Shown: piece by piece, positions 1 through 44,113 of the stretch
Layout: every line of letters starts with the position of its first letter
Position numbering within the stretch: the first letter of the stretch is position 1
Source of the DNA: a virus
IMG/VR virus record: IMGVR_UViG_3300044977_000237
Location: 1 to 44,113 of that record
Direction: 5' to 3' (one strand)
DNA: 44,113 nt
Position numbers and translations under genes: made by a program
The notes under the pieces: generated by a model
The model's input: only the letters and a program-made list of their open reading frames with translations
Told to the model about the DNA's origin: nothing
The model's database searches: none

Positions 1-127
1 GGTCGCGCCGCCACGGGCGCCCGGCGGCCTCGCTCACGACCACGGCATGGTCGTGTCCACCGGCGAGAGCCGCGACGAGCGCGGGCAGCCGCTCGGCAGC
101 CGCCTCGCCCGCGCGCGCAGCCTCGGC
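1..127. repeat. Terminal direct repeat (circular assembly overlap), left copy
   Basis: The first 127 bases are identical to bases 43987-44113. A repeat of exactly 127 bases matches a common assembler k-mer length, and a minus-strand coding frame reads through it without a break. The simplest reading is a circular or circularly permuted genome of 43,986 bp, not a true short terminal repeat. The stretch is coding (FEN-like gene) and contains a small hairpin at 35-55 with 8-base arms (CACGACCA/TGGTCGTG). Confidence 0.93.
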
Positions 128-202
128 GTCGCTCGCCTCGCGCGAGGGGCGGCCGAGGAGCACGCCCCAGAGCCAGATGCCGTGGACGAGGAGGGTGCTC
201 AC
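1..202 (-). CDS. FEN-like 5'-3' exonuclease homologue, 5' part (continues at 43986)
   Basis: The start is GTG at 202, overlapping the upstream stop as GTGA, the junction style of this operon. The frame reads to base 1 and continues at 43986 on the circle. The N-terminus (MSTLLVHGIWLWGVLL) fits the first strand of FEN/5'-nuclease domains (LLVDGxNLxWR), but the usual metal-binding Asp is His-Gly here. Downstream, HDHAVVVSEAAG stands where FENs have VVVxFDxxG, and PWRRDLVDGWTERH matches the WRRxLxxGYKxxR stretch. The fold assignment rests on motif order; loss of several acidic ligands suggests no nuclease activity or a different role. See the 3' part at 43309-43986. Confidence 0.5.
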   Translation of the reverse strand, partial: MSTLLVHGIWLWGVLLGRPSREASDAEAARAGEAAAERLPALVAALAGGHDHAVVVSEAAGRPWRRD

Positions 203-558
203 GTCGGCGCTCCTGCCAGCGACTCCGCGAGCGCTGCGGCCTCGTCGAGCAGGGCGAGCACCTCGCCGTGGGTGCGGCCCGCCGCGTCGTTGAACTTGCT
301 CGCGGTCTCGAAGCCGCGCGCCCTCGCCGCCATCGACAGGCAGAGCGAGGCGCCGCTACCGAGCCGCTGCGCGGTGTTGCCGGAAAGGTAGAGCGCACCG
401 TCCACGCACATGCAGGAGGGGCCATTGGGCGAGCCGCCGAGGCTCATCCCATCGGAGGCTCGGAAGATCGCGCCCTGCGTCCAGCGCTCCGGCGTGGCGA
501 TGCGATCGCGGGCGGCGCGGAGCAGCGTGGCCGCTTCGTGGGTGACGCCGAGGCTCAT
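199..558 (-). CDS. DUF6197 family protein
   Basis: This 119-residue protein starts at ATG 558, overlapping the stop of the 555-1034 gene as ATGA. The family signature is visible: LLRAARDRIATPERWTQGA near the N-terminus, a central Cys pair (SCMCVDGAL), and a C-terminal block FNDAAGRTHGEVLALLDEA that matches the WNDxxGRTxxEVLALxDxA motif of DUF6197. The family is common in phages and actinobacteria and has no established function. The gene lies in the leftward early operon, between an acidic hypothetical protein and the FEN-like gene, with overlapping starts and stops on both sides. Confidence 0.8.
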   Translation of the reverse strand: MSLGVTHEAATLLRAARDRIATPERWTQGAIFRASDGMSLGGSPNGPSCMCVDGALYLSGNTAQRLGSGASLCLSMAARARGFETASKFNDAAGRTHGEVLALLDEAAALAESLAGAPT

Positions 559-1034
559 ACCGGCTCCTCGCCGGCGAGGACGCGCGCAGCCATCTCGTCG
601 ACGCGCGCATCCCAGGTGAGGGCGTCGCGGTCGTCCTGAGCGGCCTCGTCGACGTCGCGGTCAGCGGTCGTCGCGGCGTCGAGGCTCTCGCCCGGCTCCG
701 CGCCCGGCTCCGTCGTGCGCGCCTCGTCCTCGACGCCTTGGGCGAGCGCGAGCAGCTCGCCGGCCCACGCGTCGGCGTCGACGATGCCGGCGTTCGCCAG
801 GAGGGCTCGCGCTCCCCATCGGCCATGCCCGGGCTCGATGGCGTCGCTCACGGCCGTGAGTGCGCCGAGCAGTTCTGCGCGCACGACGCGGACGCGGTGG
901 GCAGCGCCCGACGGATCGAGCCCCTCGGCGGCGACGCGCAGCGCCACCTCGTGGGCCTCAGCGTAGCGGTCGCACACGCGCTCGGCGGCGCGGGCGAGGG
1001 CAGCGGCGTCGGGCTCGGACCACGGGCGGCTCAC
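555..1034 (-). CDS. Acidic hypothetical protein (159 aa)
   Basis: The gene starts with GTG 1034, overlapping the stop of the kinase-loop gene (GTGA), and ends overlapping the DUF6197 start. The N-terminal 105 residues look helical and Ala-rich (LARAAERVCDRYAEAHEVALRVA; VVRAELLGALTAVSDAIE). The C-terminal 55 residues are strongly acidic (TTEPGAEPGESLDAATT onward). I recognise no family. Translational coupling on both sides supports it as a real early gene. It has no membrane segment and no metal-binding motif. Confidence 0.65.
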   Translation of the reverse strand: MSRPWSEPDAAALARAAERVCDRYAEAHEVALRVAAEGLDPSGAAHRVRVVRAELLGALTAVSDAIEPGHGRWGARALLANAGIVDADAWAGELLALAQGVEDEARTTEPGAEPGESLDAATTADRDVDEAAQDDRDALTWDARVDEMAARVLAGEEPV

Positions 1035-1231
1035 GCGATCCTCCGGCCGCCACGAGGCGTCTTCGACGAGCCTGCCGCGGTGGCGTCCTTGACGACGGGC
1101 GGCCCGTTCGGCCGCTCGGCGAGGAAGAGGTTCGCCGGCTTGAGATCGCGGTGGACGATGCCGCGAGCGTGCGCCTGGCGCGACGCCTTGGCGGTGGTCT
1201 CGTGGTGAGAGACAGCGGCGAGGTTCGTCAT
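1031..1231 (-). CDS. Small protein containing a Ser/Thr-kinase catalytic-loop fragment
   Basis: This 66-residue frame starts at ATG 1231, two bases past the preceding stop, and ends in a GTGA overlap. Residues about 13-38 read like the E-helix, catalytic loop and following strand of Hanks-type kinases: AKASRQAHARGIVHRDLKP, then ANLFLAERPNGPPVVK. The HRDLKPANLFL form is typical of the very numerous Myxococcota kinases. The P-loop, catalytic Lys, DFG and C-lobe are all absent; after VVKD the sequence changes to an unrelated basic tail. It cannot be an active kinase. It is most likely a short patch captured from a host kinase gene, kept either as a peptide (decoy or inhibitor) or as neutral insertion. 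Resemblance seen; origin inferred. Confidence 0.6.
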   Translation of the reverse strand: MTNLAAVSHHETTAKASRQAHARGIVHRDLKPANLFLAERPNGPPVVKDATAAGSSKTPRGGRRIA

Positions 1232-1236
1232 GAGGA

Positions 1237-1566
1237 TCACGGCGACACCTGGATCGCGAGGGGCCGCGCCTTCGGTCCGGTGAAGACCTTCAAGCGTCCG
1301 TCGGCGAGCGTGACCACGTAGACGTTGCACCCCGCCGCGTTCTCCAGGCGGGTGCGCTGAGCGAACGCGACGCGGCGGTCCGTGTAGCTCTTGCCGACCG
1401 TCACCGTGCCGTCGTTGCTGCGGGTCACGATGGTGAAGTCCCGCACGCTCGGCGCTACCTGGCGCGCCATCGCCATAGTCCAGGCGGTCACAGCGGCCCA
1501 CACGGTCCGGGCCTTGACGGCATCCTTGCCCGCGTTGCGAGCCCTCATCCCTTCATCGCCGCTCAC
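1237..1566 (-). CDS. Hypothetical protein (109 aa)
   Basis: The start GTG 1566 is chosen because it overlaps the upstream stop (GTGA), as elsewhere in the operon; an internal ATG at 1548 is the alternative. The N-terminal 40 residues include a mildly hydrophobic stretch (VWAAVTAWTMAMA). The C-terminal half looks like a small beta-rich domain (DFTIVTRSNDGTVTVG; CNVYVVTLADGRLKVF). No family is recognised. It is followed closely by the kinase-loop gene. Confidence 0.6.
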   Translation of the reverse strand: MSGDEGMRARNAGKDAVKARTVWAAVTAWTMAMARQVAPSVRDFTIVTRSNDGTVTVGKSYTDRRVAFAQRTRLENAAGCNVYVVTLADGRLKVFTGPKARPLAIQVSP

Positions 1567-1865
1567 GACTCGCCCCGCATGGCAGCGTCGGCCGCGAGCT
1601 TGGCGGCGGCGAGGCGGGTAGGCGCGCAATTGTCGCAGAGATGCGGCGTCTCGTCGCTCGCTCCCTGGCACTCGGGCACCCACCGGCGGCAGCCCACGCA
1701 GTAGAAGCGGCGGCATCTCCACGGCTCGTGCTTCGCGGGGAAGTCGGCGCGAGGATCTACCGCTCCACCGCGACGTCCGTTGCAGCCGCCGAGGCAGTGC
1801 CGGCCGCGGGTCGGCGGAGGCGACCATCCGCCACCAGGAGGGGGCTCGACGAGGAGAGCGCTCAC
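1563..1865 (-). CDS. Cys-rich zinc-ribbon-like protein (100 aa)
   Basis: The gene starts at GTG 1865, overlapping the stop of the DnaJ-type zinc protein, and ends overlapping the next start. It contains a first Cys pair (CLGGC), then CRRFYCVGCRRWVPEC and HLCDNCAPTR, giving several C-x2-C half-sites suited to one or two zinc ribbons. It belongs to the series of small zinc-binding proteins in this operon. Role unknown; DNA or RNA binding is a reasonable guess only. Confidence 0.65.
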   Translation of the reverse strand: MSALLVEPPPGGGWSPPPTRGRHCLGGCNGRRGGAVDPRADFPAKHEPWRCRRFYCVGCRRWVPECQGASDETPHLCDNCAPTRLAAAKLAADAAMRGES

Positions 1866-2488
1866 GAGCCACCTCCCGCCATCCACCGGCCCGTGGCACC
1901 GCAGGATGCGCATTGCTCGACGCGGCCCATGGCACCGCACGTCCCACAGTCGTGGTGGCACTCGCACGTCGCGCACTGGCACTCGCCACTGCCGCGGCAC
2001 GTCGGGCAGACCTGTCTTCTGCCGGCGCCTTCGCACGTCGGGCAGCGCGGCGAGATGTCGTCGCTCGCGTCACGCGTGCTCTCGCGCCGGCACATGACCT
2101 GCGCGACCAGATCCTCGCCGACGAAACCGCTGGCCGTCGTCAGAACGGCGCCGCGGTCGGTCTGGCGCTCGCCGAGTCTCCACACGAGACCGGGGTGCGC
2201 CGCCTCGCACAGCGTGAGGTAGTGCGCGCCGAACGACACGCCGTCGAGGCGCGCGCGGCCACCAGGCGCGGCCGTCGGCGTGGCCGCGGGCTCATGCTCG
2301 GCCGGCAGCCCCCGGCGGAGCGTGGCCTCGCCGTCGCAGGGCGGAGGACCGAGGCCCGCGGGGGCCACGTCGACCGCGACAGCCGCGCAGCCATCGCTCA
2401 CCCACGCGCGACCGAAAGCGGAAAACGCGATCGTGGGGACGAACCATCCGAAGAGGCGCTGGCGGATCTCGATGGTCTGATTGCTCAT
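1862..2488 (-). CDS. Protein with DnaJ-type Cys-rich zinc domain (208 aa)
   Basis: This is the first gene of the leftward early operon. The N-terminal 120 residues are of unknown fold (MSNQTIEIRQRLFGWFVPTI start). The C-terminal 75 residues carry repeated CxxC motifs (CPTCEGAG, CPTCRGSGECQCATC, CGTCGAMG, CASCGATG), the CxxCxGxG pattern of the DnaJ/Hsp40 zinc domain. No J domain is present. The ATG at 2488 sits 7 bases after a good -10 box, which suggests leaderless translation; an upstream in-frame ATG at 2500 overlaps that box and is less likely. Confidence 0.75.
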   Translation of the reverse strand: MSNQTIEIRQRLFGWFVPTIAFSAFGRAWVSDGCAAVAVDVAPAGLGPPPCDGEATLRRGLPAEHEPAATPTAAPGGRARLDGVSFGAHYLTLCEAAHPGLVWRLGERQTDRGAVLTTASGFVGEDLVAQVMCRRESTRDASDDISPRCPTCEGAGRRQVCPTCRGSGECQCATCECHHDCGTCGAMGRVEQCASCGATGRWMAGGGS

Positions 2489-2495
2489 GGGTCTC

Positions 2496-2524
2496 AGCAT
2501 ACGCGCCGGGCGGATGGAGGTCAA
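2496..2524 (-). promoter_or_regulatory. Sigma70-type promoter for the leftward early operon
   Basis: On the minus strand, TTGACC (2519-2524), a 17-base spacer and TATGCT (2496-2501) precede the ATG at 2488 by 7 bases. The spacing is ideal, and transcription would start at or next to the start codon. Confidence 0.55.
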
Positions 2525-2525
2525 C

Positions 2526-2588
2526 GACAATTCCGAAGTTGGGCGACGAATCTCCTATGTATTGAGCTTCATTAGACAATTCCGAAGT
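2526..2588. promoter_or_regulatory. Paired 14-bp direct repeats, probable early operator
   Basis: The sequence GACAATTCCGAAGT occurs at 2526-2539 and again at 2575-2588, 49 bp apart, in the gap between the divergent early operons. The gap is locally AT-rich in an otherwise GC-rich genome. The adjacent rightward gene encodes a Cro/CI-like regulator, which makes these repeats good candidates for its operators. No clear rightward -35/-10 pair was found. Confidence 0.6.
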
Positions 2589-2626
2589 CTCTTGCCAGGC
2601 GAGCGACCACGACGTATCTGGACGGG

Positions 2627-2929
2627 ATGGCATCCCCGAAACGTCGTGGTCGGGCTCGACCCGGCCCCCGGCCTCTGTCGCTCCCGCAGGCCCGTCGCGT
2701 GGCAAGGGTGGCGGCCGCTCTGCATGCAGTCCACGGGAGCGACGCGGCCCTGTCCGCCGCGCTCGGCGTCCGGGACGACACCGGCCAGCCGCTCGGTCCG
2801 ACCACGCTGCTGCGCGCTCGCACGACGGGCCAGGTGAGCGCCGCGACGGTCGAGCTGCTTGCGCGCGCGGTCCGGCTCACGCCCGAAGCTCTTCTCCGCG
2901 GCGAGCCGTCGCCGGCTGGCGTGCCGTGA
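2627..2929 (+). CDS. Cro/CI-like helix-turn-helix regulator (100 aa)
   Basis: This is the first gene of the rightward early block, starting at ATG 2627. After a basic N-terminal arm (SPKRRGRARPGPRP), the body reads as an XRE-type fold: VARVAAALHAVHGSDAALSA, a loop with TTLLRARTTGQVSAATVELL, and the typical last helix LARAVRLTPEALLRGE. Its position beside the bidirectional gap with paired direct repeats suggests it sets the early transcription switch. It ends in a GTGA overlap with the next gene. It is the only repressor-type gene I recognise, and with no integrase seen, lysogeny is not established. Confidence 0.7.
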   Translation: MASPKRRGRARPGPRPLSLPQARRVARVAAALHAVHGSDAALSAALGVRDDTGQPLGPTTLLRARTTGQVSAATVELLARAVRLTPEALLRGEPSPAGVP

Positions 2930-3354
2930 TCGCCGCCCTCTATGTCGAGCGCTGGGGCGCCTACTATGGCCTCCACGACGTCGACCCGTGGGACGAGACG
3001 CGCGACGCCCGCCTGTACGCCGGCCCGTGGCCCGTGGTGGCGCATCCGCCGTGTGCGCGGTGGGGGCGGTACTGGGGCGGCGGTCCGATGCTCCACGGCA
3101 CCGAGCGCCAGAAGGTGAAGGGCGATGACGGCGGATGCTTTCCGGCTGCGCTCGCGGCTGTACGCGCCCATGGTGGCGTGCTCGAGCACCCGGAGGCATC
3201 CGCCGCGTGGGCGCACCACGGGCTCCTCGCGCCCCCTCGGGATGGCGGATGGGTTGGGCGGGCGAGGCGGACCACCGGGCGAGGCGGCGCCGGATGCCGT
3301 GGTCGTGACCGTGGACACCTCGCGCGTGGCGCGCAGATCGTGAGGGCAGCGTGA
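2926..3354 (+). pseudogene. Phage HPPC-motif protein, C-terminus replaced by a 68-bp copied patch
   Basis: The GTG start overlaps the regulator stop. Residues 1-109 match a widespread phage family seen beside replication and recombination genes: MIAALYVERWGAYYGL, VVAHPPCARWGRYW, GGCFPAALAAVRAHGGVLEHPE and PPRDGGWV. The HPPC motif recalls the PPC of cytosine methyltransferases, but activity is not established for this family. Family members usually continue with a GGWTC..QGHYGHxARKxTWL-type region. Here the resemblance stops at Trp109, exactly where the 68-bp inverted repeat (3251-3318) begins, and the remaining 33 residues are Arg/Gly-rich. It is probably inactivated, though the frame stays open to a stop overlapping the next gene. 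Confidence 0.65.
3251..3318 (-). repeat. 68-bp exact inverted copy of 26900-26967
   Basis: The reverse complement of 3251-3318 is identical, base for base, to 26900-26967 in a tail gene. Flanking bases do not match on either side. Read on the minus strand it would encode the same Thr/Ser/Gly/Pro-rich peptide (STVTTTASGAASPGG), but the host gene runs on the plus strand, so here it is antisense. It begins at the codon where the HPPC-motif gene stops resembling its family. Confidence 0.95.
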
Positions 3355-3704
3355 TCGCCGTCGAGCACGCTCCGCGCCTCGGCTGGTGGCTGCTCGCCGA
3401 CGGCTCCGGTCAGGAGCGCGTCGAGCTGCTCGCTGTCGAGGTGGTGACCGAGTTGCGCTGGCTCCGGTTGCTGCGCTCCGCCACCGTCCACGTTCGCTAC
3501 GGGTACGCGGCGGACGCCCTCGCGGCGGCGGCGTCCGCCCTCGACCTCGGCCCGCTCGCCGTCACCACGCTCTCGCTGCTCTACCTGTCGCCCGCGCTCC
3601 ACCCCTCGCTCTCCTGGCGGACGACGCTCGCGAGCTGGCGTGCTCGCTCGCCGCTGTGGGTCGGCCCGAGCTACCGGCGCCAGCCTGCTGAGGCGTGGTC
3701 GTGA
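3351..3704 (+). CDS. Hypothetical protein (117 aa)
   Basis: GTG 3351 overlaps the preceding stop, and the gene ends overlapping the RusA-like start. The sequence has a plausible beta-sheet start (EHAPRLGWWLLADG), a helical middle (VELLAVEVVTELRWLRLL) and an Ala-rich helix (ALAAAASALDLGPLAV). No family or catalytic motif is recognised. The junctions suggest it is translated with its neighbours. Confidence 0.5.
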   Translation: MIAVEHAPRLGWWLLADGSGQERVELLAVEVVTELRWLRLLRSATVHVRYGYAADALAAAASALDLGPLAVTTLSLLYLSPALHPSLSWRTTLASWRARSPLWVGPSYRRQPAEAWS

Positions 3705-4171
3705 CGCGCCGGGCTGCCCGAGCCCCGACCACGATCCCGCCGTGGCCTCGCGTGTGGAACGGCGGGCCCGCGGAGCCGACGGGCGCGCCCTCGTTGCGTG
3801 TCGAGTTCGAGACGAAGACGCGGAGCGAGGCCAACGAGCGCGGGTTCTGGACCGCGACGAACCGGAAGAAGGCGCAGGATCGTGCGCTCGAGGCCGCGCT
3901 CACCGAGGCGCTGGTCGCGCAGCCGATCCCGAGCGGACCCTGGTGCGTGCGCCTGACGCGCCTGGGCGCTTCGAGGCTCGACGATGACAATCTGGGCAGC
4001 GCCTTCAAGCGCATCCGCGATCGGATGGCCGAGGTCATCGGGGTGAAGGACAACGAGCCGTCGATCGCGTTCTGCGTGGCGCAGGAGCGGCGCGCGGGGC
4101 CGCTCGCGGTCCGCGTCGAGGTGTGGGGGGGGTCGGCGCGCCAGTTCGTGATCCCGGGGACGGAGCGCTGA
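3701..4171 (+). CDS. RusA-like Holliday-junction resolvase
   Basis: The 156-residue product starts at GTG 3701 (GTGA overlap; an in-frame GTG at 3695 is possible). The diagnostic region, about residues 90-120, reads RLDDDNLGSAFKRIRDRMAE followed by VIGVKDNEPSIAF, the D-x-DN and D-(D/N) carboxylate pattern of RusA, where the aspartates bind Mg2+ and cut four-way junctions. The N-terminal RVEFETKTRSEANE strand and C-terminal RVEVWG strand fit the RusA fold. It would resolve recombination or replication intermediates, fitting a phage with RecT and a helicase. Confidence 0.72.
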   Translation: MTRRAARAPTTIPPWPRVWNGGPAEPTGAPSLRVEFETKTRSEANERGFWTATNRKKAQDRALEAALTEALVAQPIPSGPWCVRLTRLGASRLDDDNLGSAFKRIRDRMAEVIGVKDNEPSIAFCVAQERRAGPLAVRVEVWGGSARQFVIPGTER

Positions 4172-4172
4172 C

Positions 4173-4616
4173 GTGAGCCTCTCCCTCGTCCCCGGCATCC
4201 CGCTCCGCGAGGCCAACGGCTTCGTCGCCGAGCACCATCGGCACCACCCGCCGGCCCGCGGTTGCCTGTTCTGCATCGGAGCGAGCGACGGCGTTGCGAT
4301 CGTGGGCGTCTGCATCGTGGGCCGCCCGATGGCCCGCGAGCTCCAGGACGGCTTCACCGCCGAGGTGGTGAGGCTCGCGACGACGGGGCAGCGCAACGCG
4401 TGCAGCATGCTCTACGCCGCCGCCTGGCGGGCCTGGCGGGCACTCGGCGGCCGCCGCCTCGTGACCTACACGTTGCCCGAGGAAGCGGGCGCCAGCCTCC
4501 GCGGCGCCGGCTGGCGCCTCATCGGCGAGGCGGGCGGCGGTTCATGGTCGCGCGCCGGACGTCCGCGCGTCGACACAGCGCCGACGCAGCGCAAGCTCCG
4601 CTGGGAGGCGCAGTGA
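4173..4616 (+). CDS. XF1762-family GNAT-like protein
   Basis: The 147-residue product matches a common phage family across its length: EHHRHHPPARGCLFCIGA, VAIVGVCIVGRPMAREL, EVVRLATTGQRNACSMLYAA, RRLVTYTLPEEAGASLRGAG and GGSWSRAGRPRVD. The fold is GNAT-like, but neither substrate nor acetyl-CoA dependence is established for the family. GTG 4173 lies one base after the RusA-like stop. The gene is intact and full length. Confidence 0.85.
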   Translation: MSLSLVPGIPLREANGFVAEHHRHHPPARGCLFCIGASDGVAIVGVCIVGRPMARELQDGFTAEVVRLATTGQRNACSMLYAAAWRAWRALGGRRLVTYTLPEEAGASLRGAGWRLIGEAGGGSWSRAGRPRVDTAPTQRKLRWEAQ

Positions 4617-4654
4617 AGTTGCGCCGGCTGCGGCCGGTAGAGAGGATCGAGATC

Positions 4655-5320
4655 ATGAGGACCGAGACGTTTTTCGAGGAGCACCCCGTCAGGCTGAGCG
4701 AGGAGGAGCGGCGCCTCCGCGCGCAGCAGGCCGCCCGCGCGTGGCCCGCACTGGCGAGGCAGGAGCAGGCCATCGCCGAGAAGAAGGCCGCGCATAAGGC
4801 CGAGATCGGCACGATGGAGGCCGACAAGTCGACGATCATCACCACGGCCCGCTGCGCAGCGCTGGCGGCCGAGAAGGGTGAGGAGCCGCGCAAGGTCGAG
4901 TGCCGCGAGGAGATCGTAGGAGCGGTCGTGCTCACCATCCGGCTCGATACGAGCGAGACGGTGGGCGACCGGTCCGCGACCGAGCAGGAGATCCGCGGCG
5001 AGCAGAAGCGCGCCGAGGAGGAGCAGAAGCGGCGGGCAAAGGTCGCGGCGCCCGCGTCCCGGGCCGCCAAGCTCGCAGAGGGCATCGCGACCCTCTGCGC
5101 CAAGCCGCGCGAGGTGAAGTCGCTCCTCGCGCAACTCGCCAAGGGCGCGCCGGAGAGCACCCCGGACGAGCGCGCCTCCGCGGTCAAGCTCGCCCTCGAC
5201 GAGGGGCGGATCGAGGAGGCCGAAGACGGCAAGGTCCGCATCGCGACGAGGCTGCCCGCGGCGCCGCCCGCGGATACCGGCATCGTGGCCGACGATTACG
5301 ACCCGGCGCAGGCGCACTGA
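4655..5320 (+). CDS. Coiled-coil early protein (221 aa)
   Basis: The ATG at 4655 is preceded by GAGAGG at a suitable distance and gives the family-like start MRTETFFEEHPVRLSEEERR. A GTG at 4613 overlapping the previous stop is the alternative. Residues about 20-60 and 110-140 are charged and helical (AEKKAAHKAEIGTMEADKST; EIRGEQKRAEEEQKRR), typical of a coiled coil. A central patch (KGEEPRKVECREEIVGAVVL) resembles phage proteins with a beta segment between helices. Function unknown. Confidence 0.65.
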   Translation: MRTETFFEEHPVRLSEEERRLRAQQAARAWPALARQEQAIAEKKAAHKAEIGTMEADKSTIITTARCAALAAEKGEEPRKVECREEIVGAVVLTIRLDTSETVGDRSATEQEIRGEQKRAEEEQKRRAKVAAPASRAAKLAEGIATLCAKPREVKSLLAQLAKGAPESTPDERASAVKLALDEGRIEEAEDGKVRIATRLPAAPPADTGIVADDYDPAQAH

Positions 5321-5323
5321 TCC

Positions 5324-5599
5324 ATGCCCTCGACGTGGAGCAGCGGCCCCGAGACGGCGGCGTGTCGCTCCTCCACGCTCGAGCTGCCCGCGCCGGGCGC
5401 CTGCCCTTGGCTCCCGCGTCGGCCTCGCGGTCGTGGCTGGGACGCTCCTGAGGCCGTGGCTGAGCGTCGCCGTGATGCCATGGCCTTCGCGCGGATGCTG
5501 CCCCCGCGTCTCCGTGGGGCGCCAGCGCGCGACATAGGCGCCGATGCAGCGGCGGTCGCGAGGCTCTTGAACCTGCTCACGCTGAGCGGGGGCGAGTGA
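5324..5599 (+). CDS. Hypothetical protein (91 aa)
   Basis: The ATG lies 3 bases after the preceding stop. The sequence has no recognisable motif apart from a Pro-rich centre and an Ala/Leu-rich C-terminal helix (ARDIGADAAAVARLLNLLTL). Coding is supported by the tight fit between neighbours rather than by similarity. The next gene follows after 7 bases. Confidence 0.45.
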   Translation: MPSTWSSGPETAACRSSTLELPAPGACPWLPRRPRGRGWDAPEAVAERRRDAMAFARMLPPRLRGAPARDIGADAAAVARLLNLLTLSGGE

Positions 5600-5606
5600 G
5601 GTCGAT

Positions 5607-7172
5607 GTGAGCAGCTGGCCGGGGAAAGACGATCCGTGGGCGCACCAGGTGGAGGCATACGAGCGCACGCGCGAGGCGTACCGCGCTGGCGCGCGCGCCG
5701 TCGTCGTCGCTCTCGCCACCGGCGGGGGCAAGACCACCGTCGGCGCCGCGTTTGTGCTCGGCGCGCAGCGCAAGGGTCACCCGGTGGTCTGGGCGGCACA
5801 CCGCGAGGAGCTGCTCGACCAGGCCCGCAACCGGCTGCTGCAAGAGGGCGTGCCCCGCGTGGGCATCGTGGCGGGCGATCGCCCCACGATGAACGCGCCG
5901 GTCCAAGTCTGCTCGCTCGCGACGCTGGCGAAGCGCAAAGCGCGCGGCCTGCCGCCGGCCAAGGTGCTCATCCTCGACGAAGCTCATCACGGCGAGGCTG
6001 AGACCTACCGCGAGATCATCGACCACTACCAGGCGCAGGGCTGCGCGATCCTGGGGCTCACCGCGACGCCCGAGCGCGGCGACAAGCGTCCGCTCGGCAA
6101 GCGAAGCGGCGGCATCTTCGACGCGATGGTGCAGGTGAGCTCGGTGCGGAAGCTCCAAGCCGCCGGCATCCTCGTCCCCTGCGAGACCTACCGGCCGATG
6201 AGCCGGCAGAAGGATCTCAGCATGGACCCCGTCGCGGCACACATGAGCCGCACGCCCGGCGAGCGGACCTTCGTGTTCGCGCGCGACGTGGCGCACGCCG
6301 AGGCGCTCGTCCTCGCGTTCCGCGCGCAGGGCATCGAGGCCGCAGCCATCCACGCGAAGACGCGGTGGGATCTGCGCGAGGCGCTGCTCGATGCCTTCAA
6401 GCAGGCGGACCGCGCGCCGCTCCTGCGCGTCGGCTACATGCGCCCCTGGCCGCTGGTCCTCGTGAACGTCTATACGCTCACCGAGGGCGTGGACGTCCCC
6501 TCGGCGACCCACTGCATCATCGCCCGCGGCTACGGGCACTGGGGGATGGGGATGCAGATGATCGGCCGCGTGCTCCGCGCCGACAAGCCGAGCGGCAAGG
6601 TCCGCTGCGTCGTGAGCGACCTCTGCGGCGCGACGTGGGATTTCGGTCTGCCGGAAGCGGACCAGGTTTTCCACATCGAGGGCGAGCGCGCGCGGGAGGT
6701 CACCCGGGAGGAGAGAGAGCGGCCCGCTGTCACGTGCTCCGCGTGCCAGGCCACGGCGACGAGCTGGGCCTGCGACCGCGAGGGCTGGCGCATCTGCGCG
6801 ACATGCCAGGCGCGGATCGCGGCGCCGGATCCAGTCGTGGTGAAGCCGAAGAGGCAAGAGCTCTTCGGGCAGACGGCGACCCCCGAGCAGCGTGAGCGGC
6901 ACCTCATGCGGCTGGCGCGCAACGCCGCGTTGAAGGGCTGGAAGGCCGGCGCGATCGCGATGCAGTACAAGTCGCTGTTCGGCGACTTCCCCCCGTGGGG
7001 GGCCAGCGATCGAGCGCTGCAAGAGGCGCGCGCGAACATCTCGGATCACGAGCGCGAGCGCGAGGCGAGGCGAGTCGCCAAGCTGGCGGAGCTCAAGGCG
7101 CAAGAGGCGCAGCGCGCCGACCCCGAGGCCGCATGGCAGGCGTACCTCGCCGAGCAGGCGCGCTGCGGCTAG
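5607..7172 (+). CDS. Superfamily 2 DEAH-box helicase
   Basis: The 521-residue product starts at GTG 5607. Helicase motifs occur in order: Walker A ATGGGKTT (GGGKT at residues 39-43), motif II LDEAHH (about 126-131), motif III LTATPERGD (about 151), a second RecA domain with FVFARDVAHAEAL, motif V TLTEGVDVPSATH and motif VI QMIGRVLRA (about 316). The tail carries a four-Cys zinc element (CSAC...CATC, about 376-400) and a coiled C-terminus. This is the Rad3/UvrB-type DEAD/DEAH layout seen in many phages; it should unwind or remodel DNA in replication or recombination. Its TAG stop overlaps the stop of the convergent gene by two bases. Confidence 0.9.
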   Translation: MSSWPGKDDPWAHQVEAYERTREAYRAGARAVVVALATGGGKTTVGAAFVLGAQRKGHPVVWAAHREELLDQARNRLLQEGVPRVGIVAGDRPTMNAPVQVCSLATLAKRKARGLPPAKVLILDEAHHGEAETYREIIDHYQAQGCAILGLTATPERGDKRPLGKRSGGIFDAMVQVSSVRKLQAAGILVPCETYRPMSRQKDLSMDPVAAHMSRTPGERTFVFARDVAHAEALVLAFRAQGIEAAAIHAKTRWDLREALLDAFKQADRAPLLRVGYMRPWPLVLVNVYTLTEGVDVPSATHCIIARGYGHWGMGMQMIGRVLRADKPSGKVRCVVSDLCGATWDFGLPEADQVFHIEGERAREVTREERERPAVTCSACQATATSWACDREGWRICATCQARIAAPDPVVVKPKRQELFGQTATPEQRERHLMRLARNAALKGWKAGAIAMQYKSLFGDFPPWGASDRALQEARANISDHEREREARRVAKLAELKAQEAQRADPEAAWQAYLAEQARCG

Positions 7173-7489
7173 GCTCGGAGCGGCTGGAGCTCTTTGGTGC
7201 ACCAGCGCTGCATCCGCGACGCGACGCGCGCCCCCTCGCGGATCTTGGCGGGCATGCCTCTGGGGTAACCTACGACGTCGATCGGCCCGAGCTTGGCGCG
7301 GAGCATGTCGAGGTGGGCGTACGTCTCGGGAGCCTCCCACGCGGTGTCGGCGAAGACGCGGCGGTGCGGGACGCCTGCCTCCACGAGGGCGAGCGCGGCG
7401 GCCGTCGAGTCCTTGCCCCCCGAGATGTTGCAGACGAAGACGATCGACGGATCGTCCTGGAATTGATGTGGAATCGCGATGCTGCTCAT
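7169..7489 (-). CDS. Truncated PAPS-reductase-type (ATP-pyrophosphatase) protein
   Basis: The ATG at 7489 has a strong GGAGGT ribosome site and overlaps the upstream stop. Residues 16-29 read IVFVCNISGGKDST, the SGGKDS PP-loop of PAPS reductase/adenylyltransferase-like proteins, followed by AALALVEAGVPHRRVFADT and RWCTKEL. Full-length phage relatives are about 250-300 residues; this one ends at 106, just after the RWCT block, with its stop overlapping the convergent helicase stop. The C-terminal half, including the usual Cys-containing region, is missing. It keeps the nucleotide-binding site and may bind ATP or be a remnant of a sulfur-dependent nucleic-acid modification enzyme. Confidence 0.7.
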   Translation of the reverse strand: MSSIAIPHQFQDDPSIVFVCNISGGKDSTAAALALVEAGVPHRRVFADTAWEAPETYAHLDMLRAKLGPIDVVGYPRGMPAKIREGARVASRMQRWCTKELQPLRA

Positions 7490-7935
7490 CCTGCTACCTC
7501 CTGCGCGCAGCCTCGGCGCGCTTCCGCGTTGCGCCTGTCGAGCGCGATGATGCGCGGGTCGCGCAGCCGCTCGAGGGCCGCGAAGTTGATCGTGCAGCGC
7601 ACCGGCTGTAGCGGCCGGTGCTCGCAGCGGAGCGCCCCGATCGCTTCCAGGCGCCGCAGGCACCGGCGGAGCGTCGAGACCCCCACGCTCGCCTCCAGGG
7701 CCAAGCGCGCCTCGCCCGCGTGCGCCGCTCGCACCTCGTCCCGGTTGAACCCCATGTGCCGCAGGATCGCTTGCAGGACCGCCTTCTCTGGGCAGGAGAG
7801 AGCGGCGTCGAGGATGAGGTCCCGCCGCCGGTAGTGCTGCGGCTTGAGCCTCGGCGGGCGCGAGGGCAGCGCGGGCGCCTCGTCGAACAGCGGAAGGTCC
7901 GCGGGGACCGCGGGCTCGTCCGCGGGCTCGTCCAC
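7486..7935 (-). CDS. Winged-helix replication/regulatory protein (149 aa)
   Basis: The GTG at 7935 follows the previous stop by 3 bases. After an acidic, Pro-rich N-terminus, residues 45-120 look like a winged helix-turn-helix: LSCPEKAVLQAILRHMGFN, GEARLALEASVGVSTLRRCL and RRLEAIGALRCEH, then a C-terminal strand (RCTINFAALERL). This resembles the helix-turn-helix domain of phage replication-initiation and primosomal proteins. It lies upstream of the PAPS-reductase-like gene in a short leftward operon, and it could bind the adjacent 8.3-8.5 kb palindrome cluster. Confidence 0.6.
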   Translation of the reverse strand: MDEPADEPAVPADLPLFDEAPALPSRPPRLKPQHYRRRDLILDAALSCPEKAVLQAILRHMGFNRDEVRAAHAGEARLALEASVGVSTLRRCLRRLEAIGALRCEHRPLQPVRCTINFAALERLRDPRIIALDRRNAEARRGCAQEVAG

Positions 7936-7938
7936 GGC

Positions 7939-8157
7939 TCACGGCGTCTCGGTGCGGAGCAGCTCGGCGAGCCCGAAGCGAAGTACGACCTCGAGCGTGC
8001 GTGCGAAGGGCGGAGGCTCGTCGGGGTCGCTGCGGGCGACCACGCGAGCGTGGGCTTCGTGGATGGCCTCGAAGACGTCGCGCGCGACGGTGCCGGACAC
8101 GTAGGGCCGGCGTCGCACCGCCCGAGGCTTCGTGGGTTTCTTGCGACGGGCGGTCAC
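7939..8157 (-). CDS. Small basic hypothetical protein (72 aa)
   Basis: GTG 8157 overlaps the previous stop. The first 20 residues are very basic (ARRKKPTKPRAVRRRP), followed by a helix-rich body (VARDVFEAIHEAHARVVA; ARTLEVVLRFGLAELL). The layout suits a small DNA-binding protein of ribbon-helix-helix type, but no signature is clear. Confidence 0.55.
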   Translation of the reverse strand: MTARRKKPTKPRAVRRRPYVSGTVARDVFEAIHEAHARVVARSDPDEPPPFARTLEVVLRFGLAELLRTETP

Positions 8158-8327
8158 GAGACCGTCTCCCGTCCGCCGAGAACGGCCTCCTCGCGCTCAT
8201 GGCGGCGCCAGTCCTCGGCATCCTCGCGGACGCGGGCTTGGCGCGGCACGACGTACGGGAGACGCGCCCCGTCGAGCCACGCCTCCCAGGCCCCCTCATC
8301 GATCGCGGTGCGGTTGGTCATGACCAT
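8154..8327 (-). CDS. First gene of the short leftward operon (55-57 aa)
   Basis: Translation gives M-VMTNRTAIDEGAWEAWLDG, then RLPYVVPRQARVREDAED and a charged C-terminus. Two ATGs are possible, 8327 and 8321; the second lies 8 bases after the -10 box. The stop overlaps the next GTG (GTGA). The product is acidic and helical with two Trp residues near the start (GAWEAWL). No family recognised. Confidence 0.6.
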   Translation of the reverse strand: MVMTNRTAIDEGAWEAWLDGARLPYVVPRQARVREDAEDWRRHEREEAVLGGRETVS

Positions 8328-8329
8328 GG

Positions 8330-8360
8330 ACTATCACCACTGATTGTCCCGTGTCAATCA
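8330..8360 (-). promoter_or_regulatory. Leftward promoter with overlapping palindromic operator
   Basis: On the minus strand, TTGACA (8352-8357) is followed after 16 bases by GATAGT (8330-8335). The -35 box lies inside a perfect inverted repeat at 8341-8360, TGATTG-N8-CAATCA, so a bound dimer would block polymerase. Confidence 0.65.
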
Positions 8361-8376
8361 CGGTCTGCCATTCCGC

Positions 8377-8440
8377 CCGCTGTGAGCGGAGCAAAATGTC
8401 CCTTCCGCCCAGAGCGGGCGGTACCGCCCAGAGCGGGCGG
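8377..8440. repeat. Three tandem GC palindromes
   Basis: A 17-base unit, CCGCCC-AGAGC-GGGCGG, occurs twice (8405-8421 and 8424-8440) with a 19-base period. A related palindrome, CCGCT-GTG-AGCGG, precedes them at 8377-8389. They lie between a leftward promoter and the late genes. Likely roles are protein-binding sites (iterons, operators) or transcript hairpins. Confidence 0.75.
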
Positions 8441-8449
8441 GGAAGAGTA

Positions 8450-8485
8450 CCTACCACCCGATCGCCAAGCCTCTCGGGTGGTAGG
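8450..8485. terminator. 12-bp perfect stem-loop
   Basis: CCTACCACCCGA (8450-8461) pairs exactly with TCGGGTGGTAGG (8474-8485) around a 12-base loop. No long T tract follows on either strand, so it may be a terminator, an attenuator or part of an origin. Confidence 0.55.
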
Positions 8486-8755
8486 TTGGCAAGACCGGCG
8501 ACGTGGTGCTGTCCAGCGAGAGCCCGGAGCGGAGCGTCGTGGTCACCGGGAGCGGGGACCGAGGCTGCGACAGTAGGCGGCCGCCACGAGGCTGCCCGGA
8601 TTCGGAGGCCAGGGAGGAGGCGAGCGGGAGCGACGGCGTCCATGCCGGCCCCCGGGGGTCATTTCCTGCCAGCAGCGAAGGGCCCCCGGTAGGGTTCCCC
8701 GTCGAGCTGTCGACGTACCGCTGGCGGTTTCCGGAATCCTGGCGCAGGGTAGGGC
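8486..8755. other. Non-coding leader ahead of the late genes
   Basis: No convincing gene was found in these 270 bases on either strand. There is a GC-rich inverted repeat around 8651-8690 (CCGGGGGT and GGCCCCCGG arms) and a near-palindrome GTCGA-GCT-GTCGAC at about 8701-8714. A late promoter or an antisense RNA could lie here, but no consensus boxes are clear. Confidence 0.4.
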
Positions 8756-9433
8756 ATGGCGTCGCCGCGCTTCACCGTGATCTCGACGGGCATCAACGTG
8801 CCCGCGGGTGTGCGCATGCGGTGCATCGAGAGCGTGCGCGCGCAGTTCCCGCCCCCCATCGGCCCGGCGTTCGACCACGTGTACATCGACGCGGCCCAGC
8901 AGCCTGGAGGGCCGCGCGCGCACTTCGCGAACCTCGTCGACGTGATCTCGAAGCTCCCCGATGATCGCATCGTGGCGAGCCTCGACGCAGATGACTGGCT
9001 CGGGCCGCCGAACGCGCTGACCACCGTGGCGCGCTACTTCGCGGCCGGCGCGTGGGTCACGTACGGCTCGTTCAGGTTCGCCGACGGGCGCCGCGGCTGC
9101 CCGAGCGAGTCGTACCTGCCGGGCGAGGACGTGCGGCGCGCGCCGTGGAAGGCCACGCACCTGAAGTGCTTCCGCGCTGGGCTCTTCAAGCGCATCCGGC
9201 ACGAGCACCTCAGGCTCGCGTCGGGCGAGTGGTTGCCGCACGCTCGGGACCTCGCGCTCATGTTCCCGCTCCTCGAGATGGCGGGGCCGCGCACGGCGCA
9301 CGTGATCGAGGAGGTCTACGTGTACAACCTCGCGCTCTCGACGGAGTTCGCTGGCGACGCGGCGACGCACGAGGCCGAGCGCGCGTGCGTGCGCTACGTT
9401 CGCAGCCTGCCGCCGTACGAGGTGCTCCCGTGA
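8756..9433 (+). CDS. Family-2-like glycosyltransferase (225 aa)
   Basis: The start is ATG 8756. The N-terminus (ASPRFTVISTGINVPAGVRM) is the first Rossmann-like strand and loop of GT-A enzymes. Residues about 75-81 (SLDADDWLGPP) hold the DxD-type metal and sugar-nucleotide site. KATHLKCFRAGLFKRI and WLPHARDLALMFPLLEMAG fit the acceptor half of GT2-like phage enzymes. It is the first of three glycosyltransferase-like genes just upstream of terminase and may decorate virion proteins or DNA. It ends in a GTGA overlap. Confidence 0.75.
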   Translation: MASPRFTVISTGINVPAGVRMRCIESVRAQFPPPIGPAFDHVYIDAAQQPGGPRAHFANLVDVISKLPDDRIVASLDADDWLGPPNALTTVARYFAAGAWVTYGSFRFADGRRGCPSESYLPGEDVRRAPWKATHLKCFRAGLFKRIRHEHLRLASGEWLPHARDLALMFPLLEMAGPRTAHVIEEVYVYNLALSTEFAGDAATHEAERACVRYVRSLPPYEVLP

Positions 9434-9513
9434 AGACCTGCCCAGTGTGCCGCGAGATGTTCTACCTCCCTCGCGGTCACGAGGACGAGTGCCGTGGCGA
9501 GGAGAAGACGTGA
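9430..9513 (+). CDS. 27-residue zinc-finger peptide
   Basis: A 28-codon frame (MKTCPVCREMFYLPRGHEDE then C-RGEEKT) begins with GTG overlapping the previous stop and ends overlapping the next GTG. C-P-V-C, a His and a last Cys form a C2HC zinc-binding set. Coupling on both sides argues that it is translated despite its size. Confidence 0.65.
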   Translation: MKTCPVCREMFYLPRGHEDECRGEEKT

Positions 9514-10364
9514 AGATCATCGTCTGCCACGCCGCGTGGGCGCCCGGCCGGAGGGAGAGCTTGCAGCGCCTGCAAGAGGCCCTCGGCGAGGACGTGGTGG
9601 TGAGCCTGTCGAGCGGCCCCGAGCACGCGAGCATCTGGGGGCGGCGCGCGTGGGAATGGGCGGCCCGGCAGGACGAGCACGCGCTGGTGCTCAACGACGA
9701 CGTGATCCCGCACCCCCGGCTCCGCGCCATCTGCGAGGCGATGATCGAGGCCATGCCCGACGAGTGCATCTCGCTGCACACGAACGTGCCCGGCGCCATC
9801 GACGCCGCAGCCGCCGGGCACCATTGGGTGCGCTGCTACTGGTACACGGGGCCCGCGGTCATCCTGCCGGCGGCTCGCGTGCGGTCCCTGCTCGCGTGGC
9901 TCTACCGCTGTCCCTGGCACTTCCAGAGCCGCACGAACGAGGACAACCTCGCGATCCACTGGGCGTGGAGCGAGCAGCGCCCCTTCTGGTGCGCCATCCC
10001 GGCGCCGGTCGACCACGACACCGGCGTGCGCTCGACGCTCGGCTACGATGACCATGCGTGGCGGCGGCCGGCGGTGCCCTGGAGCTCCTACCTGTGGGCC
10101 GACGCCCCGCTCACCGAGCCGGCATGGTGGCGCGCGCCGGTGGCCCCGCCGTGCGCGCCGAACCCGTGGCTCAGCGATGCGACGCTGGAAGCGATGCGGC
10201 GCGTGCTCGTGGAACCGGGCGCGCAGCTCTGCCACTTCTGCCAGGAGCGACAGGGCATCGTGAGCGTGCACCCGAGCCCGAAGGCGCCGAGGCTCTGCTA
10301 CACGTGCGCGATGGGGCTGTGGTCCGCGGCGACGCGGGCAGCACAGGAAGCGAGGACGACATGA
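9510..10364 (+). CDS. Glycosyltransferase-like protein with C-terminal zinc element
   Basis: The 284-residue product starts at GTG 9510. KIIVCHAAWAPGRRESLQRL opens a nucleotide-sugar-type fold, and HALVLNDDVIPHPRL (about residues 58-72) carries the acidic pair expected of a GT-A enzyme of the GT25/GT2 kind. CRCYW-type aromatic segments and the NEDNLAIHWAW block resemble phage glycosyltransferases that read host or virion sugars. The last 50 residues add CHFCQERQG and LCYTCAMG, a probable four-Cys zinc ribbon, an unusual addition. It overlaps the next ATG. Confidence 0.65.
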   Translation: MKIIVCHAAWAPGRRESLQRLQEALGEDVVVSLSSGPEHASIWGRRAWEWAARQDEHALVLNDDVIPHPRLRAICEAMIEAMPDECISLHTNVPGAIDAAAAGHHWVRCYWYTGPAVILPAARVRSLLAWLYRCPWHFQSRTNEDNLAIHWAWSEQRPFWCAIPAPVDHDTGVRSTLGYDDHAWRRPAVPWSSYLWADAPLTEPAWWRAPVAPPCAPNPWLSDATLEAMRRVLVEPGAQLCHFCQERQGIVSVHPSPKAPRLCYTCAMGLWSAATRAAQEARTT

Positions 10365-10819
10365 ACGATCTGCTGATCGTGCGGGCACCTGGCATGGACG
10401 AAGAGAAGCGGGCGAGGCTCATGGCGCAGTTGCCGTCGACGCTCGTGCTGCCCGGGGAGGCCGAGGTCACGTTCGTCGCCCCGCGCCTCCGGCTCATGCG
10501 CGGCCAGGTCGTCGTGCGCGAGCTCGACGCGCCCGACTCCTCGTCGCTCTGGACGCCGGAGCCTGGCGTTCGCCAGGTCAAGACGCACCGGGGCGTCGTG
10601 CTCGGCGTGGGGCCGCCGGCCAGGCTCACCGAGCACCCGTCATCGCCCGAGGTGCCGCACGGGTTCGCGGTGGGCGACGTCGTGCAGTACCACTTCGAGG
10701 CGATGGGTACGCAGGCGGCGCGCACGCGGGCGTGGCTCGACGGCGAGGACGCGGTGTGGCTGCACCAGGCCGAGGTGGACGCCGTGTGGGAGCACGAATG
10801 CGATCGGCCGCTGCGATGA
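10361..10819 (+). CDS. GroES-like co-chaperonin
   Basis: The 152-residue product starts at ATG 10361 (ATGA overlap). Residues about 40-150 follow the Cpn10 pattern: RLMRGQVVVRELDAP (where GroES has L-x-P-x-x-D-R-V-L-V), HRGVVLGVGPPA (GxVxAVGxG), HGFAVGDVVQYHFEA (VGDxVxF) and EDAVWLHQAEVDAVWE (the closing strands). A 40-residue N-terminal extension is unusual. Phage GroES homologues such as T4 gp31 replace host GroES for folding the capsid protein, so a role in capsid assembly is likely, given the late-operon position just before terminase. Confidence 0.72.
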   Translation: MNDLLIVRAPGMDEEKRARLMAQLPSTLVLPGEAEVTFVAPRLRLMRGQVVVRELDAPDSSSLWTPEPGVRQVKTHRGVVLGVGPPARLTEHPSSPEVPHGFAVGDVVQYHFEAMGTQAARTRAWLDGEDAVWLHQAEVDAVWEHECDRPLR

Positions 10820-11550
10820 CCCCGCGGCTCGTCATCGCCACGCCCGTGCGGGCCGCCGAGATGCACGCGGCGAGCGTGAGCCTCGGGTACGCCGAGATGC
10901 TCACCAAGCTCCACCGCCTGCGCCTCACCAGCGAGATCCTGTCCGGCTCGATCACGTTCGGCGCCGACATCGTGAGGGGGCGCAACCGGATCGCCGCGAA
11001 GGTACTGCGCGAGCACCACGACGCGACCCACGTCCTATGGCTCGACGACGACCAGTGGGTCGAGGACGTCGCGATCATCCCCGAGATGATCGCGACGGGG
11101 GCCGACGTGATCGGCGCCCCCTACACCAACAAGCGCCACCCGCTGCGGTGGGTGCATCAGCAGCTCGTCCCGCGCCTAGGCGGAGCGGGCGATGCGATCG
11201 TCGAGCAGGGTCGCGCACTCCTCGAGGTCGCGGGCGTGGGCTTCGGCTTCACCCTCACCAGCGTCGCCGCGCTGGAGCTGCTCAGCGATGGCGAGCGGGT
11301 CTACACGGACCACCCGAACCCGCACAGGGTGGCGAACATCTTCGGGCAGCTCTACTGGCACCCGGGGCTCGATGCGGGCCTCGACGTGCCGCCGGAGGAT
11401 CAGGCGCTGCTGTCCGAGGACTTCTCGTTCTGCCTGCGGTGGAGGCGCCTCGGCGGGCGCGTCTACATCTACGCGAAGGCCGGGCTTGTCCACCACGCTG
11501 GCGCACACGCGTGGACGGCCGCGGAGATGGCCGGGGGCGTCGTCGGGTGA
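10816..11550 (+). CDS. Glycosyltransferase-like protein (244 aa)
   Basis: ATG 10816 overlaps the GroES-like stop. The N-terminus MTPRLVIATPVRAAEMH and the acidic centre HVLWLDDDQWVEDVAIIPEM (about residues 73-92) are typical of GT-A enzymes; ADVIGAPYTNKRHPLRWV and LLSEDFSFCLRWRRLGGRVY match phage and Caulobacter-type glycosyltransferase homologues (the SEDxxFCxRWRxxGGxxY motif). It is probably active. The next gene overlaps as GTGA. Confidence 0.8.
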   Translation: MTPRLVIATPVRAAEMHAASVSLGYAEMLTKLHRLRLTSEILSGSITFGADIVRGRNRIAAKVLREHHDATHVLWLDDDQWVEDVAIIPEMIATGADVIGAPYTNKRHPLRWVHQQLVPRLGGAGDAIVEQGRALLEVAGVGFGFTLTSVAALELLSDGERVYTDHPNPHRVANIFGQLYWHPGLDAGLDVPPEDQALLSEDFSFCLRWRRLGGRVYIYAKAGLVHHAGAHAWTAAEMAGGVVG

Positions 11551-11984
11551 GCGCGAAGCGGCGCAAGAAGATCGCGCTTCCCGTGGGCCGTGGCCCGGGC
11601 CGCCCTCGGCGCGACACGGCGGCCGCTCGCGCGGTTGCGCGGGCAGAGCGCACGGGGGAGACCCTGAGCGAAGCCGCCGCGGCGGAAGGGGTGTCCAAGA
11701 CCGTGGCGTACAACGAGCGCGCGAGGCTCGAAGCGCTGGCTCAGCAGGGCCCGGCGCAGCCGGGGGCACCGGACCTTGCCGACGTTGGGGGGCGCCCGGC
11801 CTTGAGCGCCCGGCAGCTCGCGCAAGTGAAAGACCTCCTCGGCCGCATGCCCGACGCGCAGCGGGAGAAGCTGCTCCTCGCGTTCCCCTTGCCGGCTCCA
11901 ATCGTCGAGGCGCACAAGCGCGGGCTCGCGGGTCATCCCGAGGCGGCGCGCCAGCTCGCTGACGAGCTGAGCAAGGTCCGGTGA
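11547..11984 (+). CDS. Terminase small-subunit-like DNA-binding protein
   Basis: The 145-residue product starts at GTG 11547 and overlaps the large terminase gene. A basic N-terminus (AKRRKKIALPVGRGPGRPRR) precedes a helix-turn-helix (GETLSEAAAAEGVSKTVAYN) and a helical C-terminus (LGRMPDAQREKLLLAFPLP). The position directly upstream of terL and the helix-turn-helix suit the pac/cos-recognising subunit. The sequence is not close enough to a named family to be certain. Confidence 0.6.
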   Translation: MSAKRRKKIALPVGRGPGRPRRDTAAARAVARAERTGETLSEAAAAEGVSKTVAYNERARLEALAQQGPAQPGAPDLADVGGRPALSARQLAQVKDLLGRMPDAQREKLLLAFPLPAPIVEAHKRGLAGHPEAARQLADELSKVR

Positions 11985-13420
11985 CTGCGCCCGCGTGCGC
12001 GGCGCTGGCCACGGCGCTGCGCGAGCAGGCCGCCGGGGAGCCGCCCCGGCCGCCCCCGTACGACGGGCTCCTGAGCTTCATCGCCTGGCTCGTGCCCGAG
12101 TACAGGCCCCCGCATCACCTCGCGGCGTGGGTGGCGCTCATCGAGCGCGCGGCCCGCGGGGAGCCCGTGCGCGCGCTGTGCTCGGTTCCGATCCGACACT
12201 TCAAAAGCCAGACCACGATGGCGGGGATCGTCTGGCTGCTCACGCTCGATCCGACGATGCGGATCCTGGTGCTCACGCACAGCTTCGACCGCGCGCGCCA
12301 GATGGGCAAGCGCATCCGCGACCTCGCGACCGCGGCGGGCGTCGGCCCGACGTTCCGCAGCAACACGATCGACGACTGGAGCAACGACCGCGGCGGCGGC
12401 GTGATCGTCATGAGCGCCGAGCAAAGCCGGCTCGGCGCCGATGTCCACCTCGTGTTCTTCGACGACCCGCTCGACGAGCACGCGAGCATGAACCACCTAC
12501 GGCGCTCGGCGGTGGACGAGACGATCGCCCACTACACCGCGCGCTGCATGCGCAATGGCAAGCCCGGCGCGGTACTCGGCGTCATGTCGCGCTGGCACCC
12601 CGACGATCCCATCGGGCGGCGCGAGGGGCGCGAGGCGGTGAAGTGGGAATACATCCACCACCCGGCGATCATCGACGAGGGAGGTTCCGACGAGCGGGCG
12701 TTTGCCCCCGAGGTGTGGAGCCTCGCCGCCCTGCGGAAGGTGCGCGCCGAGCTCGCCGAGGCCGACCCTGTGGAGCGGATCTGGTGGGCGCAGTTCCAGG
12801 GCGACCCGAAGCCCGAAGGCTCCTCGCTCTTCTCGCCGCACCCCGAGCGCTACGACGCCCTGCCCGCGCACGGGAGCTTCCGCCTCGCATACGGCGCCGA
12901 CCTCGCGTTCACGCAGGGGGCGCACAGCGACTACTTCGGGATGGTCGCGCTCAAGGTCTTCGGCACGAAGGCGTACCTGCTCGAGTCGATGCGCGCGCAG
13001 CTCGTGCCGCACATGATCGAGTCGACGTGCCGCGCCTTCATTGGGAAGTACGGGGCGGGCCCGATCTACACGTACGCAAGCGGACCCGAGTGGGGCACGA
13101 TCCGCAACATGGCGTCGCGGGGCCTGCGTTTCGTCGCGATGAAGGCACGGTACAACAAGTTGGTGCGGGCGGAGAGGACCATCAAGCGCTGGAACGACGG
13201 ACAGATCCTGGTGCCCGCGGCCGGCGCGTGGGTGCCCGGTTTCCTCTCGCGCGTCGAGATCTTCCGCGGCGAGGACAAGGGGCACGATGACGACGAGATC
13301 GACGCCCTCGTTGCGGCGAGCGACGGGAGCAGCGGCAGCGGCGTGGCCGGCGTGAAGGTGCTCGGCGCGAGCTACGGCGGCATGTCGAGCGCGCGGCCCT
13401 CGGGCGCCCCGGCCCGCTGA
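11981..13420 (+). CDS. terL: Terminase large subunit
   Basis: The 479-residue product has an ATPase domain with a Walker-A-like loop SVPIRHFKSQTT (about residues 68-79), Walker B HLVFFDDPLDE (about 156) and a coupling region VLGVMSRWHPDDP. The C-terminal RNase-H-like nuclease has YGADLAFTQGAHSDYFG (about 302) with the first Asp and HDDDEIDALVAA (about 435) with the last acidic residues. It pumps DNA into proheads and cuts the concatemer. GTG start, GTGA overlap with the small subunit. Confidence 0.93.
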   Translation: MTAPACAALATALREQAAGEPPRPPPYDGLLSFIAWLVPEYRPPHHLAAWVALIERAARGEPVRALCSVPIRHFKSQTTMAGIVWLLTLDPTMRILVLTHSFDRARQMGKRIRDLATAAGVGPTFRSNTIDDWSNDRGGGVIVMSAEQSRLGADVHLVFFDDPLDEHASMNHLRRSAVDETIAHYTARCMRNGKPGAVLGVMSRWHPDDPIGRREGREAVKWEYIHHPAIIDEGGSDERAFAPEVWSLAALRKVRAELAEADPVERIWWAQFQGDPKPEGSSLFSPHPERYDALPAHGSFRLAYGADLAFTQGAHSDYFGMVALKVFGTKAYLLESMRAQLVPHMIESTCRAFIGKYGAGPIYTYASGPEWGTIRNMASRGLRFVAMKARYNKLVRAERTIKRWNDGQILVPAAGAWVPGFLSRVEIFRGEDKGHDDDEIDALVAASDGSSGSGVAGVKVLGASYGGMSSARPSGAPAR

Positions 13421-13436
13421 CGTGGTACGCTGGCGC

Positions 13437-13556
13437 ATGGCAGAGGGCGCGGCGGCCAAGGATGCCGCGCGAGCCGCACTGTTGGCGCTCCGCGCCGCGC
13501 GCCAAGAAGAGTGGGAGCACCGACCTCTCCCGTTGGCGCTCGCGGCGGCGGGGTAG
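13437..13556 (+). CDS. Possible 39-residue ORF
   Basis: ATG 13437 opens a 39-codon Ala-rich frame (MAEGAAAKDAARAALLALRA...) in the 200-base gap between terL and the next gene. No clear ribosome site was seen and there is no similarity. It may be a small gene or a chance frame. Confidence 0.3.
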   Translation: MAEGAAAKDAARAALLALRAARQEEWEHRPLPLALAAAG

Positions 13557-13620
13557 ACCAGCGGGCGGCCCTGTGCGAGGCTTGAGGCCCGCGGCGAAGA
13601 GGCTGCGGGCAGGAGAGATC

Positions 13621-14184
13621 ATGGCCGAGACGAAGCCGACGAACGAAGAGATCATGGCCGCCGCGATCACGAAGGGCATCGCGGAGGGGCTGGCGAAGCT
13701 CGTCCCCGTGCTCCGGCCGCAAGACCCGCTCGAGGCGGCCGGCCTCTCCCCGGAGCGCATCGCGCAGATCCGCACGCCGCCGCAGCCGAAGCGCTGGCGG
13801 CTCGTCGCGGTGCGCTTCCCCACGGGCGCCACCGCGGTGGCCAACGTGGTGGAGTCGAGCAAGTTCAAGGGCGGGCGCATCACGAGCTTCACGGCGTACC
13901 GCCACCCCCCCGAGGCGTACGCCCACGAGGACGAGGGCGGGCGCGTTCCCACGGGGTTCCCGATCTGGCGCGGCGGGCAGGCGCTCAACATCGCGCCCGA
14001 CGAGGAGCCCGCGAACGGCTCGCTCGATCCGGTGTTCCTCCAGTGGCGGTACGAGACCTTCTGGAAGCGCGACCTGACCGACTTCATCGGCGCCGAGTTG
14101 ACGGCGCCCCTCTGCGCGGAGCCCGAGGGCATGCAGACGCCATGGCAGAAGGGCCACGTGCTCGTGCAGGCGCTGGCGGCCTAG
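13621..14184 (+). CDS. Structural-cluster hypothetical protein (187 aa)
   Basis: ATG 13621 follows GGAGA by a few bases, which decides it over an upstream in-frame ATG at 13462. An N-terminal helix (ETKPTNEEIMAAAITKGIAE) precedes a globular part with VRFPTGATAVANVVES, GRITSFTAYRHPPEAY and a Trp/Phe-rich C-terminus (FLQWRYETFWKRDLTDFIGA). It sits between terL and the portal. No family recognised. Confidence 0.6.
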   Translation: MAETKPTNEEIMAAAITKGIAEGLAKLVPVLRPQDPLEAAGLSPERIAQIRTPPQPKRWRLVAVRFPTGATAVANVVESSKFKGGRITSFTAYRHPPEAYAHEDEGGRVPTGFPIWRGGQALNIAPDEEPANGSLDPVFLQWRYETFWKRDLTDFIGAELTAPLCAEPEGMQTPWQKGHVLVQALAA

Positions 14185-14187
14185 CCC

Positions 14188-15678
14188 GTGGCGTCGTCGC
14201 TCGAGCGGGATCCTGGATATGGTCCGGCTCCCGGCAACCCCACGGGGCCGGCGCGCGGCGGCGGCGTGCCGTTCGGCGATCTCGTGCGGCGGCAGATGGC
14301 TGGGCTCGATGTGCCGACCATCACGGACCCGGCCTTCGCCGGCAAGGTGGTCGACGCGACCGACGGCGATACGAGGGCGCGCGCGAAGCTCATCTACCGC
14401 GACGTGCCGCTCGTCACGATCCAGAACACGTGGAGCATCGAGGAGGCGCGCGCTGCGGTGTGGGCGCACCTCAACGGCATCTTCTACACGTCGGGGCAGC
14501 TCTGGGAGAGCATCCTCGGCGACGACCGCGTGACGAGCACGCTCAACAGCCGCGCGTCGGCCATCTTCGGGCGCGAGGTGCGCTTCAAGGCGGCGGACGA
14601 CAGCGCGGCGGCGCGCGACGTGTGCAACGCGTGGGAGAGGTGGTGGCCGCGCCTGAGCGGCACCGCAGCGATCCGCGAGATGTTCGATTACGGCATCGGC
14701 ATGGGGTTCTCGCACGGCCAACTGTGCTGGGACACGACGCAGCCGGGGCTCGACTTCGCGCCGAGGCTCTTCCCGTGGCACCCGGTGTACGAGTGGTACG
14801 ACTGGGATAGCCGATGCTTCCAGGCCATCGGCTCCGACGCGCAGATCCCCATCATCCCGGGCAACGGGAAGTGGGTTGAGTTCTCGCACTTCATGTCCTA
14901 CCGCGCGTGGATCCACGGCGCGCTGCGGCCCGTGGTGGAACCGTGGATGCTCCGGCACTTCGGCTTCCGCGACATGGCCCGGTTCGGCGAGGTTCACGGC
15001 TCGCCGACGCGCAAGGGTTACGTGCCGATGGTCGGCGACCCCATCGAGCGCGCGGAGTTCGAGTCGTCGCTTGCGCGGCTCGGCGCGAACACCGCGATCA
15101 TCGTGCCACGCGGCGTCGATCAAAACGACGGGCTCGGGTACGACTACGACCTTGTGGAGGCCACTTCGACGGCGTGGCAGGTTCACCCCGGCCAGATCGA
15201 CCGCTGCGACATGGCGATCGTCCTCGCGCTCCTGATGGTCAACCTGGAGACGCAGGTCGATGGCGGCGGCGCCTGGGGGGCCAAGAGCAAGATGGACGTC
15301 CGCTCCGAGGGCGCCATGCTCGACAACGCCTCGTGGAAGCGGACGATCTACACCGACATTGCGCGGCCCTTCGCCTATCTCAACGCGGGCGACGCGAACC
15401 TGGCCCCGTGGACGTGGTGGGACGTCGTGGGGCGCGAGACGTACGCGGACAACGCCAAGCAGCTCCAGGCCGTGTCGACGGGGTACGCGGCGCTCCGGCA
15501 GGCGGGGGTGAAGTTCAAGGACGCCGAGAAGGTGCGCGTGTGGTTCGGCGAGAAGTTCGGGCTCAGCGACATGCCCGAGTTCGAGCTCGGCGACCCGGTA
15601 GCGAAGGGCGGCGCGGTCAGCGGTGGGCCCGGCGGCGAGCCTCCTCCCGGCACGCCTCCGCGGGGGCCCGGGAAGTGA
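14188..15678 (+). CDS. Portal protein (Mu gp29 / DUF935 type)
   Basis: The 496-residue product starts at GTG 14188. Segments fit DUF935-type portals: TSGQLWESILGDDRVTSTLN near residue 93, FDYGIGMGFSHGQLCWDTT, KWVEFSHFMSYRAWIHGALR, PIERAEFESSLARLGANTAI and QIDRCDMAIVLALLMVNLET. It forms the dodecameric DNA channel at the capsid vertex. The C-terminus ends in a flexible Gly/Pro tail. Together with the Mu gpT-like capsid and DUF1320 protein it places the head module in the Mu-like lineage. Confidence 0.82.
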   Translation: MASSLERDPGYGPAPGNPTGPARGGGVPFGDLVRRQMAGLDVPTITDPAFAGKVVDATDGDTRARAKLIYRDVPLVTIQNTWSIEEARAAVWAHLNGIFYTSGQLWESILGDDRVTSTLNSRASAIFGREVRFKAADDSAAARDVCNAWERWWPRLSGTAAIREMFDYGIGMGFSHGQLCWDTTQPGLDFAPRLFPWHPVYEWYDWDSRCFQAIGSDAQIPIIPGNGKWVEFSHFMSYRAWIHGALRPVVEPWMLRHFGFRDMARFGEVHGSPTRKGYVPMVGDPIERAEFESSLARLGANTAIIVPRGVDQNDGLGYDYDLVEATSTAWQVHPGQIDRCDMAIVLALLMVNLETQVDGGGAWGAKSKMDVRSEGAMLDNASWKRTIYTDIARPFAYLNAGDANLAPWTWWDVVGRETYADNAKQLQAVSTGYAALRQAGVKFKDAEKVRVWFGEKFGLSDMPEFELGDPVAKGGAVSGGPGGEPPPGTPPRGPGK

Positions 15679-15679
15679 T

Positions 15680-15958
15680 CTACTCGTCGTCCTCGGGCTC
15701 GTCGTCCTCGGGCTCGAAGCGCTTGCCGCTCGGCGCCTTGTCGGTGACGTCGTACGCGGCGAGCGACGCCTTGAGCGAGGAGAGCTCGCGCCCCTCGACG
15801 GGCCGGTCCGTCGGCCCCGGATCGGCGTCCGGATCGGGGGCGTCGCTGCCGAGGGTCTCGCGACGCGTGAGGACCACTTCGGCATCGAAGCCGATCGCTG
15901 CCATCCACTTGGCGAGGCGCTTGGGGGCCGGAAGCGTGACGTTTGCGGCCTTTTTCAT
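15680..15958 (-). CDS. Leftward single gene, acidic-tailed protein (92 aa)
   Basis: The start ATG 15958 lies 6 bases after an extended -10 box. MKKAANVTLPAPKRLAKWMA begins a basic N-terminal half. The last 15 residues repeat an acidic unit (EPEDDEPEDDE). It lies antisense between portal and the HNH-protease gene and stops one base from the portal stop. It reads as an independently transcribed accessory gene. No family recognised. Confidence 0.55.
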   Translation of the reverse strand: MKKAANVTLPAPKRLAKWMAAIGFDAEVVLTRRETLGSDAPDPDADPGPTDRPVEGRELSSLKASLAAYDVTDKAPSGKRFEPEDDEPEDDE

Positions 15959-15964
15959 GGCGAA

Positions 15965-15973
15965 ATGATAGCA
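15965..15973 (-). promoter_or_regulatory. Extended -10 promoter, probably leaderless
   Basis: TGC-TATCAT (minus strand, 15965-15973) stands 6 bases from ATG 15958. No matching -35 is present at normal spacing (a TTGACG lies 21 bases up), as expected for extended -10 promoters. Confidence 0.45.
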
Positions 15974-15977
15974 CGCC

Positions 15978-17414
15978 ATGTCCCAGCATTCCGTCAAATT
16001 CGAGGAGGCGAAGCGGCACGCGGTCTACCTGCGCGACGGCTACAAGTGCGCGTACACCGGACAGGTGGACACGACCTACACGGGGGTGGGGCTGTCGATC
16101 GATCACATCAAGGCCCGCGCGTCGGGTGGCGCCCCGCAGAACACGAAGCTCTCGCCCGGGACGAACCTGATCACGTCCTCGGCGTCCGCCAACTACGCCA
16201 AGCAGGACAAGACCCCGGCGCAGTGGACCGCGTACCTCGCCGCCAACGAGCCCCCGAAGGGGGGGCTGACCGTCGATTTCAAGGACATTCGGAAGCAGGC
16301 GCGGCAGCGGCTGGACCTGAGGCGGGGCGAGCAGCTCGCCGACCTCGCAAGGGAGGCGCGTGAGGCGAGGGGGCCGCACGGAGAAGAAACCAAGAAGAGC
16401 CGCGCCATCGCGGCGAAGTCCGCGGCGATCGTGGCCAGCTACCAGGCCGAGCAGAAGGCGAAGGCCGAGAAGAAAGCGGGGCCCGGCGTGCGTCACGATC
16501 CCAAGGACGGGCGCTTCCAGCCCGGCAACGAGTCGCGCCGCTACGCGCTACGCACCGGAGAACCGCTCGCGATCAGCGCGGACGCGATCCGCCGCGACGC
16601 GGACGGGTTCTTTGTGATGAGCGGCGGGTCGCCCCCGCCCAACGACGCGCGAGGCACCGTTGCGATCGTCAACGTCCGCGGCGCGCTCCAGCATTGGGCG
16701 TGCGAGTGGGGAGACAGCTATGAGGGGCTCGTGGCGCGCGTCGCGGAGGCGCTCGCGTCGTACCCCTCGTCGGTGCTGCTGCGGATCGACTCCCCAGGCG
16801 GCGTCGTGGCGGGGCTCAACGAGTGCGTGATCCGGCTCCAGCGCATGAGTCGCGAGGCGAAGATCCCGCTCGTCGCGTACATCGACGAGCTGGCCGCAAG
16901 CGCTGCCTACGCGCTCTGCTGCGCGTGCGAGCGCATCCTCTGCCCGCCGAGCGGCATCGCGGGCAGCGTGGGCGTGATCTCGACCATGGTCTCCATGGCC
17001 GCGCGCGACGAGCGCGAGGGCGTGGCCTTCCGGATCATCACATCGGGCAAACGGAAGGCCGACGGGCACCTCCACGTGCCCATCACCGAGGACGCTGTCC
17101 GCGCCGAGACCGCGCGCAACAACGAGCTCGCCGCGCAGTTCTTCGCGCTCGCATCGAAGGCGCGGAGGAGGCCGGCGGCGCGGCTCGAAGGGCTCCAGGC
17201 CGCCATCTACCTCGGGCGCGATGCCAAGCGGGTCGGCCTCGTGGACGAGGTGGTCGGCCTCGACGACGCCCTCCTCGGCCTCGATCGCTCCGCGGTCGGC
17301 GGCGCGCCCCGGCCGGCCCCCAACGAGGGGAACATCACCGACCGGCGGGCGAGGGAGCTTCGCGCCGACGTCTCGCGGCTCCTCAAGGCCGGGGGCGGCT
17401 TGCCCCGCGCTTGA
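15978..17414 (+). CDS. HNH endonuclease fused to S49-type prohead protease
   Basis: One 478-codon frame joins two enzymes. Residues 1-85 form an HNH nuclease: YLRDGYKCAYTGQ, LSIDHIKARASGG (DH about 42-43), NLITSSASANYAKQDKT. Residues about 90-200 are a charged helical linker. Residues about 210-420 are an S49/SppA-ClpP-like serine protease: GTVAIVNVRGAL, LLRIDSPGGVVAGL (about 268), YIDELAASAAYALCCACERI with the nucleophile Ser near 308, and SGIAGSVGVISTMVS. S49 proteases such as lambda gpC mature proheads; HNH proteins often assist packaging terminases. An internal ATG at 16618 could also give protease alone. No ribosome site is obvious at ATG 15978. Confidence 0.85.
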   Translation: MSQHSVKFEEAKRHAVYLRDGYKCAYTGQVDTTYTGVGLSIDHIKARASGGAPQNTKLSPGTNLITSSASANYAKQDKTPAQWTAYLAANEPPKGGLTVDFKDIRKQARQRLDLRRGEQLADLAREAREARGPHGEETKKSRAIAAKSAAIVASYQAEQKAKAEKKAGPGVRHDPKDGRFQPGNESRRYALRTGEPLAISADAIRRDADGFFVMSGGSPPPNDARGTVAIVNVRGALQHWACEWGDSYEGLVARVAEALASYPSSVLLRIDSPGGVVAGLNECVIRLQRMSREAKIPLVAYIDELAASAAYALCCACERILCPPSGIAGSVGVISTMVSMAARDEREGVAFRIITSGKRKADGHLHVPITEDAVRAETARNNELAAQFFALASKARRRPAARLEGLQAAIYLGRDAKRVGLVDEVVGLDDALLGLDRSAVGGAPRPAPNEGNITDRRARELRADVSRLLKAGGGLPRA

Positions 17415-17420
17415 CCGGCG

Positions 17421-17479
17421 CCCCGTCCGGGGTGCATGCTTGTCCCTGCCCGCCCGGTGCCCCTCGTTGACGCGAGGGG
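17421..17479. other. Two hairpins between protease and scaffold genes
   Basis: CCCCG-TC-CGGGG (17421-17432) and CCCCTCG-TTGACG-CGAGGGG (17460-17479) are perfect small stem-loops in the 105-base gap. They may tune expression or mRNA decay between the protease, needed in few copies, and the scaffold and capsid genes, needed in many. Confidence 0.5.
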
Positions 17480-17519
17480 AGAGCGCTACCGCTCGTAACC
17501 CTCCGCGGCCGGGCCGCCC

Positions 17520-18311
17520 ATGCCCCTCCTCTCGCTCGACGCGCTCATCAAGCGCACCCAGGCCGCCATCGACGCCGAGAGCGAGCCGAAGGCGCTCCGC
17601 GTGCTCCAGGCGAACCTCGCCGCGTTCCTCGCCACGAAGGCCGAGATGGACGACGACGACGGGGACGAGGACGACAAGGACCAGGACGAGAAGTCCAAGG
17701 CCAAGAAGGCCGCCGAGGAGGCCGCCAAGGCGAAGAAAAGCGCCGAGGCCGCGAAGCACCGCGCCAAGGCGGCCGAGTGGAAGGCCAAGGCCGAGGAGGC
17801 CGAAGAGGCCGCCAAGAAGTGCGAGGAGGACGACGAGGAGAGCGAGGAGGCCAAGAAGGCCAGCGCCGCGCTCCGCCAAGCCACGGCGCATCTCGCGTCC
17901 CTTCCCGGCGGCGAGGCGCTCGGGGCGCAGCTCGCGTCGCTCGGGCAGGACATCGCCACCCTCAAGAAGGGCCGGGAGGGGGACGAGCGCGAGGCGCTGA
18001 TCGCGAGCGTCCAGAAGCAGACCACGAAGGCGGAGCGCGCGGACCTCGCGACGTGGCCGCTCGAGGTCGTACGCGGCTTCGTCGCGACGCGCGTCAAGTC
18101 GGGGCTCGTCTACACGGACGAAGAAGCCCTCGCGAAGCCGAAGGCGAAGGGCAAGCCGGGGACGGCCGAGTCGCTGCCCGCGGAGACGCTGGCGATGATC
18201 GAGCAGGCCGTCGGCGCCTATCCGCTCCCGGACAAGAAGGAGTACCGCGCGACGCTCATCGCGGCGCACATCGCGGCGGCCGCAAAGACGAGCGCCGAGG
18301 GGAGGTACTGA
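17520..18311 (+). CDS. Scaffold-like coiled-coil protein
   Basis: The 263-residue product starts at ATG 17520. Residues about 40-115 are an extremely charged Lys/Glu/Ala coiled coil with an acidic run (MDDDDGDEDDKDQDE), followed by a globular C-terminus (PLEVVRGFVATRVKSGLVYT). Position between the protease and decoration/capsid genes and the composition fit a head scaffold that the protease removes. Confidence 0.65.
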   Translation: MPLLSLDALIKRTQAAIDAESEPKALRVLQANLAAFLATKAEMDDDDGDEDDKDQDEKSKAKKAAEEAAKAKKSAEAAKHRAKAAEWKAKAEEAEEAAKKCEEDDEESEEAKKASAALRQATAHLASLPGGEALGAQLASLGQDIATLKKGREGDEREALIASVQKQTTKAERADLATWPLEVVRGFVATRVKSGLVYTDEEALAKPKAKGKPGTAESLPAETLAMIEQAVGAYPLPDKKEYRATLIAAHIAAAAKTSAEGRY

Positions 18312-18312
18312 C

Positions 18313-18843
18313 ATGGCAGGCATGACCGGCCCGGTTCCCGTGATCCGATTCGGCGTCGGGGACGCGCACGATCAGCCCGTCGCCTACGGCGCCGGCGCGA
18401 CACAGCAGTTCTACTACGGCGAGGTCGCGCTGATGTCCGGCAGCGGCGCCGTCACCACCGGCTTCCTGAAGAACGCCGCGACGCCCGGCAGCGCCGACAT
18501 CGTGGTCGGCATGATCGGCGACCCGGCCGGCGGCAGCTTCGTCGAGACGGGCTCCGGCATCGTCGGCGGTACGGCGGACGGCGCGGTGCAGATCAACGTG
18601 CAGACTGGCGCCTTCTTCTTCCAGTCGGGCACCGGCTCGGACCAGCTCAGCGCCGCGACGAACGGCAAGAACGTGTACCTCGGGAACGAGACCGCGAGCG
18701 GGCCGGTCGCCTGCGCCACCTCCGCCTCCTCCACGCGGCCCATCCTCGGCGTGCAGCTCCCGCAGGACCCCGGCATCGCCGGCGGCTTCACCCCCGGCGC
18801 CGGCTATTGGCCGGTCGTCCTCAACCAAGTCCCGAGGGTCTGA
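18313..18843 (+). CDS. Head decoration-like protein (176 aa)
   Basis: ATG 18313 follows the scaffold stop by one base. The product is Gly/Ala/Ser-rich beta protein (QQFYYGEVALMSGSGAVTTG; FVETGSGIVGGTADGAVQIN) and ends with a TRPILGVQLPQD block. The place directly before the major capsid gene is where Mu- and lambda-like phages encode the capsid cement. Assignment by composition and position. Confidence 0.6.
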   Translation: MAGMTGPVPVIRFGVGDAHDQPVAYGAGATQQFYYGEVALMSGSGAVTTGFLKNAATPGSADIVVGMIGDPAGGSFVETGSGIVGGTADGAVQINVQTGAFFFQSGTGSDQLSAATNGKNVYLGNETASGPVACATSASSTRPILGVQLPQDPGIAGGFTPGAGYWPVVLNQVPRV

Positions 18844-18846
18844 TCG

Positions 18847-19899
18847 ATGGCCATCACGCCCGCCAACTACGCCGCGTGGATCACGCAGGTCGACACGACG
18901 ATCGGCCACATCTACTCGCAGATGGACCCGCGCTTCAACGCGCGGGAGATCGCGACCGAGCTGCCCATGTCGGGGAGCATCTGGAACGCCGGGTGGACCG
19001 GGCGCATGCCCAAGGCTCGGCCATGGTTCGGCCCCCGCGTCGTCCACGAGCCGGCGGCGCAGACCTACCAGGTGGCGCCCATCCCGTACGAGCTGACCTA
19101 CGGCATCGACCGATTCATCCTCGACGACAGCGACGTCAACAGCGAGTCGATCTTCTGGCGCACGCTGCCGGACATGGCGATGCAGTGGCGGCGGTGGGAG
19201 GTGTACGAGACGCGCGACCTCCTCGAAGGCACCGGCGTGCAGGCGGGCACCAACGGCGTCGGGGGGAACCGACAGAACGGGCTCGACGGGCTGCGCGCCT
19301 TCTCCACGGCGCACCCGATCAACATCTACCTCCCGAGCTTCAACGGAGGTGGCAACGCGCTGTTCGCGGGCGGCACCTACTGCAACGACTTCACCGGCGG
19401 CGGCGTCACGATCAACGGCACGCTGATCGGCGGCGCGCTCGGGCAGACGAGCTTCTCGTCGCTGCTCCAGTACATCCAGGTCATCCCCGACGAGAGCGGC
19501 GAGGCCCTCGGCGTGATGCCGGACGTCATGCTCGTCCCCTCGACGCTCCAGATCGAGGCCAACTTCATCCTGACCGCGGCCTTCCTCGCCTCGCCCGTGT
19601 GGGGCGCGTTCTCGCCGCTCACCGGCCAGGTGGGCACCGCGGACAACATGCTCCGCAAGGTGGGCGTGCGCCCCCTCGTCCACCCCTTCCTGCGCAACAC
19701 GACGCGGTGGTACCTGCTCGACACGTCGCACGCGATCAAGCCCTTCCTGTGGGTCCGCCGCGAGGCTCCTCGCACGGTCCCGCGCGTCACCGAGAACGAT
19801 CCGATCGTCTTCGATCTCCACAAGTATTTGTGGGGAGGCTGGGCGCGCGGCACCCCCGCGTGGAATTACTCGTGGCTCTTCTTCCGGTCGGGCCCGTAG
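18847..19899 (+). CDS. Major capsid protein (Mu gpT-like)
   Basis: The 350-residue product resembles Mu-type major head subunits: IATELPMSGSIWNAGWTGRM, PIPYELTYGIDRFILDDSDV, DMAMQWRRWEVYETRDLLEG, and PDVMLVPSTLQIEANFIL in the second half. The HK97 fold is expected. Near 155-185 there is a Gly/Asn-rich loop (FNGGGNALFAGGTYCNDFTG). It is preceded by the scaffold and decoration genes. Confidence 0.85.
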   Translation: MAITPANYAAWITQVDTTIGHIYSQMDPRFNAREIATELPMSGSIWNAGWTGRMPKARPWFGPRVVHEPAAQTYQVAPIPYELTYGIDRFILDDSDVNSESIFWRTLPDMAMQWRRWEVYETRDLLEGTGVQAGTNGVGGNRQNGLDGLRAFSTAHPINIYLPSFNGGGNALFAGGTYCNDFTGGGVTINGTLIGGALGQTSFSSLLQYIQVIPDESGEALGVMPDVMLVPSTLQIEANFILTAAFLASPVWGAFSPLTGQVGTADNMLRKVGVRPLVHPFLRNTTRWYLLDTSHAIKPFLWVRREAPRTVPRVTENDPIVFDLHKYLWGGWARGTPAWNYSWLFFRSGP

Positions 19900-19902
19900 C
19901 GC

Positions 19903-20397
19903 ATGGGCCCCGCGGGCGCTCCCTACGTGGTGTACACGCAGCTCGGCCAGTACGGCCCGGCGGCCGTGCTCAACCTCGCCACGGTGGCGCAGCAGCAGCA
20001 GGCGTGCCTCGACGCGACGGAGATGGCCGACGCGCACATCCGCGGCCGGTACGCGCTCCCGCTGCTCGCGTGGGGGAACGACATCACGCGCAACACAGCG
20101 GCAGTCGCGTGGTACCTGCTCATGGACGGCCCGATCGGCTGGGCGTCGCAGGAGGGCAGCGACCGGAACATCCGACAGGCGTACGCGCGCGCCATGGGCG
20201 GTCCTGACCCCGACAACCCCGGCTACGTCCACCCCGGCTTCTTCCCCGGCATCCAGCGGCAGAACGTCCATCCCGACGTGACGCCCTCCATCACCCCGGG
20301 GCAGGACCCCGGTCACGACGAGCCGCGCGTGTTCTCCGACCCCCCGCGCGGCTGGCAGCAGTTCCGCTGCGGCCGGCCCGTCGTGGGGGGCTTTTGA
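19903..20397 (+). CDS. DUF1320-type head-tail adaptor (Mu gp36-like)
   Basis: The 164-residue product shows the all-helical adaptor signature of DUF1320: QQQQACLDATEMADAHIRGR, YALPLLAWGNDITRNTAAVA and WYLLMDGP. The C-terminal 60 residues are Pro/Gly-rich. It should sit below the portal. The last base pairs overlap the next frame's TTG. Confidence 0.75.
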   Translation: MGPAGAPYVVYTQLGQYGPAAVLNLATVAQQQQACLDATEMADAHIRGRYALPLLAWGNDITRNTAAVAWYLLMDGPIGWASQEGSDRNIRQAYARAMGGPDPDNPGYVHPGFFPGIQRQNVHPDVTPSITPGQDPGHDEPRVFSDPPRGWQQFRCGRPVVGGF

Positions 20398-20615
20398 GCG
20401 TGTGCGACGCACGAGCAATGGCCGCAGCCGTCCACGCCACCGGCAACACGTCGGTGACCGAGCTCGACGTGTGGTGCCCGACGCACGGTGCGCCCCCCGG
20501 CCAGCCGTGCGGAGCGCCCGTCAAGGTCCAGACGTTCGCGCCGCTCGCGCCGTCCATCTATGAGCTTCTGCCGTTCACGCTCATCGTCGGCGACGCGACC
20601 ACGAGGCTCGCATGA
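20394..20615 (+). CDS. Small Cys-containing protein (71-73 aa)
   Basis: The frame can begin at TTG 20394, overlapping the adaptor stop (TTGA), or at GTG 20400. It carries WCPTHGAPPGQPCGAP, the CxxHxxxxGxxC pattern of small phage zinc-finger proteins. It overlaps the next ATG. Probably a minor head-completion or regulatory protein; role unknown. Confidence 0.5.
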   Translation: MSVCDARAMAAAVHATGNTSVTELDVWCPTHGAPPGQPCGAPVKVQTFAPLAPSIYELLPFTLIVGDATTRLA

Positions 20616-21517
20616 TCGGCGCCCTCGTCGCGCTCACGTCGCTGAACCTCACGAGCGTGCTGGTCACCGAGTACGACGTGGTGGCGAAGACGTGGCCGAT
20701 CACCGCCGCGACCGCGACGACGCCGATCACCGTCACCTCGGCGGCGCACGGCGTGCCGCTCGGCCGTGTCGTCCACGGCATCGTGTCCGGGGTCGAGGGC
20801 GAGACCGAGGCCAACGGCCTGTGGGTCGCCACGCCGCTCGATGCCGACACCTTCGCGCTCTCGACGCTCAGCGCACAGGGCGAACCCGCCCCGAGCGTCG
20901 GCGTGAACGCCTACACCACCGGAGGGCAGCTCCAGTGCGCGTTCCCCGAGTACGCGATCCTCCTCGGCCGGCGCAACCTCGCGCTGGCGAGCGCGGCGGC
21001 GACGCCCCGCGTGATCTTCATCCCCTGCGCCGCGCGCGGGTGGGGCTTCGAGAGCTACGGCGGCGCGAACCCCAACATCCTCCCCGCGGTCTACCCCAAC
21101 GTGCGCGGCTCGCTCGAGCAGCAGGCGATGACGCTCGCCCCGCAGATCGCGACGCAGTTTCCGACCTTCGAGGTCCACATCTACGGCTGCGCGCCCGACT
21201 ACGGCGCCGCCGGCCCCTCGCCCGACTACGGGGACTTCGACGCGACGCAGGCGATCATGTGGGCGCTGTACGGCGTCCTGTTCGACGAGACCGGCGGCCT
21301 CCCTCGCTGCAAGGTGCTCCGCGAGCGGTGGCCCTCACAGGAAGAGGGGGCCGGGTCGATGACGCAGCGCGGGCAGCACTACGCCGCGATCGTCGAGTTC
21401 CAGCAGGGCGTGACGAAGGTCCCCGGCACGTTCGCGCCGATCGGCGTCACCGGCCAGATCACCGTCGAGCCCGTCAACCCCGCCTCGGGCGATCCCGTGG
21501 TCATCACCATCGCGTAG
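20612..21517 (+). CDS. Neck/tail-terminator region protein with FCCH-like domain (301 aa)
   Basis: Residues about 35-85 (PITVTSAAHGVPLGRVVHG, then NGLWVATPLDADTFAL) match the small beta module often labelled ubiquitin-activating-enzyme FCCH, which recurs in phage tail proteins and reads the pattern tsaaHGxxxGdxVxixG. The rest (PEYAILLGRRNLALASAAAT; DATQAIMWALYGVLFDETGG) suggests a neck or tail-terminator protein by position, between adaptor and sheath. No firm family. Confidence 0.55.
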   Translation: MIGALVALTSLNLTSVLVTEYDVVAKTWPITAATATTPITVTSAAHGVPLGRVVHGIVSGVEGETEANGLWVATPLDADTFALSTLSAQGEPAPSVGVNAYTTGGQLQCAFPEYAILLGRRNLALASAAATPRVIFIPCAARGWGFESYGGANPNILPAVYPNVRGSLEQQAMTLAPQIATQFPTFEVHIYGCAPDYGAAGPSPDYGDFDATQAIMWALYGVLFDETGGLPRCKVLRERWPSQEEGAGSMTQRGQHYAAIVEFQQGVTKVPGTFAPIGVTGQITVEPVNPASGDPVVITIA

Positions 21518-21526
21518 GAGGAGCCT

Positions 21527-23074
21527 GTGCCCGCGATCCCCACCGTCACGATCACCGTGCAGGACAACGGCGCCAGCGCCGCGCTGGCGGTGCCGCAGGC
21601 CAACGTGCAGCTCAAGATCGGATGCGCCATCGGGGGCACGCTGAATCAGCCCTACGCGAGCTCGAACCCGCAGAGCATCCAGACGCAGTACATCGGCGGC
21701 CCCCTCGTCGAGGCCGCGGGGCTCGTCGCGCAGAGCGGCAACATCCCGATCTGCATCTCGTGCCCCATCGTGACCACGGGCACGGCGTATGCGGTGCAGG
21801 CCACCGTGCCGAACGGCTCAACCTCGACCATCACCGTGTCGCTCGACGCGACCTACGGGGCCTGGGACACGTACTATGCCAAGGTCCGCTGCGTCGTGGG
21901 CGGCACCGTGGGCACGGCCGGGATCGTCGTGCAGGTCTCGCTCGACGCGGGCCGCAACTGGTCCGCGCCGATTGCGCTCGGCACGGCGAACACGCTGTAC
22001 CTCGGAACGGGTTCGCTCACGAGCCGGCTCCCGGGCGGCTCCGGCGTGCAACTCAACTTCGGCGCCGGCGCGCTCGCGGGACCGAGCGGAACCACCTACG
22101 ACACGTGGCAGTTCGGCACCGTGGGCCCGCAGTGGAACGACGCTGGCGTAGAGGCAGCGCTCGCCGCGTTCTTCGCCTCGCAGTACGCCGTCGAGGGCGT
22201 CGGCTCGATCCACATCGTCGGCGTCTGCGCGGCGGGCGACATCTCCGCCATCCAGACCTCGCTCAACACGGGCACGACGGGCTACGTCTACACCCGCGCG
22301 ATCGTCGAGCTGCGCGATGCCCTCGCGCCGACCACGTACGGGGGCTCCGGCGAGACCGAGGCGACGTGGATGGCGGCGCTGGAGACCATCGCCTCCGGGG
22401 AGAGCGCGCAGCCCCGCATCTGCGCGGACGGCGGCTACTACAACACCCCCAGCCCGTTCGCCAACGCCGCCGGCGGCACGCCCTCCTATCGCCGCCCGCT
22501 CGCGTGGTCGCACGCCGTGCGGCGCACGCAGGTGCCGTTGCAGCGCCGCGCCGGCCGCGTGAAGGACGGGCCGTACTCCACGATCGTGGTCAACCCCGCG
22601 AGCGACCCCACCGACGGCTTCATCTACCACGACGAGCGCATCACCCCCGGGCTCAACGCGGCGCGCATCGGGAGCGCGCTGACGTGGCCGAAAAAGGGCA
22701 CCGGCTTCTTCCAGTGCCAAGAGCCGCTGCTCAGCGCGAACGGCTCGCAGTTCACTGAACTGGCGATCGGCAACGTGCTCGATGCGGCCTGCGACATCGG
22801 CTACGCGGCCGGCGTCGAGGAGGTCTCGGATGACCTGTTGACGCAGAGCAACGGCACGCTCGACCCCGTGACGCTCAACGTCTTCCAGGGCTCGATCCAG
22901 GGCGCGCTGAACGAGGGCATGGTGCAGACGCCGCTGGTCTCCGCGGTCGCCGCGATCGTGAGCTCGACGCAGAACGTGAACGCCACCGGCGTCGTCCCCG
23001 TGACGATCTCCGTGCTTCCCCGCGGGTACGTCAACGCCGTCGCCGAGACCGTCAACCTGAGCAACGGGAGCTGA
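21527..23074 (+). CDS. Contractile tail sheath protein
   Basis: The 515-residue product starts at GTG 21527 behind a strong GGAGGAG site. The N-terminus (PAIPTVTITVQDNGASAA) and C-terminal insertion-like domain (ATDxxR-type: NGSQFTELAIGNVLDAACDI; SNGTLDPVTLNVFQGSIQGA) fit phage sheath proteins of the Mu gpL type. The sheath shows the tail is contractile, so this is a myovirus. The tube gene follows after 4 bases. Confidence 0.8.
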   Translation: MPAIPTVTITVQDNGASAALAVPQANVQLKIGCAIGGTLNQPYASSNPQSIQTQYIGGPLVEAAGLVAQSGNIPICISCPIVTTGTAYAVQATVPNGSTSTITVSLDATYGAWDTYYAKVRCVVGGTVGTAGIVVQVSLDAGRNWSAPIALGTANTLYLGTGSLTSRLPGGSGVQLNFGAGALAGPSGTTYDTWQFGTVGPQWNDAGVEAALAAFFASQYAVEGVGSIHIVGVCAAGDISAIQTSLNTGTTGYVYTRAIVELRDALAPTTYGGSGETEATWMAALETIASGESAQPRICADGGYYNTPSPFANAAGGTPSYRRPLAWSHAVRRTQVPLQRRAGRVKDGPYSTIVVNPASDPTDGFIYHDERITPGLNAARIGSALTWPKKGTGFFQCQEPLLSANGSQFTELAIGNVLDAACDIGYAAGVEEVSDDLLTQSNGTLDPVTLNVFQGSIQGALNEGMVQTPLVSAVAAIVSSTQNVNATGVVPVTISVLPRGYVNAVAETVNLSNGS

Positions 23075-23078
23075 GACC

Positions 23079-23567
23079 ATGGCCAACATCGCACCGCTCC
23101 AGGTCCCGCTCATCAACGGCGCCATCCGCAGCTTCGGGCACGTTCGGATGCAGATCGCGGGCTTCGACTTTACCGGCGGCTTCAAGAGCATCGACTACGA
23201 CCGCGAGCGCTCGCGCGAGATGGTCTACTCGAACAGCCCAGACCCCGTGGGCAAGACCCTCGGCGAGAACAAGTACACGTGCGAGGCCGAGGTCTACTAC
23301 GACTGGTGGAGCAATCTCCTCCAGACGGTGCAGCAGCAACTCGGGCCCGGGTACGGCGACCAGAGCTTCGCCATTTACGTGTCCTACGTCGGCACGAACC
23401 TGTCGACGTACACGGACACGATCCTCGGCTGCACGTTCGACAGCACGAAGGCGAGCAACAAGCAGGGCTCGGCCGCGCTCACGAGGACGGTGAAGTTCAA
23501 TCCTCTGAAAATTTTGTTCAACGGTGTCGATGATCTGGAAGTGCCGCTCCAGGCGCCTCCTCAGTAG
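23079..23567 (+). CDS. Tail tube protein
   Basis: The 162-residue product starts at ATG 23079. GHVRMQIAGFDFTGGFKSID, YSNSPDPVGKTLGENKYTC and DSTKASNKQGSAALTRTVKF resemble Mu gpM/P2 FII-like tube subunits. It is directly downstream of the sheath gene, as usual. A leftward HNH remnant follows, and the tube C-terminus (PLQAPPQ) lies at the insertion edge. Confidence 0.8.
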   Translation: MANIAPLQVPLINGAIRSFGHVRMQIAGFDFTGGFKSIDYDRERSREMVYSNSPDPVGKTLGENKYTCEAEVYYDWWSNLLQTVQQQLGPGYGDQSFAIYVSYVGTNLSTYTDTILGCTFDSTKASNKQGSAALTRTVKFNPLKILFNGVDDLEVPLQAPPQ

Positions 23568-23570
23568 CGT

Positions 23571-23994
23571 CCCATCGACGCCACGCAAGCCCTCGCGTCG
23601 GCAATACGTGCGGTGCTTATGGCAGAGGGCGCAGACGAGATCGCAGCGCTCCATCTCCGCCTGCATGGCCTTCCACGACAGGTGGTAGTTGACGTTGCCG
23701 CCCGCGCCGCGAGCCTTGGCCGTGCTGTGGTCGAACTCCATGAGCCACGGCGGGAATGTGCGCCCGCAATCGTGGCACGGATGCGACGCCTTGAACGCGC
23801 GCAGCCAATCCCGTCGCGCGTGCGACTGGCGCAGGCCCCGCCTCCCGCTCCTTGGCGCGGTAGGCGGGGCTCTTTCTCTGCGCCGAGCGGCACGCCTTGC
23901 AGCGAGACAGGCGACCATCGGGGCTCGCGGCATAGGCCGTGAACTCGGCGGCGGGCTTCACAGTCAGGCACGCGCAGCACGTCTTAGAATCCAT
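23571..23994 (-). pseudogene. HNH endonuclease gene broken by a one-base frameshift
   Basis: The start ATG 23994 opens MDSKTCCACLTVKPAAEFTA and SRCKACRSAQRKSPAYRAKE, the Cys-rich N-terminal module of phage HNH proteins. The continuation, RRDWLRAFKASHPCHDCGRT, FPPWLMEFDH and CDLVCALCHKHRTYCRREG, is the HNH domain but lies in another frame. The switch is near 23834-23840, in a short run of G and C; removing one base would join them. The HNH frame then runs on antisense into the tube gene without a stop (end approximate). A homing-type insertion in decay, or a sequence error, is likely. Confidence 0.75.
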
Positions 23995-24000
23995 TGAAGC

Positions 24001-24028
24001 AATCTATGACGGGTTGCAGAAGCGTCAA
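24001..24028 (-). promoter_or_regulatory. Promoter of the leftward HNH gene
   Basis: TTGACG (24023-24028), 16 bases, TAGATT (24001-24006), then 6 bases to ATG 23994 on the minus strand. The layout predicts a leaderless transcript. Confidence 0.55.
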
Positions 24029-24142
24029 GACTCTTTCCTCGTCGCGCGGGCGTGGTACCCTCCGGGCACGGGCTCGAAGCCCGGCTCGGCTAGGGAAGCC
24101 CTCCCGGCCCGGGCCCCCGCCGCATCGCCGGCAGAAGGTGGC

Positions 24143-24165
24143 CCACCTCTCCCTCCCCGAGGTGG
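24143..24165 (+). promoter_or_regulatory. Hairpin masking the ribosome site of the tail chaperone
   Basis: CCACCTC (24143-24149) pairs with GAGGTGG (24159-24165), and the second arm contains the Shine-Dalgarno sequence for GTG 24169. Translation of the chaperone may be damped until the stem opens. Confidence 0.5.
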
Positions 24166-24168
24166 ACC

Positions 24169-24603
24169 GTGCCGACCGAAGAGCAGCTCGCCGAGTTGGA
24201 AGCCCGCCACAAGAAGATCGCCATCGTCAGGTGGAACGAGCACGCGATCGTGTTCCGCCGGCCGACGCGCGACGAGTGCAGGCTCTACCGCATCGCGCAG
24301 GAGGAGCCGGCGTCGAAGGCGGACGCGCTGGAGCAGGTCTGCCAGCGGACCATCGTCGCCTTCGACGACGATCTCGACCCGAACCGGGCGCGCGAGCGCT
24401 TCACCGGGACGTTCCTGGTCGAGCACCCGATGTTCTCCGTGACGACGAAGGTCAAGTCGGCGCTCGGGGCGTTGATGGGGCTCGTCGAGGACGAGGACAT
24501 GCTCGACCTGGGAAAAGGCGTGACGCTCAGGCCGGCGCCCCGGAAGCCTTCGCCCGAGGGCTCACGGAGTGGCTCTGCCACGTCGCCCGGGGCGTCGACC
24601 TGA
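24169..24603 (+). CDS. Tail assembly chaperone (G-type, unshifted product)
   Basis: The 144-residue product lies between the tube and tape-measure genes, the standard place for tail assembly chaperones. ARHKKIAIVRWNEHAIVFRR and DECRLYRIAQEEPASKADAL match Mu-like gp41/G-type chaperones. The frame ends in a Ser/Pro-rich tail after the slippery site at 24510; the shifted frame instead gives a structured C-terminus. Both products are expected, as in lambda G/GT. Confidence 0.8.
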   Translation: MPTEEQLAELEARHKKIAIVRWNEHAIVFRRPTRDECRLYRIAQEEPASKADALEQVCQRTIVAFDDDLDPNRARERFTGTFLVEHPMFSVTTKVKSALGALMGLVEDEDMLDLGKGVTLRPAPRKPSPEGSRSGSATSPGAST

Positions 24604-24686
24604 CCAACGACGGGCGCGTGGCGGCCGAGTACGTGGCGGAGACGTTGATCAGGCAGCGGCTCTTCTTCGAGGCGCTGAGCAAGTGA
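24169..24686 (+). CDS. Tail assembly chaperone, -1 frameshift fusion (G-T type)
   Basis: After codon 114 (CTG), slippage of one base back at G-GGA-AAA continues as KRRDAQAGAPEAFARGLTEW, then VDLTNDGRVAAEYVAETLIR, to a stop at 24684-24686. The added 57 residues look like a genuine helical domain and lack a start of their own. The fusion reaches within 6 bases of the tape-measure start. The minority fusion should recruit tube protein to the tape measure. Confidence 0.8.
24510..24516 (+). other. Programmed -1 frameshift slippery heptamer
   Basis: The heptamer GGGAAAA is phased as G-GGA-AAA in the chaperone frame (codons 115-116 are GGA AAA), fitting the X-XXY-YYZ rule and close to lambda's GGGAAAG. 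Slipping by -1 enters the open frame to 24686. Confidence 0.82.
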
Positions 24687-24692
24687 GGATGC

Positions 24693-26441
24693 GTGGCTGC
24701 TAAGACCCACCTCGGGGATCTCACCGTCGAGACCGATGCGGGCACGGCCGCGACGCACCGGCTCGCCGCCGCGTTGGATGCGCTCGGTGAGGCGGCGGGG
24801 AGCGGAATCGACGCCCTGGAGGCGCACGGCAAAGCTCTGCTCGCACAAGCGGATCCTGCGAACGCGGCCCGCAACGCTATCGCCGGGGTGAGCTCCGAGC
24901 TCAAGGGGCTGGGCACCGCCGGGGCGGCGGCATCGGTCGCGCTCGTGGGCGCGCTCGGCGCCATCGCGGTGGGCGGCATCAAGCTCGCGCTCGACGTGCA
25001 CGCGTTCAACGAGCAGCTCGTGGCCACCTTCGATGCGCTCGGGAAGGGCCCCGACGCCGGCGCGCGCACGGTCGAGATGCTCGACGACGTGGCGCGCGAG
25101 CTCCCTCAATCGCGCGAGCAACTCGCCGGGTGGACGCGAGAGATCGAGAAGATGGGCGTCACCGACCTCGGCCAGGTCCGGGGGCAACTCCTCGCGACGG
25201 CTAGCGCGCAAGGCATCCTCGGCGAGGAGGGCGCCGGCGCATACCAGAGGATTGCGCGGAAAGCGCAGGATGCGATCGAGGGGAACCACAAGCTCACGAT
25301 CGCATCCAAGGAGCTGACGAAGACCCTCGGGATCAACCTCACTGGCGCCGTCGCCGAGCGGATGGGCCTGAGCCTGGAGAAGCTCGAGGTCCAGCTCAAG
25401 ACAGGCACGGTCGATGCGGCGAAGTTCGGCAGCGCCCTCGAGGAGACCCTCATCGCGAAGGGCGGCAAGGGTCTCGACGCGATGTGGTCGCGCTCCGACG
25501 TGATCTTCCGCAAGCTCAAGGACGCGGGCGGCGAGCTCTTCTCTGGCGTCGACGCCTCGCCCGTCACCGGCGCGCTGCTCGACGTGCTCGGCCTGTTCGA
25601 TCAGACCAAGCCCGAGGGCTTGGCCATGAAGGCCGTGCTCACCGACGCCTTCGGCGCAGTCGCTTCGCAGCTCGGGCTGCTCATCACGCAGACGGAGATC
25701 TGGGGCCTGGAGATCGCCACCTTCGCGCTGCGCACGCAGAAGGCGCTGAACCCCCTGGGGAAGGCTCTCGATGCCCTCGGCAACGCGCTGAGCACCACGA
25801 AGTATTACGATCCATCGAGCGGCAAGGAGATCACGAAGTCTCAGCATGACGCCGGGTATGAGGAGTTCAAGCGCGCGGAAGGCTTCGACCCGTCGAAGGC
25901 CACGCCGACGCTCGGCATCGAGACGAAACGCGACCCCGGCGAGGCTGTAGGCTGGGATCCGTCGAAGCCCGTGAAGAAGATCGGCTTCGACGCAGAGCCG
26001 GCGGCCCAGGCGTCGGGACGGGCCATCGGGGACGGGCTGGTCAACGGCCTGCTCGCCACCGTGCCCGCGGTCGACGTGGCGGGGGCGGTGGTGGGCGCCG
26101 TCGCCGTCAAGGGCGCAAGGACCGGAGCCGGTGTGCGGTCCCCGTCCAAGCCCGCCATCGAGATCGGCGGGTACATCTCCGAGGGGCTCGGCCTCGGCAT
26201 GGTGCAGTCGCCGGCCCCCGCCCGCGCCGGCCGGCAGATCGGCGGCTACGCGCTCGGCGGCATCGTGGGACAGGCGCTCGCCGCCCCTCCGGCGAACGCG
26301 AACGGCGGCGGGGGCGGTGTCACCATCGGCACGGTGCGAATCGAGATCATGGCCCCGCAGGGCGTGACCGACGCGACGGCCATCTCCGCGAGCGGCCTCG
26401 CGGTCGCTCTGGAGCGCTTCCAGCTCGCGAGCGGGAGATAG
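24693..26441 (+). CDS. Tail tape measure protein
   Basis: The 582-residue product starts at GTG 24693. It has a helical N-terminus, a hydrophobic stretch (AAASVALVGALGAIAVGGIK, about residues 70-90), long helical segments, and the C-terminal RSPSKPAIEIGGYISEGLGL motif common in tape measures. At about 0.15 nm per residue, it predicts a tail near 85-90 nm, short for a myovirus. Confidence 0.88.
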   Translation: MAAKTHLGDLTVETDAGTAATHRLAAALDALGEAAGSGIDALEAHGKALLAQADPANAARNAIAGVSSELKGLGTAGAAASVALVGALGAIAVGGIKLALDVHAFNEQLVATFDALGKGPDAGARTVEMLDDVARELPQSREQLAGWTREIEKMGVTDLGQVRGQLLATASAQGILGEEGAGAYQRIARKAQDAIEGNHKLTIASKELTKTLGINLTGAVAERMGLSLEKLEVQLKTGTVDAAKFGSALEETLIAKGGKGLDAMWSRSDVIFRKLKDAGGELFSGVDASPVTGALLDVLGLFDQTKPEGLAMKAVLTDAFGAVASQLGLLITQTEIWGLEIATFALRTQKALNPLGKALDALGNALSTTKYYDPSSGKEITKSQHDAGYEEFKRAEGFDPSKATPTLGIETKRDPGEAVGWDPSKPVKKIGFDAEPAAQASGRAIGDGLVNGLLATVPAVDVAGAVVGAVAVKGARTGAGVRSPSKPAIEIGGYISEGLGLGMVQSPAPARAGRQIGGYALGGIVGQALAAPPANANGGGGGVTIGTVRIEIMAPQGVTDATAISASGLAVALERFQLASGR

Positions 26442-26443
26442 CC

Positions 26444-27034
26444 GTGGCCTCACCGTCTCCCACGATCTCGCCGATCTCGAACGCGAACGCGTGGATGTAC
26501 TTCCTGCTCGGTGGCATCGTGTCCCCGGGCACCATCGCGCCCGGCGGTATCCACGGGTTCAAACGTGAGACCGGGTGGGACATCAAAAAAGGCAAGGGCA
26601 CGCAGGGCGCCACGCTCACGCTCAAGGACATCCCGCCCATCGAGGGGAAGATCACGCTCAACCTCATCACCGATGCCGACTTCGCGGCTTACGATGCCTT
26701 CGTGGCCAACGTGCTGTCGATCTCTCCGAAGGAGCAGCAGGCACAGGGGCTCCCCATCTATTACCCCGCGTTCTCGTCGATCGGCCTGAGGACGGTTGTC
26801 GTGAAGCACTACACGCCTCCTATCGAGGTCGGCGGCAAGCGCAAGTACCAGGTCGAGATCGAGTTGCTGGAATGGCAGCCGCCCCCCGCCGCATCCGTCG
26901 TGTCCACGGTCACGACCACGGCATCCGGCGCCGCCTCGCCCGGTGGTCCGCCTCGCCCGCCCAACCCGTTGCAGGCGCAGCTCGACGCCGCAAAGGCTGC
27001 CTTCCTCGCGGCCAGTCAGGCGGCGGCGCAGTGA
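26444..27034 (+). CDS. Baseplate/tail-hub adaptor protein (196 aa)
   Basis: The GTG at 26444 lies 2 bases after the tape-measure stop. Residues about 35-145 form a beta-rich globular part (GFKRETGWDIKKGKGTQGAT; TLKDIPPIEGKITLNLITDA; KRKYQVEIELLEW). Then comes a Thr/Gly/Pro-rich linker (STVTTTASGAASPGG) encoded by the 68-bp repeat, and an Ala-rich helix. Position matches the hub adaptor of Mu/P2-like tails (Mu gp43 place). Function is inferred from gene order. Confidence 0.6.
   Translation: MASPSPTISPISNANAWMYFLLGGIVSPGTIAPGGIHGFKRETGWDIKKGKGTQGATLTLKDIPPIEGKITLNLITDADFAAYDAFVANVLSISPKEQQAQGLPIYYPAFSSIGLRTVVVKHYTPPIEVGGKRKYQVEIELLEWQPPPAASVVSTVTTTASGAASPGGPPRPPNPLQAQLDAAKAAFLAASQAAAQ
26900..26967 (+). 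repeat. 68-bp repeat, tail-gene copy
   Basis: These bases are the exact inverse of 3251-3318. Here they are in frame and encode the flexible linker between the globular part and C-terminal helix of the hub adaptor, so this copy is the likely donor. Internally the unit CCGCCTCGCCC occurs twice, separated by GGTGGT. Confidence 0.95.
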
Positions 27035-28215
27035 GCTACTTTGCCAGCGTAAGCGGGCTCCAGATCACGTCTGGCACGCTGCTGGTACCGCTCATCGGCG
27101 CGTGGACGGCAGACGTGGCGCTCGCGACGGCTCAGTCGCTTCCTGTCGGCCCTGCAATCGTGGTGATCGGCAACCTGACGTTGCAGGGCTTCGTCTATCG
27201 CTCCGCGCCGTACGGCGGGCAGGTGCGCGCGCGCATCGTGGGCGGCTACGGTGGATGGCGCACGACCATTCCCGCGCAGGGCTACGGCACCTCGCAGGGA
27301 GTGAAGCTCTCGACGGTGGTCCAGGACGCGGCGGCGGCGTGCGGCGAGCGGGTAAGCATCTTCGCCGACGTCACCATCGGGCAGGCATTCGCGAGGTGCT
27401 CATTCGCCGCGAGTGTCGCCTCCGACGTGCTCTGGCAGATGATCGCGCTCGGGTACATGTCGGCGTGGTACGTGGCGCCATCGGGCGTGACGCAGACGGG
27501 CCCGTGGCCGCTCGCGACCGTCCAGACTCCATTCGTGCCTACGGACCAGCGCCCCGACGAGGGCGTGATTGTCGTCGCGACCGAGGATTACGCATCGTGG
27601 ATGCCGGGGGCGACCTTCACTCATCCGCTGCTCACGGGCACGTACACGTCTGCCGGCGTGCAATACGTGTGGACCGACGACGGCGACTTTCGCTTCGAGG
27701 TGCTCACCGCGGCGACGCCGGCCGTCGATCGCGTGCTCGGTCCCGTACAGCAGATCGTCCAGAAGGAGCTTGCGCCGCTGCGCTTCTTCGGGCGCTACAG
27801 CTACACGATCAGCAACCCTTCGAACACGACCATCGACGGCTCCCCGACGGACACCACGCTCGGGCTCCCCGACTTGCAGAACGTGCCGCTCACCGGGGAC
27901 AGCCTGGCGAGCTACACGCCCCCGAGCGGGGGCACCGCGCACGTCATGTTCGTGAACGGCGACCCCACGCAGCCCGTGTGCGTGTGGACCGAGGCGGACA
28001 GCACGAACGGGCCCTCGGCCATCGCCATCGCGCCGCAGGCCAGCGGGCAGAACGGCATCGCGCGGGTGAGCGACACGGTGATTGTGACGTTTCCGCCGCT
28101 GATTCAGGTGGCGGGCACCATCGCGGGCGCGCCTTTCGTCGGCGTGGCCACCTTCACCTCGCCGGCCATCGGCAGCATTCAGACGGGTTCGCAGACCGTC
28201 ACGGCGCCGTCGTGA
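27031..28215 (+). CDS. Baseplate hub/spike protein (394 aa)
   Basis: GTG 27031 overlaps the previous stop. The N-terminal half (SYFASVSGLQITSGTLLVPL; GQVRARIVGGYGGWRTTIPA) looks like a hub of the Mu gp44/P2 gpD type. The C-terminal third (HVMFVNGDPTQPVCVWTEAD; NGIARVSDTVIVTFPP; SIQTGSQTVTAPS) is an OB-like, Gly-Thr-rich spike. It may merge the roles of Mu gp44 and gp45, which would explain the absence of separate genes. Confidence 0.65.
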   Translation: MSYFASVSGLQITSGTLLVPLIGAWTADVALATAQSLPVGPAIVVIGNLTLQGFVYRSAPYGGQVRARIVGGYGGWRTTIPAQGYGTSQGVKLSTVVQDAAAACGERVSIFADVTIGQAFARCSFAASVASDVLWQMIALGYMSAWYVAPSGVTQTGPWPLATVQTPFVPTDQRPDEGVIVVATEDYASWMPGATFTHPLLTGTYTSAGVQYVWTDDGDFRFEVLTAATPAVDRVLGPVQQIVQKELAPLRFFGRYSYTISNPSNTTIDGSPTDTTLGLPDLQNVPLTGDSLASYTPPSGGTAHVMFVNGDPTQPVCVWTEADSTNGPSAIAIAPQASGQNGIARVSDTVIVTFPPLIQVAGTIAGAPFVGVATFTSPAIGSIQTGSQTVTAPS

Positions 28216-28217
28216 GG

Positions 28218-28601
28218 CTACGCGACTTCGGTCTCGACGAGGTAGAGCTGAGGCGAGGGGAGCACCACGCCGCGCACGTCGGCGCACGCCCACGAGGAGA
28301 AGGCGCGCCACGCTTCCACCGCGCGATCGAGAGCAGCGCTGTAGCCCATGCACGCCGCCCCGAAGGCGTTGAGCGCGAAGGGCACGGAGAGGTCGGGCAC
28401 GCCTTCCTTGCCGCTCGCGCCCACCGCGCACCAGAAGCCGAGGAACGTCGAGTCACCGTCGCCGCTCGGCACGGAGGGCATGAGCGCGCCCGCGGGAGCC
28501 CGCTTCTGGTAGCGCTCGATCAGCGTCCACCAGCCTTCGTAGAGCTTCTTCGGCGGCGGCTGATGGACCCCGTACAGCACGGCGAACGTCATCTGTCCCA
28601 T
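28218..28601 (-). CDS. Leftward single gene, hypothetical (124-127 aa)
   Basis: Two ATGs are possible: 28601 (MGQMTFAVLYG) and 28592 (MTFAVLYG). A TATCAT box ends 7 bases before the second and overlaps the first, so 28592 and a leaderless transcript are favoured. The protein is well composed (KKLYEGWWTLIERYQKRAP; FLGFWCAVGASGKEGVPDLS; DRAVEAWRAFSSWA) with many Trp residues. It is a single antisense insertion between hub and next tail gene. Family unknown. Confidence 0.6.
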   Translation of the reverse strand: MGQMTFAVLYGVHQPPPKKLYEGWWTLIERYQKRAPAGALMPSVPSGDGDSTFLGFWCAVGASGKEGVPDLSVPFALNAFGAACMGYSAALDRAVEAWRAFSSWACADVRGVVLPSPQLYLVETEVA

Positions 28602-28693
28602 GATAGACTCGCTTCGCGGGCTCGGATGCCGACGCTCCATACGTCGCTCCGGGTCCGCGTTCTCCCTTCTACCACCACGGGCGGCGCGTAGCC

Positions 28694-30640
28694 ATGGCTC
28701 TCGTCTACAAGGCCAGCCTCCCCTTGCAGGGCATCGCGATCCCGCTGTTCTCGCTCATGCTCGCCGTGGGCTTCGAGCTGATGCTCCAACTGTCGGCCCT
28801 GCTCGCGCTGTCGCTGTCCCTGGGGATCTCCCTGGTGCTGCCGAGCATCGAGATCGGCATCGCCGTGGCGATCAACCTGATCTTGCAGTTCAACCTCGCC
28901 ATCACCTTCGGCCTCCCGTCGTTCACCTTCAACCTGAGCGTCGCCATCGACTTCGAGTTGACGCTCATTCTCGGCTTCATCGCGACGTTGAAGGCGCTGC
29001 TCGCGCTCGGCCCGGTCGACCTCTGCGCGTACGGGTGGCTCGGGCCCGGCGCCGACCTCGGGACCTATGTGGGCAACGCCATCGGCGGCGGCTGGCCCGA
29101 CGGCACGCCGCCGACGACGTCCATCACGGCGGTGCTGCTCGTCGCGACGACGCGGGGGCCGTACACGCCGGACCAGGTGGCAGGACTGGCCCTCGTGGCC
29201 CCGCCCGCTCCTCCGCCGACGCCGACGATCCCGCCACCACCGACGACGACGCCCCCTTGCTACCCCCCGCCCCAGAGCTACGAGAGCGGGCTCGCGGGCG
29301 TCACCATCTCGGCGCCGCCGCCTGGGGGCACGCAGGCGACGGGCGCCGTCACGGTGACGCCGGGCTCGACCCCTGGCATCGGAGCCGTCACCGCCGTCTC
29401 GATCGTTAACCACGGCAGCGGCTACACGTCGGCGCCGACGGTCACGATCACCGACACGGTGCCCATCGTGTCGGCCACGAGCGCGACGCCCCCGGTGCTC
29501 ACCCTGCCCAACGCCCTCGCGATCCCCATCGGGCAGGGGCTCGGCGTCACCGTGGCCGGCATGGTGGGCTCGATCGTCATCCTTGACGCGGTGCCCGGCG
29601 TCACCGACACGGCCGCGCTCCTCGCTGCGGCGCAGGCGGCGCAGGCCGCGGCGAGCACCCCCAACCCCACAGCGGCGCAGGCGGCGGCGACGGCAGCGGC
29701 GATGGCTGCGGGCCCCATCACCATCACCGTGGCCTCGACGGCGGGGCTCGTGTCGGTGAGCATCCCGCCGGGCTCCTACGGGCTCGAGGGGCTCACTGGG
29801 CCGTGGTTCGTCAAGGTCACGTCGCCGACCACGGGCGAGCTGTGGGCCGACGCCGGCTACACGCAGCCCTCGCAGGGGACGGGCACGTACACGCCGAGCT
29901 CGGCGACGTGCTCGGCCAACGTCTGCGGCTTGCAGCACGCGAAGGTGCTCACCGCCACCACGGTCGCGCTCTACCAGGACCAGGCGCTCACGGTGCCTGT
30001 GGTCGGCGTGGGCACCTACACGGGCGGCACCGTCACCGGCGGCGGAACCGGCGCGGCGGCTACCTGCACGATGGGGGGCGGCGCCGTGAACGCCTTGCAG
30101 AGCTTCCTGTCGGGCATCCCGTGGCCGCAGACCGAGGGGTTGGCCGGCGGCGTCGTGCAGTTCTCGACGATGCTCGCGGTCGTCTTCGACCTCATGGTGG
30201 CGCTCCTCGGCAACCTTGAGGCGCGCGCGTCGCTGTTCGCCGGGGTGTCGGCCTCGATCGGCTTCATGCCGCCGACGGTGGCGGCGTCGCTTCAGCTCCT
30301 CGGCAAGATCAGCGCGAGCCTCGCGGCCAACATCTCGGCGAAGCTGCCCTCGCTCAGCGTGTCCGCGGGACTCGCGCTCCAGGGGCAGATCAAGGCCATC
30401 GCGAAGCTCACCGGGCAGATCGCGTTCTTCCTCGGCATGTCACAAGCGGGGTTGGAGCTAGAGATCTGGCAGTACACCGGCACGGGCGCCGGCCTCGGCC
30501 CTGCCATCGCAGCCGGGCCGGGCGCCGCAGGCTGGCACGACGGCACCCCCGCGAGCGTGCCCGTCGAGGCAGGCATCTTCGGGCTCACCACCCCGGCGAA
30601 CCTCGCGGCGTTCAACACGTTCTTCGCGGGGGCCGCGTGA
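28694..30640 (+). CDS. Large hydrophobic baseplate-region protein with internal duplication (648 aa)
   Basis: Residues 1-110 are almost continuously hydrophobic (LFSLMLAVGFELMLQLSALL; LALSLSLGISLVLPSIEIGI). At about 116-136 comes GPGADLGTYVGNAIGGGWPD. A Pro-rich linker (about 169-192) and Thr/Gly-rich beta region follow, then a second hydrophobic block (about 490-590) ending in GAGLGPAIAAGPGAAGWHDG (about 596-616). The two ends therefore look like diverged copies around an inserted middle. It lies where baseplate genes are expected. A membrane-active or pore-forming role at injection is possible; no family recognised. Confidence 0.6.
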   Translation: MALVYKASLPLQGIAIPLFSLMLAVGFELMLQLSALLALSLSLGISLVLPSIEIGIAVAINLILQFNLAITFGLPSFTFNLSVAIDFELTLILGFIATLKALLALGPVDLCAYGWLGPGADLGTYVGNAIGGGWPDGTPPTTSITAVLLVATTRGPYTPDQVAGLALVAPPAPPPTPTIPPPPTTTPPCYPPPQSYESGLAGVTISAPPPGGTQATGAVTVTPGSTPGIGAVTAVSIVNHGSGYTSAPTVTITDTVPIVSATSATPPVLTLPNALAIPIGQGLGVTVAGMVGSIVILDAVPGVTDTAALLAAAQAAQAAASTPNPTAAQAAATAAAMAAGPITITVASTAGLVSVSIPPGSYGLEGLTGPWFVKVTSPTTGELWADAGYTQPSQGTGTYTPSSATCSANVCGLQHAKVLTATTVALYQDQALTVPVVGVGTYTGGTVTGGGTGAAATCTMGGGAVNALQSFLSGIPWPQTEGLAGGVVQFSTMLAVVFDLMVALLGNLEARASLFAGVSASIGFMPPTVAASLQLLGKISASLAANISAKLPSLSVSAGLALQGQIKAIAKLTGQIAFFLGMSQAGLELEIWQYTGTGAGLGPAIAAGPGAAGWHDGTPASVPVEAGIFGLTTPANLAAFNTFFAGAA

Positions 30641-30642
30641 TG

Positions 30643-31077
30643 CTACTTGCGCGCGCGGATGGCGTTCGCGCTCCAGTGGCATCCGTCGAGCACACCGGGC
30701 AGGTTGTCGATCTCGTGGCCCTTGCGCTCGACCTCGTTGTAGAGATCGTCGCACGTCTTGGCGCACGCCTCGCGCTCGGCGAGCACGGCGGCTTCGATCT
30801 TCGTCAGCATGAAGCCGGTCAGATTGGCGTTCGCAGCTCGCGCCGCGCGCAGTTGCGCGACGAGGGCGGGCACGTCGGTGCGTGCGGCGGCGATGAAGTC
30901 GGCATCCGCAGGCGCCAGCGGGTCGCTTCCGGTCGCCACGACGTAGTGCGGCTGATCGCCGGCCCGGCAGACGAAGGCGCCGGGGTCGTCCTGCTCGTAT
31001 CCACGCAGGCTCTTCCACGGCCCCGGCGTCGCGGCGCCGGCTCGCGCGTCAATGGCATCCAGATCGGTGCTATTCAT
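30643..31077 (-). CDS. Ea22-like protein (144 aa)
   Basis: The start ATG 31077 has a GGAGG site. The signature AGAATPGPWKSLR near the N-terminus and ADADFIAAARTDVPALVAQL in the middle is that of the Ea22-like family widespread in phage accessory regions. The C-terminal half is helical (TGFMLTKIEAAVLAEREACA). The family has no settled function. It is an antisense insertion between two baseplate genes. Confidence 0.75.
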   Translation of the reverse strand: MNSTDLDAIDARAGAATPGPWKSLRGYEQDDPGAFVCRAGDQPHYVVATGSDPLAPADADFIAAARTDVPALVAQLRAARAANANLTGFMLTKIEAAVLAEREACAKTCDDLYNEVERKGHEIDNLPGVLDGCHWSANAIRARK

Positions 31078-31148
31078 GGGCTGCGGCCTCCTATGCCGCC
31101 GGGCTCGCTCTTGCGAGCCCGTTCCGCTTCTACCACGAGGGCCCCGTC

Positions 31149-31568
31149 ATGACCATGCAGCTTCCCGGCACGACGCCCTCCATCTTCGGGCAGTGCTGGT
31201 CGACTCCTCAAGGCGCCGACCTGTCGATGCCCGCCACGATGGCGAGCGGCAACCAAGCGGTGAGCGAGGCGACGCTGCGCCGGTGGACGACCACGGCCGG
31301 GCAGCTCATCGATGACCCCAACTACGGGCGCAACGTCTACGACCTCGTGAACGCCGATCTCTCGCCGACCGATCTGGCGAGCGAGGGCCAGCAATTCGCG
31401 GCCGAGGCCGAGAAGGACGAGCGCGTGCTCTCGTGCAGCGTGACGCTCACGCTCGCGGCAAACGGCAACCTCACGCTCGCCGCCACCATTGTGACCGCGG
31501 CGGGGCCCTTCAAGCTCGTGCTCCAGGTCAACGCCGTCACGCTCGCGCTGCTCCTGGTGTCGCCGTAG
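31149..31568 (+). CDS. Baseplate wedge protein, gp25/GpW-like (Mu gp46 type)
   Basis: The 139-residue product has a short N-terminus followed by SEATLRRWTTTAGQLIDDPN, YGRNVYDLVNADLSP and strands ERVLSCSVTLTLAANGNLTL. This is the gp25-like arrangement (first-lysozyme-like wedge fold) and it directly precedes the J gene, as in Mu and P2. Confidence 0.75.
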   Translation: MTMQLPGTTPSIFGQCWSTPQGADLSMPATMASGNQAVSEATLRRWTTTAGQLIDDPNYGRNVYDLVNADLSPTDLASEGQQFAAEAEKDERVLSCSVTLTLAANGNLTLAATIVTAAGPFKLVLQVNAVTLALLLVSP

Positions 31569-31584
31569 GATAGGAGCCCGCTCG

Positions 31585-33426
31585 ATGCCCACCACCCAGC
31601 TCACCGCCCTCCAGCTCTTCACCCCGGCGCCGTCGGGCGTGGGCCCGTACGGCACCGGGGGCGGCGCGACGGTCGGCGCGGTGCCGCAGAATCCGGGTAC
31701 CGGGACATGGCTCGGCTCGATGCTGTACATCGCGACCACGGTGCAGCTCCCCACGACGGCGTGGCAGCCGGGCGGGCCCGAGAGGACGATCCTTGCGACG
31801 GAGGCGGTGTGCTTCGCGCTGTCCGACGCCGTGATCTCGCAGATGGCGCAGGGCGGATTCTTGCAGCCCGCGGCGACCGGCACCGTCACGTACACGACGC
31901 CGCAGGGTCAGACGGTGACGGCGCCCGTCACGCCCGACCCGAGCAACCCCGCACAGAACCCGACGGGCGCGCCGGGCTACCTCGACCTCCTCGCGGCCAA
32001 CGTCTACGACGTCGAGCGGCTCGACGCGAGCTACGCCGCCGGCCCGCTCGCCATCGTGAAGCTCTCCGCGGGCACGCTCACCTACGCCGGTGGCGCGTAC
32101 CACGTGGGGAACGTCCTCTCGGGGGCCACCTACGCGAACGCGGCCAACCTCTCGATCCCTGCGAGCGCGAGCGCTGGCGGCGGCATCGCGGCCATCACGC
32201 CCGGCGTCACCACGACGATCACGACCACGGGCGCGCACGGCCTCGTGGTCGGCGCGAGCATCTACCTCCAGGTGCCGACCTCGAGCGGCATCACGGGGCT
32301 CGCGGGCGTCTTCGCGCAAGTGTCGGCCGTCACCACCACCACGTTCCTCGTGGGCGTGGTGACCTCGGGCACCTACACGAGCGGGGGTGCGGTCTACACC
32401 TGCACGGTCGCGACGATGATCGCCGACCTCATCGGCATCGGGAGCAACGCCGGCCCGGGGCTGGTCACGACCACGATCACCCAGAACGCCAACGTGTTTG
32501 CGTCGAACCTCGTGGGGTGGAGCGGCGCCAACTGGGAGAGCAACCCCGCACTCGCGGGCCGCTGCGTGCTCTCCCTCGCCGCGCGCTCGCCCGACGGTCC
32601 CTCGCAGGCGTACGAGTACTTCGCGCTCACCGCCGCGCAGATTCTCGCCGCCGAGACGCCCCCGGTCGCGCTCGCAGCCGGACCCATCACGCAGGCGGCG
32701 GAGTTCTCCACGCCCGGGACCGGCATCGTAACCACGGTCGTGGCGTCCGCGTCGCCGGTGTCGTCGGTGCTCGGCCAGCCGGTGACGCCTGGTGCGGCTG
32801 GGCTCGCGGTGACGGGCGTGTCCCTAGCGGCGCTGGCGGTCGTCACCGTCGCGGCCTCGCTCGGCCTCACCTCGTCCGCCTTCACGGTGACCATCTCGGG
32901 CGTGCTCGGGCCGGCCGTCAACGGGACCTTCGTCGCGACCTACGTCTCCTCGACGAGCTTCTCGATCCCCGTGAACACCTCGGCCGGCGCGAGCTATGCG
33001 GGCGGCGGCACCGTCGAGGGGGGCGACCTCGGCCAGGTCGACGCGATCATCCAGCAGAACTGCGTGCCCGACAACACGACGGCGTTGACCGTCTCGGCGC
33101 TCGCGCTGCCGATCGTCGTGGCCGCCACGGTCCTGGTGCCCGCGGCGTATGTCACCGCGTACCAGCTCGCGGCGGTGACGCAGCTCGGCGTGCAGCTCGC
33201 CTCCTACGGCATCGGCGGGGCCACGGCCGGCGTGACCGAGGTCTCCTGGAACGACATCGTGGGCGCGCTCGAAGACGCCGGCATCCCCGCGCCCGGGCAA
33301 GCCTCGTACGCGCACGTCCAGAGCCTCTCGCTGAACGGAGGGGGCACGGGCGCCGGCGTCGCCTTCGTCTCAAACCTGTACCTCGCGCTCCTCGCGACGC
33401 CGTCCATCACGGTGGTGGGCACGTGA
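31585..33426 (+). CDS. Baseplate J-like protein (Mu gp47 type) with inserted beta modules
   Basis: The 613-residue product has the gpJ layout at both ends: PERTILATEAVCFALSDAVI and PGYLDLLAANVYDVERLDAS in the N-terminal part, and VSWNDIVGALEDAGIPAPGQ near the C-terminus. Between them are Gly/Thr-rich inserts, one with the FCCH-like pattern (TTITTTGAHGLVVGASIYL). The TGTVTYTTPQGQTVTA segment is encoded by the 49-bp repeat shared with recT. It builds the baseplate wedge. Overlaps the next gene as GTGA. Confidence 0.78.
   Translation: MPTTQLTALQLFTPAPSGVGPYGTGGGATVGAVPQNPGTGTWLGSMLYIATTVQLPTTAWQPGGPERTILATEAVCFALSDAVISQMAQGGFLQPAATGTVTYTTPQGQTVTAPVTPDPSNPAQNPTGAPGYLDLLAANVYDVERLDASYAAGPLAIVKLSAGTLTYAGGAYHVGNVLSGATYANAANLSIPASASAGGGIAAITPGVTTTITTTGAHGLVVGASIYLQVPTSSGITGLAGVFAQVSAVTTTTFLVGVVTSGTYTSGGAVYTCTVATMIADLIGIGSNAGPGLVTTTITQNANVFASNLVGWSGANWESNPALAGRCVLSLAARSPDGPSQAYEYFALTAAQILAAETPPVALAAGPITQAAEFSTPGTGIVTTVVASASPVSSVLGQPVTPGAAGLAVTGVSLAALAVVTVAASLGLTSSAFTVTISGVLGPAVNGTFVATYVSSTSFSIPVNTSAGASYAGGGTVEGGDLGQVDAIIQQNCVPDNTTALTVSALALPIVVAATVLVPAAYVTAYQLAAVTQLGVQLASYGIGGATAGVTEVSWNDIVGALEDAGIPAPGQASYAHVQSLSLNGGGTGAGVAFVSNLYLALLATPSITVVGT
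31874..31922 (+). repeat. 49-bp repeat, baseplate J copy
   Basis: The reverse complement occurs at 41094-41142 with one mismatch (T31908 versus G). Here it encodes TGTVTYTTPQGQTVTA within the N-terminal third of the J protein, probably the donor site. Confidence 0.92.
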
Positions 33427-34793
33427 CGCCCCCCGTTCCTCCGCAGGCGTGGCAGTTCCGCGACAACTTCTACAGCCTCGTCCCGGGATGGCTCGCGACG
33501 GGCAACGGGGAGCGGTTCTTCTACACGCTCGAGACGTGCCGCGATCTGCTGTGCGAGAAGGGGTACCAGGCGATGACCATCCGCCTGCCCGGCGTCGGCG
33601 ACGCCTCGAACCTCCCGCTTCTCGCCTACGACCGCGCCCTCTCGCAGGGGCCCGCGGAGAGCAACGCGAGCTTCGCTGGACGGCTCACGGAAGCATTCGC
33701 GACGTGGGGGCAGGCGGGGTCCGCCCGCGCCGTCATCGGTCAGTTGCAGGCGTACATGCAGGGCCTCCAGCCGGGCGTGCCGGCGCTCCCGGCGATCACG
33801 ATCGTGAGCACGAGCAGCGGCACGATCGTCCACCCGTTTCCGCACACCGGGGTGGTGAGCGCGACCTGGAATCAGGTCTACCAGGGCACGCCGGTGGGTG
33901 CGCCGCCGGCCGTCGTCACGGTCAGCCCGGCCAACTTCGTGTGGGACGGGCAGGTCGGCATCACGTGGCGCGCATGGCTCATCCTCCCCATGGCCCTCGC
34001 CCCGATCGCCGGCCTGTTGGGCTCGAGCGCGAGCATCACGACGTCGGCGCCGAGCGCCTGCTACATGGTGCCCGGGCAGATCGTCGGTGGCGTGGCGGTG
34101 CCTGCGACGAGCGGGACGCCGGTCAACAGCCCGTGGATCACGGTGACGGGGCTCTCCGGGCTCACGTCCGCGCAGGTCGGCCAGTGGCTCACGCTCACGG
34201 GCGCAGCGGCGCCGGCCAACAACGGGGTCTGCCCCATCGTGAGCGTGACGAGCGCCACCTCCTGCATCATCGCCAACCCGGTCGGCGTGGCAGCGCCCTT
34301 CCTGCCGGTCGCGTGGACTGTGGGCGCCTACCCGTGGATCGGCCCCGGGCCGGTGTGGGGTGCGCCCGGGTACGTGTTCGGCCTGGGCGAGGGCATGGCG
34401 CCGCCGCTCGACACCGGGAGCATCCCGCCGGGGCAGGGGGTGGCGCAGCCGTCGACGGCCACGAGCGCGGGGACCACGCCGGCGCTCTCGTGGGGGCTCA
34501 ACTGCCGGAGCGCCGTCATCGAGAGCGTCCGCGCCATCGTCCGCTCCTGGAAGAGCGCGGGTACGTACTACCCCAACATCGTGGTCGCCTTCGACTGCGG
34601 CACGGGCGCTGCGGGCACCGCCTACTCGCCGAACAGCTCGACCGGAAGCGGCAACCCCGGCGGCACGTTCGGCAGCGTCGGCAGCGTCGTGAACGGCGTC
34701 GCCGTGCCTACGCGGCTCATCAGCAGCCCCTTCGACGCCTATTGCCAGGGAACCGGCGTCGCGAGCTTTTGCTCCATCGAGAACATCACCTAG
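33423..34793 (+). CDS. Baseplate I-like / tail-tip protein (Mu gp48 position, 456 aa)
   Basis: GTG 33423 overlaps the J stop. The N-terminal 110 residues are helical (QFRDNFYSLVPGWLATGNGE; ARAVIGQLQAYMQGLQPGVP) as in gpI-like proteins that end the wedge. The C-terminal 340 residues are beta-rich with an FCCH-like insert and carry NCRSAVIESVRAIVRSWKSA near the end. Gene order is the main ground for the name. Confidence 0.65.
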   Translation: MTPPVPPQAWQFRDNFYSLVPGWLATGNGERFFYTLETCRDLLCEKGYQAMTIRLPGVGDASNLPLLAYDRALSQGPAESNASFAGRLTEAFATWGQAGSARAVIGQLQAYMQGLQPGVPALPAITIVSTSSGTIVHPFPHTGVVSATWNQVYQGTPVGAPPAVVTVSPANFVWDGQVGITWRAWLILPMALAPIAGLLGSSASITTSAPSACYMVPGQIVGGVAVPATSGTPVNSPWITVTGLSGLTSAQVGQWLTLTGAAAPANNGVCPIVSVTSATSCIIANPVGVAAPFLPVAWTVGAYPWIGPGPVWGAPGYVFGLGEGMAPPLDTGSIPPGQGVAQPSTATSAGTTPALSWGLNCRSAVIESVRAIVRSWKSAGTYYPNIVVAFDCGTGAAGTAYSPNSSTGSGNPGGTFGSVGSVVNGVAVPTRLISSPFDAYCQGTGVASFCSIENIT

Positions 34794-34802
34794 AGGTGCA
34801 CC

Positions 34803-35870
34803 ATGTCGCTCGTGCTCACCGGGAACCAGGCCGCCACCACCACGCCGCTCACGGCCACCGTCACGGCCATCGCCAACAACGGCAGCGGGCTCTGGCGCGT
34901 CACGACGAGCGCGCCGCACCTGTTCGGCAGCGACCCCGGCGGCGTCGCCGGCGACTACGTGGAGCTCGCCGTCACGATCTCGTCCTCGCCCGTCACGGTC
35001 TACGGCCAGATCATCGTCATCGACGCGACCCATTTCGACGTGCTTGGGACCACCTACACGGCGACGGGGACGGGATCTGCGACGGACCTCTCGCTGACGC
35101 CGCAGATTCAGGTGCCCACGGACGGCGACCCGGGCTCGCTCCAGCTCTCCGGCATGCTCTCGTCGCAGTCGTACATCCTCCACCGGACGCAGTATCTCCA
35201 GTGGCAGACGTGGCAGATCGGGAGCGGGCCGTGGACGTTCGCGGGCACGAAGACGTTCAGCGGGGGGGTGACCTTCGGCGAGAACATCGTGGTCGATGGG
35301 AACGCCGTGGTCGATGGGAGCGCCGTGGTCGGCGGGCAGCTCGAGGTCACCGGGATCGCGCAACTCGAGGGAGGAGCACAGATCGCCGGCGCTCCCACGT
35401 TCTCGCCCGCTGTCTCGGTCACCCGCACGATCGCTGACGCGCCCGTGGACACGACGACGCCCGCAAACGTCGCCCTCCTCGGTGAGCTCATGATGAACGC
35501 TGGCGACGTGATCTACCAACCCCTGCGGCTCCCCCATGGCGCCGTCGTCTCGAACGTCACGGTCACGCTTGTCGGCACTACCCACGCGAACCTGCCCATG
35601 AACCTCCCCTCGTTCATCGTGTATCAGGTGGCGGCGGGGGGGGCTTCAACGAGCCTCGGTAGCGCTGGGGATCCGTCGGTGACCAATGCGGCTTACGAGG
35701 TAGCCCACCCGATCCCGATGACGCCGAGCGGCGGGACCTTCACGGTCGATCTGACGCAGTATACGTACTGGCTCAGGTTCACCGCCGAGAGCGGAACGAA
35801 CTCGAACAACAACAGTGTATTCCACCAAACGACATGGACGGGCGCCATCTCGACGCTGGACGTCGGCTAA
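34803..35870 (+). CDS. Tail fibre-like protein (355 aa)
   Basis: Residues about 150-205 hold short beta repeats (FSGGVTFGENIVVDGNAVVD, GSAVVGGQLEVTG) typical of trimeric fibre stalks. The N-terminal part has an attachment-like domain, and the C-terminal 130 residues form a probable receptor-binding head (NVTVTLVGTTHANLPMNLPS). It ends overlapping the convergent lipoprotein gene by 4 bases. Confidence 0.68.
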   Translation: MSLVLTGNQAATTTPLTATVTAIANNGSGLWRVTTSAPHLFGSDPGGVAGDYVELAVTISSSPVTVYGQIIVIDATHFDVLGTTYTATGTGSATDLSLTPQIQVPTDGDPGSLQLSGMLSSQSYILHRTQYLQWQTWQIGSGPWTFAGTKTFSGGVTFGENIVVDGNAVVDGSAVVGGQLEVTGIAQLEGGAQIAGAPTFSPAVSVTRTIADAPVDTTTPANVALLGELMMNAGDVIYQPLRLPHGAVVSNVTVTLVGTTHANLPMNLPSFIVYQVAAGGASTSLGSAGDPSVTNAAYEVAHPIPMTPSGGTFTVDLTQYTYWLRFTAESGTNSNNNSVFHQTTWTGAISTLDVG

Positions 35871-36265
35871 ATACCCGCATCGCCCAGCGGGACGCAGCCG
35901 AACACATCGGGGCCCACGGCCTCGCACGTCTCGCCCTTGAGCCGGCAATCGTTCCCGCACGTGGAACAATTCGGGTCGCTGGTGAGCGAGTCAACGCAGC
36001 CGAGACCGTTGCAGTTGCCGGTCTGTGGCTCGCAGACCATGGCGGGGGCATCGCTCCCGGCATCCTCGGGCGGCGTGTCGATTACCACCACGTAGCAGCC
36101 CGTGAGCAGGAAGAGCAGGGCGGTCAGGCGCGTGATCAGGGCTCGCGCTCCGGTGGCAGGGTGGTCGGCCGCTCCACGGGTGGCGCGGGCCGCAGGTACG
36201 CAGGCGGCGGCACGCCGAGGTGGCGATGGTCGCAGGCCCGCCTTGCCGCTCTTGATCGTCGCCAT
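35867..36265 (-). CDS. Cys-rich lipoprotein, Myxococcota-like
   Basis: Two starts are possible. ATG 36265 has a perfect AGGAGG site but gives a 42-residue basic extension. CTG 36139, with GGAG 8 bases upstream, gives an ideal lipoprotein signal, ITRLTALLFLLTGC, with lipobox LTGC. The mature part begins YVVVIDTPPEDAGSDAP and has DPNCSTCGNDCRLKGETCE, a pattern common in Myxococcota surface lipoproteins. A membrane lipoprotein from a phage suggests superinfection exclusion or surface change; an outer spanin is a weaker option. It lies downstream of a terminator. Confidence 0.65.
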   Translation of the reverse strand: MATIKSGKAGLRPSPPRRAAACVPAARATRGAADHPATGARALITRLTALLFLLTGCYVVVIDTPPEDAGSDAPAMVCEPQTGNCNGLGCVDSLTSDPNCSTCGNDCRLKGETCEAVGPDVFGCVPLGDAGI

Positions 36266-36282
36266 CGCGTCCTCCTAGCCGG

Positions 36283-36310
36283 AAAGGCCCGCCCCTTTCG
36301 AGGGCGGGCC
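36283..36310 (-). terminator. Rho-independent terminator
   Basis: On the minus strand GGCCCGCCC, a 7-base loop and GGGCGGGCC (36286-36310) are followed by TTT. It closes the operator-controlled transcription unit just after the 53-residue gene. Confidence 0.8.
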
Positions 36311-36316
36311 GGGTGC

Positions 36317-36478
36317 CTACTGCATCACCTTCGGGAGGGGCTCTCCGCTCGCCCTCGACCATGCTCGGGCCATCGCGAGGGCGGCGGCCCGGTCCTCCGG
36401 GGTCTCCGCCAGAATCCACCGACGCCAGACCGCCGTCCACTGCACGCTCTTGTTCGCCATCCTGCTCGTCTTCTTCAT
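36317..36478 (-). CDS. 53-residue protein under operator-promoter 1
   Basis: Translation gives MKKTSRMANKSVQWTAVWRR, then WILAETPEDRAAALAMARAW and a short tail ending KVMQ. The ATG at 36478 is 6 bases from the -10 box. It is a small basic helical protein, preceded by a strong palindromic operator and followed by a terminator, so it is a self-contained regulated unit. Role unknown. Confidence 0.65.
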   Translation of the reverse strand: MKKTSRMANKSVQWTAVWRRWILAETPEDRAAALAMARAWSRASGEPLPKVMQ

Positions 36479-36482
36479 GAGG

Positions 36483-36513
36483 ATACTGTAGCGCCCGGCG
36501 CTACAGTATGCAA
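36483..36513 (-). promoter_or_regulatory. Operator-promoter, copy 1
   Basis: Minus strand: TTGCAT (36508-36513), 17 bases, TACAGT (36485-36490). The spacer and -10 box sit in a perfect palindrome with 13-base arms (ATACTGTAGCGCC / GGCGCTACAGTAT) around one base. A dimeric repressor there would occlude polymerase. It is nearly the same as copy 2 at 37794-37824. Confidence 0.82.
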
Positions 36514-36517
36514 CAGG

Positions 36518-36781
36518 TTATTTCTGGCGACTCGTCGATTTCTCAGCGCGCTGGGCCCGCTGGGCCGCGACCCACCCCCGGAGCCCGGCCCGCGTGAGGA
36601 GGTCGTGCAGGGTCGTCTCGTGCATCGGGGGCTCCGCGGCCGCCGCCGCCGCGCGCACGTTGAGCGCCCCATCCTCGTCACGATGGGCGCGCAGCAGGGC
36701 ACGGAGCCGCGCCTGTGCCAGCGCGAGCGTGGCGGGGTCGCCCTGGCCGGCGGCCACGAGCAGGGAGAGGGGGTGGGCCAT
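36518..36781 (-). CDS. Hypothetical protein (87 aa)
   Basis: ATG 36781 follows a GGTAGGT stretch. The sequence is helical and Ala/Arg-rich (SLLVAAGQGDPATLALAQAR; LRALLRAHRDEDGALNV; ETTLHDLLTRAGLRGWVAAQ). The last part could form a short helix-turn-helix. It lies in the leftward accessory cluster, downstream of operator-promoter 2. Confidence 0.5.
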   Translation of the reverse strand: MAHPLSLLVAAGQGDPATLALAQARLRALLRAHRDEDGALNVRAAAAAAEPPMHETTLHDLLTRAGLRGWVAAQRAQRAEKSTSRQK

Positions 36782-36786
36782 GGCAC

Positions 36787-37047
36787 CTACCCCAGCAGCT
36801 CGGCCCCGAGCGAGTCCCACCTCGATGCGAAGGCGAGGGCGCGCTCCGTTGCGTCGACCGCGAAGCGCCCCACGGAGAGATCGAGGATGACGTCGCAGCG
36901 GTCGAGGGGCGTGCCCTTCTCGGCGAAGCGCTCCCGGGTCTGTTTGGCAACGGCGGCTCGTCCTCGGGCGTCGCCCTTGCCATAGATGACGCAGCCCTCG
37001 GCATCGAGGACCGAGACGGTGACGGTGTGGTGTGCGAGAGTCGTCAT
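36787..37047 (-). CDS. Hypothetical protein (86 aa)
   Basis: ATG 37047 has GGAGG 5 bases upstream, which decides it over ATG 37059. The product alternates strands and helices (HHTVTVSVLDAEGCVIYG; ARGRAAVAKQTRERFAEKG; DVILDLSVGRFAVDATERAL). No family recognised. It belongs to the leftward accessory cluster. Confidence 0.6.
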   Translation of the reverse strand: MTTLAHHTVTVSVLDAEGCVIYGKGDARGRAAVAKQTRERFAEKGTPLDRCDVILDLSVGRFAVDATERALAFASRWDSLGAELLG

Positions 37048-37101
37048 GGGTGCCTCCAACGTTTCAGGCCCGGGGCTCGAAGCCTACCGGGCGCTTCGCC
37101 T

Positions 37102-37509
37102 TCATCGTCGCCTCGGGGGGCGACGCGCTTCGACGCCGAGCGCGAGGAGCAGGGCGACGAGGAGATCGCCATGGGCGATCTCGCGCGAGCTCCCTTCGAC
37201 TCGCAGCATCCGCTCCCGCCCCCGCTTGGCGAACCGGAGCGCGCGGCGGGTGGGCGTCCGGCTCGCGATGGTCTCGTCGGCCAGGACGCCGAACGCCACC
37301 GCGAGATCGGCGAGGAGACGGCGGGCGCGTTTCTCGGCAGCCACACGCGCCGCGCAGGGCGGGCAGCGATGCCGGGTAGCGCCCTCGCCCTCCCGGGGCT
37401 GGGCGCAATCCTGGCAGAGCCCAGCGGAGAGGCGGCGGCGGTGCAGCGCCGCCTTGTTGCGCCGTTTCCTCGCCGCCTCCGCATCGTCGGCCCTCGCCGC
37501 CCCGCTCAC
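37102..37509 (-). CDS. Basic zinc-ribbon-like protein (135 aa)
   Basis: GTG 37509 overlaps the previous stop. The first half is basic with four Cys in pairs (RKRRNKAALHRRRLSAGLCQ, DCAQP, HRCPPCAARV), a probable zinc ribbon seen in phage DNA-binding proteins. The second half is helical (LLADLAVAFGVLADETIASR). Possibly a DNA-binding regulator, and a candidate ligand of the two operators. Confidence 0.55.
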   Translation of the reverse strand: MSGAARADDAEAARKRRNKAALHRRRLSAGLCQDCAQPREGEGATRHRCPPCAARVAAEKRARRLLADLAVAFGVLADETIASRTPTRRALRFAKRGRERMLRVEGSSREIAHGDLLVALLLALGVEARRPPRRR

Positions 37510-37739
37510 GCCGGGGCGTTCTGGGGGGCGTCGTAGACGCGCGCCACGCCCTCTGCGAACGAGAGCAGCACGTCCGCCATGCGACCCTCGCTGGTGTGGT
37601 GGCCGGGGCCCATGAGCGCCCCTGCGCTCGCCCCCACGCTCGCCCCCACGGAGATGCTGCGGCCGTGCAGGCGGAGCGTGGTGCCGGGCGTGATAGACAG
37701 CGAGCGGGTCGTGTGATCGTACGTGGGGGTCATGGTCAT
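37506..37739 (-). CDS. First gene of the accessory cluster (77 aa)
   Basis: ATG 37739 has a GAGAGGAG site. The sequence has a beta-rich N-terminal half (YDHTTRSLSITPGTTLRLHG), a Gly/Ser/Ala-rich turn and a helical end (MADVLLSFAEGVARVYDA). It is transcribed from operator-promoter 2 with a leader of about 50 bases. Confidence 0.6.
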   Translation of the reverse strand: MTMTPTYDHTTRSLSITPGTTLRLHGRSISVGASVGASAGALMGPGHHTSEGRMADVLLSFAEGVARVYDAPQNAPA

Positions 37740-37793
37740 GGTCGTGCTCCTCTCGGGATTGTATTCGGCGCGGCTCCTCGCCGCTCACAAGAG

Positions 37794-37824
37794 ATACTAT
37801 AGCGCCGGGCGCTACACTACGCAA
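37794..37824 (-). promoter_or_regulatory. Operator-promoter, copy 2
   Basis: Minus strand: TTGCGT (37819-37824), 17 bases, TATAGT (37796-37801). The palindrome (arms ATACTATAGCGCC and GGCGCTACACTAC, slightly imperfect) matches copy 1 at all but a few positions over about 30 bases. It drives the 77-residue gene and those below it. Confidence 0.82.
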
Positions 37825-37866
37825 GGGGCTCGTGTCGATTTTCTTCGCCGTGCTAGCCTGCCGGGC

Positions 37867-38106
37867 ATGAGCTGGCTCGACGCCTTCCTCCAGGCCGGCA
37901 CGAACGGCAACCTCGCCCTCTCGGGCAACCTGAGCGTGGCCGGGACGACGAGCCTGGCCGGTCTGGGGGGGCTCACCGACTCGACGGGCGGCACCCCCGG
38001 CACGACGCTGGCAGCCATCGCCGCGGGCTCGAGCTACTCGCAGGCGGACCTCGTGGCCGTAAAGAACGCGCTCGCGACCCTCGCGGCGCAGGTCAACAAG
38101 CTCTAG
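37867..38106 (+). CDS. Small fibre-associated trimer protein (79 aa)
   Basis: The product MSWLDAFLQAGTNGNLALSG continues with VAGTTSLAGLGGLTDSTGGT and a helical end SYSQADLVAVKNALATLAAQ. This is the pattern of short phage fibre-tip or head-fibre proteins with a beta stalk and a C-terminal coiled coil. It restarts the rightward direction after the accessory cluster. Confidence 0.6.
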   Translation: MSWLDAFLQAGTNGNLALSGNLSVAGTTSLAGLGGLTDSTGGTPGTTLAAIAAGSSYSQADLVAVKNALATLAAQVNKL

Positions 38107-38117
38107 TAGGAGATCGC

Positions 38118-38399
38118 ATGGGCCTCCCCGTCATCGACTCGCCTCTCGCGCCCCCGCAAACGGGCGCGATCGTCAACTGCACCGCCGCCGCGCAGCTCTC
38201 GGCGGTCACCACGGAGGCGTACCTCTGGGTCGCCAACCTCGGCGCGACGACGCTGACCGTCGGGGGCTCCGCCGTCACGGCGGGCGCAGGCATCGGCATC
38301 CCTGCCGGCGTCGTGGCATCGTGGCGCGTCCTCAACCCGTCGCAATGGTACGGCGTCGGCTCCGCGTCCGTGCAGGTCGCGACGACGGCGGCGAGCTGA
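38118..38399 (+). CDS. Small virion-associated protein (93 aa)
   Basis: ATG 38118 is preceded by TAGGAG. The all-beta sequence (GAIVNCTAAAQLSAVTTEAY; LWVANLGATTLTVGGSAVTA; VVASWRVLNPSQWYGVG) resembles small phage proteins coded near tail fibres. Stop and next start overlap (TGATG). No family named. Confidence 0.5.
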   Translation: MGLPVIDSPLAPPQTGAIVNCTAAAQLSAVTTEAYLWVANLGATTLTVGGSAVTAGAGIGIPAGVVASWRVLNPSQWYGVGSASVQVATTAAS

Positions 38400-39883
38400 T
38401 GGGCCCCCAGTTCTCGGGCCCGGGAGCCGCTGGCGTCTCGGCGACGCAGGCGGCCATCGCGGCGGGGTACGCCGCGCAGGCGACGTGGTACATCGACCCG
38501 GCCAACGTTACCGGCCTCGCGTCGGACAGCAACACGGGGCTGACGTCCTCCACGCCGCTGCTCACGTTCGGCGCGCGCGCGCAGCGCATCAATCGGCTGC
38601 CCGTCGCTGGCAGCACGATCTACCTGCTGTCCTCGCAGACGACACAGGCCGACCCATTCGCTGGCGACCTGTGGGTGAACGACGCGGGGCTCCTTACTGG
38701 CGACCTCGGGAAGACGACGCTGCACGCCTCGACGGGCGCGACGGGGATCACCGCCCAGAGCGGCAACACGTGGTGGGAGATCACCGACACCTCCGTGTCC
38801 TCGTGGACCACCTATCTCTTCCAGCGGATCCGCTGGACGGCGGGCGCGGCGGCGGGCTGCACCAGCTTCGTGGTGGCCGATCTCGGATCCCATGTCGCGC
38901 GCATCACCGCGCCGACCCTCCTCTCGAACACGCTGCCGACTTCCTCGTCGCCCTGGGTGCCGACGCCTACCTACGCGACGCCGGCGACCGGCGACGCCTA
39001 CGTCATCGAGTCGCTGCCGCAGATCGCAGCCGCGACCTTCGACACCCTCGCGATCGGTCCCGGAATCTCGGCGGTCGACCTCGGCCTCCTCGTCGCCTCG
39101 ATCTCGTTCTCCTCCATGGGGGCGAGCTTCTTCAACAACGCGATGCTGGGCAACCCGCAGAGCTATCCTGGCGTCGCGTTCTCGGGCTGCAACCTCGACT
39201 ACATGACGGGGGCATACATCGCGTTCGGCTGCCTCTCGGGCCCGTTCGATCCGCTCGGAGGCTCCGCGATGTACCTCTATGGGTGCGGGATCGTCGGGGG
39301 CCCGGATGTTGGCACCGGCGCCTATCTCGACCTCAACAACACGGTCGTCGAATGCACGGCGGCGGGCGCATGGGCCAACGCTGCCGGCGCCGTCGTCCTG
39401 CCGGGAGGATGGCTCGACATGGACGGCGTCGGCATCTACGACGCGACGGGCCCGGGCCTGACGGTGCAGTACGGGGGCAACGCTGATGTCGACGCTGGCG
39501 GCCTCGCGGGATCCGGCAACTCGACCTATGGCGCGAACGTGCAGCTCGGCGGGCAGATGCAGCTCAACGCCACGCCCACCATCACGGGGACGAGCGGGAA
39601 CCTGCTGGACGGCGCCGTGGCGCGTGCGTGGGCGAGCATTGGCGCGACGCTCGTGGGCCCGCGTCCGTGGTCGGCCAGCGGGAGCTTCACGCTCCAGGGT
39701 GCGACCGTGGTCAACGTCACGGTGGCGGGCATGGTCGCGACGGACAGCGTCAGCGTGACCTGCACGGCGAGCGGTGGCACGCGCTCGCTGGCGCCGATCA
39801 TCGTGCGCACCGCGGGCGGCTTCTCATTTCAGGGCGTCGCGCTCGATACCTCGACGTACGCCTACAGCGTGACGAGGGTCTGA
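38399..39883 (+). CDS. Tailspike/beta-helix receptor-binding protein (494 aa)
   Basis: The start ATG 38399 overlaps the preceding stop. ATWYIDPANVTGLASDSNTG then STPLLTFGARAQRIN is the entry pattern of right-handed beta-helix tailspikes (dp-x-g-nDsNtGtsxxPlxTf). Repeated short strands with Gly and Asn turns follow (CNLDYMTGAYIAFGCLSG; LDLNNTVVECTAAG). It likely recognises or degrades a surface glycan. It is the last rightward gene. Confidence 0.65.
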   Translation: MGPQFSGPGAAGVSATQAAIAAGYAAQATWYIDPANVTGLASDSNTGLTSSTPLLTFGARAQRINRLPVAGSTIYLLSSQTTQADPFAGDLWVNDAGLLTGDLGKTTLHASTGATGITAQSGNTWWEITDTSVSSWTTYLFQRIRWTAGAAAGCTSFVVADLGSHVARITAPTLLSNTLPTSSSPWVPTPTYATPATGDAYVIESLPQIAAATFDTLAIGPGISAVDLGLLVASISFSSMGASFFNNAMLGNPQSYPGVAFSGCNLDYMTGAYIAFGCLSGPFDPLGGSAMYLYGCGIVGGPDVGTGAYLDLNNTVVECTAAGAWANAAGAVVLPGGWLDMDGVGIYDATGPGLTVQYGGNADVDAGGLAGSGNSTYGANVQLGGQMQLNATPTITGTSGNLLDGAVARAWASIGATLVGPRPWSASGSFTLQGATVVNVTVAGMVATDSVSVTCTASGGTRSLAPIIVRTAGGFSFQGVALDTSTYAYSVTRV

Positions 39884-39893
39884 GATCCGCGTC

Positions 39894-39919
39894 ACGCGAT
39901 CCTGCGCGCAGAATCGCGT
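39894..39919. terminator. 26-bp near-perfect palindrome at the convergent end
   Basis: ACGCGAT (39894-39900) and ATCGCGT (39913-39919) flank a CTGCGCGCAG core with one mismatched pair. It lies 11 bases after the last late gene, facing the end of the leftward early operon. A bidirectional stop for transcription is likely, though no T tract is present. The 39920-40023 interval shows no certain gene; a 25-codon GTGA-coupled frame (39950-40027, minus) is possible. Confidence 0.55.
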
Positions 39920-40023
39920 CTGCGGCTGGTCGGGTCGAGTGCTCGACGTTCACCGTGTGGGCGAGAACTCGGCGGCGCGACCATTCGCGCACGCCCGGAT
40001 CCTCGTCGGCGACCCGCCCGCGC

Positions 40024-40314
40024 TCACGGCAGCCTCAGGTCCCGGCGGTCGTACGCCAAGCAGCCGGGGGGGCACCGCGCCTGTCCTCCCACCGAGCCGC
40101 TCGCCGCTTGGCTGTCGCGGATGAAGGCCTCCTCGCAGGCTGACAGGTGGCGGCAGAAGCGGCGGCGTCGCGAGAAGAGGCCGGCGCGGTCGTCGGCCAC
40201 GAGGAGGGAGGCGCGGACAGCGGGCGCGGCCCCGCGAGCTCGTCGAGATGCAGCGCGCAGCGGGACGTGGCCGTACAGGAGCAGCTCATCGGATCGCCCG
40301 GCCTCACGACCCAC
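40024..40314 (-). CDS. Cys-containing hypothetical protein (96 aa)
   Basis: GTG 40314 overlaps the end of the preceding gene. It contains LLLYGHVPLRAAS, SLLVADDRAGLFSRRRRF and the Cys pattern CRHLSACEEAFI ... ARCPPGCLAY, seen in small phage proteins with a possible zinc site. It is the last clear gene of the leftward early operon. Confidence 0.5.
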   Translation of the reverse strand: MGREAGRSDELLLYGHVPLRAASRRARGAAPAVRASLLVADDRAGLFSRRRRFCRHLSACEEAFIRDSQAASGSVGGQARCPPGCLAYDRRDLRLP

Positions 40315-40534
40315 CTCGCAAGAGCGCCAGCACGTCCTCGCGGTCGAGGTAGTGGATCGCGCGGCTGCCCTCGCAGAAGAACCTGCGCACGCGCCATCCG
40401 GCCAGCGCCTCGATGGCCGCGAGCAGCCGCTCGCGCTCTTCGCGCAGCGCGTGCGCCACCAGGTCGACCTCGTGCCCGGTCGCGCTCTCGGGCACGAGCA
40501 GCGCCGCCCGCCTGCGGTCCTCGTCGCGGCTCAC
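40304..40534 (-). CDS. Hypothetical protein (76 aa)
   Basis: GTG 40534 overlaps the previous stop (GTGA). ALLVPESATGHEVDLVAHAL, REERERLLAAIEALAGWRVR and HYLDREDVLALLRG suggest a compact alpha/beta protein. No family recognised; coupling supports translation. Confidence 0.55.
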   Translation of the reverse strand: MSRDEDRRRAALLVPESATGHEVDLVAHALREERERLLAAIEALAGWRVRRFFCEGSRAIHYLDREDVLALLRGGS

Positions 40535-40776
40535 GACCCGCCTCCGAGCTTGGCTGCGAAGTCGCAGAGAGCGGCGCGCCGACACGGGCACCGCTCGGTG
40601 CCGCAGCCGCATCGAGCGGTGCCGGCCTCCGCGAGCAGGACCCCACGGATGGCCTCGCGGTCGGCGCGGATGGCGCGGGCGAACGTGCCCGACGTGTCGC
40701 CGATGATGTCCTCTACCTCGACGTCCAGGAGGACGATCTCCGCCATCGCCTCCGGCGTCTCGATGGGCGCGCTCAC
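40531..40776 (-). CDS. Small protein with Cys-cluster (81 aa)
   Basis: GTG 40776 overlaps the previous stop. An acidic strand (AEIVLLDVEVEDIIG) and helix (TFARAIRADREAIRGVLLAE) precede TARCGCGTERCPCRRAALC, five Cys that could bind zinc. Another of the operon's small Cys-rich products. Confidence 0.55.
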   Translation of the reverse strand: MSAPIETPEAMAEIVLLDVEVEDIIGDTSGTFARAIRADREAIRGVLLAEAGTARCGCGTERCPCRRAALCDFAAKLGGGS

Positions 40777-41078
40777 GCTGCGCCTCCGCGGCCGTGCGTC
40801 GCACGCCACGCCTCCCGCAGGCGCTCCCCGCTCTCAGGCGAGCGGAGCAGGCCCAGGTCGTCGAGGCAGGCATCGCACGCCTCCCCGGCCGGCAGCGCAC
40901 CGCAGTAGCAGCGCTCGGTGGGCACCCACACCGAGCCCTCGCGATCGACGGTGGCCGCTTCGGGGGCCCTCATGCGCGCGAGCGTCAGCTCCTGCGCGAC
41001 GGCGAGCCATCGGTCGAGGGCGCGCGCGGCGAGGAACGCGCCAACGGCGGCGAGCAGGTAGAGGATGGCGGCGATCAT
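40773..41078 (-). CDS. Single-pass membrane protein with zinc motif (101 aa)
   Basis: ATG 41078 overlaps the recT stop. The N-terminus IAAILYLLAAVGAFLAARAL is a transmembrane helix. The soluble part has CYCGALPAGEACDACLDDLG, a probable four-Cys zinc knuckle, and ends in a basic helix (RLREAWRATHGRGG). A membrane-tethered zinc protein behind recT is unusual; a holin role seems unlikely with one helix but cannot be excluded. Confidence 0.6.
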   Translation of the reverse strand: MIAAILYLLAAVGAFLAARALDRWLAVAQELTLARMRAPEAATVDREGSVWVPTERCYCGALPAGEACDACLDDLGLLRSPESGERLREAWRATHGRGGAA

Positions 41079-42028
41079 CGCGTCCCTGCTGCGGCCGTCA
41101 CCGTCTGCCCCTGCGGCGTCGTGTACGTGACGGTGCCGGTCGGCTCGTACTCCGGCTCGGCCGCAGGAGCGGGCGGCGGCATCGGCTTCCCTTCGTTGCG
41201 CGCGCGGATGGCCTTGTCGATGAGCTCCGCGAACTTGGTGTCCGCCGGGATCTGGAAGCTCCCTTCCGAGGTCTCTCGCAGCGCCGCTGAGAGCAGCGGC
41301 GAGCGGGGAACGTTCTCCAGTGCGCGCTTGATCGCCGTCTTGCGCGCCATCGCCGCATAGTTGCCCGACCACGGCGACGCGCCGGAAGGAGCCGTCGAGA
41401 AGTGCCTGAACCACTCGACGTCCTCCTGCGTCAGCACCTCGAGGACGCGCCCTTGCGTCGTGGTGTCGATCACGCAGTAGGCGTAGGCGAGCAGTTCTCG
41501 CTCGGGCACGCGGGTGTCCCCGCTCCACGGCCGGCGCACCGCCTCCCCGCGCCGCAGCGCCTTCTTGTGGCGGATCATCTTCGACGGGATGTCGTAGTCG
41601 AAGAGCCCGTCGTCCACGTCGGCCCAGAACACGGTGCCCGCGTACGCGTCCTTGATGAAGCCGCTGCGGTACGCGAGGGCGAGCAAACCTCGGGGCCCGA
41701 TGACGAGCTTCGCCTCCTGAGCGAACGGGTAGACGTAGGCGTGCTCGTCCACATCGAGGTCCAGATAGAGGCAGGACAGCGCCGCCTCGGCGATGCTCGC
41801 GGCGGTCACGTTGTCGGCCTTGTCCCGCCGCATCGCTTCTGCGTCGATGCGCTGCGAGACGCGGCACGCCATCGCGACGGCGCGCGTGACCTTCTCCATC
41901 CCGTCCTGCGGGAACAGGGCGGCGAGCTCGCGAGCTCGGGCGCGGAAGAGGCTCCTGATCTCCCCCTCGCGCGGGCTTCTGGGCGGCGCGCGTTCGGGTG
42001 CTTCGTTCGTGGTCGGCATCGTCGTCAT
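41075..42028 (-). CDS. recT: RecT-family single-strand annealing protein
   Basis: The 317-residue product starts at ATG 42028 behind GAGGAGAGA. RecT features follow: ASIAEAALSCLYLDLDVDEH, AKLVIGPRGLLALAYRSGFI, AYAYCVIDTTTQGRVLEVLT, and SPWSGNYAAMARKTAIKRAL. It anneals complementary strands in phage recombination. The last 16 residues or so (TGTVTYTTPQGQTVTA) come from a 49-bp patch shared with the baseplate J gene. The frame is open upstream to CTG 42337 (103 more codons), adding a Cys-rich module, ICAPCSRGACDACLG and ERCAHRCYLDG; a longer zinc-RecT form is possible. Confidence 0.9.
   Translation of the reverse strand: MTTMPTTNEAPERAPPRSPREGEIRSLFRARARELAALFPQDGMEKVTRAVAMACRVSQRIDAEAMRRDKADNVTAASIAEAALSCLYLDLDVDEHAYVYPFAQEAKLVIGPRGLLALAYRSGFIKDAYAGTVFWADVDDGLFDYDIPSKMIRHKKALRRGEAVRRPWSGDTRVPERELLAYAYCVIDTTTQGRVLEVLTQEDVEWFRHFSTAPSGASPWSGNYAAMARKTAIKRALENVPRSPLLSAALRETSEGSFQIPADTKFAELIDKAIRARNEGKPMPPPAPAAEPEYEPTGTVTYTTPQGQTVTAAAGTR
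41094..41142 (-). repeat. 49-bp inverted repeat, recT copy
   Basis: The minus strand of this stretch equals 31874-31922 with one mismatch. It forms the 3' end of recT and keeps the donor reading frame, so both proteins share TGTVTYTTPQGQTVTA. RecT proteins do not normally end this way. Confidence 0.92.
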
Positions 42029-42333
42029 GGTCTCTCCTCTCGTGGAAGATGTTGTCGGGCTTGACGTCGCGGCGGCCGGCACGGGCGGGCCGTCGAGGTA
42101 GCAGCGGTGGGCGCAGCGCTCCGTGCTGCCGATGGCGACCACGCCGAGGCAGGCATCGCAGGCGCCGCGCGAGCAGGGAGCGCAGATGCCATCGGCGGCC
42201 CCCTCTCCGGCAGCGGGCACCGGAGAGGGGGAGGGGCTGGTGCTGTGCGACGGAAGCGTGGTCCCGCTTCTCGTCGCCGCGTCTGGCCCCTTGCCGCCGT
42301 GCCCGGGCGGCTCCGCCAGAGTTCTGTTGTCCG

Positions 42334-42513
42334 TCAGGGATCGTGCTCCGTCAGGCAGGCTGCGATCCTCTCCGCGTACTCGATCATCTCGATCCGGTCG
42401 CGCTGCGTCGCCGGCCCGATGGGCAGCTCCATCCGCAGCGGCGGGGTGCCCGTCTGCGCCGTCCGGATGGTCACCTCGTTCGCGTTCTCGTCGATCTCTA
42501 CTCGATAGCGCAT
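42334..42513 (-). CDS. Small hypothetical protein (59 aa)
   Basis: ATG 42513 follows AGAGAGG by 8 bases. MRYRVEIDENANEVTIRTAQ, LRMELPIGPATQRDRIEMIE and YAERIAACLTEH look like a genuine small alpha/beta protein. The stop TGA overlaps a CTG that could start the zinc-RecT form (CTGA). No family named. Confidence 0.65.
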   Translation of the reverse strand: MRYRVEIDENANEVTIRTAQTGTPPLRMELPIGPATQRDRIEMIEYAERIAACLTEHDP

Positions 42514-42585
42514 CGTATCCACCTCTCTGCGCCTGCTCGGCGCCGTCGGCCTGCTCGGCGCCGTCGACCCTGCCCCTGCGGGCCG

Positions 42586-42783
42586 TCAGAACGGGATCGG
42601 TTCCGGGCAGTCTCTCGCCCACGGCGTCCCGCAGTACAGGCACCCCTGCGTGTGCCCCGCCCCCATCGCCTCCCGCTCCCACAGCAGGTGCCGGCGGCTC
42701 GGGTCGTGACGGCGCTCCGCTCGCCGTCGGCGCAGCCTGTGCCGGGCCCACCACATGGGCGACGCCCCTCGTCGTCTCGCCAT
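42586..42783 (-). CDS. Small Cys-containing basic protein (65 aa)
   Basis: ATG 42783 has a GGAGGAG ribosome site. The N-terminal half is very basic, and the C-terminus GCLYCGTPWARDCPEPIPF is a short Cys motif seen in phage early proteins. It overlaps, in another frame, a coding-like frame that stays open (see 42784-43053). Confidence 0.6.
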   Translation of the reverse strand: MARRRGASPMWWARHRLRRRRAERRHDPSRRHLLWEREAMGAGHTQGCLYCGTPWARDCPEPIPF

Positions 42784-43053
42784 CGTCTCCTCCGTACTCG
42801 GCGCCGACCCTTCGGGCCGTCGCGGTCGCGTGCTCCAGCTCGTCGCGCGTCGGGGGGGGCAGCGCGTCGTAGCGCTCGCCGAGCACGCGTCGCACGATGC
42901 TCTCCGCCTCGCCCGGCGCCGGCGTCGGGTAGCCCGGCACCGCGCCGCCGCACGCCAACGACCACATGGTGAGCGCCAGCGACGCCTCTTGGTCGCCGAG
43001 CAGCTCGGCGACGGCGTAGGAGGCCTCGGTGAGCAGTTCGCCCGCGGGCCGGG
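42784..43053 (-). CDS. Coding-like segment without clear start or stop
   Basis: In the same frame as recT and the FEN-like gene, this part reads LLTEASYAVAELLGDQEASL, then MWSLACGGAVPGYPTPAPGE and YDALPPPTRDELEHATATAR, good protein sequence. ATG 42967 is a possible internal start; upstream only CTG is available. No stop occurs until 41075. Either translation enters from upstream or an indel has erased the gene limits. Confidence 0.4.
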
Positions 43054-43308
43054 CTAGCCGAACGGCAGCGTTCCCTGTCGCGCCCGAATCGCCGCGATCT
43101 CCTCCTCGCGCTGGGCTACGGCCCGGATCGCAGCCCGCGCCGCCAGCAGGTACTCTCGCGACGGATCCTTGCGGATTTCTTGCCCCTCCCGGTAGGTCCG
43201 CCAGACCTCGCGCTGCTCCGGTTTCGGGACCATCGCCCAGTGCTTCCCGCACATCAGCAGCCGCGGGGGCACCTCGACCGTGCAGTTCTCCGCGTGACAC
43301 AGATGCAT
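43054..43308 (-). CDS. Zinc-motif early protein (84 aa)
   Basis: ATG 43308 has GAGAGGAG upstream. MHLCHAENCTVEVPPRLLMC and GKHWAMVPKPEQREVWRTYR, then SREYLLAARAAIRAVAQREE, match a small family common in phage early regions (CxxxxC ... PxxLMCxxHWxxVP). Probably a zinc-bound protein of unknown role. It is nested in a different frame from the long open frame around it. Confidence 0.75.
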   Translation of the reverse strand: MHLCHAENCTVEVPPRLLMCGKHWAMVPKPEQREVWRTYREGQEIRKDPSREYLLAARAAIRAVAQREEEIAAIRARQGTLPFG

Positions 43309-43986
43309 TCTCTCGCTCCTCTCTCGCCCCGCAGGGCACCGCGTCCACCGGCCGCAGTGAGCACGCCGCGAGCGCTCGCAGGATCTGCCTACCGCCAGCC
43401 GCGCCAGCCACACGGAGACGCATCACCTGGCCCTCCGTGAGCCCCGGCAGCCGCGCGTCGAGACAGTCGATCGCCGCCTTCACCGCGACGCTCGCGGAGC
43501 CGTAACCGCGCAGCGTGGCGCGCCGGAGCTTGCCGCCCGCAACGAGCGCGCGGGCCGTCTCCGCGCCGATGTCGTCGAGCATCGCGAGCGCGGCGATCTC
43601 GCAGGCGAGCGAGGGGTCATAGCCAAGACGCGCACGTACGGCGGCCGCGTCCTCGACGGTCCACGACCACCCACCCGCGCGCTCGCGGAGGTCCCGCAGG
43701 ATGCCCACACAGGGGCCCGCGAGGCTCGCGAGCGAGGTGCGGCCGGAGGCGATGTCGACGACGGTCAATCCCGCGCCGCACGCGAGCATGGCGAGCGCGT
43801 CCCTCCCGCTCCCCGCTCGGCCGCCGAGCTCCACCCGCTCTCCGTCAGCGAGCGGCACGTGAGCGCCGGCCGGGTACGCGCCGGGCTCGACCACCTCCAC
43901 GCCACGGAGGGCAGCGAGCGCGCCACGAAACGGCCGCCAGGCGGGGTCGGGCCAGGCGACGTGGCGCTCCGTCCACCCGTCGACGA
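43309..43986 (-). CDS. FEN-like 5'-3' exonuclease homologue, 3' part (starts at 202)
   Basis: Continuing from base 1, the frame reads AWRPFRGALAALRGVEVVEP, a region RDALAMLACGAGLTVVDIAS (where FENs have EADDxxAxLA and VxSxDxD), GGWSWTVEDAAAVRARLGYD, PSLACEIAALAMLDDIGAET (H3TH-like) and VKAAIDCLDARLPGLTEGQV. Order and spacing fit FEN-type nucleases, yet the acidic ligands are replaced (EADD becomes GSGRD, SGDxD becomes SGRT). Coding character fades near 43310, but no stop appears in frame before 41075. It may have been the exonuclease partner of RecT, now inactive or structural. Confidence 0.5.
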
Positions 43987-44113
43987 GGTCGCGCCGCCAC
44001 GGGCGCCCGGCGGCCTCGCTCACGACCACGGCATGGTCGTGTCCACCGGCGAGAGCCGCGACGAGCGCGGGCAGCCGCTCGGCAGCCGCCTCGCCCGCGC
44101 GCGCAGCCTCGGC
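43987..44113. repeat. Terminal direct repeat, right copy
   Basis: Identical to bases 1-127; see the left copy. It carries the same part of the FEN-like gene. Confidence 0.93.

Follow-up and report, generated by a model that had tools for sequence, protein, structure and literature searches.

The window, meaning the whole stretch of DNA analyzed, comprises the 44,113 bases of virus record IMGVR_UViG_3300044977_000237 and has a GC content of 71%. The repeat finder detected a 127-bp repeat at both of its ends, as a complete phage contig that is circular or end-redundant should show. The plus strand codes for terminase, portal, protease, major head protein, tail sheath, tape-measure-like, and baseplate proteins, and the RecT gene is located on the minus strand. 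Apart from the terminal repeat, self-BLAST returned only two strong repeats in the window, both of them inverted, and the genes and segments that they involve are as follows.

2926-3354, plus strand: recipient of the 68-bp patch, a PHROG family 12600 gene shortened to 142 aa (family members about 200-235 aa)
3251-3318, plus strand: 68-bp patch, starting inside the invariant Trp codon of the GGW motif
3319-3354, plus strand: probable in-frame C-terminal remnant LARGAQIVRAA-stop (11 residues), resembling family ends such as MARSAREARAA-stop
26444-27034, plus strand: tail protein gene (196 aa), donor of the 68-bp patch, with a 68% identical homologue in contig L008
26900-26967, plus strand: 68-bp donor segment, 68/68 identical, inverted
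31585-33426, plus strand: baseplate J-like gene (613 aa), donor gene, with a weak Pfam Baseplate_J match and homologues 62% and 54% identical
31874-31922, plus strand: donor segment within J, with its aligned counterpart in place in J relatives
41075-42028, minus strand: recT, RecT-family single-strand annealing protein (317 aa; PF03837, PHROG 148, fold match 7ub2), recipient of the 49-bp patch
41094-41142, minus strand: J-derived 49-bp patch coding for TGTVTYTTPQGQTVTA at the recT 3' end (self-BLAST match)

Other parts of the genome deserve brief mention. The head maturation protease gene (15978-17414) has an N-terminus that matches HNH/endonuclease VII families and, judging from that match, possibly encodes an endonuclease-protease fusion. 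Near-identical, operator-like palindromes of 26-32 bp (TACTGTAGCGCCCGGCGCTACAGTAT type) lie 1.3 kb apart at 36482-36513 and 37793-37824, and positions 36000-44113 gave no DNA match among named phages. The structural genes are roughly 50-80% identical to those of contig L008 (record G001); the tail and head modules of the two are related despite very different base compositions (52% GC in L008 vs 71%), whereas their early regions differ. Relative to the structural genes, block 8768-11550, which includes a glucosyltransferase-like gene, is flipped with respect to G001:35815-38784.

The first repeat pair (3251-3318 and 26900-26967) is identical at all 68 positions (E 1e-28), which bears out the companion patch cited in the original prediction, and the second (31874-31922 and 41142-41094), seen by both self-BLAST and the repeat finder, agrees at 48 of 49 positions (E 8.5e-17), with the one mismatch that had been predicted. 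Exact inverted 20- and 22-mers in the window were confined to these patches, so the k-mer search of both strands that had been suggested as a way to find more of them returned only the two already known; in direct orientation, no 20- or 22-mers were shared across the window beyond the terminal repeat. These E values and exact matches rule out chance similarity for both patches, as had been argued from there being two cases. The remaining non-terminal repeat pairs are near the chance level, and weaker matches, such as older degraded patches might leave, were no commoner within the window than against other GC-rich phages. For both patches, the flanks at the donor and recipient sites are unrelated on both sides. 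The two patches have no sequence in common, and no exact copies of their cores were found elsewhere in IMG/VR; an in-frame mobile repeat of the palindromic-element type is thereby rejected. More generally, a dedicated system (a diversity-generating retroelement or an in-frame mobile repeat) that writes tail sequence into gene ends would agree with the position of both patches near gene 3' ends with the frame kept, but the mutual unrelatedness of the patches, the lack of further copies in IMG/VR, the background level of older degraded patches in the window, and the absence of a reverse transcriptase among the larger ORFs scanned render it most improbable.

Assignment of the recT product to the RecT family follows from both profile searches (Pfam PF03837, E 1e-16; PHROG 148, E 8e-27) and fold, its predicted model matching the solved RecT 7ub2 (Foldseek, E 2.9e-7). 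The profile of RecT relatives matches 7ub2 across profile positions 5-244, and the 49-bp patch sits beyond this conserved core in the variable RecT tail. The C-terminus reads ...EPEYEP-TGTVTYTTPQGQTVTA-AAGTR-stop; the patch is in frame and stops 15 bp short of the stop codon. J and RecT thus read the same peptide, and the frame is kept as predicted, but RecT does not end with it, as had been proposed: the peptide is near the C-terminus and is followed by the five residues AAGTR. The sole mismatch, T at J position 31908 against G on the recT strand at 41108, gives GGT/GGG and is a synonymous Gly change. The AlphaFold model folds the J-derived residues into a small beta-hairpin with strands at 299-303 and 309-313 (block pLDDT about 81), preceded by a disordered linker (residues 281-296; pLDDT mostly below 50). 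The predicted model of the hairpin in J was of too low confidence for use.

The J-like protein matches Pfam Baseplate_J weakly, just under the curated cut-off (E 3.6e-4), and carries the peptide in the context ...PAA-TGTVTYTTPQGQTVTA-PVT.... Two other contigs contain J homologues, 62% and 54% identical, whose alignments run through the segment and read SGTVTYTTPEGVTVV and NGTVTYTTLQGQTVTV there. The peptide is absent from all 50 distinct RecT homologues taken from IMG/VR, and when the DNA collected for comparison was searched for the motif in six frames, it turned up in J genes and this recT only. Because the J relatives keep the segment and the RecT homologues lack the peptide, comparison of the sequences confirms the predicted polarity, in which the segment is ancestral in J, J is the donor, and recT is the recipient. 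The retention of the segment in J relatives rules out RecT as donor to J, and its absence from all 50 homologues rules out the proviso attached to the original prediction, a tail naturally present in RecT. The homologues found were only 21-38% identical to this RecT, and a single-protein query of viral and bacterial collections returned no close relatives.

The second recipient is established to be shortened relative to its family. Its product matches PHROG 12600 over residues 2-110 only (E 4e-35), whereas the 37 homologues examined all have 202-236 codons including the stop. A VEQGxYGHxARKxTWLY block, which follows GGW in nearly all 37, has been lost, and about 23 patch codons stand in place of roughly 90 family codons, leaving about 70 codons net missing; resident DNA was thus replaced. 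The 11 residues after the patch are more similar to family C-termini than are random window peptides (nominal p about 0.009) and are probably the surviving family C-terminus. The simplest reading of the alignment is that roughly 285 bp was swapped for 68 bp in frame. The tail gene at 26444-27034 is the donor, since its L008 homologue aligns across the donor region and keeps it in place, although the region itself is loosely conserved. At the entry point, donor and recipient have the GG of the invariant Trp codon in common, or GGGT if a Val codon originally came next, and this is a plausible microhomology; the exit junctions of the two patches showed no proven microhomology. With about a third of a conserved protein removed, the 68-bp patch was more damaging than the 49-bp patch.

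Loss from one recipient and a changed variable tail in the other also bear on whether the recT patch was selected. Tails of the RecT homologues (L020-L099) are hypervariable in sequence but consistently acidic, with at least four Asp/Glu among the last 25 residues (median 7 in the 50 homologues); with two, the tail of this RecT is the least acidic of the 51 compared, and the 49-bp patch may have taken the place of an acidic tip or capped it. The J hairpin could then have been kept as a useful RecT C-terminus, e.g., by removing an acidic tip that would control ssDNA or SSB interactions. The self-contained hairpin in the model and the synonymous nature of the only difference from J agree with such an adaptive swap; nevertheless, we consider it very unlikely, as a test based on one synonymous change among 16 codons lacks power, the sequence of RecT tails is free to vary, and the deletion of a conserved gene part by the 68-bp patch indicates tolerance rather than benefit. 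Rather than targets, the two recipients are better seen as gene ends under no constraint or as losses that could be tolerated. Similarly, the predicted flow from tail gene to early gene stands insofar as both donors are tail genes, but as a rule it would rest on two events.

The presence of two inverted patches in a single genome is striking next to 39 other phage records (1.55 Mb in total, 33 with RecT), which contained no inverted patch among dispersed repeats of at least 30 bp and at least 92% identity; the four direct dispersed repeats in these records were 2-3 kb apart in three cases and near contig ends in one. Both patches end at most 39 bp from a stop codon overlapping the start of the next gene, a closeness to gene ends that two random sites would reach in about 0.3% of cases on the gene map of another phage. 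Such placement fits survival at dispensable sequence and is unexpected for a laboratory artifact. An amplification or assembly artifact is nonetheless the main rival: chimeras generated by MDA, which are 85% inverted and have intervening deletions and short complementarity (PMC1855051), might have become the assembled consensus. Both patches are indeed inverted, as predicted, although two of two is not significant (p about 0.25 if orientations are equally likely); no inverted patch occurs in the other 39 records, and the record is a virus contig that may derive from an amplified library. However, an MDA chimera has a single junction, an identical inverted copy, and usually a span of <10 kb, whereas each patch here requires two junctions that return to a single locus, one of the spans measures 23.6 kb, and one copy carries a substitution that would be unexpected of an artifact unless a strain variant was the source. 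Considering also that the frame is kept in both patches and that both lie so near to overlapping stop and start codons, we judge an artifact unlikely.

In our view, both patches probably arose recently by intragenomic copying of short patches and were close to neutral. While the phage replicated or recombined, a 3' end or a stray single strand of a late tail gene would pair with the recipient at a few matching bases, about 50-70 nt would be copied or ligated in, and the strand would return to the recipient locus; in one of the two events, it would have passed over roughly 285 bp of old sequence. Either template switching in replication or the annealing of stray single strands at microhomologies might accomplish this. 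Both frame-keeping products presumably survived as spare sequence was hit, i.e., the variable RecT tail in one case and a gene able to do without its C-terminal part in the other. That a rare process should have left two events in one genome is surprising and counts against copying as the explanation.

SPDIR work from 2016 reportedly described short segments, sometimes of intragenomic origin, replacing resident DNA via two illegitimate junctions. The patches resemble such events in being short and intragenomic, with unrelated flanks on both sides, two illegitimate junctions, and, in gene 2926-3354, replacement of resident DNA, but SPDIR, which would proceed through a single-stranded donor intermediate and be suppressed by host nuclease or recombination functions, concerns bacterial genomes, whereas the patches are in a phage. 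A passage of PMC7192050 names short-patch substitution of the SPDIR type. Template-switch mutations and templated insertions (yeast, human, and E. coli quasipalindromes) likewise copy in short inverted segments with possible microhomology at entry; they differ in using local hairpins, whereas the donors here are 9 and 24 kb away. Hairpin-driven switching was rejected: relative to shuffled sequence, the J donor folds better (z -2.5), but the 68-bp donor shows no such advantage (z +1.8).

The phage's own RecT may have helped in forming the patches. It is a natural suspect because RecET, as stated in a passage of PMC2327257 citing Shiraishi et al. 2002, promotes illegitimate recombination at matches of 5-13 bp; a RecT-family protein and, potentially, pairing at very short matches are the points of likeness, whereas RecET is not known to make two-junction patches and involvement of RecT here is an inference. 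The 33 RecT-carrying records have no inverted patch, and RecT alone is therefore no explanation. A stronger version, in which RecT drives patch writing, rewrote its own C-terminus, and thereby lost the acidic tip of its relatives, seems quite unlikely to us. If true, annealing by the altered RecT may be less selective, and this would account for two recent patches in this genome alone.

Under the preferred reading of short-patch copying, the patches are new natural cases of an event type already known, their polarity being unusually clear, and not a new genetic element. Although phage genomes are mosaic and their gene ends change quickly, the elementary steps seldom come into view; in this one genome, two recent steps can be traced as to donor, recipient, direction, size, and effect, which gives a direct view of how new ends can arise in phage genes. 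Should they be confirmed in unamplified DNA, patches of this kind would be a route to new C-termini for phage proteins, and the effect of RecT-type proteins on the rate of patch formation would become testable.
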